Shown here: positions 1-33,531 of the stretch, piece by piece | How the letters are laid out: each line of letters opens with the position of its first letter | How positions within the stretch are numbered: position 1 is the stretch's first letter | From: Streptomyces sp. XM83C | GTDB taxonomy: Bacteria; Actinomycetota; Actinomycetes; Streptomycetales; Streptomycetaceae | Direction of reading: 5' to 3' | Length of the DNA: 33,531 bases | Assembly (NCBI RefSeq): GCF_023072675.1 | Contig: NZ_JALLGL010000033.1 | Span: 1 to 33,531, forward strand | The notes under the pieces: generated by a model | Database searches by the model: none | Told to the model about the DNA's origin: nothing | What the model saw: only the letters and a program-made list of their open reading frames with translations | Made by a program: the position numbers and the translations under genes

Positions 1-111
1 CTGGCGATCAGCCTCGCTCACCTCGCCGGATGGAAGAACAACGCCGCCGCCCACGACCACTACCGCAACCACCCCGCCGACGCCCTACGCGAACTCGGTC
101 TCACCGGATGA
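1..111 (+). CDS. C-terminal end of an unidentified protein, possibly a transposase (5' end outside window)
   Basis: An open frame enters from the left edge and stops with TGA at 109-111, giving 36 residues that end ALRELGLTG. Third positions are mainly G/C, which supports coding. The ending (hydrophobic helix, then GWKNNAAAHDHY, then a short basic tail) resembles the last residues of some DDE transposases such as the ISAs1 type. That is an impression from a short fragment, not an identification. No inverted repeat can be assigned to it here. Confidence 0.35.
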   Translation: MAISLAHLAGWKNNAAAHDHYRNHPADALRELGLTG

Positions 112-223
112 GCACGCATCACGCCTGGAGGTTGTGCAGGCGGGACACCGGCCACGCCGAGAACATCTCACCCGCGACCAGTAGTCACGGAACAACCCTT
201 ACTCGAGCGCCCCGGCGCGGCTC

Positions 224-1048
224 TCAGGGGTGCCCGTGATTGCAGACTGTGCAGGCTCTTTCTGCATCGCCTGCAGCAATCCCTGGGGGCCAGAACTGAT
301 TCATTTCAACCTTGTCCGAGTTGTAGAAGTTACTGCGTCCGCGCACCCGATCAAAGAAGAAGACCCACGTCAGGGTGAACCATTGGAATCCGAAGAAGCT
401 CCAAGTTCCGACGAGAGCCCCTGCGTTATCCACCCATGGGCCGTGGTCGCCCAGCCATAGACTCCCTTCCTCCTCGCCGTGAAATTTCATGTGCTTGCCC
501 ATTTCTAGCTTCGCAAGATTAACCCCCATCTCCATATTCAGGTGCGGCGCTCGCTTTCCGCTGCCATCTAGGAAGTCAATCACCGCCTTGGGGGTCTGCA
601 AGCCATCCTCGGCCAGGCGGCAGCCGATTGCCTTCACGAAGTACCTGACCAGCGCTTCTCTTTCGTTGCGCCAGTCGGATCCATAGATGTTGGAAAATTT
701 GAAGGAAAAATACTCCTCGCCTACTCGACTATTCGTGCGAACGTATCTGGAGAAAGTCTCGTACGCTGCATCGAATGGCTGACTTCGCGAGTTATTACAG
801 TTCGCGCAGAGTACTTTCGCAAACTTGAGGGTGTCAGAGTTCGGCCCTTGCACTTGCCCAAGATAGCTGCTTCCGTTAACCACTCGAACGACCTGGCCGC
901 GCATCCAAGCCTTACCGAAGGTTCCCACGACGTCAGACTTCTTGTGTCGGTGCTCGCGGGAATCCGCTAGCCCTCCGCACCACCAGCATTGGTCGGGCCT
1001 CGCCCGTTGAAGATGACTCGGAATCCACGAAGGTAACTGGGAAGTCAT
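224..1048 (-). CDS. HNH-endonuclease-like protein
   Basis: A 274-residue protein with a zinc-knuckle/HNH-type arrangement: CWWC near residue 21, REHRHKKSD about ten residues later, and LCANCNNSRS near residue 80. In HNH families the paired cysteines bind structural zinc and the central histidines coordinate the catalytic metal, so DNA nicking or cleavage is the family-level expectation. The rest is rich in aromatic residues and unfamiliar; a final CTVC pair sits near the C-terminus. Base composition is clearly more A/T-rich than the neighbours (many TTC/TTT, AAA and AAT codons), pointing to separate acquisition. It could be a restriction or defence nuclease, but no methyltransferase partner is adjacent. 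Confidence 0.6.
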   Translation of the reverse strand: MTSQLPSWIPSHLQRARPDQCWWCGGLADSREHRHKKSDVVGTFGKAWMRGQVVRVVNGSSYLGQVQGPNSDTLKFAKVLCANCNNSRSQPFDAAYETFSRYVRTNSRVGEEYFSFKFSNIYGSDWRNEREALVRYFVKAIGCRLAEDGLQTPKAVIDFLDGSGKRAPHLNMEMGVNLAKLEMGKHMKFHGEEEGSLWLGDHGPWVDNAGALVGTWSFFGFQWFTLTWVFFFDRVRGRSNFYNSDKVEMNQFWPPGIAAGDAERACTVCNHGHP

Positions 1049-1302
1049 GGCCTCATTTTCCCACCACGGCCTTAGGTCTGCAGGCGTTTCTGCGTCCGCT
1101 TGGGTTCAGGGTCTGCGGCCCTTCGATGTGCCGCGCTGCAGATCCTGGCGTGGCACCTTCCCGTCGCTCACCGATCCGAATGGACGGATCTACCCGACGG
1201 CGGTGATCTCTGATGGACAAGCCGGCGCTCCGCAGGCGGGAAGAGACCTGGCCACGTCGAGGTGGACCCTTCCCGGCATTGCTAGCCTCGATCCCTTCGA
1301 GG

Positions 1303-2205
1303 TCAGCCCAGCTGCCCAACAGCCTCCGTAGCAATTCCTTCGAATGCGGCCTGGTCGGCGGCGAAGTCTGAGTCGGGGATCGGCCAGTGGATCACGATCT
1401 CGGTGAAGCCGAGCTCCTGGTGGCGGCCGGCGAAGTCGACGAAGGCGTTCACAGACTCCAGCGGTCGGCCCCGGTCCGGGGTGAAGCCGGTCAGCAGGAT
1501 CTTGTCCAGCTCGGCCACATCCCGCCCGGACTCGGCGCACGCCTTGCCGAGCTTCTCGACCTGCCCGCGCAGTGCCTCCACCGACTGCTCCGGGGTCCCC
1601 TCCTCGTACAACTTCGGGTCGCCCGTCGTCACCCACGCCTGCCCGTACCGGGCGGCCAGCCGCAGCCCGCGCGGCCCGGTCGCCGCCACGGCGAACGGCA
1701 GCCGCGGGCGCTGGACACAGCCTGGGATGTTCCGCGCCTCCTCCGCCGTGTAGAAGTCGCCTTTCTGCGAGACCGCGCCCTCGGTGAGCAGGCGGTCGAG
1801 CAGCGGCACGAACTCGCCGAACCGGTCCGCCCGCTCCTTCGGCGTCCACGCCTCCTGGCCGAGCGCGGTGGCGTCGAAGCCGTTGCCGCCGGCCCCGATG
1901 CCGAGGGTGACCCGCCCGCCGGAGATGTCGTCGAGCGAGATCAGCTCCTTGGCGAGCGTCACTGGATGCCTGAAATTAGGCGACGTGACGAGGGTGCCCA
2001 GGCGCAGGCGGTCCGTGGCCGTGGCGGCGGCGGTAAGGGTGGGCAGGGCGCCGAACCAGGGGCCGTCGCGGAAGGTCCGCCAGGAGAGGTGGTCGTACGT
2101 GTACGCGGCGTGGAAGCCGAGTTCCTCGGCGCGCTGCCACTTCGCGCGGCCTCCCTCGTGCCAGCGGTCGACGGGAAGGATCACGGTGCTCAGGCGCAGG
2201 CTCAT
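1303..2205 (-). CDS. LLM-class F420-dependent oxidoreductase, complete copy carried by the element
   Basis: A 300-residue luciferase-like TIM-barrel protein of the F420-dependent family, which uses reduced coenzyme F420 for hydride transfer; the substrate is unknown. The start is taken as ATG at 2205 (MSLRLSTVILP); an upstream extension to 2268 is arginine-rich and unlike the family. Residues 75-300 align without gaps to the truncated host gene at 22173-22853, roughly 85% identical by eye, so this is a diverged orthologue rather than a recent duplicate. Codons 76-81 (positions 1963-1980) read CCT AAT TTC AGG CAT CCA, whereas the host has CCG AAC TTC CGG CAC CCG. The peptide is the same, but five codons are replaced by ones rare in Streptomyces, exactly at the integration point. 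This suggests a rescue copy immune to the element's integrase. Confidence 0.9.
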   Translation of the reverse strand: MSLRLSTVILPVDRWHEGGRAKWQRAEELGFHAAYTYDHLSWRTFRDGPWFGALPTLTAAATATDRLRLGTLVTSPNFRHPVTLAKELISLDDISGGRVTLGIGAGGNGFDATALGQEAWTPKERADRFGEFVPLLDRLLTEGAVSQKGDFYTAEEARNIPGCVQRPRLPFAVAATGPRGLRLAARYGQAWVTTGDPKLYEEGTPEQSVEALRGQVEKLGKACAESGRDVAELDKILLTGFTPDRGRPLESVNAFVDFAGRHQELGFTEIVIHWPIPDSDFAADQAAFEGIATEAVGQLG

Positions 2206-2360
2206 GCCACCGAGCCTACGTCGGCCCCAGGGGTGTTCCCGTGCGACTCCAGAGCGTGACGTCCTCACGCTGCGGCGATCCGGTCTGGTGCGAGGTGGGC
2301 GGCACCCGACGGAGCCGTCTCAGTGTGGCGACGAGGCCCGCCGATCACCCTGGTGCCGGC

Positions 2361-2840
2361 TTATTGCGCAGCGGTGATCGACCATCCATGGCGGGAGAAG
2401 GACGGGCCTCCATCCCGGTACGCCGCCAGGGCCTGCGTGGAGGTCGGGAACGCGGGGGTGGGCAGGCCGCTCGCGGCGACCCACTCGGCCGTCAGGTGCT
2501 TGTCCGGCTCGGGGTTGGTCAGCTCACCGGCCCACGTGTCGGTGGCGAAGACGAACAGGACGAACTGCCCGGCCTGGTCCCAGCCCTGTTCGACGTGGAT
2601 GACCTGGACGAGGGCGAGATCCGCCGGGTCGACGAGCAGGCCGGTCTCCTCCTTGAGTTCGCGGGCGGCGGCCTCGTCGAGGGCTTCGCCGGGTTCGGCC
2701 TTGCCACCGGGGAGGGTCCAGGCCGGCTGCGGGGACCAGTTGCGGGCTCCGTAGAGCACGGCGGCGATCGTGTCGGCGTCCTTGTCGTGGACGATCACGC
2801 AGACTGCGTTGCGGCTGTTCATAACGCTGGTGTTGATCAC
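2361..2840 (-). CDS. Nudix hydrolase
   Basis: A 159-residue protein with a canonical Nudix box near residue 45: GGKAEPGE, seven residues, then RELKEETGL, matching GX5EX7REUXEEXGU. Family members hydrolyse nucleoside diphosphates linked to another moiety; the glutamates bind the catalytic metals. The substrate cannot be predicted. The GTG start at 2840 is supported by GAGGAG about seven bases upstream; ATG at 2822 is an alternative. The gene is single, transcribed away from the FkbM gene, and in the same direction as the LLM copy downstream. Confidence 0.88.
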   Translation of the reverse strand: MINTSVMNSRNAVCVIVHDKDADTIAAVLYGARNWSPQPAWTLPGGKAEPGEALDEAAARELKEETGLLVDPADLALVQVIHVEQGWDQAGQFVLFVFATDTWAGELTNPEPDKHLTAEWVAASGLPTPAFPTSTQALAAYRDGGPSFSRHGWSITAAQ

Positions 2841-2931
2841 GTGCCCACTCCTCGTCGACGTGCCGGAAGGTGTCGGTGGTCCTGGCGGGCGGCTCGGACC
2901 GGCCGGGCCGCTCGGAACGTGGGGGTGCTGC

Positions 2932-3849
2932 TCAGCGGCCGAGCATGAGGCGATCGGCGTTGGTGCGGGAGAAGACCAGGTCGGTCATGTGCTTCGGGGT
3001 TTCGGTGCACCGGACCGGCGGCTGCGGTCGGCGCATGGCCCGGGGGTAGGTGGCCGGGTCGTAGTCGTTGGTGAGCGTGTACGCGTGGAAGCCGTGCTTG
3101 CGCAGGGTGTCGATGATGTCGGCGGCGCTCTCGCCCTGCTTGGCCAGGAGCCTGGGGGTGACTTCCACGACGAGTTCCGCGTCGTCGCGCAGGTCCACCA
3201 GCGCGGGCAGCAGCCCTCGGATGGCTGCTGCCTCGGCGCCTTCGACGTCGATCTTGATGATCCGGGTGGTGGCGAGCTCTGCCCTGCTGACCAGGCCGGC
3301 CAGGGGTGCGGTCGGCACGTCGAAGGCCACGTGGACGTGCCGGGGCCGGACGGCGGTGGTGTGACCGAGGTTGGCGGGGTCCTCCAGATAAAGAGTCAGG
3401 GTGCCGTGGGTGTCGAAGGCAGCGGAGCGGACGGCCCGGATGTTGGTGCGGTGGTTGGCGGTGGCCACGGCGGTCAGGTCGTCGTGGAACTGCGGGGAGG
3501 GTTCAATGGCGACGACACGGCCGTGGGGTCCGACGGCATGGGAGGCCAGGAGGCTGAAGGCGCCGCGGTGAGCTCCGACATCGATGAAGGTGTCGCCAGG
3601 CCGGAGCCGGTCGCGCAGGAAGGCGCTCAGGTTCGGCTCCCACTCGCCGAACAGGTACTGGTAGCGCTGGATGACGTCGCTGGTGGTGACGCCGACCTTG
3701 TCGCCGGACCTCAGTCCGACGGTGGCGTGGATGGGGTGAGTGCGCAGGTGCTCGTCGAGGAAGCGGCCGACGAGCTGGACCTTGCCCACGGTTCCGGGTG
3801 CGTGGCGGACGTAGGCCCGTAGCGCGCGGGCGAGTGCGGAGGCGGACAC
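2932..3849 (-). CDS. FkbM-family SAM-dependent methyltransferase
   Basis: A 305-residue protein with a Rossmann methyltransferase core. FIDVGAHRGAFSLLA near residue 90 is the glycine-rich SAM-binding motif I; VVAIEPSPQ is motif II; IIKIDVEGAE near residue 197 is the FkbM signature. FkbM proteins O-methylate sugars or polyketide hydroxyls. The GTG start at 3849 has AAGGAG six bases upstream. It sits close to a four-gene glycosyltransferase cluster, separated by an oppositely oriented kinase gene, so methylation of a sugar made by that cluster is plausible but unproven. Confidence 0.88.
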   Translation of the reverse strand: MSASALARALRAYVRHAPGTVGKVQLVGRFLDEHLRTHPIHATVGLRSGDKVGVTTSDVIQRYQYLFGEWEPNLSAFLRDRLRPGDTFIDVGAHRGAFSLLASHAVGPHGRVVAIEPSPQFHDDLTAVATANHRTNIRAVRSAAFDTHGTLTLYLEDPANLGHTTAVRPRHVHVAFDVPTAPLAGLVSRAELATTRIIKIDVEGAEAAAIRGLLPALVDLRDDAELVVEVTPRLLAKQGESAADIIDTLRKHGFHAYTLTNDYDPATYPRAMRRPQPPVRCTETPKHMTDLVFSRTNADRLMLGR

Positions 3850-3950
3850 GGGCGGCTCCTTCGGGTGGTGGTGATGAGGAACGGGGTCCTGGGCTTGCCG
3901 GCGGTGGCAGACTGGCCAAGGAACGCTGGTGGTGTTGAGGGGAGTTGGCG

Positions 3951-4451
3951 GTGGCCGAGCGCACTCCGGTGGTGTTCCTGCTGGTGGGGCTCACCGGTTC
4001 GGGGAAGACCACCTATGCCCAGCGGAAGCTGGAGCCCGAGGGTGCTGTGCGGCTGTCCGTGGACGAGGTCGTCTATGAGCGGCACGGCCGGTACGGCGTC
4101 GACTACCCGGAGAACACCTACTTCGAGAAGGAGGCCCCGGTCGTCGCCGAGCTGCACGAGCGGCTGGCCGAGCTGGTCGCCGAGGGCCGGGACGTGGTGT
4201 GGGACCACGGGCTGTGGCCGCGTAAGGACCGGGATGCGATGAAGGAGCTGGTGGAGTCGGCCGGCGGGCGGTGGCGGCTGCTGTACTTCCCGGTGAAGCG
4301 TGACGAACTGCTGCGCAGGCTGGTGGAGCGCAACGAGCGGGAGGACGCCAACGCGCTCGTCGTGACGCCGGAGGCCCTGGACGACTTCTTCGCCCGCTTC
4401 GAGGCGCCTCAGGGCGAGGGCGAGGAGATCGTGGAGCCGGACTGGCTCTGA
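3951..4451 (+). CDS. P-loop AAA-type kinase (ATP-binding protein)
   Basis: A small P-loop phosphotransferase of about 166 residues. GLTGSGKTTYA is the Walker A motif and RLSVDEVVYE holds the acidic residue that follows the second strand in zeta-toxin/gluconate-kinase-like folds. DVVWDHGLW and a C-terminal RRLVERN segment (LID-like arginines) complete the small-molecule-kinase pattern. Start: GTG at 3951 sits six bases after GGAG (3941-3944); TTG at 3945 is possible but too close to that site. Its 3' end overlaps the convergent glycosyltransferase gene by 43 bases. Substrate unknown; similar stand-alone kinases often phosphorylate sugars, nucleosides or antibiotics. Confidence 0.8.
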   Translation: MAERTPVVFLLVGLTGSGKTTYAQRKLEPEGAVRLSVDEVVYERHGRYGVDYPENTYFEKEAPVVAELHERLAELVAEGRDVVWDHGLWPRKDRDAMKELVESAGGRWRLLYFPVKRDELLRRLVERNEREDANALVVTPEALDDFFARFEAPQGEGEEIVEPDWL

Positions 4452-5311
4452 GTCATGTGCGGGCGCCAGGTGGTGGAGATCTTGGCGGCTTCGGCGGCCC
4501 AGCCGTCCGGCAGGCGGTCGAGGGTGACGCGGCGGAAGGCCAGACGGGGATCGGCGACGTCGATGCGGCCGTTGTGGCGGTCGACGTGCTGCAACAGGCG
4601 GGACGCCTCGCTGCGGACGGCCGGGGTGTGCTCGGCCCACTCACCGGAGGTGAACCGGTCGACCCGCCGGCGCAGGTCGTCCAGGACGCCCGAGCGCCAC
4701 TTGAAGTGGTGCACGCACGCGAGCGTGTCCGGGTCGGGCTTGTGGCCCGGTGCCCGGTGGTTTCCGGACGCCACGGTCACCGAGGAGTGGGCGAGGACGA
4801 TCTTGCGTGGATCGCCCTTGAGGAGCCGGTGGGTGAGGTGCCCGCCGAGCGGGAAGGCCCGGTCCAGTCCCGTTTCCGGGCGCCAGAGGGCCAGGCGGCC
4901 GTCGTTCGTGACGCGGTCGAGCATCAACCCGCCGATCACCTTGTGCCTGGCGGCCTCGGCCTGGGCGATCATCTCGGCGAGCGGGGCAGGGTAGGTCTGG
5001 AACTCGTCGGAGTCGGCGATCAGGTGCCAGCCTGTCCCGGCCTGCTCGCGCAAGGAGTCGCGGAGCCGGGTGTTGGTGTGCTCGTGCCACGGTCCGGTGC
5101 TGATCCGGGCAGGGATGATGTCGAGGTCGTGGCTGGCCGCGAGGAGCTGGTGCCGCCAGGCGTCGTGGACGTGGTCGGGGAAGTGGAAGGCGAGGTGGAA
5201 GCGTTCGATGCCGAGTCGGCGGTAGTGGGCAGTCCAGGCGGCCAGCAGAGCCGGTTCGACCGGGCCGACCACCGCGACCAGGGCGGGAGAGACGGTCGTC
5301 TTCATCGGCAT
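4409..5311 (-). CDS. Glycosyltransferase-like protein (GT-A type, DUF23/GT92-like)
   Basis: A 300-residue protein starting KTTVSPALVAVVGP and continuing with AAWTAHYRRLGIERFHL, a pattern seen in GT-A transferases of the Glyco_tranf_2_4/GT92 type. WHLIADSDEFQTYP near residue 95 holds the DxD-like metal-binding motif, and HHFKWRSG near residue 205 resembles the C-terminal metal-binding histidine region. It is last in a tightly coupled run of four. The second in-frame ATG (5305) overlaps the upstream TGA as ATGA, so translation is probably coupled; ATG at 5311 is the alternative. The acceptor and sugar cannot be read from the sequence. Confidence 0.72.
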   Translation of the reverse strand: MPMKTTVSPALVAVVGPVEPALLAAWTAHYRRLGIERFHLAFHFPDHVHDAWRHQLLAASHDLDIIPARISTGPWHEHTNTRLRDSLREQAGTGWHLIADSDEFQTYPAPLAEMIAQAEAARHKVIGGLMLDRVTNDGRLALWRPETGLDRAFPLGGHLTHRLLKGDPRKIVLAHSSVTVASGNHRAPGHKPDPDTLACVHHFKWRSGVLDDLRRRVDRFTSGEWAEHTPAVRSEASRLLQHVDRHNGRIDVADPRLAFRRVTLDRLPDGWAAEAAKISTTWRPHMTQSQSGSTISSPSP

Positions 5312-6537
5312 TCCTTGGTCAGGCGGGTGTAGGTGTCGGCGAGGAAGGCGGCCTGCTCGGCCGCCGAGTGCATGTCCAGGACCCCGCGCGCCGAAGGACC
5401 CGGGCGGGCAGGCGCGTCAGTCGTGAGGCCGTCCAGCGTCTTGGCGAGGGCGTCCGGATCGTCGGCAGGGAAGAGCCGGGCCCACGGCTCCCCGATGAGC
5501 CGGGCGGTCAGCTCGGAGTCGTGTGCGGAGACGATCAGCGGGACGCCGAGGCGGGCGGCGTCCATGACCAGTCCTGATTCCTTGCCCACGCCGGGCTTCC
5601 GCGCGACAAGGGCCGCGTCGGCAGCGGCGTACACGAGCCGCAGGACCTGGTCGCCGACCGGGCCGGGCACGGTGTGAAGGCGGACTTTGGGGAGCTGATG
5701 CCAGCGTGTGAGGACGGCGTCGTCCAGCGGGGTGCCGCACACCAGGACGTGCAGCGGGGTGGTGAGGCGGGCGAGGGCGGCGTCGATGGCGGGGATGTCC
5801 TTGTACGGCCACCAGCCGCCGACCACGCACACCGCCTTCGCGTCGGCGGGGATGGTGAAGGCGGTGCGGGCACCGTCTCGTTCGGCGTCGGTCAGCGGGC
5901 GCCCGTCGTCGACCGCGAACGCTCGCACCTCACCCAGAAGGCGAGGGAAGGCCGGCGCGACCTGATCGCGGACAGCGGTGGTCGGATACAGCGCGATCAC
6001 CCGTTTCTCGCCCCTGCGGGCGAGTCGGCCCAGCCACCGGACCAGGCGGTCTTCGGTGGTGACCGCCTCGTGGATGAACCGCAGGTGCGGGGTGCCGCCG
6101 AGCAGGGCGGCCACACCGTGCAGGGCCTCGTTCGCGCTGAGGATCACCACTGCCGAGGCCCGCGGGGCGAGGCGGCGTGCGGTGCGAAGGCAGGCGGCCT
6201 CGGTCAGGCACCGGGCGAGAAGGGTGACCTGGTGCGGGGACCTGCGGACCGCCAGCGGCCAGCGCCGGGAGGCGAAGATCTGCTGGCCGGCGGCGGAGAC
6301 CCGTGCTGCCGCCCGCGCGACGGCCAGAAGGATCTTCGCCGCGGGCCCGGCCGGACCGACGGCGACCCGGGAACCGGACTGAACCAGCGGGCCCACGTCC
6401 TCGCTCAGGCCGCCCGGGGCGATGACGAAGCTGTCCGGCCGCGCGGTGGCGAGCGCCGCCAACGTGCGCTGGTGGTGTCCGCCGACCCGGTGCGCGTATG
6501 GCTCAATCAGCACCAGCGACCCGGGGGCGGCGTTCAT
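5302..6537 (-). CDS. GT-B type glycosyltransferase
   Basis: A 411-residue protein opening MNAAPGSLVLIEPYAHRVGG, with HHQRTLAAL following, as in GT4-like enzymes. The second half contains CVVGGWWPYKDIPAID, where lysine and arginine-like residues bind the donor diphosphate, and GVGKESGLVMDAARLGVPLI near residue 340, corresponding to the EXnE donor-binding segment (KESGLV) of GT-B transferases. The start at 6537 overlaps the stop of the upstream gene as ATGA, so an apparent longer frame to 6801 is only open reading inside the neighbour. No membrane segments or signal peptide; probably a cytoplasmic transferase. Confidence 0.78.
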   Translation of the reverse strand: MNAAPGSLVLIEPYAHRVGGHHQRTLAALATARPDSFVIAPGGLSEDVGPLVQSGSRVAVGPAGPAAKILLAVARAAARVSAAGQQIFASRRWPLAVRRSPHQVTLLARCLTEAACLRTARRLAPRASAVVILSANEALHGVAALLGGTPHLRFIHEAVTTEDRLVRWLGRLARRGEKRVIALYPTTAVRDQVAPAFPRLLGEVRAFAVDDGRPLTDAERDGARTAFTIPADAKAVCVVGGWWPYKDIPAIDAALARLTTPLHVLVCGTPLDDAVLTRWHQLPKVRLHTVPGPVGDQVLRLVYAAADAALVARKPGVGKESGLVMDAARLGVPLIVSAHDSELTARLIGEPWARLFPADDPDALAKTLDGLTTDAPARPGPSARGVLDMHSAAEQAAFLADTYTRLTKECR

Positions 6538-7238
6538 CCGGTCACCGCCTGCTCGCCGTACAGCGTGGTGAAGTGCTGATACAGCCAGGGCGGGTCGTTG
6601 AGCGCCTCGAAGTGTTGCGGGTCGCGGGCGGCGGCCTTGGCGAAGCCGAGTCCGCCGCGGGCTCCGGCCGCCGCGTAGGCGGCGAATTCGCCATCGCGGC
6701 TGGCCGTCCAAGCGGCGATGCGTTCCTGGGCGGAGGCATCGGTCATGCCGTACTCGCTGCCGCGCGCGAGCATCGCGCACTCGCGAAAGCCCGCTTTCCA
6801 CGCGTGGAACGGGCTCTGGTTGAACCGCGTGACCCCGGCGGTCTGGCGGCAGAACTCGACCCGGCCGGGCAGTGCGGCCAGCACGTCGACGGCCTGGCCC
6901 ATCTCCCTCAGCGCCGAGCGGCGGATCAGCTTGAGCCCGCCGTAGCCGTAGGTCAGGCCGTTGACCGGGTTGACCGCCTGCCAGACCCGCATCGCCAATC
7001 CGTCAGCCAGCGGCTGAACCGCGGCGGTGGGGAACTCGGGGTCGATGGCGAAGTCACCGTCGGCAAGGAAGAACTGCTCGGTGTCGACCAGCTCGGCGGT
7101 GAGCCGGTAGGCGCGTCGCATCCCGCGGACTCCGTGCAGGCGCTTGACGTTGCCGCCCAGCACCCGGGCGAGGCGGGTGTGCAGACGGTCGGCCAGCGGC
7201 TCGTCGTAGGAGAGCTGGACCGCGTCGAAGCCGGTCAC
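6534..7238 (-). CDS. Glycosyltransferase-like protein (GT-A fold suspected)
   Basis: A 234-residue protein. QFFLADGDFAIDPEF near residue 55 contains a DxD-like acidic motif following a hydrophobic strand, as in GT-A transferases. GLTYGYGGLKLIRRSAL near residue 95 resembles a donor/acceptor loop, and PFHAWKAGFRECAML near residue 143 is an unusual histidine-tryptophan helix. It is short for a full GT-A enzyme and lacks the typical N-terminal nucleotide-binding strand, so it may act with its neighbours. The GTG start at 7238 overlaps the upstream stop (GTGA); its own stop overlaps the next ATG. Family assignment is moderate. Confidence 0.6.
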   Translation of the reverse strand: MTGFDAVQLSYDEPLADRLHTRLARVLGGNVKRLHGVRGMRRAYRLTAELVDTEQFFLADGDFAIDPEFPTAAVQPLADGLAMRVWQAVNPVNGLTYGYGGLKLIRRSALREMGQAVDVLAALPGRVEFCRQTAGVTRFNQSPFHAWKAGFRECAMLARGSEYGMTDASAQERIAAWTASRDGEFAAYAAAGARGGLGFAKAAARDPQHFEALNDPPWLYQHFTTLYGEQAVTG

Positions 7239-8389
7239 TTGATCGCCTCCAGGTAACGGGCGGCCACCATGGCGGGCGTGAGGTGGGCGGTGGAGGCGTA
7301 CGCGCGCTTGGCGTGCACCAGGTAGAACTCGGCGTCCGTGGCGAGGCGCTCGGTGATCTGGACGGCCTGTTCGTCGGTGTCGAACAGCAGCTCGTGGTCG
7401 ATGTGCTCGGCCAGCCAGCCGGTACGCGGGCCGATCACGGGCAGGCCCATCGCCTGGCAGTCGATCACCGACATGGACCAGGGGCAGCCAGATCGGAAGG
7501 GGGCGATGCCGAAGTGGGCGCCGGCCAGCAGGTTGCGGTAGCGGATGCGGTCGCCGCGGTCGGAGGCGATGGTGACGCCATCCGTGGTCGCCAGCTCCTC
7601 CAGGTGCCGTTCGGGGCTGGGGTCGAGACGGATGCGCTCGGGGCTACGGGTGCCGAACAGGTCCATCACCGTGAGCCGCACGGGGGCGTCGGCGACGAGG
7701 CGGCGGGCGAGCTGGGTGAAGCGAGCGGTGCCGTAGTGCCTGTACAGGCGGTGGTTGTAGATGCCGGTGGCTCGGCCTTCGGGCGGGGTGATGTCGGCCG
7801 GGTCGCGCACCAGCCGTACGTCCCTGGGGGCAGGGACGATGTGCAGCTTGTCGCCGAGGTCGACGCCGGTGCGGGCGGCAGCCGCGGTGGTCCAGGAGGC
7901 GGCGGTGGAGGAGTGGACCAGGATGCGGTCGCAGGCCGCGAGGCCGGCGGCGAAGGCCAGCAGCACGCTTCGGCTCAGGCTCCGGTCGTTCATCGCCGGG
8001 TCCAGCGCCAGGACTCCGGTGTCGGTGAAGGAGAACGGCAGATAGTGGCAGTAGCCGGCGATCAGCGCGTCCACCCCGGCTTCCAGGAGCGCGGCCCGGA
8101 TCGCGGGGGCGGCCTCGATCTGGTTGGCCACCACCACCTCGGGCCGCCGGTCGCGGATCAGGGTGACCAGAGCGTCCATACCGGGGTCGAAGCGGGCCCG
8201 GTACTTGGTGGACGGCGAGACGGTGGGCGCGAAGTGCACGCGGGCGTCACCGACCGGGACCGGCGAGGCCACGGTCACTTCGGCCCCGGCGTCGGTCAGG
8301 GCCGGGGCGAGCAGGTCGGCGAAGGTGTAGCCGGAGTCGGCGGACAGCTGACTGGAGTTGGAGACGTTGAGCAGATACAGCACGCGCAT
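7235..8389 (-). CDS. GT4-like glycosyltransferase, first gene of the glycosyltransferase operon
   Basis: A 384-residue GT-B protein. MRVLYLLNVS followed by GYTFADLLAPALTDAGAEVTVAS is the N-terminal Rossmann unit, RILVHSSTAA is the inter-domain region, and FGIAPFRSGCPWSMSVIDCQAMGLPVIGP (written here only as a landmark near residue 320) is the C-terminal donor-binding part. ATG at 8389 is chosen because AGGAGGG lies about nine bases upstream; a longer open frame to 8488 lacks such a site. It is the promoter-proximal gene of the four-gene minus-strand run to 4409. The run diverges from the XRE regulator gene across a 143-base gap that should contain both promoters. Confidence 0.8.
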   Translation of the reverse strand: MRVLYLLNVSNSSQLSADSGYTFADLLAPALTDAGAEVTVASPVPVGDARVHFAPTVSPSTKYRARFDPGMDALVTLIRDRRPEVVVANQIEAAPAIRAALLEAGVDALIAGYCHYLPFSFTDTGVLALDPAMNDRSLSRSVLLAFAAGLAACDRILVHSSTAASWTTAAAARTGVDLGDKLHIVPAPRDVRLVRDPADITPPEGRATGIYNHRLYRHYGTARFTQLARRLVADAPVRLTVMDLFGTRSPERIRLDPSPERHLEELATTDGVTIASDRGDRIRYRNLLAGAHFGIAPFRSGCPWSMSVIDCQAMGLPVIGPRTGWLAEHIDHELLFDTDEQAVQITERLATDAEFYLVHAKRAYASTAHLTPAMVAARYLEAIK

Positions 8390-8532
8390 CGCTGGGACCC
8401 TCCTGGTTTGGGCCCGGGGGTCGACCTGGGCCGGTAGAGGAAGGAAACTGGCGGCCGGGACCGTGACAGAATGGTGAATCGAGATCACTCACGGTTCATT
8501 CATCTCATCCGACGGCCAGGGCGGGGGCTTTG

Positions 8533-9504
8533 ATGGACGCGCGGGACGACGCCTTGACGGTCGAGCAGGCCGCCGAGGCGTTCGCGGCGGAGGTCGCCTA
8601 CTGGCGCGAGGTGCGGGGGCTGGCCAAGCGGGAGTTAGCCAGAAGGATGGGATTCGACCCGTCCTACGTAAGCCACGTCGAGTCGGGCCGTCACAAGCCG
8701 ACCGAGGACTTCGCCCGACGCGCGGAGGAGGCTCTGAACGCGGGCAAGGCCATCTGGAAGCGCTGGCTGGACTACGAGACGGCCAAGACGCCCGTGGCAC
8801 CGGCACCGGTCGTACCCGCCCCCCGCAGGGCCGAGCAGCCGTACGCGACCGGCTCGGCGATCGTCGTCGAGCACGACGCGGCCCGCCTCGACTACGACGG
8901 GCGCCTCTACCGGCTCACGATGCGCCGGCTGTTGCGGAACACCGGCGGTGAGCCGATCACCCGCTATCTGATCCGCATCAGCGTCGACCGCTACCCGGGC
9001 GAGCCGGAACGGTCCAACGCGCACTACCGCGAGCACCCGCTGACCTGGGACGAGCTTGCCCTGACCGCGACCTGTCGCGGTGAGGCGATGCGCTGGCAGG
9101 CCAAGCACGACCGCGACGCCTTCAAGGAGGTGTGGCTGCTGTTCGAGAACGAACAGGGCCGCTTCCCTCTGTACCCGGGCGAGTCGGTGTGGATCGAGTA
9201 CGCCTACTCGGTGGGCGAAGAGAAGTGGGGCCGCTGGTTCCAGCGCGCCGTCCGCCTGCCCACCGAGCACCTGGCGGTCGAACTCGCCTTCCCCGCCGAG
9301 CTCGACCCGGCTGTGTGGGGCACCGAGACCTCCATGACCGCCGAGGCGGCGCCGCTGCGAACGGCCCCGGTCCAGCGCGAGGAGAGCGGGATGCGGGTCT
9401 TCTCCTGGAGCACGTCCACACCCGCGCTCCATGCCCGGTACCGTCTGGAATGGCGGTTCCGGGCGCGACCCGAACGTGAAGCGAGCCAAGGGGAGTTCAG
9501 GTGA
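8533..9504 (+). CDS. XRE-family helix-turn-helix regulator
   Basis: About 323 residues. Near residues 20-70 a helix-turn-helix of the XRE/Cro type is clear: REVRGLAKRELARRMGFDP followed by SYVSHVESGRHKPTEDFARR. A proline/alanine linker follows, then a ~200-residue C-terminal domain with many tryptophans and tyrosines (WLLFENEQGRFPLYPGESVW) that probably senses a ligand or partner. The ATG at 8533 is preferred to the TTG just before it. It diverges from the glycosyltransferase operon, which it may regulate. Its stop overlaps the deformylase start as GTGA, so the two proteins are made in linked amounts. Streptomyces genomes often hold such regulators beside small enzyme genes. Confidence 0.82.
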   Translation: MDARDDALTVEQAAEAFAAEVAYWREVRGLAKRELARRMGFDPSYVSHVESGRHKPTEDFARRAEEALNAGKAIWKRWLDYETAKTPVAPAPVVPAPRRAEQPYATGSAIVVEHDAARLDYDGRLYRLTMRRLLRNTGGEPITRYLIRISVDRYPGEPERSNAHYREHPLTWDELALTATCRGEAMRWQAKHDRDAFKEVWLLFENEQGRFPLYPGESVWIEYAYSVGEEKWGRWFQRAVRLPTEHLAVELAFPAELDPAVWGTETSMTAEAAPLRTAPVQREESGMRVFSWSTSTPALHARYRLEWRFRARPEREASQGEFR

Positions 9505-10070
9505 TCCAGGTGCGGCCCAGCGAGCAGATGCGCGGCCTCGGCGTCGTGCAGAACGGAGCCCCCGTCCTCGCCGAGCCTGCCCGCGCCTTCGACCTGCCGG
9601 CCGAGCGCGAGGCAGCCGAGCACGTCATCGAGCAGCTCTTCTCCGCGATGGAGCGAATCGGGCAGGTCCACCCCTTCGCCAAGGGCATGGGCATCGCGGC
9701 CCCGCAGATCGCGATCGGCCGGGCCGCCGCCGTGGTCCAGCCCCCCGACCCCGGTGCCCCGGCGATCGTCCTGCTGAACCCCCGAATCACCGACCGCTCC
9801 AGCGACGAGGACGAGCAGTACGAGGGCTGCCTGTCGTTCTTCGACGTCCGTGGCCTGGTCCCCCGGCCGCTACGGATCACCGTGGAGACCATCACGCTGG
9901 AGGGCCAGCTGGTGACCACCACCTACGAACGCGGGCTCGCCCGGCTGGTCCACCACGAGATCGACCACCTCGATGGCCTGCTCTACACCGCGCGGATGCG
10001 GACGGGCGTTGCTCCCATCCCCGTCGAGGAGTACCGCCAGACCGGCCGGGCGTGGGCGTACGAGCAGTGA
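9501..10070 (+). CDS. def: Peptide deformylase
   Basis: A 189-residue protein with all three deformylase motifs in order: GMGIAAPQ (62-69), EGCLS (108-112, cysteine metal ligand) and HEIDH (152-156, two histidine ligands and the catalytic glutamate). The enzyme removes the formyl group from the N-terminal methionine of new proteins. The GTG start overlaps the stop of the upstream XRE gene, so it is translationally coupled to a regulator. A mobile-element copy next to the chromosomal enzymes is most likely accessory, possibly giving tolerance to deformylase inhibitors such as actinonin; that is inference. Confidence 0.93.
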   Translation: MIQVRPSEQMRGLGVVQNGAPVLAEPARAFDLPAEREAAEHVIEQLFSAMERIGQVHPFAKGMGIAAPQIAIGRAAAVVQPPDPGAPAIVLLNPRITDRSSDEDEQYEGCLSFFDVRGLVPRPLRITVETITLEGQLVTTTYERGLARLVHHEIDHLDGLLYTARMRTGVAPIPVEEYRQTGRAWAYEQ

Positions 10071-10282
10071 CGGCCGACAGCGCTGCCGGGTGCCGGCGAA
10101 CGTCCGTCGTTACCTCAAGCCGTCCCCGGATGCGATCACCGAACCCACCAGTCTGCGTGCCCCGGGCGGCAGCGTCGATGCGCACGGGGACGAGAGAGCC
10201 AGGTGGTTGGTAGCGTCCTCCTGCAGCTGCGACACAGCATGCCAACGATGCACTTGGGATCGCCCACTCACAAGGAGAGCCA

Positions 10283-10849
10283 ATGGCGCTGTTTCGCCGC
10301 CGCAAGGAAAATCAGGAATCACGTCCCATCACTGATCACGCCGTGGAACCCTTCGGAACTCGCTTCGCGGGCGCTTTGACAGTCCCGAAGAAGGAAGCGG
10401 ACGCTCTGATAGCCGAGTCCCTCCTCTGGCAGTTTGTCCAGGATGCACTGGAAGAGGGAGAGGTCGAGTGGGTCACGTGTGGCGGTATGTGGGTTCCTGC
10501 TGACGCCCCGCCGCTTCCCGTGCGTTTCTACCTGACAGACCGTCGCGTGATCGTGGCCCTCGACAGTCCGAGCCTCCCGGCAAGAAGTATGGACCTCCCA
10601 TTCGACGACATCGCCGTGTTCGACCCAGAAGGCCCTGTCGGCGGCCGTCGGCCGAAGCGAATCCAGTACCTCGTGATCACCTCCGAGAGCGGTAGGCCAG
10701 AGGACGGCGTCCGCACCATCGTCGAGTTCAACCTCGACGATGAAGGACATCGCTTCATCGGGACAGCAACGAAGGCTCTACGTGACCACGGTGGACTGCA
10801 CGGTCGTCTGGAACGGGCCCGAAACTCTCGAAGCGAACCGTCCGCATAG
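10283..10849 (+). CDS. Hypothetical protein, PH-like fold possible
   Basis: A 188-residue soluble protein with a textbook ribosome site (AAGGAG, about six bases before ATG). The middle (VRFYLTDRRVIVAL, followed by MDLPFDDIAVFDPEG) has the alternating strand pattern and 'LTDRRVI' phrase common in bacterial PH-like/YdbT-like domains. The C-terminus is a helix rich in charged residues. Codon usage is less G/C-biased than in the glycosyltransferase block. It stands alone between the deformylase gene and a convergent lipoprotein gene. No function is assigned. Confidence 0.65.
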   Translation: MALFRRRKENQESRPITDHAVEPFGTRFAGALTVPKKEADALIAESLLWQFVQDALEEGEVEWVTCGGMWVPADAPPLPVRFYLTDRRVIVALDSPSLPARSMDLPFDDIAVFDPEGPVGGRRPKRIQYLVITSESGRPEDGVRTIVEFNLDDEGHRFIGTATKALRDHGGLHGRLERARNSRSEPSA

Positions 10850-10951
10850 AGGCTCCGCCCTCTTCAAGCCAGCCGCTGGTCCAACAAGCATGGTGTCTCG
10901 CCGCCGGCGTTCTTGTTGCGCAGTGTGAGCGGACACGCAGAGGGCCTCATT

Positions 10952-10971
10952 CTGCCGGGTGGATCCGGCAG
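10952..10971. terminator. Hairpin between convergent genes, possible bidirectional terminator
   Basis: CTGCCGG (10952-10958) and CCGGCAG (10965-10971) form a perfect seven-base stem with a six-base loop between the convergent hypothetical gene (ends 10849) and lipoprotein gene (ends 11083). There is no T-run, which is usual for Streptomyces terminators. Support is position and symmetry only. Confidence 0.4.
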
Positions 10972-11082
10972 CCGGGAGAAGTCTGGCCGAGCGTGTTCAT
11001 GAGGTGGCGGACGAACGGAGCGAGGCGGGCGACTCCTCGTCATGGAGCCGCCTGCGCGGAACGGGACCGCCCGCATCTCGAT

Positions 11083-11382
11083 CTACGGCTTTGGCTGGTC
11101 TTCTGGCCACATCGCGGGGCTGGCGCCGTCGAAGCCGTCCATGCACCCCTTCATGAAGTACTTGCGCACCTCGGAGATCGCACCCTCATCCATGGCGGCC
11201 TCGTAGTCCTGGAGCTGCTGCACGCACCCAGTGCCCTTCTCCGCTCCTGCCTGGCTCTCGTTGCGCCCGCTCAGGTATCCGGCCGCGTAGTCATAGGCGT
11301 TCGCTCCGCGCTGCACCTCGGCCCCGCAGCCGGTCGCAAAGGCGAGTACGGCGATGGAGGCCACCCCCCAGCGTCTGCTCAT
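11083..11382 (-). CDS. Small lipoprotein, function unknown
   Basis: A 99-residue protein starting MSRRWGVASIAVLAFATGCG: a basic N-terminus, a hydrophobic stretch and a lipobox-like ATGC, giving a predicted lipid-modified cysteine at residue 19 and anchoring at the outer face of the membrane. The mature part has two further cysteines (GTGCVQQLQDYEAAMDEG and MKGCMDGFDG) that may form a disulphide. GGGAGGGG just upstream of ATG 11382 supports this start over a longer frame reaching 11640. No family is recognised. Confidence 0.65.
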   Translation of the reverse strand: MSRRWGVASIAVLAFATGCGAEVQRGANAYDYAAGYLSGRNESQAGAEKGTGCVQQLQDYEAAMDEGAISEVRKYFMKGCMDGFDGASPAMWPEDQPKP

Positions 11383-11638
11383 GTCCCCTCCCTGTGGTCT
11401 ACATGAACGCGGAGACTGTAGCGCCCGCCCCGCTGGCCCGTTTGTTCGGCCGCCGATCCCCGGGCCCTTACCTCCCACCCCATGCCCCTCACTGCGGCCG
11501 AACCTTGTGGGGGCGCGTTGATCGACGTGTTTCTCTTCCTCACTTGATTCGGCTTCGGACGATGCAGGGATGCTGGGGCCACTGGGAGTGTTTGAGGACT
11601 CGATACCGATGTCAGGGGGGCCTGGCACACTGCGGCCC

Positions 11639-12310
11639 ATGACTGCACGCGATCATCTTCGTTCCACGGCTCCTCGGGCTCTGCGCGACCTCGAAGCCCT
11701 GCAGGCACGGCTGGAGGCTGTGCGGACCGTACCCGCCGTACGTCCTTTGAACGACTGGGTGGAGAATCTGCGCGAACGTCTCGGGGACGGCGAGTCCGTG
11801 CCGTGGTTCGATCCCGCGTCTGGGGGCGTTGAAGCGCGCAGCTTGTTCCTTCTGGAGGCGCCCGGCCAGAAGTCCATGGGGGCGGAAGCTGCCTTGCGCC
11901 GTACGGGCAGCGGCATCATCTCCATCGACAACGACGATCCGACCGCGCAGAACTGCTGGACGCTGCGGGACGAGGCTGGTCTCCCCTATGAGCTGTCTGT
12001 GCACTGGAACGTCGTGCCGTGGTACCTCGGCACCGCAGACCGGATCGCCGCACCCGGGCGGACGGAGATACAGCGCGCGGCGCCGTTCCTGCATGAGGTG
12101 ATCTCGATGCTTCCCGCGCTGGAGCTGGTCGTCCTGATGGGGCGCAAGGCGCAAGCCGGCTGGGCTGCCTATCAGGAGCAGTACGCGCCCAAGGTCCACA
12201 CTCTTGCCACATGGCACCCCAGTCCGCGGGTGTTCGCCTCCCGGCCTGCGGCCCGCCAGGAGATCCTGGACACGTTGCGTCAGGCGGCCGATCTGCTGCG
12301 TTCCGCCTGA
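11639..12310 (+). CDS. Uracil-DNA glycosylase superfamily protein
   Basis: A 223-residue protein. RSLFLLEAPGQKSMG near residue 65 corresponds to the glycosylase motif 1 region (GEAPG-like) and ATWHPSPRVFASRP near residue 193 to the HPSP(L/R) motif inserted into the DNA minor groove. WNVVPWYLG sits at the position of the 'N-x-x-P' uracil-pocket segment. Together they match the family 4/5-like uracil-DNA glycosylase superfamily; the typical four cysteines of the FeS family are not seen. Family enzymes remove uracil or related bases from DNA, but an altered member could bind rather than cut. ATG at 11639 fits the family N-terminus; ATG at 11609 is possible. Confidence 0.7.
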   Translation: MTARDHLRSTAPRALRDLEALQARLEAVRTVPAVRPLNDWVENLRERLGDGESVPWFDPASGGVEARSLFLLEAPGQKSMGAEAALRRTGSGIISIDNDDPTAQNCWTLRDEAGLPYELSVHWNVVPWYLGTADRIAAPGRTEIQRAAPFLHEVISMLPALELVVLMGRKAQAGWAAYQEQYAPKVHTLATWHPSPRVFASRPAARQEILDTLRQAADLLRSA

Positions 12311-12474
12311 GACCGAACGGCGCACCCCGTGAACGCTGACGGGGCGCGTGCCCTGGGCGGGGCTATCTGCTTTCCCCTGTCCGGCTTCGGTGCTCTGGTG
12401 CTGGGTGGGGTCGGCGAGGTGAGGCTCGTCGGCCACGGGGCAGTTGTCAGTCGGGGGTGGCAGGATGCCCGGTC

Positions 12475-13251
12475 ATGGGAACGAGAGATGACAGTGACGA
12501 GGCGTACGTCGTCGATCTGTGCAACCGGATCCTCCACGAGAGCGCCTTGACGCAGCACAAGTTCGACTGGCTGCTGGGAGATCCCGGATCCAACGGCCGT
12601 CGGGCCAAGCTGCCCGTTGACGCCTACTGGCCCGGTCACGAGCTCGTCGTCGAGTACCGCGAACTGCAGCACGACCAGCCGATGCCTCACTTCGACAAGC
12701 CGGACCGGCTGACCGTGAGCGGTGTCCACCGGGGCGAGCAGCGGGCCCTGTACGACGCCCGACGTGACACAGAGATCCCCGCACACGGGCTACGGCTGAT
12801 CGTCGTCCGCCCGGCCGACCTTGACGCTGACAGCCGCGGACGGCTGCGCCGCAACGAGAAGGCCGACCTGGAGGCGCTGCGCAAGATCCTGGCCCGCGAC
12901 AGCGACGAGGACCGCGTCACCGACGCCTTCCGCACGTGGCTGTTGGCCGAGGGCTGGACCCCGGTCGACCCCACGGACCGCTGGACCGACCTGGAGGCTG
13001 TACGCGACCACGAGCGGCTGATCTGCGAAGCCAAAGGCCGCACCAGCGAGAAAGGCATCGACGCCGACATCGCCTACGGCCAGCTGCTGCGCCGTATGAC
13101 GAGCCAGGACCCTCACATACGCTATACGCTCGTCGTGCCCTCGTCGTCAGTCAAGGCCGCCGAACGAGTCCCGCTCCATGTCCGTGAGCTGCTGCGCATC
13201 GATGTGTACGAGGTGACGGACGACAACAGGGTGTGCCAGGTGACTGGGTAG
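12475..13251 (+). CDS. Two-domain nuclease-like protein (PD-(D/E)XK suspected)
   Basis: A 258-residue protein that is not firmly identified. The N-terminal half has PVDAYWPGHELVVEYRELQH, in which D49, E60 and Q65 are spaced like a degenerate PD-(D/E)XK site of Vsr/very-short-patch type. The C-terminal half has a second candidate, LICEAKGRTSEKG, with E185-x-K187 on a strand after WTDLEAV, followed by a helix (DADIAYGQLLRRM), as in restriction-endonuclease-like domains. A charged linker separates them. ATG at 12475 is taken as the start; GTG at 12457 is possible. It follows the glycosylase-like gene in the same direction, 164 bases downstream, so a DNA-defence or repair pair is conceivable. Confidence 0.55.
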   Translation: MGTRDDSDEAYVVDLCNRILHESALTQHKFDWLLGDPGSNGRRAKLPVDAYWPGHELVVEYRELQHDQPMPHFDKPDRLTVSGVHRGEQRALYDARRDTEIPAHGLRLIVVRPADLDADSRGRLRRNEKADLEALRKILARDSDEDRVTDAFRTWLLAEGWTPVDPTDRWTDLEAVRDHERLICEAKGRTSEKGIDADIAYGQLLRRMTSQDPHIRYTLVVPSSSVKAAERVPLHVRELLRIDVYEVTDDNRVCQVTG

Positions 13252-13578
13252 GGCCACAGAGACGCTCCCACCTACGCAGCCAGGTCCCCGCGTCGGGCTG
13301 CTCGGCACCGATTACGCCGGTTTCGTGCCTGCCTCGGTGCCGGACACGTCTGGATGTTCTGCGTCACCTGCACGCTTCCGTGTTCGTCGATGCCGACAGC
13401 AACAGTCGACACCGAACAAGACAGCTTGCCGAGTGGGGAGATTGGCCAAGCAAGCTTGGGGACACCGCTGAGCACCGGTGCGGGAAGTTCGAAGAGCCCC
13501 ATGAATGCGGAAGAGGTGGCGTAGGCGATCGCCCTCGGGACCCGCGTTTTCGCTCCGGCCCCGAGGGGGCGCTCTGGC
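13252..13578. other. 327-base intergenic region between convergent genes
   Basis: It lies between the nuclease-like gene and the parB-like gene. A possible 56-codon open frame (13354-13524) has only weak G/C bias in third positions and no clear ribosome site. The inverted repeat CCCTCGGG (13532-13539) / CCCGAGGG (13560-13567) is the only obvious structure and may terminate one or both genes. Nothing else stands out. Confidence 0.5.
13532..13567. terminator. Inverted repeat downstream of the parB-like gene
   Basis: An eight-base perfect stem (CCCTCGGG at 13532-13539, CCCGAGGG at 13560-13567) with a 20-base loop lies 11 bases past the parB-like stop. It has no T-run and a long loop, so it is a weak terminator candidate. 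Confidence 0.3.
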
Positions 13579-14571
13579 TCAGTCCAGGCGGATCAAGCGC
13601 TGGGCGAGAGTGCGGGCCTCTGGCGGGAGAGCCTCTACGATCTCTCGCGCGTAGGCGCTGTCGGGTCGGGCGGCGAGGTCCCGGACGACGCCCCAGTTCT
13701 CCGCGATCCGTTCCATGGCCTGCCGTGCGCAATGGATGGCCTCCTGCCTGTGGGCCAGGAACTCTTCGGCGCGCTGGTGGGCCTGGTGCCAGGTGATGTC
13801 TCCCTGCTCGGCGAGTTGGGCCAGGGGCGGGGTGGTGTGGCCGTCTGCGAGGTGGAGTTCGTCGGCGTCGGCGATCTGATTCCGGATGCGGTTGTCCTCC
13901 TGTCGTTCCTCCAGCGTGGCGATGGCTTCGTCGAGGGTGAGGTGGCCTTCGGTGACGAGCTGGGCGAGGTCGGGGGCCCGCTCGCTGAGGCGGTCGCGCT
14001 TCTCCTGGAAGGCTGCGGCCTTCGCCTTATTCTCACGGGCGATGTCGTAGGCGGCGTCGAGCGGGTAGGCGCCGACGCGGACCTGTTCGGCGAGCTCGGG
14101 GGAATAGGTGAGGACGATGTTGGCGGCGGAGAGGCGGGTGCGGCTGAGGCTGTGGGTCTTGGCCAGGTCGCGCAGGGAGTGTCCCGAAACGGAACAGGCC
14201 ATGGCGGTGATCATGGCCTGCTGCCCCTTGCTGAGGTGCCGGCGGTAGACGTTGCTGGAGAGGATGAACGCTCGGGGGTTGTCGCCGGTGTAGGTGGTGA
14301 AGCGCGGTTCGACGCTGGCGATCTCGCAGGCGGCGAGGCGGTTACGACCGTCGAGGAGGACACCGTCAGAGTCGACGACGATGGCCTTGCGAAGGCCCTC
14401 GTTCTTGATCGACTCGGCGAGGTCGAGCAGTTCGTCCTCGCTGAGCATCGGGAAGATGTCGGCGGCGGGGTGGATCTTCAGAGCGGGCTCCTTGCTGTCG
14501 GCTGCTGTGGGGTCGGCACTCTGCGGGTGCAATTCGGTGGTGTGGGCGGATGGCTGCCGGATGGCTGTCAT
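13579..14571 (-). CDS. ParB/Srx-like DNA-binding protein
   Basis: A 330-residue protein with a ParB N-terminal domain: LSEDELLDLAESIKNEGL, then IVVDSDGVLLDGRNRLAACE near residue 72, the 'GxRR-like' segment that in ParB/sulfiredoxin-like folds binds CTP or ATP. A helix-turn-helix follows (HSLRDLAKTHSLSRTRLSAAN near residue 130), and the C-terminus is helical. No ParA partner is adjacent, so it may regulate or mark element DNA rather than run a full partition system. It starts at ATG 14571, with AAGGAG upstream, only 17 bases after the relaxase stop, so it is in the mobilization operon. Confidence 0.8.
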   Translation of the reverse strand: MTAIRQPSAHTTELHPQSADPTAADSKEPALKIHPAADIFPMLSEDELLDLAESIKNEGLRKAIVVDSDGVLLDGRNRLAACEIASVEPRFTTYTGDNPRAFILSSNVYRRHLSKGQQAMITAMACSVSGHSLRDLAKTHSLSRTRLSAANIVLTYSPELAEQVRVGAYPLDAAYDIARENKAKAAAFQEKRDRLSERAPDLAQLVTEGHLTLDEAIATLEERQEDNRIRNQIADADELHLADGHTTPPLAQLAEQGDITWHQAHQRAEEFLAHRQEAIHCARQAMERIAENWGVVRDLAARPDSAYAREIVEALPPEARTLAQRLIRLD

Positions 14572-14588
14572 AGGGCTCCTTGCGGCTA

Positions 14589-16301
14589 TCAGCGGCTTCG
14601 GTGGCGTTGCTCGGCGGGGGTGATGGGCGCCGTGGCGGGTTGGGGGTCTCGTGCCTGGTGTGCGCTGGGTGCGGGCGCCATGGTGGAGCGGCGGCGGGCG
14701 GCTTCGGCGCGGGGGTTGGGTGCGGGGTTGCGGCTGGTGTGCTGGATGCGGGTGATCAGGACACGGGCGGGTTGGCGGGCGGTGGTGAGTTCACGCTTCT
14801 CGGCGGCCTCCTTGAGGAGCTGGTGGGGTTTGTGGCCGCCCGCTTCGGCGTCGGCGAGGACGGTGGCGAGGGCCGGCCAAGCGGGGTCGGTGAGGATGCG
14901 GTCGGCGTGGTCGGGGACGGCGGCCCGGACGTCGTGGGCGAGGGTCCGGCGGGCCTGGTCGTTCGGCCGGCGGGTGGCGAGGCTGTCGACGACGGGCGTG
15001 AGGGCGTGGTCGGCGGCGGTCTGGAGGTGGTGGAGGGTCTGGCGGGCGGCTTCGGCCTGGTGGGCGTGGTTCTTCGCTTCGTGCCAGCGGGCGGCGACGA
15101 TCGTGGCCCAGACGAGGGCAGCGAGCAGGGTCGCCAGGGCGCTGCCGTCGGGGCCGGTGGCGGTGTGGGCAAGGTCGCGGGCCGCCTTGCGCAGGGTGTG
15201 GGCGGCCTGGTGCTCGGCGCGGATCTGGGAGCGCTGGGCGCGGACGAATGCCCGTGAGGCTGCTCGCAGTTCGGCGTGAACGTGGTTGGGGACTTTCTGG
15301 GCGGTGGCTTCGATGAGGTCGCCGAGCGCGGTGATGTGGGCCTGGGCGTGGGCGTCGTCGGCCATCCCCTGGTGGAGGGTGCCGAGGGCGTCGGTGGCCT
15401 GATGCCAGGGGGTGGCAGGCTGGTCACGGCGTGCGGTCGGGTGCTCCTCCGGCGCGGTCGTCTCCAGGCGGGCCCTGAGCTTGGGGAGGGTGAGGTCGGG
15501 GGCGATCTTTCCGCCGGGGTGGAAGATCTGTTCGCCGTCCTTGTTGAGGTCGCCGGGGCGGCCGACGGCGTAGCCGAGGAGGTCTCCGGACGGTCCGCGG
15601 CGGGGTTTGACCGCGATGCCGTCGGCTTCGAGGTAGGCGAGGAGTTCCTCCGCGCTGCTGGCGTGGGGGATGGCGGCGCGGATGCGGTCCTGGAGCCAGT
15701 CGCGGCTGGTCTGCTCCCAGCCGAGGCGCTCGGCCTTGTGCATCTCGGTCTGGCTGGGTGCGCGTCCGGCGGTGCGGTCGCCCTTCTTCAGCTGGCGTAG
15801 GCCGTAGTCGGTCTCGATCTGGCGGCAGGCGTCGCCGACGCGGATGCCGCTGTCGTGGAGCCTGGGGCGGCGGCCGTCCTCGCGGACGGTGGTGGCGAGG
15901 ATGTGGATGTGGTCATCCGCGTGGCGTACGGCGATCCACCGGCAGGCCAGGTCGTCGCCGGGCGGGGCGATGCCAGCGGCTTCGACGATCCGCTGCGCGA
16001 TCTCGGCCCACTCGGCGTCGGAGAGGTGGCGATCGGTGGGGGCCGTGCGGACGGGGCAGTGCCAGACGTGGTCGGTGACCTTCCTTCCGAACTCGCTGTT
16101 CCGAAGATGGACGGGCTCGTCAAGGTGGCGGGCGAGCTGGGTGAGGGTGGCGCTTTGGTCGCGGCCGGGGTCGGGCATGCCGAGCATGGCGAAGCCGGCG
16201 ACGATGTGCGGGTCGGTGTGCTCGTCGTGGCGGCCGGGGCCGTAGAGGTAGGCGAGCAGGCCACGGGTGTTGGACCCGGCCGGTTTGATGGCGGCGATCA
16301 C
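14589..16301 (-). CDS. Relaxase/mobilization nuclease (MobA/VirD2 type)
   Basis: A 570-residue protein. The first 200 residues are a MobA/VirD2-like nicking domain. RWIAVRHADDHIHILAT contains the metal-binding H127-x-D-x-x-xH131-x-H133 triad (HADDHIH), and the N-terminal YLYGPGR tyrosines near residue 18-20 are candidates for covalent DNA attachment. The remainder is a long alanine- and arginine-rich helical region (residues ~290-500), probably for DNA or coupling-protein contact. The ATG overlaps the TGA of the MobC-like gene (ATGA), so both are translationally coupled. It would nick an oriT to start transfer; no cognate coupling ATPase is visible in the window. Confidence 0.88.
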   Translation of the reverse strand: MIAAIKPAGSNTRGLLAYLYGPGRHDEHTDPHIVAGFAMLGMPDPGRDQSATLTQLARHLDEPVHLRNSEFGRKVTDHVWHCPVRTAPTDRHLSDAEWAEIAQRIVEAAGIAPPGDDLACRWIAVRHADDHIHILATTVREDGRRPRLHDSGIRVGDACRQIETDYGLRQLKKGDRTAGRAPSQTEMHKAERLGWEQTSRDWLQDRIRAAIPHASSAEELLAYLEADGIAVKPRRGPSGDLLGYAVGRPGDLNKDGEQIFHPGGKIAPDLTLPKLRARLETTAPEEHPTARRDQPATPWHQATDALGTLHQGMADDAHAQAHITALGDLIEATAQKVPNHVHAELRAASRAFVRAQRSQIRAEHQAAHTLRKAARDLAHTATGPDGSALATLLAALVWATIVAARWHEAKNHAHQAEAARQTLHHLQTAADHALTPVVDSLATRRPNDQARRTLAHDVRAAVPDHADRILTDPAWPALATVLADAEAGGHKPHQLLKEAAEKRELTTARQPARVLITRIQHTSRNPAPNPRAEAARRRSTMAPAPSAHQARDPQPATAPITPAEQRHRSR

Positions 16302-17032
16302 GCGGCCTGGTCCTTCCTGGATTCGGTCGGTTCGCGCAGGGCCTCGGCGATCAGCTCCAGCAGACGGTGCAGCTCGGCAAGACGGTGCCGGATATCGGGT
16401 GGGGTGAGGTCGCTGTTGAGGGCGCGGGCGATCTGGTTGACGTTGACGCCGATGCGGTTGAGCTCGCGCAGCACCTGGGCGCGGAACATGTGGGTGCGGC
16501 GGCGGTCCTCGGACAGCGGCAGGTTCGCCGTGAACCTGCCGGACACGAACGCGAGGACGATGTCGGCGGCGAAGCCGGATTCCCCCTTGTAGCCGTGCTC
16601 AACTGCGGCCTCCTGGAGAGCGTTGTGCTCGTCGCCGGTGAACCGAAGCGGTCCGACTCGGACGGTCCGCTTGGTGCCGGTGAAACGGCGGATCGTCGGC
16701 TGGACGCTCTGCACCGCTCGCTCGCCGGCTGTCGGTTCTGTGGGGGGTGCGGGGTGGAGGATCTGCTGCTGGACGGTGTGGAGCTCGTCCGGGTCGGGGC
16801 CGCCCTCGGTCCCGACCTCCCGGTCCGGCGCCCCCTGGCGTCGGGCCGTCTCCGCCACCCCCGGCGCGGAGATCCCCGAAGACCGGCCTTGAGTCGGACT
16901 CGGGGTACTACTGGCTCCGCCAGGAGCCGCCCGTCCGAACGCCAGCCGCAAACGGCACAGCAGCGTAGGCGACTTCGCCAGCGACGGCAGATCGTCGGAA
17001 CGGTGATCGGCGTGGTGGGGGTCGTGCGTCAC
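16298..17032 (-). CDS. MobC-like plasmid mobilization accessory protein
   Basis: A 244-residue protein whose C-terminal ~110 residues carry the MobC pattern: VRVGPLRFTGDEHNALQEAA (ribbon-helix-helix-like start) and ELNRIGVNVNQIARALN near residue 207, the MobC hallmark. The N-terminal ~100 residues are low-complexity and probably disordered. MobC proteins bind oriT and open DNA for the relaxase. The GTG start at 17032 and the ATGA overlap with the relaxase place it just upstream in the same operon. Confidence 0.85.
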   Translation of the reverse strand: MTHDPHHADHRSDDLPSLAKSPTLLCRLRLAFGRAAPGGASSTPSPTQGRSSGISAPGVAETARRQGAPDREVGTEGGPDPDELHTVQQQILHPAPPTEPTAGERAVQSVQPTIRRFTGTKRTVRVGPLRFTGDEHNALQEAAVEHGYKGESGFAADIVLAFVSGRFTANLPLSEDRRRTHMFRAQVLRELNRIGVNVNQIARALNSDLTPPDIRHRLAELHRLLELIAEALREPTESRKDQAA

Positions 17033-17077
17033 GATCGGGATCTCCGGGCGGGGGCGGGAAGATGGGCGAGGTGGTCG

Positions 17078-17746
17078 TCAGCCGTCTTGGGAGGCGCTCA
17101 GTTCGGCCTTGACCGCGCGGACGATGACGCCGGCGTCGTCGCTGGCGACCGTGTATCCGTCACCGCGTACGGCCTGCTCCAAGAGGTCGCGGGACAGGCG
17201 GCCGTGCTCGTCAAGGAGCCTGCGGGCGTAGGCGCGAAGGACGTCGGCGGTGGCGCGCGGTTTGCCGCTCGGCCGCTTCGGTTTCGACGTGGGGCGCTTG
17301 GCCGGTGGGGTACGCGAGCCGCTGTCCGAGGGTGACGGAACCGCCTCGTGCTGGCGGGCTGCCCGTTCCGGGCCGGAGTGGGCGGTGGGTTTCGGGCGGG
17401 CGGATTCCGGGCGGCTGCCCGGGTGGGGTTCCTCGTCGCCCGGATCTGACGGGTGCGGGCGGGCGCGGCCCTCTGCCCGCCCGTCCCGGTCCGCCCGCTC
17501 GTCGCCGTTCGCCCGGGAGTGGTCGGGCTGTGCTGTGCGCGGGCTGACAGGCTGCCCGGCGGGCGGGGTCCAGCGCCCGGGCAGGTCGATGGTGGCCAGG
17601 GCGGCTGCTTGGCGGCGGGTGGCGAGCTGGCGCAGCAGCTGCTCGTTGCGGAGCGGGTCGGCGTCGATGCCGGAGCGGGCCAGGGCCCTGGACAAGCGGC
17701 GCACGGCGCGTCGGCCCGCCCGCCCGGTGCGCTGCCCGGGCGTCAC
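17078..17746 (-). CDS. Basic, proline-rich element protein of unknown function
   Basis: A 222-residue protein taken from GTG 17746, which overlaps the stop of the upstream membrane-protein gene as GTGA; the longer frame to 17947 is arginine-rich shadow sequence. It begins with a helix (RAVRRLSRALARSGIDADPL), has a central disordered stretch of serine, proline and charged residues (~80-150), and ends with a compact domain (TADVLRAYARRLLDEHGRLS, then RDLLEQAVRGDGYTVASDDA) resembling a small winged-helix. Such tails are common beside replication or transfer genes of actinobacterial elements. No named family is assigned. Confidence 0.6.
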   Translation of the reverse strand: MTPGQRTGRAGRRAVRRLSRALARSGIDADPLRNEQLLRQLATRRQAAALATIDLPGRWTPPAGQPVSPRTAQPDHSRANGDERADRDGRAEGRARPHPSDPGDEEPHPGSRPESARPKPTAHSGPERAARQHEAVPSPSDSGSRTPPAKRPTSKPKRPSGKPRATADVLRAYARRLLDEHGRLSRDLLEQAVRGDGYTVASDDAGVIVRAVKAELSASQDG

Positions 17747-18321
17747 TCCGCGAGGCGGGCGGCCAGGGCGACGGCCCGCTGCGTGGCCCGGTCGCGGATG
17801 ATCTCGGCGGCGCCCTGGTCCTGCTCGACGATCCCCAGGCGGGCGAGCAGCCGCTCGCGGGCCTGTCGTGTGAGGACGGCGGCGAGTCCGCGGGAGGCGG
17901 CGTCGGGGGTCCGCTGTCGCAGTTCGATGCCCATGGCCAGGTGCCACAGCACGGCGGCCATCACGGGGCCGGTGAAGGCGCGCACGGTGCCGCCGACGGG
18001 GCCGGCCTCGGCGTAGGCGGGGATGGTCTGCATGGCGGTGATCACCCAGACCAGGACTCCGGGCAGACCCGCCGTCTGCCGTGGCCCGTGCAGGTTCTGG
18101 CGGGCCATCAGCGCCATCGAGAACAGGGCGAGCTCGGCGGCGGCGAACATCGCGGTGCGCTCGGCGGTGTTGCGCATGTCAAGGTAGTGGGCGGCGAACC
18201 GCCAGCTCGTGTCCGCGCTGTAGGCGGTGCACACGAGCGCCGCCACGGTCGCGGCGACGACGGCGGCCGAGAGACGCCGCTTCCGATCGCGGGTGTGGCC
18301 TTGGCTGGATAGGGCCCTCAT
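17743..18321 (-). CDS. Multi-pass membrane protein of the element (DUF2637/Spd-like)
   Basis: A 192-residue protein with about four hydrophobic segments: near residues 20-38 (VVAATVAALVCTAYSA), 60-80 (AMFAAAELALFSMALMA), 95-110 (VLVWVITAMQTIPAYA) and 120-142 (TGPVMAAVLWHLAMGIEL). A charged helical tail (LAAVLTRQARERLLARLG) follows. Layout and position resemble DUF2637 or spread (Spd) membrane proteins of Streptomyces integrative plasmids, which help intramycelial spreading; the exact family is not certain. GGGAG eight bases before ATG 18321 supports the start. It heads the operon running through mobC, the relaxase and the parB-like gene. Confidence 0.65.
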   Translation of the reverse strand: MRALSSQGHTRDRKRRLSAAVVAATVAALVCTAYSADTSWRFAAHYLDMRNTAERTAMFAAAELALFSMALMARQNLHGPRQTAGLPGVLVWVITAMQTIPAYAEAGPVGGTVRAFTGPVMAAVLWHLAMGIELRQRTPDAASRGLAAVLTRQARERLLARLGIVEQDQGAAEIIRDRATQRAVALAARLAE

Positions 18322-18427
18322 GCCCGCACTCCCGTCGCCGTGACGACGAGCTCTCGGGCGGTGCCGGCCTGGGGTGCGGTGACGAGCAAGGGTGGTTCTC
18401 CACGAGCTGTGAGGGCGGGGCGCTTAC

Positions 18428-18455
18428 GCTGCCCCCTCTCCAAGGAGGGGGCAGC
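18428..18455. other. Strong hairpin in the putative origin/regulatory region
   Basis: GCTGCCCCCT (18428-18437) and AGGGGGCAGC (18446-18455) form a perfect ten-base G/C-rich stem, extendable by one pair, with a short loop. It lies between the membrane-protein gene and the ATPase gene, immediately before the first CGTACG palindrome. Possible roles are a terminator for the ATPase transcript, a replication-origin structure or part of oriT. Confidence 0.55.
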
Positions 18456-18592
18456 GCGTACGCGCCAAGGGTGTGAATGCGCCGTTCGATGGCACGTAGG
18501 CGTCTGATCTGCGGTTTCCCGAGATTCGTACGCGGCGAAGGCGGTGCGTACGCGCCCTCGGCGGTCCGGGGCGCGTACGGCACCGCGTACGG
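18456..18592. repeat. Cluster of five CGTACG palindromes (candidate iterons/operator array)
   Basis: CGTACG occurs at 18457, 18527, 18547, 18574 and 18586 within 137 bases. Two copies share the longer GCGTACGCGCC (18456-18466 and 18546-18556), and two share GCGTACGG (18573-18580, 18585-18592). The array sits in the only sizeable gap of the replication/mobilization block, just downstream of the DnaB-like gene and upstream of the membrane-protein gene. Repeated palindromes here suit binding of the ParB-like protein or an initiator. Confidence 0.6.
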
Positions 18593-18601
18593 GTCCGCCG
18601 G

Positions 18602-20143
18602 TCAGGAAACGGCGGTCATGAGGCGGTTGACGGCCTTCCAGCGGGTCGCCTGGCCGCCCCCGGTGCCGCCGCCGGCACCGGTCTCCTGGGTGGCGTGTCC
18701 GCTCTTGGTGAGGTTCTCCAGGCGACGCCTCGCCCTGGCGATGTCCGCCGCGATGGGCTTCTCCTCGCCGGTGATCTGGGTGGCGAGCTGACGGGCGGTG
18801 AGCCCGTTCGCGCCCGCCTGCCGCAGGAGGGTCAGCGGGTCGAGGCTCGTGTCGACGCGCGAGGTGCCACGAGGGTGGTCGTGGATGATCGGCAGCGGGC
18901 CGATCTCGTCGTCGATCGTCTTGAGGTGGTGGAGGTGGACCACCGGGTCCCCTGCCGCGCCGCTGAGGAACAGGACGCTTCCCGCGCCGGCGGTGAACCA
19001 AGCCGAGCCGTAGACCTGGTCGAGGACAGGGCGCTGGGTGCGCGAGGCGTCGGGACCCTGCTTGCGCTGGTGGTGCAGTTCGAGAAGCTCGACGCCGTTG
19101 CGCAGGAGCTGCTGGCGGGCGTTGTTGTACGCGAGGCCGGCCTCGTCGTCGGTGAGCTTGCCGACCACGTCCTTGAGGCTGTCGATCACCACGGTGTCCG
19201 CCCCGTGTTCGGCGGCCAGCTCGGCGAGAAGCTGCGGCTCGGTGTTGAGCGAGGCGGGCAGCGGTCCCGACCAGAAGACCAGGCGCCGGCGCAGGATGTC
19301 CCGGTCGGCCTGGTGCACGACCCGGGTGAAGGCACGGGCGAGCTGGCTGGGCCGGTCCGCGGCGATGTAGAGGACCTTCTCGCCCTCGCGCACGGGCATG
19401 TCCAGGACCTGGGCGAGCAGGCCGAGGCGGGCGAGGACGATCTGCTGCGCGATCGTCGACTTTCCGACGCCTGGTGGCCCGACGAGCATCAGGCTCTCAC
19501 CCGAGGCCCATGCCGCTTTTCCCGGCGTCCCCCACACGGGCTCGGTGGTGGCGGGGGTGTCGGTGACGAAGGACCAGCCGTCCACGGCGTACCGCTGGAG
19601 CCGTCCGCCCGAGCTGCGGCGGGCGCGGTCGGCGGCCTCGCTCAGCGACGCCGCCAGCAGGCTTCGTACCTCGGCCGGGTCGGCTCCCGGCGCTGTGGCG
19701 CCCTGGAGCACGCGGACCGCCGTGGCCTGCAGGACGCGCAGGTCGGCGTGGCCGCGGATGATGTCCGCGTAGTACGAGGCGCCCGACCCCACGGCCGCCG
19801 AGGTCGCCAGGGAGTGCAGGTACTGGGGGCCGCCGACGCGCGTGAGGTCACCCGTGGACTTCAGCCGGTGGGACAGGGCGATCGCGTCGGTCGGCGCTTC
19901 CTGCCTGCGCAGCTCCAGCAGGGCGTGCCAGATCGTGGTGTGCGCGGGCCGGAAGAAGTCACCCGGCTCCAGCACCTGCCGGACCTCGTCGATGACCGCG
20001 CCCTGGAACATGCAGGCCCCGAGTACGGCTGCCTCGGCCTCCGCGTCGTGGGGCGGGGTGGCCGAGACGCCGATCGCGTCCTGCGGGCCGGGGTGAGGGT
20101 GAGTGAATGGTGCTTGCCACTGCGGGGTCGTACCCTGGGGCAC
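18602..20143 (-). CDS. DnaB-N / RecA-like replicative ATPase of the element
   Basis: A 513-residue protein. Residues ~30-140 match a DnaB N-terminal helical domain (DAEAEAAVLGACMFQGAVID, then GDFFRPAHTTIWHALLEL). Residues ~210-410 are a RecA/RepA-type ATPase with Walker A GPPGVGKST (222-230), Walker B DTVVIDSLKDVVG and a histidine sensor (ELHHQRKQG). The last ~90 residues look like a winged helix (GLTARQLATQITGEEK). This combination suggests a helicase or helicase loader for element replication. The GTG at 20143, preceded by AAGGAAG, is preferred; an upstream frame to 20248 begins inside a direct repeat. It is separated from the operon below by the CGTACG array. Confidence 0.82.
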   Translation of the reverse strand: MPQGTTPQWQAPFTHPHPGPQDAIGVSATPPHDAEAEAAVLGACMFQGAVIDEVRQVLEPGDFFRPAHTTIWHALLELRRQEAPTDAIALSHRLKSTGDLTRVGGPQYLHSLATSAAVGSGASYYADIIRGHADLRVLQATAVRVLQGATAPGADPAEVRSLLAASLSEAADRARRSSGGRLQRYAVDGWSFVTDTPATTEPVWGTPGKAAWASGESLMLVGPPGVGKSTIAQQIVLARLGLLAQVLDMPVREGEKVLYIAADRPSQLARAFTRVVHQADRDILRRRLVFWSGPLPASLNTEPQLLAELAAEHGADTVVIDSLKDVVGKLTDDEAGLAYNNARQQLLRNGVELLELHHQRKQGPDASRTQRPVLDQVYGSAWFTAGAGSVLFLSGAAGDPVVHLHHLKTIDDEIGPLPIIHDHPRGTSRVDTSLDPLTLLRQAGANGLTARQLATQITGEEKPIAADIARARRRLENLTKSGHATQETGAGGGTGGGQATRWKAVNRLMTAVS

Positions 20144-20236
20144 AGAGCTTCCTTGTCTCGGGCCGATACGGACTGGCAGGTCCCGGCACCGTGTAGATCG
20201 TTTTGGGCGGTCGTCTTGGGAGTCGCTGCGGCCTTG

Positions 20237-20249
20237 GTGCTCCAACACC
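20237..20249. repeat. Direct repeat copy 1, GTGCTCCAACACC
   Basis: Thirteen bases identical to 20548-20560; both are followed by a GGGG run. The core GTG-CTCCAA-CAC has dyad-like ends. It lies ~95 bases upstream of the ATPase start, where an operator would be expected. Confidence 0.5.
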
Positions 20250-20273
20250 GGGGCCGCTTCTCTGTACGGGGTC

Positions 20274-20573
20274 TCAGGCAGCCTTCTCGTACCGCGATCC
20301 GGTCATCAGGTCGGCCAGCCGTGCCGCGCTGTGCGGGCTGATCGTCGTGGTGAATCCGGCGCAGACACGTCGCAGGGCCTGAGCTCGGGCTTCCTCCTGT
20401 CGCGCGGCTCGGGTCGTCGTGGGGGTGGTCGGTGCTGTGCTTGCCTCGGGCAGCAGGCGCACGGGCAGCTCCTCGTGGGCGGTGCGGGGATGGCAGTCCC
20501 CGCACCGCGCGGGTCGTCGGGCGGTCGGTACATCGCGCCGCCTCCGAGTGCTCCAACACCCGGGGACGTGCAT
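20274..20573 (-). CDS. Small element protein of unknown function
   Basis: A 99-residue frame with mostly G/C third positions, ending VCAGFTTTISPHSAARLADL followed by a basic tail. The N-terminal part holds a CGDCH pair and a threonine/proline-rich linker, then a helix (RAARQEEARAQALRRV). It lies between the integrase and ATPase genes in the same direction, where small regulators or excision factors are often encoded, but it has no recognised motif. The start is uncertain: ATG 20573 has no clear ribosome site and the frame stays open to 20621. Coding status is supported mainly by third-position bias. Confidence 0.4.
   Translation of the reverse strand: MHVPGCWSTRRRRDVPTARRPARCGDCHPRTAHEELPVRLLPEASTAPTTPTTTRAARQEEARAQALRRVCAGFTTTISPHSAARLADLMTGSRYEKAA
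20548..20560. repeat. Direct repeat copy 2, GTGCTCCAACACC
   Basis: Identical to 20237-20249, 311 bases away. It lies near the start region of the small element protein. Two copies in front of two consecutive genes suggest a shared regulator site; no protein can be named. Confidence 0.5.
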
Positions 20574-20709
20574 GCCGCCGGCGGACGACTGGCAGGTCGA
20601 CCGCCGCAGCAGTGCCCCCAAGGATCCAGAGAATTCCCGGTTTACCTAACCGGCGATTTGCTGCTATGTTTCCGCCCGCCGTGAGCGGCGCCGCCCCATC
20701 GAGCAGCCC

Positions 20710-22143
20710 TCAGAGCTGGTTCTGCTCGATGTCGATGCGGTCCCAGTCGAAGACTCCGCTCGGCTTGCTCGACGCGTCGATGACCACACCGGAGAAGAGG
20801 AAGCGGAGCACCGCGTTGCGCCGCTCGTCCGTCATCTCGTCGGCCTCCCAGGCAGCTCTGGCCCCCGGCCCCGTGAGCCCGTCGAGCAGCTTCACCGGCC
20901 GCACGACCATCCGCCGCTGGGCCTTGGCGATCCGGTCGGTGATCTCCTTGCGCATCGCCCGGTACTCCGCCGTGGAGATCTCCTTGGCGGTCCACATCTG
21001 GTTGAGCTCGGCGAGCTGCTGCTGGTCCGCCTCCACCGCCTCGGTCAGGGCGTTCGTGGGTGTGGCGGAGGCGAGTTGGCCTGAGACGGTGAGTCGGCCG
21101 AGCAGGTCGATCGCGGCCTCGGTGACGAACTCCTCCAGCTTCACAGCGGCGATGCGGCGGACGCACTTCTTGTCGTCGTTGCGGCTCTTGCGCGTGCACA
21201 GGTACGAGGGCGCAGCACCGACCTTGGTGCCGGACATGAGAGTGCCGCAGCGCCCGCACATGACCAGGCCGCGCAGCAGGTAGAAGCGGCGCAGCTCCAG
21301 GTTGGTCTGGTGGATCGCGGACCGGTACTCACGGCGGGCGCGCACCTCGGCCCAGGTGCCGGCGTCGATGATGGCGGGCCACTTCCCGGGGCCGACCTCC
21401 TCGCCCCGGTGCATGCGGATGCCAGCGGCGTGGCGGGAGTCGAGCAGGGCCCGGACGGTGCCCTGGGTCCACTCCTTGCCGTACACGGTCTTGATGCCGC
21501 GCTTGTGGAGGACGAGGGCGATGGAGACCGGGCTCTGGCCCTTGAGGTAGCGGTCGAAGACCTCGCGGACGATCTCGGCCTCGTCCTCCCTGACGGTCAT
21601 GCCGTCGGGCTCGTACCCGAACCGCCGCTTGCCCGAGTGCGGCATGCCGGTCTCGGCCCGCTCCGCGAGCGCGGACTTCAGGCGGCGGGAGGTGTCGTCG
21701 GAGGAGCGGCAGGCGTGGGCGACCTCGATGCGGAGGATGAATCGGTCGTCGGGGTCGGAGAGGTTGCGGCGGTTCGCCTCGCCGTGCAGCACGATTTCCT
21801 GCTCGTCGGAGACCTGGAGCAGCTCCTCCAGGTCGCGCGGCTGTCGCATGAGCCGGTCGGGGTGGTACGCGATGATGTGCCGGAACTCGCGACGCCGGGC
21901 TCGTTCGAGGAGCTGGTCCCAGCCGGGGCGCTTGCGGTTGCGCCGCCAGGCGGAGCGGCTGTTGTCGACGAAGACATGGGCGGGGTCGATGGCCAGGCCG
22001 CGCCGCTCGGCGATCTCCCGGCAGATGCGTTCCTGCCGGTCGACGCCGGTCTGGTCGTCATCGTCGGCCTGGGATATTCGGCAGTACAGGGCGGCCGGTT
22101 CACCTGGGGTGATGGTCGGCTCTCGGCGTTTGGGGCGGGGCAT
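20710..22143 (-). CDS. Large serine integrase (site-specific recombinase)
   Basis: A 477-residue large serine recombinase. The N-terminal resolvase domain has ALYCRISQADDDD with nucleophile Ser24, the DRQ segment (GVDRQERICREIAERRG) and active-site arginines in AYHPDRLMRQPRDLEELL. The recombinase domain follows (GMPHSGKRRFGYEPDG, then WTQGTVRALLDSRHAAGI). A zinc ribbon (VMCGRCGTLMSG, then YLCTRKS and CVRR) and a coiled-coil helix (~370-430) complete the usual layout. Such enzymes join attP and attB in one direction and need a directionality factor to excise. The start codon lies ~30 bases from the junction with host DNA, the normal int-att arrangement. Confidence 0.95.
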   Translation of the reverse strand: MPRPKRREPTITPGEPAALYCRISQADDDDQTGVDRQERICREIAERRGLAIDPAHVFVDNSRSAWRRNRKRPGWDQLLERARRREFRHIIAYHPDRLMRQPRDLEELLQVSDEQEIVLHGEANRRNLSDPDDRFILRIEVAHACRSSDDTSRRLKSALAERAETGMPHSGKRRFGYEPDGMTVREDEAEIVREVFDRYLKGQSPVSIALVLHKRGIKTVYGKEWTQGTVRALLDSRHAAGIRMHRGEEVGPGKWPAIIDAGTWAEVRARREYRSAIHQTNLELRRFYLLRGLVMCGRCGTLMSGTKVGAAPSYLCTRKSRNDDKKCVRRIAAVKLEEFVTEAAIDLLGRLTVSGQLASATPTNALTEAVEADQQQLAELNQMWTAKEISTAEYRAMRKEITDRIAKAQRRMVVRPVKLLDGLTGPGARAAWEADEMTDERRNAVLRFLFSGVVIDASSKPSGVFDWDRIDIEQNQL

Positions 22144-22149
22144 GGCACC

Positions 22150-22200
22150 GATGGTATGAGCATGGGTTGGGCTCGCCGAACTTCCGGCACCCGGTGACCC
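22150..22200. other. Putative attR: element/host junction
   Basis: Matching between this strand and the LLM family begins at TCG 22173-22175. The bases before it (ending TTGGGC) do not encode the expected LVT residues of the family, so host sequence begins at or just after 22173. It sits immediately upstream of the serine integrase gene. The exact crossover dinucleotide cannot be fixed without the left junction. Confidence 0.8.
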
Positions 22201-22853
22201 TCGCCAAGGAGCTGATCTCCCTCGACGACATCTCCGGCGGTCGCGTCACCCTCGGCATCGGCGCGGGCGGCACCGGCTTCGACGCCAGCACGCTCGGCCA
22301 GGAGCCGTGGAGCCCGAAGGAGCGCGCCGACCGGCTCGCCGAGTTCGTGCCGCTGCTCGACCGGCTGCTCACCGAGGACGCGGTGACGCACGAGGGCACG
22401 TACTACTCGGCGCACGAGGCCCGCAACATCCCCGGCTGTGTGCAGCGGCCCCGGCTGCCCTTCGCGGTGGCCGCCACGGGCCCGCGCGGCATGCGGCTGG
22501 CGGCCCGGCACGGGCAGGCGTGGGTGACCACCGGTGACCCCAAGCTGTACGAGAACGGCACCCCTGAGCAGTCCGTCGAGGCCCTGCGCGGGCAGATCGC
22601 CAAGCTCGGCGCGGCCTGCGCGGAGGCCGGGCGGGACGCGGCGGAGCTGGACAAGATCCTGCTCACCGGGTTCACCCCCGACCGCGGGCGTCCGCTGGAG
22701 TCGCTGGACGCGTTCGTCGACTTCGCGGGACGCCATCAGGAGCTGGGCTTCACCGAGATCGTCGTCCACTGGCCCATCCCCGACTCCGATTTCGCCGCCG
22801 ATCAGAAGGTCTTCGAGCAGATCGCCATGGAGGCCGTGGCGCAGCTCGGCTGA
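22173..22853 (+). pseudogene. Host LLM-class F420-dependent oxidoreductase, 5' end removed by integration
   Basis: It encodes residues 75-300 (226 codons) of the same protein as 1303-2205, with no gaps between them. The first ~74 residues, including the first barrel strands and part of the F420 pocket, are missing. A TTG at 22167 opens the frame, but a protein starting there would lack an essential part of the barrel. The missing part should lie at the left end of the element, outside the window and on the plus strand. Retained pieces include SPNFRHPVTLAKELISL, GRVTLGIGAGG and HWPIPDSDFAADQ. Confidence 0.9.
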
Positions 22854-22890
22854 GCGCGGCCGGCGAGCAGTCGGGCCGGCGGCCCGGCGG

Positions 22891-22974
22891 GCCGAGGGAC
22901 GAGTGGCCCGGCGAGCCGAGGGGCCCGGCGGCCCGAGGGGCCGAGGGACGAGTGGCCCGGCGAGCCGAGGGGCC
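22891..22974. repeat. 35-base tandem-like direct repeat, period 49
   Basis: Positions 22891-22925 and 22940-22974 are identical over 35 bases; further degenerate pieces of the same GGCCGAGGGG / GGCCCGGCGAGCC units surround them (22870-23000). It lies between the truncated LLM gene and the HAD gene, is non-coding, and looks like a small minisatellite prone to copy-number change. Confidence 0.85.
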
Positions 22975-23095
22975 GAGAGGCCGAGGGGCGAGCGGCCGGC
23001 CGAGTGGCCGAACCGCATGGCCTCGCCCATGGGGTAATCCCTCAGATGTGCGGACTCCCGCACGGGCGTGCGGGCATATGCGGGAGAATGGCCGG

Positions 23096-23965
23096 GTGAC
23101 CTCAGCGACTCGACAGCCCGAGACCCCGGCCTCCACTGTTCCGCCGCGTCTGATCGCCACCGACCTGGACGGCACGCTGCTGCGCGACGACAAGTCGGTG
23201 TCCCCGCGGACGGTCGCCGCCCTGGCCGCGGCCGAGGAGGCCGGTATCGAGGTCTTCTTCGTCACCGGCCGCCCCGCCCGCTGGATGGACGTCGTCAGCG
23301 ACCATGTCCACGGCCACGGCCTGGCCATCTGCGGCAACGGCGCCGCCGTGGTCGACCTGCACGGCGGCCCCGGCGCCCACCGCTTCGTCAAGGTGCGGGA
23401 ACTCGCCCGGGACAACGCCCTCGACGCCGTACGGCTTCTGCGGGAGGCCGCACCGGGCACGGTGTACGCGATCGAGCAGACGTACGGCTTCAACCAGGAG
23501 CCGGACTATCCCAAGCTGCACATGGAGATCCCGGACATCCTCATGCCCGCCGAGGAGCTGCTGGGCGCCGACGGGCCCCTGCCCGACGAACCCGTGCTGA
23601 AGATCCTCGCCTACCACCCCACGCTCGACCCGGACGCCTTCCTGACCGTGGCCCGCCTCGCCCTCGGCGACCGCGCCAACGTCACCCGCTCCAGCCCCAG
23701 CGCCCTGCTGGAGATCAGCGGCCCCGGGGTCTCCAAGGCCAGCACCCTCGCCCTGTGCTGCGCCGAGCGCGGCATCTCCCACGAGCAGGTCGTCGCGTTC
23801 GGGGACATGCCCAACGACGTCGAGATGCTCACCTGGGCCGGCCGCTCCTACGCCATGGGCAACGCCCACCCCGAGGCGCTCGCGGCGGCATCCGGGCAGA
23901 CGGTGGCCAACAACGACGACGGTGTGGCCGTCGTGATCGAGCAGCTGCTGGCCGAGCTGCCGTAG
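23096..23965 (+). CDS. Cof-type HAD-IIB family hydrolase
   Basis: A 289-residue HAD phosphatase. ATDLDGTLL gives the nucleophile D23 and acid D25; FFVTGRPARWM is motif II; VSKASTLALC supplies the motif III lysine; VVAFGDMPNDVEML is motif IV with its metal-binding aspartates. The long cap between motifs II and III is of type IIB, which usually dephosphorylates sugar phosphates, pyridoxal phosphate or similar small molecules. The GTG at 23096 follows GGGAGA at nine bases; the open frame upstream runs into repeat sequence. It is host DNA, in the same direction as the truncated LLM gene. Confidence 0.9.
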   Translation: MTSATRQPETPASTVPPRLIATDLDGTLLRDDKSVSPRTVAALAAAEEAGIEVFFVTGRPARWMDVVSDHVHGHGLAICGNGAAVVDLHGGPGAHRFVKVRELARDNALDAVRLLREAAPGTVYAIEQTYGFNQEPDYPKLHMEIPDILMPAEELLGADGPLPDEPVLKILAYHPTLDPDAFLTVARLALGDRANVTRSSPSALLEISGPGVSKASTLALCCAERGISHEQVVAFGDMPNDVEMLTWAGRSYAMGNAHPEALAAASGQTVANNDDGVAVVIEQLLAELP

Positions 23966-24172
23966 AGGGGCGCACCGCGGCTGAGCGTCCCGGCCGCCGC
24001 GCGGTGGGGCTCCGGGCGTCCCGCGCGGTGACAGGGCTGCCGCAGCCGGGCGGCGAGACCCGCCTCGACAGCCGCGCCGCCGCGCTCCTCGCCTCCGCCT
24101 TCGGCTCCTGGGCGGACTTCTCCGCCCGCTGCACGCCCGAGCCGGCCGTCGCGGCCCGGCGGCCCGGTGCGG

Positions 24173-25232
24173 TCAGCCCACCGGCACCCCGCGCTGCGCC
24201 AGCCACTCCACCGGGTCGAGCGACGACCCCCACTCCGGCGTCACCCGCACCTCGAAGTGCAGATGCGGGCCGGTCGAGTTGCCGCTCGTGCCGGACTGCC
24301 CGACCCACTGTCCGGCCAGCACCCGCTCCCCCTGGTCCACGGTCACCGCCGCCAGATGGGCGTACTGCGTGTAGTAGCCGCCCGGATGCTGCACCACGAC
24401 CTCGATACCGAAGGCACCCCCGCACGAGACCCGCACCACCCGGCCCGCGCCCACCGCCCGCACCGGCGTGCCGATCGGCACGGCGAAGTCCTGCCCGGTG
24501 TGCCCCCGCGCCCACCGCGAACCGCCGCTGCCGAAGCCCGCCGACAGCTCGTACGACTCCACCGGTGCCACCCACGCGCGCGTGCCGTCCAGCGGCGGCT
24601 GGTCCAGCCGTACGGCACCCCGGCAGCTGCCCGCCGCCACCGCGCTGTCCGCCTCCCCCTGCAACCGCCGACGCGCCTGCTCCAGCTTGTCGTCGATCTC
24701 CTTCTTCAGCGCGGCGAGCTCACCGCTGCGGCGCTCCAGCGCCTGCCACGCCGACCGTGCCTTCGCCCGGTCCGCCGCGAGCCGCGCCTCGGCCCTGTGG
24801 CTCTTCTCGATGGCGTTGTTCACGGCCAGCTGCGTCTGGGAGAAGACGTGCTGCCCGCGCATCAGCTGATCCGGTGTCTCCGCGAGGAGAATCTGCGCCG
24901 TCAGCGGCAGCCCGCCACCGCTGCGGTACTGGGCCCGCGCGATACGCCCCAGATCCTCACGGAGGGCCGCCGACTCCCGCCGCTCACGCGCCAGCAGCTC
25001 CTCGTACCGCTCCGCCTGCGCCCGCTGCACCTCCGCGTCCCGCCGTCCCGCCTCGTACCGCTGCGTCGCCACAGCCGCGTCCTGGTACAGGCGCACCACC
25101 TGCGCGCTGAGCCCCCCCGCCGCCCGGATCGTCGCCCGGATCTCCCTCGGCCGACGTGGGACGCGCCGCGAGAAACACCAGCGCGCACAGCAGCGCCGGG
25201 ACGAGCAGCGGGTGACGGCGAAGTGAGCGCAT
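24173..25232 (-). CDS. M23-family peptidoglycan endopeptidase, apparently frameshifted
   Basis: ATG 25232 begins a signal peptide (MRSLRRHPLLVPALLCALVF, then LAARPTSAEGD). The frame then breaks at a run of seven C on this strand (25112-25118). Removing one base joins it to GLSAQVVRLYQDAAVATQRY, a ~170-residue coiled coil and a LytM/M23 domain with HTGQDF and GPHLHFEV zinc-binding motifs, ending at 24173. The coiled coil plus M23 layout is that of secreted NlpD/EnvC-like cell-wall proteins. As written, the peptidase frame is open upstream to 25360 but lacks any signal peptide. Either a sequencing error in the homopolymer or a true or phase-variable mutation explains this. Confidence 0.85.
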
Positions 25233-25356
25233 GTCAGCGATCGTGGCCCGCCCCGCGCGGCCGGGTCCTGTTCGAGTCGTGCACCTGGGGGACGTACCGC
25301 CACGGATGGCGCAAGAACCGCACCTGCCCGCATGCCTGACAGCCCGTCGGGCCGGA

Positions 25357-28300
25357 TCACGCCGCGAGCAGCTCCCCGGCCGCCGCCTCCCGCTCGGCCA
25401 TCCTGCGCAACGGGCCGTCCACGGCGGCCAGTTCGGCGTAGCGGCCCCGCTGCACGACCCGGCCCGCGTCCAGGACCAGCACCTCGTCCACCGCGTCCAG
25501 CCCCGCCAGCCGGTGCGTGATGAGCAGCGTCGTACGGCCCTCGGTGGCGGCCAGCAGATCGGCGGTCAGCGCGTCCGCCGTCGGCAGGTCCAGATGCTCG
25601 GCCGGCTCGTCCAGCACCAGCACCGGGAAGTCCGCGAGCAGCGCCCGAGCCAGCGCCAGCCGCTGCCGCTGCCCGCCCGACAGCCGGGCCCCGTGCTCAC
25701 CGACCAGTGTGTCCAGGCCGTCCGGCAGACCGTCCACCCACTCCAGCAGCCGCGCGCGGGCCAGCACGCCCCGCAGCTCCTCCTCCGTGGCGTCCTTCTT
25801 CGCCAGCAGCAGGTTCTCGCGCAGCGTGCTGTCGAACAGATGCGCGTCCTGCGCGCACAGCCCGACGATCCGGCGCACGGCATCGCCGTCGAGGCTGTCC
25901 GCAGCGACACCGCCCACCGTGTACCGGCCGGCGCTCGCGTCCAGGAAACGCAGCAGCACCTGCGCCAGCGTCGTCTTGCCCGCCCCCGAGGCGCCCAGCA
26001 CGGCCACCCTGCGGCCTCGCCCGAGCGTCAGGTCCACCCCGGCGAGCGCGTCCCGCTCCTGCCCGGCGTGACGGGCCGTCAGCCCCTCCAGGACGACCGG
26101 GAAGGGGTCCGTGGGCGGCTGCGCGGGCTGCTGCGGCTCCCGCACCGGCTCGGGGGAGTCCAGTACGTCGTACACGCGCTCGGCGCTCCTGCGTACCCGC
26201 TGCCGGTACTGCACGGCGAGCGGCAGGCCCAGCACGGCCTCGAACGCAGCCAGGGGAGTGAGTACGACCACGGCAAGCAGCACACCGTCCAGCCGGCCGT
26301 CGGCCACCGCCCGCGCCCCGGTCAGCGCGGCCCCGGCGACGGTGAGACCGGACACCAGCGCGGTGAGCCCGTCGCCCAGCGCGGTGGCGGTGGCGGCGCG
26401 CGACGCGATCCGGGTGAGCACTGAGTCGGCCCGCCGCGTCTCGGCCTCCCGCGAGGGCAGCGCGCCCGCCACGGTCAGTTCTGCCGTGCCGGTGAGCAGG
26501 TCGGTGACCCGGGTGGCGAGCTGCCCCCGGGCCGGGGCCAGCCGGCGCTCGGCGTGCCGCGCGACCGCGCCCGTCAGCAGCGGCACCCCCAGCCCCGCCG
26601 CGAGGAGACCGGCAGCGAGGACCGCGCCCGCCTCGGGCAGCAGCCAGGCGGTGAAGCCGACGGACACCGCGCTGACGGCCACTGCGGCGCCCGCGGGCAG
26701 CAGCCATCGCAGCCAGTAGTCCTGGAGGGCGTCCACATCGGCCACGAGTCGCGTCAGCAGATCGCCGCGTCGGGTGCCGCGCAACCCGGCGGGTGCCAGC
26801 CGCTCCAGGCGGCGGTAGACGGCGACGCGGGTCTCTGCCAGCGTCCTCAGCACGGCGTCATGGGAGACGAGCCGCTCGGCGTAGCGGAACACGGACCGTC
26901 CGATGCCGAAGGCGCGCGTCGCCGTGACGGCCACCATCAGATACAGCACGGGCGGCTGCTGGGCGGCGCGGGAGATCAGCCAGCCGGACGTCGCCATCAG
27001 ACCGACGGCGCTGCCCAGCGCGAGGCTGCCCAGCAGCAGCGCCAGCGCCATCCGGCCGCGGCGGGCACCGGACAGGGCGCGGACCCGGCGCAGGACATCG
27101 GAGCGGGCGCCCGCTCCCGGAGCCTGGTCGGATGCCGGTTCGGGGCGGTCCGCTGCGGTGTCCGTCGGGGATCCGGCGGCCTGTGCCTCGCGCGGTCCGG
27201 CCGGGGCGGGCACAGGGACGGCCGTGCCTTCCGCTGTGCCGGCGGGCTCCAGCCTCACGACCCGGTCCGCGACGGCGAGCAGCGCCGGACGGTGCACGAC
27301 GAGCAGCACCGTGCGGCCGACGGCGAGCCGCCGTACCGCCTCGACGATGTCCGCCTCGGTACGGCCGTCCAGCGCGGCCGTGGGTTCGTCGAGCAGCAGC
27401 ACCGGCCGGTCCGCGAGGAACGCGCGGGCCAGCGCCAGCCGCTGCCGCTGCCCCGCGGACAGACCGGCCCCGTCCTCACCGAGCACCGTCCGTGGCCCGT
27501 CGGGCAGCGCGTCGACGAACTCCAGCGCCCCGGCGTCCGCGAGCGCCTGCCGTACGGCGCTGTCATCGGCTTCGGGGCGCGCCAGCCGCACGTTCTCCGC
27601 GATCGTCCCGGCGTACAAGTGGGGGCGCTGCGGTACCCAGGCGATGCGCGACCGCCACTGCTCCAGGTCGAGGTCGGCCAGGTCGGCGCCGCCGATGCGG
27701 ACCCGCCCCTCGGCGGGCCGCACGAAGCCGAGCAGGACGTTCAGGAGCGTCGACTTGCCGGCGCCGCTGGGGCCGACGAGCGCCACGGTCTCCCCCGGCT
27801 CGACGCTGAACGACGCCTTCGTCACCGCGTCCGTGGACCGGCCGGGGTAGCGGACCGTCACGTCCTCGACGGTGATGCCGCCCGCGGGCACGGCGGCCGT
27901 GCCGGAGGCGGGCAGCGGTGTCTCGAGCACGGCGAAGATCTCCTCGGCGGCGGCCAGGCCCTCGGCCGCGGCGTGGTACTGCGCGCCGACCTGCCGCAGC
28001 GGGAGATAGGCCTCGGGTGCCAGTACCAGGACCACGAGGCCGTCGTAGAGGTCCATGTCGCCATGGACGAGCCGCATGCCGATGGTCACGGCGACCAGGG
28101 CCACCGAGACGGTCGACAACAACTCCAGCGCGAAGGAGGAGAGGAACGCGATCCGCAGCGTGCGCAGGGTGGCCTGCCGGTACTCGCCGGTGATACGGCG
28201 GATCGACTCGGCCTGTGCCTTGGCCCGCCCGAAGACCTTCAGGGTGGGCAGTCCGGCGACGACGTCGAGGAAGTGGCCCGAGAGCCGGGAGAGCAGCCTC

Positions 28301-28869
28301 CACTGACGGTCCATCCGGGCCTGCGTGGCCCAGCCGATCAGGACCATGAAGACGGGGATGAGCGGCAGTGTGGCGACGATGATGACGGCCGAGACCCAGT
28401 CGTCGGTGACGATCCGCGCCAGGACCGCCACCGGCACGACCACGGCGAGCCCCAGCTGGGGCAGATAGCGCGAGAAGTAGTCGTCCAGCGCGTCGATGCC
28501 ACGAGTGGCGAGGGTCACCAGGGACCCGGTGCTCCGGCCGTCGAGCCGGTCAGGGCCGATCCGGGCCGCCCGCTCCAGCAGACGGCCTCGCAGCTCCGAC
28601 TTGACGGCGGCGCTCGCCCGGTGGGCGGCGAGTTCGGTGAGCCAGCCGACCAGGCCACGGCCGCAGGCGACGGCGGCCAGGAGGAGCAGGGGAGTGCGCA
28701 GGCCGGAGACCGACTGGCCGTGCTGGAAGGCTCCGACGACCACATCGGCGATGAGCATGGCCTGTGCGATCACCAGACCCGCGCCGAGCATGCCCAGGCC
28801 GACGACCGCGGCCAGGAAGACACGGGTGGCGCGGGCGTACCGGACAAGGCGCGGGTCGATCGGTTTCAC
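25357..28869 (-). CDS. cydDC: Fused CydD-CydC thiol reductant ABC exporter
   Basis: A 1170-residue double-length ABC protein. The N-terminal half is CydD-like: six membrane segments, Walker A GPSGAGKST near residue 367, signature LSAGQRQRLALARAF, Walker B VLLLDEPTAALDG. After a proline/alanine linker (~550-590) comes a CydC-like half with a second membrane domain, Walker A GASGAGKTT, signature LSGGQRQRLALARALL and VLVLDEPAEHLD. In bacteria CydDC exports glutathione or cysteine and is needed to assemble cytochrome bd; actinomycetes lacking glutathione presumably use other thiols. The GTG start at 28869 sits inside a parS-like sequence. It is last in the cydA-cydB-cydDC operon. Confidence 0.95.
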   Translation of the reverse strand: MKPIDPRLVRYARATRVFLAAVVGLGMLGAGLVIAQAMLIADVVVGAFQHGQSVSGLRTPLLLLAAVACGRGLVGWLTELAAHRASAAVKSELRGRLLERAARIGPDRLDGRSTGSLVTLATRGIDALDDYFSRYLPQLGLAVVVPVAVLARIVTDDWVSAVIIVATLPLIPVFMVLIGWATQARMDRQWRLLSRLSGHFLDVVAGLPTLKVFGRAKAQAESIRRITGEYRQATLRTLRIAFLSSFALELLSTVSVALVAVTIGMRLVHGDMDLYDGLVVLVLAPEAYLPLRQVGAQYHAAAEGLAAAEEIFAVLETPLPASGTAAVPAGGITVEDVTVRYPGRSTDAVTKASFSVEPGETVALVGPSGAGKSTLLNVLLGFVRPAEGRVRIGGADLADLDLEQWRSRIAWVPQRPHLYAGTIAENVRLARPEADDSAVRQALADAGALEFVDALPDGPRTVLGEDGAGLSAGQRQRLALARAFLADRPVLLLDEPTAALDGRTEADIVEAVRRLAVGRTVLLVVHRPALLAVADRVVRLEPAGTAEGTAVPVPAPAGPREAQAAGSPTDTAADRPEPASDQAPGAGARSDVLRRVRALSGARRGRMALALLLGSLALGSAVGLMATSGWLISRAAQQPPVLYLMVAVTATRAFGIGRSVFRYAERLVSHDAVLRTLAETRVAVYRRLERLAPAGLRGTRRGDLLTRLVADVDALQDYWLRWLLPAGAAVAVSAVSVGFTAWLLPEAGAVLAAGLLAAGLGVPLLTGAVARHAERRLAPARGQLATRVTDLLTGTAELTVAGALPSREAETRRADSVLTRIASRAATATALGDGLTALVSGLTVAGAALTGARAVADGRLDGVLLAVVVLTPLAAFEAVLGLPLAVQYRQRVRRSAERVYDVLDSPEPVREPQQPAQPPTDPFPVVLEGLTARHAGQERDALAGVDLTLGRGRRVAVLGASGAGKTTLAQVLLRFLDASAGRYTVGGVAADSLDGDAVRRIVGLCAQDAHLFDSTLRENLLLAKKDATEEELRGVLARARLLEWVDGLPDGLDTLVGEHGARLSGGQRQRLALARALLADFPVLVLDEPAEHLDLPTADALTADLLAATEGRTTLLITHRLAGLDAVDEVLVLDAGRVVQRGRYAELAAVDGPLRRMAEREAAAGELLAA

Positions 28870-28876
28870 GTGGAAC
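28863..28876. promoter_or_regulatory. Degenerate parS site overlapping the cydDC start
   Basis: GTTTCACGTGGAAC differs from the Streptomyces parS consensus GTTTCACGTGAAAC at one position. On the minus strand its centre supplies the GTG start codon of cydDC (CAC-GTG-AAA). It lies 37 bases from a perfect site. Confidence 0.6.
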
Positions 28877-28892
28877 AGGCCCTTCGGTCCAA

Positions 28893-28920
28893 GGGGTGTG
28901 TTTCACGTGAAACACACCCC
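28893..28920. promoter_or_regulatory. parS site within a 28-base perfect palindrome
   Basis: The 14-base parS consensus GTTTCACGTGAAAC occupies 28900-28913, and the symmetry extends seven bases on each side (GGGGTGT / ACACCCC). It lies in the 61-base gap between cydB and cydDC. Chromosomal ParB loads at parS; Streptomyces parS sites concentrate around oriC. The extended stem could also act as a transcript hairpin between cydB and cydDC. Confidence 0.85.
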
Positions 28921-28930
28921 GGTGGCGGAC

Positions 28931-29935
<1,005 letters not shown>

Positions 29936-29955
29936 GACTGTGCAGCTCCCTCGGC

Positions 29956-31464
29956 CTAGTACGAGAAGGCCATCGGCTTGTCGGCGTCACGGGGGTCGCC
30001 GCCGATCTTCGTGGGCGGGTTCAGGTCGGCCTCGGTCAGCTCGGGCGGGCCGGCCTTGACGTACTTCACGAGCAGCTTGACCTCGACGACCGCGAGGATC
30101 GCGTACAGCGCGGTGAAGACGAGCATCGAGGTGAGGACCTCGCCCTGGGAGACGCCGGGGGAGACCGCGTCACGGGTCTGCAGGACGCCGTAGACGACCC
30201 ACGGCTGGCGGCCCATCTCGGTGAAGATCCAGCCCCAGGAGTTGGCGATCAGCGGGAAGGCGAGGGTCCAGACGGCGATACGCCAGTACCAGACGGTGAG
30301 CTTCGGGCCGAGTGCCTTGTTCGGCAGGAGCACCAGATGCGGGACCTCGTCCTCACCGACCCTCAGATGCTGAGGCAGCAGGAACTTCTTGCGGGTGAGC
30401 CACAGTCCGGCCAGGCCGATCGCGAAGGATGCCATGCCGAAGCCGATCATCCAGCGGAAGCCCCAGTAGGCGACCGGGATGTTGGGCCGGTAGTCGCCGG
30501 GCCCGAACCTCTCCTGCTCGGCCTTGTTGACGTCGTTGATGCCGGGGACGTACGAGGTGAAGTCGTCGTTGGCGAGGAAGGACAGCAGGCCCGGGATCTC
30601 GATCGCGACGGTGTTGTGGCCCTTCTCGACGTCGCCGTAGGCGAAGACCGAGAACGGCGCGGGCTTCTCGCCGTCCCACAGGGCCTCGGCAGCGGCCATC
30701 TTCATCGGCTGCTGCTTGAACATGACCTTGCCGAGGACGTCTCCGCTGACCGCGGTGAGCAGACCGGCGATGACCACGGTGACCAGGCCCAGCCGCAGGG
30801 AGGTCTTCATCTCCCGGACGTGCTTCTTGCGCGCCAGATGGAAGGCGGCGATGCCGACCATGAAGGCGCCGCCGGTCAGGAAGGCCGCGGACAGGGTGTG
30901 AAACGCCTGGCTGAGCGCGGTGTTCTGGGTGAGGACCGCCCAGAAGTCGGTGAGCTCGGCCCGCCCCTTGTCCTTGTCGATGCGGTAGCCGACCGGGTGC
31001 TGCATCCAGGAGTTGGCCGCGAGGATGAAGTAGGCCGACAGGACCGTGCCGAGGGAGACCATCCAGATGCAGGCGAGGTGGATCTTCTTCGGCAGCTTGT
31101 CCCAGCCGAAGATCCACAGGCCGATGAAGGTGGACTCGAAGAAGAACGCGATCAGTGCCTCGAAGGCGAGCGGCGCCCCGAAGATGTCACCGACGAAGCG
31201 GGAGTAGTCCGACCAGTTCATGCCGAACTGGAACTCCTGCACGATGCCGGTGACGACACCCATCGCGATGTTGATCAGGAAGAGCTTGCCCCAGAACTTG
31301 GTCGCCCTGAGGTACTTCTCCTTCTCCGTGCGCACCCAGGCGGTCTGTAGACCGGCGGTGAGGGCGGCGAGGGAGATCGTCAGGGGGACGAACAGGAAGT
31401 GGTAGACGGTGGTGATGCCGAACTGCCAGCGCGCCAGTGTCTCGGGCGCCAATGCCAATTCCAC
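29956..31464 (-). CDS. cydA: Cytochrome bd oxidase subunit I
   Basis: A 502-residue membrane protein. LARWQFGITTVYHFLFVPLT carries the haem b595 ligand histidine of helix I; QEFQFGMNWSDYSRFVGDIF and AFFFESTFIGLWIFGWD hold conserved quinol-oxidase helices; the C-terminal GRQPWVVYGVLQT is diagnostic. The Q-loop is short, as expected outside enterobacteria. The GTG at 31464 with AAGGAG upstream is chosen over a longer frame to 31524. It is the first gene of the operon and lies behind a perfect Rex operator, so it should be derepressed when NADH rises under oxygen limitation. Confidence 0.97.
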   Translation of the reverse strand: MELALAPETLARWQFGITTVYHFLFVPLTISLAALTAGLQTAWVRTEKEKYLRATKFWGKLFLINIAMGVVTGIVQEFQFGMNWSDYSRFVGDIFGAPLAFEALIAFFFESTFIGLWIFGWDKLPKKIHLACIWMVSLGTVLSAYFILAANSWMQHPVGYRIDKDKGRAELTDFWAVLTQNTALSQAFHTLSAAFLTGGAFMVGIAAFHLARKKHVREMKTSLRLGLVTVVIAGLLTAVSGDVLGKVMFKQQPMKMAAAEALWDGEKPAPFSVFAYGDVEKGHNTVAIEIPGLLSFLANDDFTSYVPGINDVNKAEQERFGPGDYRPNIPVAYWGFRWMIGFGMASFAIGLAGLWLTRKKFLLPQHLRVGEDEVPHLVLLPNKALGPKLTVWYWRIAVWTLAFPLIANSWGWIFTEMGRQPWVVYGVLQTRDAVSPGVSQGEVLTSMLVFTALYAILAVVEVKLLVKYVKAGPPELTEADLNPPTKIGGDPRDADKPMAFSY

Positions 31465-31547
31465 GTCGCCTCTCCTTACATCGCCGTGGTACAGCGGCAG
31501 ATTTGCCCCTTGTGTCCCGCACAACTACGGAGCAACCGGGACGCGCT

Positions 31548-31563
31548 TGTGAACGCGTTCACA
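31548..31563. promoter_or_regulatory. Rex operator (ROP) upstream of cydA
   Basis: TGTGAACGCGTTCACA is a perfect 16-base palindrome identical in form to the Streptomyces Rex consensus, 84 bases upstream of the cydA GTG. Rex is an NADH/NAD+-sensing repressor known to control cyd genes in S. coelicolor. A following ACATTCACAAG may be part of the promoter. Confidence 0.93.
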
Positions 31564-31646
31564 TTCACAAGCCATTATGACGCACTGATTTTCGGACGAT
31601 GAAGGGGGGTCCCCCATGGCCGGCCCGGCACCCCCTTGGCAGCGAC

Positions 31647-31663
31647 TTCAACATATTGTTGAA
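31647..31663. promoter_or_regulatory. 17-base palindrome before the cyclophilin-like gene
   Basis: TTCAACATATTGTTGAA has seven-base perfect arms around TAT, is A/T-rich in a G/C-rich region, and ends 9 bases before the ATG at 31673. Position and form suggest an operator, perhaps for a GntR-type repressor, and it would overlap the ribosome-binding region. No regulator is identified in the window. Confidence 0.6.
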
Positions 31664-31672
31664 TTGCGCGCC

Positions 31673-32062
31673 ATGCAGATGTACAGCACGCGCATCCGGA
31701 TCTCATGGCCGTCCGGCCATCTCACCGCCACCCTCGACGACACCCCGACCACCCGGGCCCTCGCCAAGGAGCTTCCGCTGGTCTCTGTGGCCCGCACCTG
31801 GGGAGAGGAGGTCTACTTCGACACCGGTGTCGGCGTTTCACGTGAAACGGACGCCCGCCAGGTCGTCGAGCCGGGCACAGTCGCCTTCTGGACCGACGGC
31901 GACTCCCTGGCCCTCCCCTACGGCCCCACACCGATCTCCCAGGGCGACGAATGCCGCCTCGCGAGCCCCTGCAACATCCTCGGCCGGCTCGACGGCGATC
32001 CCCGGCTGCTGGCGACGGTGCGCGACGGGGACCCGGTCCGGGTCGAGCTGATCGACGACTGA
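31673..32062 (+). CDS. Cyclophilin-like fold protein
   Basis: About 129 residues beginning MQMYSTRIRISWPSG. TRALAKELPLVSVARTWGEEVYFDTGV is typical of the short bacterial cyclophilin-like family (TM1367-like; landmark GEEVYFDTGV), usually of unknown activity. It continues with AFWTDGDSLALPYGPTPIS, the family's second conserved block. ATG 31673 or 31679 fits the family length; the upstream frame to 31616 crosses the palindrome at 31647. A perfect parS (31835-31848) lies within the coding sequence and translates as part of VSRETD. It diverges from cydA. Confidence 0.75.
   Translation: MQMYSTRIRISWPSGHLTATLDDTPTTRALAKELPLVSVARTWGEEVYFDTGVGVSRETDARQVVEPGTVAFWTDGDSLALPYGPTPISQGDECRLASPCNILGRLDGDPRLLATVRDGDPVRVELIDD
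31835..31848. promoter_or_regulatory. Perfect parS site inside the cyclophilin-like gene
   Basis: GTTTCACGTGAAAC, an exact match to the Streptomyces parS consensus, lies ~2.9 kb from the perfect site at 28900. Intragenic parS sites are common near oriC in this genus. Confidence 0.88.
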
Positions 32063-32200
32063 CGGGCCCCACGCCGTACGCGTGAAGCCCGTCGGTGTCA
32101 CCGGGTGCCGTGCCGGACGGTCCATGCCCCGCAGGCGCGACCCACAGGTGCGAGCCGAGGTGACCCGTAGATCCGGACGGCAGCCTCAGGGGCACAGACC

Positions 32201-33280
32201 TCAGATGTCCTTGCGGAAGTCCTCCGCCACCTTCAGGAAGATGTCGTTCGCCTCGCTCTCGCCGACCGTGACCCGCACACCCTCGCCGGGGAACGGCCGG
32301 ACCACCACGCCCGCCTGCTCACACGCCTGAGCGAAGGGCATCGTGCGCTCCCCCAGCCGCAGCCAGACGAAGTTGGCCTGGGTCTCGGGCACCGTCCAGC
32401 CCTGGGCCCGCAGCGCGTCCACCACACGCGTCCGCTCGCACACCAGCGAGCCGACCCGGCCGAGCAGCTCGTCCTCGGCGCGCAGCGAGGCGACCGCCGC
32501 GTCCTGCGCCAGCTGGCTCACACCGAACGGGACCGCCGTCTTGCGCAGCGCCGCCGCCACCGGCTCGTGGGCGATGGCGAAGCCGACCCGCAGCCCGGCG
32601 AGGCCGTACGCCTTGGAGAAGGTGCGCAGCACGCAGACGTTCGGCCGGTCCCGGTACAGCTCCACGCCGTCGGGCACCTCGGCGTCACGGATGAACTCGC
32701 GGTACGCCTCGTCCAGCACCACCAGGACATCGCCCGGCACCCGGTCCAGGAACCGCTCCAGCTCGGCGCGCTTCACGACCGTGCCGGTGGGGTTGTTCGG
32801 GTTGCAGACGAAGATCAGCCGCGTGCGGTCGGTGATCGCGTCCGCCATCGCGTCGAGGTCGTGCACATCCCCCGGGGTCAGCGGCACCTGCACCGAGCGG
32901 GCCCCGCTGATCTGCGTGATGATCGGGTAGGCCTCGAAGGAACGCCAGGCGTAGATGACCTCGTCGCCCGGTCCGGCCGTCGCCTGGAGCAGCTGCTGGG
33001 CCACGCCCACCGAGCCGGTGCCGGTGGCGAGATGCGAGACCGGCACACCGAACCGCTCAGACAGCTCGTTCATCAGACCCGTGCAGGCCATGTCCGGGTA
33101 GCGGTTGAACGCGGCAGCCGCCGCGGTGACGCTCTCCATCACACCCGGCAGCGGCGGATACGGGTTCTCGTTGGAGGACAGCTTGTACGCCACCGGCCCC
33201 CCGGCCGCGGCCGGCTTGCCCGGCTTGTAGGTGGGGATACCCTCCAGCTCCGCGCGCAGCTTGGGGCTCGTCTCGCTCAC
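32201..33280 (-). CDS. hisC: Histidinol-phosphate/aromatic aminotransferase (HisC-type)
   Basis: A 359-residue fold-type I PLP aminotransferase. [15 protein letters not shown] near residue 33 binds substrate phosphate; the [13 protein letters not shown] region anchors PLP phosphate; [13 protein letters not shown] and VLDEAYREF hold the PLP-binding asparagine and aspartate; [16 protein letters not shown] has the Schiff-base lysine. It converts imidazole-acetol phosphate to histidinol phosphate, but stand-alone copies away from the his operon often act on phenylalanine or tyrosine precursors. The GTG at 33280 has GAGGAGG six bases upstream; a longer frame reaches 33328. Confidence 0.92.
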
Positions 33281-33531
33281 CGCAGTCCTCCTCGCGACCC
33301 CCGGCGGCCTCGTCACCGCCGTCGGCATTCAATACTGCTCACCTTATGAGGATTCGGCCCTGCTGCGTACAGGTGCGCGGTAAAACCCGGGGCCCTGAGC
33401 ACCGCCGGACACCGCGGCCGAGCACCGCCCCGGACCGCACGAGGGGCAGCGCGATGCCGGGCAGGGCGCGGCAGGGAGCCCCTTCCCCGGGGCGCCGGGG
33501 ATCTCCTCGCCCCCGCCCTCGGATGTCGTCC

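Follow-up and report, generated by a model that had tools for sequence, protein, structure and literature searches.

A putative integrative mobilizable element in Streptomyces splits an LLM oxidoreductase gene and carries a complete copy with silent changes at the integration site

Structure of the Locus

The window (the whole stretch of DNA analyzed, 33,531 nucleotides) is one entire contig, C266, in the 720-contig draft genome G000 of Streptomyces sp. XM83C. It contains a large serine integrase gene, genes that resemble mobilization and partition genes, a full-length LLM oxidoreductase gene, and the 3' part of another LLM gene. The 5' part of that second gene is on contig C169 (locus L013) of the same genome, and the two contigs are unjoined in the assembly. 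The features are listed below.

1303..2205, minus strand: carried LLM oxidoreductase gene (replacement copy), full length, open over 300 codons; Pfam Bac_luciferase 1.2e-41
1963..1986, minus strand: codons 74-81 of the carried copy, silently recoded, counterpart of the integration site; ACG TCG CCT AAT TTC AGG CAT CCA
2361..12310, strand unassigned: variable cargo (NUDIX, FkbM methyltransferase, AAA/zeta-like kinase, and glycosyltransferase-like proteins; an HTH protein, a peptide deformylase, and a uracil-DNA-glycosylase-like protein)
13579..14571, minus strand: ParB-like protein; NCBIfam parB_part 3.1e-4 (below cut-off), PHROG ParB-like 2.5e-6
14589..16301, minus strand: probable relaxase, adjoining mobC; NCBIfam MobB 8.4e-8, far under the family cut-off
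16298..17032, minus strand: MobC mobilization protein; Pfam MobC 5.8e-9
18602..20248, minus strand: DnaB-N / AAA helicase-like protein; Pfam DnaB 1.7e-26, AAA_25 1.8e-15
20710..22143, minus strand: large serine integrase, 477 aa; Pfam Resolvase 1.9e-20, Recombinase 2.1e-17, Zn_ribbon_recom 5.2e-9
22170..22853, plus strand: native LLM gene, 3' part, and right junction; inferred crossover TC at 22173-22174
L013:5545-5793, minus strand (contig C169): native LLM gene, 5' part, and left junction

A sequence-only reading of the window had proposed that the right junction cuts a host LLM oxidoreductase gene and that the element carries a full 300-codon copy of that gene. Both points agree with the present analysis. 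The 3' part at 22170-22850 (+) is co-linear with residues 74-300 of the carried copy at 86% amino-acid identity, and the copy is an open frame at 1303-2205 (-). The integrase start codon is 26 bp from the native 3' part. On C169, the left LLM half is cut after ...LVTS and is followed by unrelated codons, with the native neighbors adjoining. This left junction, which the earlier reading had still to locate, belongs to the LLM oxidoreductase gene that the right junction also cuts, so the element splits the native gene. The native neighbors include a HAD hydrolase, identified by family search, and genes that we take to be kptA and SDR/hydrolase.

Joining the two flanks of the native gene by script restores an open gene of 300 aa. 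The same joining gives an inferred attB of ...GGGCACGCTGGTCACC-TC-GCCGAACTTCCGGCACCCG and an inferred attP of ...GGTTGGGC-TC-AGTCAAGCC for the window element. Flanks were joined for 11 genomes, of which eight were counted; G116 was set aside for a wrongly matched site, and G025 and G057 for the use of inner-type 5' halves. Seven of the eight yielded open genes of 300-304 aa, and G370 has a stop in the 3' remnant.

Element Class

The combination of MobC, the probable relaxase, the ParB-like protein, the helicase, and the integrase speaks for an integrative mobilizable element (IME). The element has the serine integrase of its own and the att junctions expected of an IME, with attL and attR in one gene. 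No conjugation genes were found among the window proteins scanned, and an element stretch between C169 and C266 may be missing. Searches of the probable relaxase against Pfam, PHROG, and PDB gave no match, and a relaxase-like gene is present in seven of 11 relatives compared, some of them fetched in part. The cargo at 2361..12310 occurs in only part of the relatives. Only the integrase and the LLM copy, among the window genes, are present in all 11 relatives, three of which were partly fetched.

A temperate phage was considered and rejected, as no structural, packaging, or lysis genes were found in the Pfam-scanned window proteins or in the five PHROG-scanned proteins. The best integrase match in viral contigs is 33%. 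The LLM copy has matches in two phage records (46% and 29% identity), neither of them from phiC31/TG1-type phages.

The left part of the element has matches to a Pycsar cyclase (PycC, L013:819-1766) and a Pycsar membrane effector (PycTM, L013:163-822). These proteins are absent from the 11 relatives compared and from the aminotransferase-clade loci described below.

Distribution of the Carried LLM Copy

A search of 392 genus genomes with the integrase identified 33 genomes at E <= 1e-60. Twelve of these, the window's genome included, have at least 88% integrase identity (in three over part of the integrase). A named genome collection added nine genomes, in which the integrase is full length in seven (87-99%), frameshifted in one (93%; L116, G410), and reduced to a fragment in one (82%; L119, G411). 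These 21 close-integrase genomes, from Streptomyces and close kin, are referred to as the LLM clade.

All 21 genomes have a full-length LLM copy. In 20 of 21, an LLM 3' half lies at the integrase end, so that the gene is split, and the copy is open. Native-gene neighbors are within about 3 kb of the 3' half in 19 of these 20, with a weaker match in G399. Wherever the copy and the 5' half are on one contig (19 LLM-clade genomes), they are in opposite orientation. Carried copies are 75-88% identical in protein to the remnants of the split gene. The host LLM gene is near-universal in the genus; its protein was matched in 385 of 392 genomes at E <= 1e-60, element copies counted.

In several genus genomes that have no close integrase, among them G019, G020, G051, and G052, the host LLM protein finds two matches, which may be paralogues or relics. 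In a plasmid collection, two Streptomyces replicons (NZ_CP108633.1 and NZ_CP109560.1, about 1 Mb each) encode a partial integrase (residues 1-292) with 90% identity.

Silent Changes at the Integration Site

At the cut site the host reads TCG CCG AAC TTC CGG CAC CCG and the carried copy reads TCG CCT AAT TTC AGG CAT CCA. As the sequence-only reading had noted, five of the six codons at the cut are changed, all synonymously, and the copy otherwise favors G/C-ending codons (codons ending in A or T are 8% of the whole copy). One further silent change beside the crossover is visible at the left junction, where the host has ACC and the copy ACG. That reading had described the site as erased. This is correct for the codons flanking the crossover, which are changed, but the crossover TC itself is kept, within a serine codon.

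The 21 copies were codon-aligned with 38 intact host genes and with the right halves of the used sites; the latter number 19 rather than 20 because no locus was given for the G116 3' remnant, which is outside the codon table. Codon 74 is ACG or ACA in 21/21 copies and ACC in 37/38 hosts. CCT or CCA at codon 76 is present in 19/21 copies vs. 0/38 hosts, AAT at codon 77 in 16/21 vs. 1/38, and AGG at codon 79 in 17/21 vs. 0/38. CCT/CCA at Pro76 or AAT at Asn77 marks all 21 copies, one of the 38 intact hosts, and none of the 19 used sites; this separator was picked after viewing the codon table, and its Fisher p of 4e-18 ignores shared ancestry. When codons 74-81 are compared with the host consensus, copies show 4-6 mismatches and hosts 0-3. 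Use of the recoded string by hosts free of the element would, on the terms of the earlier reading, have counted against it; the string was found in none of the 38 intact orthologues (one has AAT alone).

Two simpler accounts of the difference were rejected. The core dinucleotide is not the block, as TC is kept in the copies. A single codon, ACG74 or AGG79, does not explain it either; because each occurs singly in used sites, the combination of codons, above all 76-77, is what separates the copies.

Synonymous divergence was compared in windows along the genes, as the sequence-only reading had recommended, and the integration site is the peak of net divergence. The mean net synonymous divergence is 0.05 over 257 comparable codons, and the eight-codon windows 72-79 (0.40) and 74-81 (0.38) rank first and second. 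None of 100,000 random eight-codon sets reached the divergence of window 74-81. Outside the site, Ser90 has a net divergence of 0.82, vs. 0.86 at codon 74. By raw mismatch excess, in which amino-acid changes are counted, the top seven-codon windows start at codons 71, 73, and 74, followed by 216, and the window from codon 75 ranks 11 of 288.

A Second Target in the Sister Integrase Clade

A sister integrase clade (about 74% identity) is inserted in a PLP aminotransferase gene. Its 14 entries represent 12 distinct genomes (G276/G400 and G375/G403 share coordinates). All 12 have 3' and 5' aminotransferase pieces and a full-length copy, although the 5' piece of G403 spans residues 29-175 only. 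The copy is open in 11 of 12 and split over two frames in G402. In contrast to the LLM clade, the copy is in the orientation of the 5' piece, at most about 4.5 kb away, in 12/12.

Alignment of the two attP sites would place the aminotransferase crossover in an invariant Trp codon, which is unrecodable. With the G402 copy outside the codon counts, Val274 is GTT in 11/11 copies, 1/30 of the host set, and 0/10 readable attL sites. For Gly271, GGA or GGT is used by 10/11 copies vs. 2/30 of the host set. Val274 has the top net synonymous divergence of 313 codons, with several codons at 27-58 nearly equal. The earlier reading had asked whether elements with related integrases each carry a recoded copy of their target; a site-altered copy of the element's own target is present in all 21 LLM-clade and all 12 sister-clade genomes.

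Among more distant integrases (52-59%), one clade has a transporter-like target. In six genomes of this clade only a 3' remnant and no second copy was found with a 41-residue query, by which a diverged copy could be missed, and the same query had zero matches in two further genomes. Carriage of a replacement has thus far been seen in the two related integrase clades tested.

Actinacidiphila bryophytorum (G399) carries both an LLM-clade and an aminotransferase-clade element. One aminotransferase gene of the host set, L215 (G057), has GTT and groups with the element copies; it was kept in the counts. G057 has one integrase match, of the LLM clade. L215 may represent a rescue copy that persisted after its element was lost.

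Conservation of the Carried LLM Copy

Median omega over codons 88-299 is 0.19 for copies (computed without G146), 0.16 for hosts, and 0.29 for 3' remnants. These values indicate that the carried copies are under purifying selection and conserved nearly like native genes, and the remnants less so. The integrase is broken in G370, G410, and G411, yet the LLM copy is open in each.

G146 (L039, L093) has an intact native LLM gene; its integrase end adjoins an unrelated frame, its integrase is also partial, and an in-frame TGA interrupts its copy. In this one genome, a copy that decays when the native gene is intact would fit what a rescue function predicts.

Discussion

Integrative mobilizable elements with serine integrases disrupt their target genes, and elements that insert at gene ends leave the gene intact (excerpts of PMC5704250 and PMC5357655). 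We consider it likely that the window element is an IME that splits the conserved LLM gene and carries a full, site-recoded copy, which would make good the loss of the enzyme and on which the integrase is predicted not to act. On the sequence evidence, both junctions are in one gene, the full copy is open, and the silent changes are concentrated at the site. The same architecture is seen in relatives and, with another gene, in the sister integrase clade.

In the proposed mechanism, the serine integrase would insert the element mid-gene and break the conserved LLM oxidoreductase gene, and the complete carried copy would supply the protein lost through the split. Silent recoding around the integration site would hide the copy from the element's own integrase. 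A hidden copy would be open neither to insertion by sibling elements nor to inversion against the element's own attP. This mechanism assumes that loss of the host LLM gene is costly and that the carried copy is both expressed and able to complement the split gene. It also assumes that the recoded changes stop the integrase from using the copy; such resistance is suggested by the absence of the separating changes from all 19 used sites.

A broader interpretation is that the integrase and the recoded target gene together form a heritable core, that of a naturally occurring integrate-and-rescue element, used with at least two unrelated targets, in which the host would come to depend on the element through its sole working and uncuttable copy. 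We advance this tentatively and give it slightly less than even weight.

The carried LLM copies may have arisen more than once. In a tree with codons 62-87 removed, the copies are scattered at several places among the host genes, and a single clade of all 21 copies is rejected (AU p 0.0022; 0.0014 with G399 placed among the others). Either the copies were captured and recoded repeatedly, or the elements retained the tract and swapped the remainder of the gene with host genes. Codons 68-73 are partly common to copies with different backbones (TTG at 69, ACC at 71, CTC at 72), and because of this sharing some inheritance of the tract is favored; part of it may have a single origin. Copies vary at the site itself, with ACG or ACA at codon 74, CCT, CCA, CCG, or CCC at 76, TTT at 78 in G399, and AGG, CGT, CGC, or CGG at 79. 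Because these solutions differ, some independent change is also favored. We infer that either route needs selection against the native site.

The strictest form of inheritance is one founding recoding, after which the elements passed on the tract and homologous recombination with host genes replaced the remainder; the origin of the tract would then be explained by integrase escape. The sharing of codons 68-73 by many copies is consistent with this, well-supported branches require no more than two label changes, and one clade of aminotransferase copies is not rejected (p 0.13). However, the solutions at codons 74, 76, 78, and 79 differ, and retention of the tract through exchange would itself require selection. 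We therefore regard a single recoding as unlikely.

The LLM copy could be ordinary cargo, an extra LLM enzyme of benefit to the element or the host, whose recoding only prevents self-targeting. The copy's protein does differ from the native gene (86% identity over the 3' part). This explanation is very unlikely, as elements of the sister clade bring a copy of the different gene that they themselves target, and the G146 copy is stopped in a genome with an intact native gene.

The silent changes might instead guard the copy against homologous recombination with the native halves, an event by which stretches of the element would be inverted or deleted, rather than against the integrase. Because the copy is inverted relative to these halves in the 19 LLM-clade genomes noted above, recombination between them would invert DNA. 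However, the changes are placed at the integrase site, and since the rest of the copy is 75-88% identical and mostly synonymously unaltered, a few local changes would hardly block recombination; we find such a guard extremely unlikely. Chance, with an unrelated paralogue drifting ordinarily at the site, is practically excluded: many other codons do differ synonymously (mean between-group difference 0.36) and raw mismatch excess places the codon-75 window only 11th, but net synonymous divergence peaks at the site, the separator distinguishes every copy from every used site and from all but one host, and a full copy is present in every close-integrase genome.

The integrate-and-replace arrangement favored here can be compared with several known systems. 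The genes disrupted by serine-integrase IMEs are described as dispensable (excerpts of PMC5704250), and large serine recombinase targets are treated as disrupted genes (excerpts of PMC10083194). The window element resembles serine-integrase IMEs in its serine integrase, mobilization genes, and intragenic insertion; it differs in its complete carried copy of the target, which the excerpts of PMC5704250 and PMC5357655 do not mention. Neither target is mentioned in the excerpted account of Streptomyces elements (PMC9513070).

Some elements restore the end of a gene at the junction, such as e14 in icd and SXT in prfC. At the junctions of the window element no gene end is regenerated, and both LLM halves are left broken. 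Tyrosine-integrase elements that restore the ends of tRNA or protein genes are similar in that damage to the target is repaid, but they rebuild one end and keep the site (excerpts of PMC5704250); here the whole gene is supplied, distant from the junction and with the site altered.

Synthetic systems provide the nearest likeness. Cleave and Rescue is reportedly an engineered gene drive with a recoded rescue, and the window's genome has the corresponding parts, a broken host gene and a full copy altered at the target site. HomeR is an engineered gene drive with a re-coded rescue (excerpts of PMC7968924). In HomeR, a single unit both disrupts a gene and provides a recoded rescue that is no longer targetable; the window element would do the same. 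The differences are that HomeR-type drives are synthetic, nuclease-based, built for animals, and inheritance-biasing (excerpts of PMC7968924), whereas the window element has a natural bacterial integrase and would move by horizontal transfer.

The Streptomyces serine-integrase systems of phiC31, TG1, and others share the recombinase superfamily and the host genus with the window element. We know of no carried target copy in phiC31, TG1, or their kin. The literature searched, in which subscription journals and preprints are sparsely covered, yielded no natural element that carries its target gene whole and recoded. The element type is already known; the complete, site-altered replacement is, within the reach of these searches, a new way to pay for insertion.

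The window element is an apparent natural counterpart of recoded-rescue gene drives. It suggests a possible route by which site-specific elements could enter conserved genes, instead of dispensable genes or gene ends. The silent differences between copies and used sites may serve as a natural record of what serine integrases tolerate, for two related integrases and two targets. The idea that an element becomes hard to lose by owning the gene it broke is made testable.

Extra Half-Genes

Two or more LLM 5' pieces are present in 10 of the 21 LLM-clade genomes. Outer pieces are mostly 87-94% identical to host genes (80-82% in G290 and G358), and many are accompanied by host upstream DNA. Inner pieces have the common signature ACGCAGAGTATGCG, with variants, and are about 75-83% identical to hosts and copies alike; a host upstream match was sought for them and not found. 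In G025 the sole 5' half is of the inner type and lies beside native neighbors. Inner pieces may represent older carried copies that were themselves broken at the site. In the window's genome, a decayed second LLM 5' piece (L013:1963-2166) ends at the att-like sequence GTCACCTGAGTCAAGCC.

Cis-mobilizable elements and accretion at att sites likewise produce several att-like half sites in a row (excerpts of PMC5704250), but in the present case each extra half is a fragment of the target gene. Extra LLM 3' halves were not found in the 21 LLM-clade genomes. Aminotransferase 3' halves that resemble the carried copy (85-90% identity to it) are integrase-adjacent in G395 and outermost in G393 and G401, so one simple nesting story fails. 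Three or four aminotransferase 3' halves lie in tandem beside the sister-clade integrase in G393 (contig C31) and G401 (contig C294).
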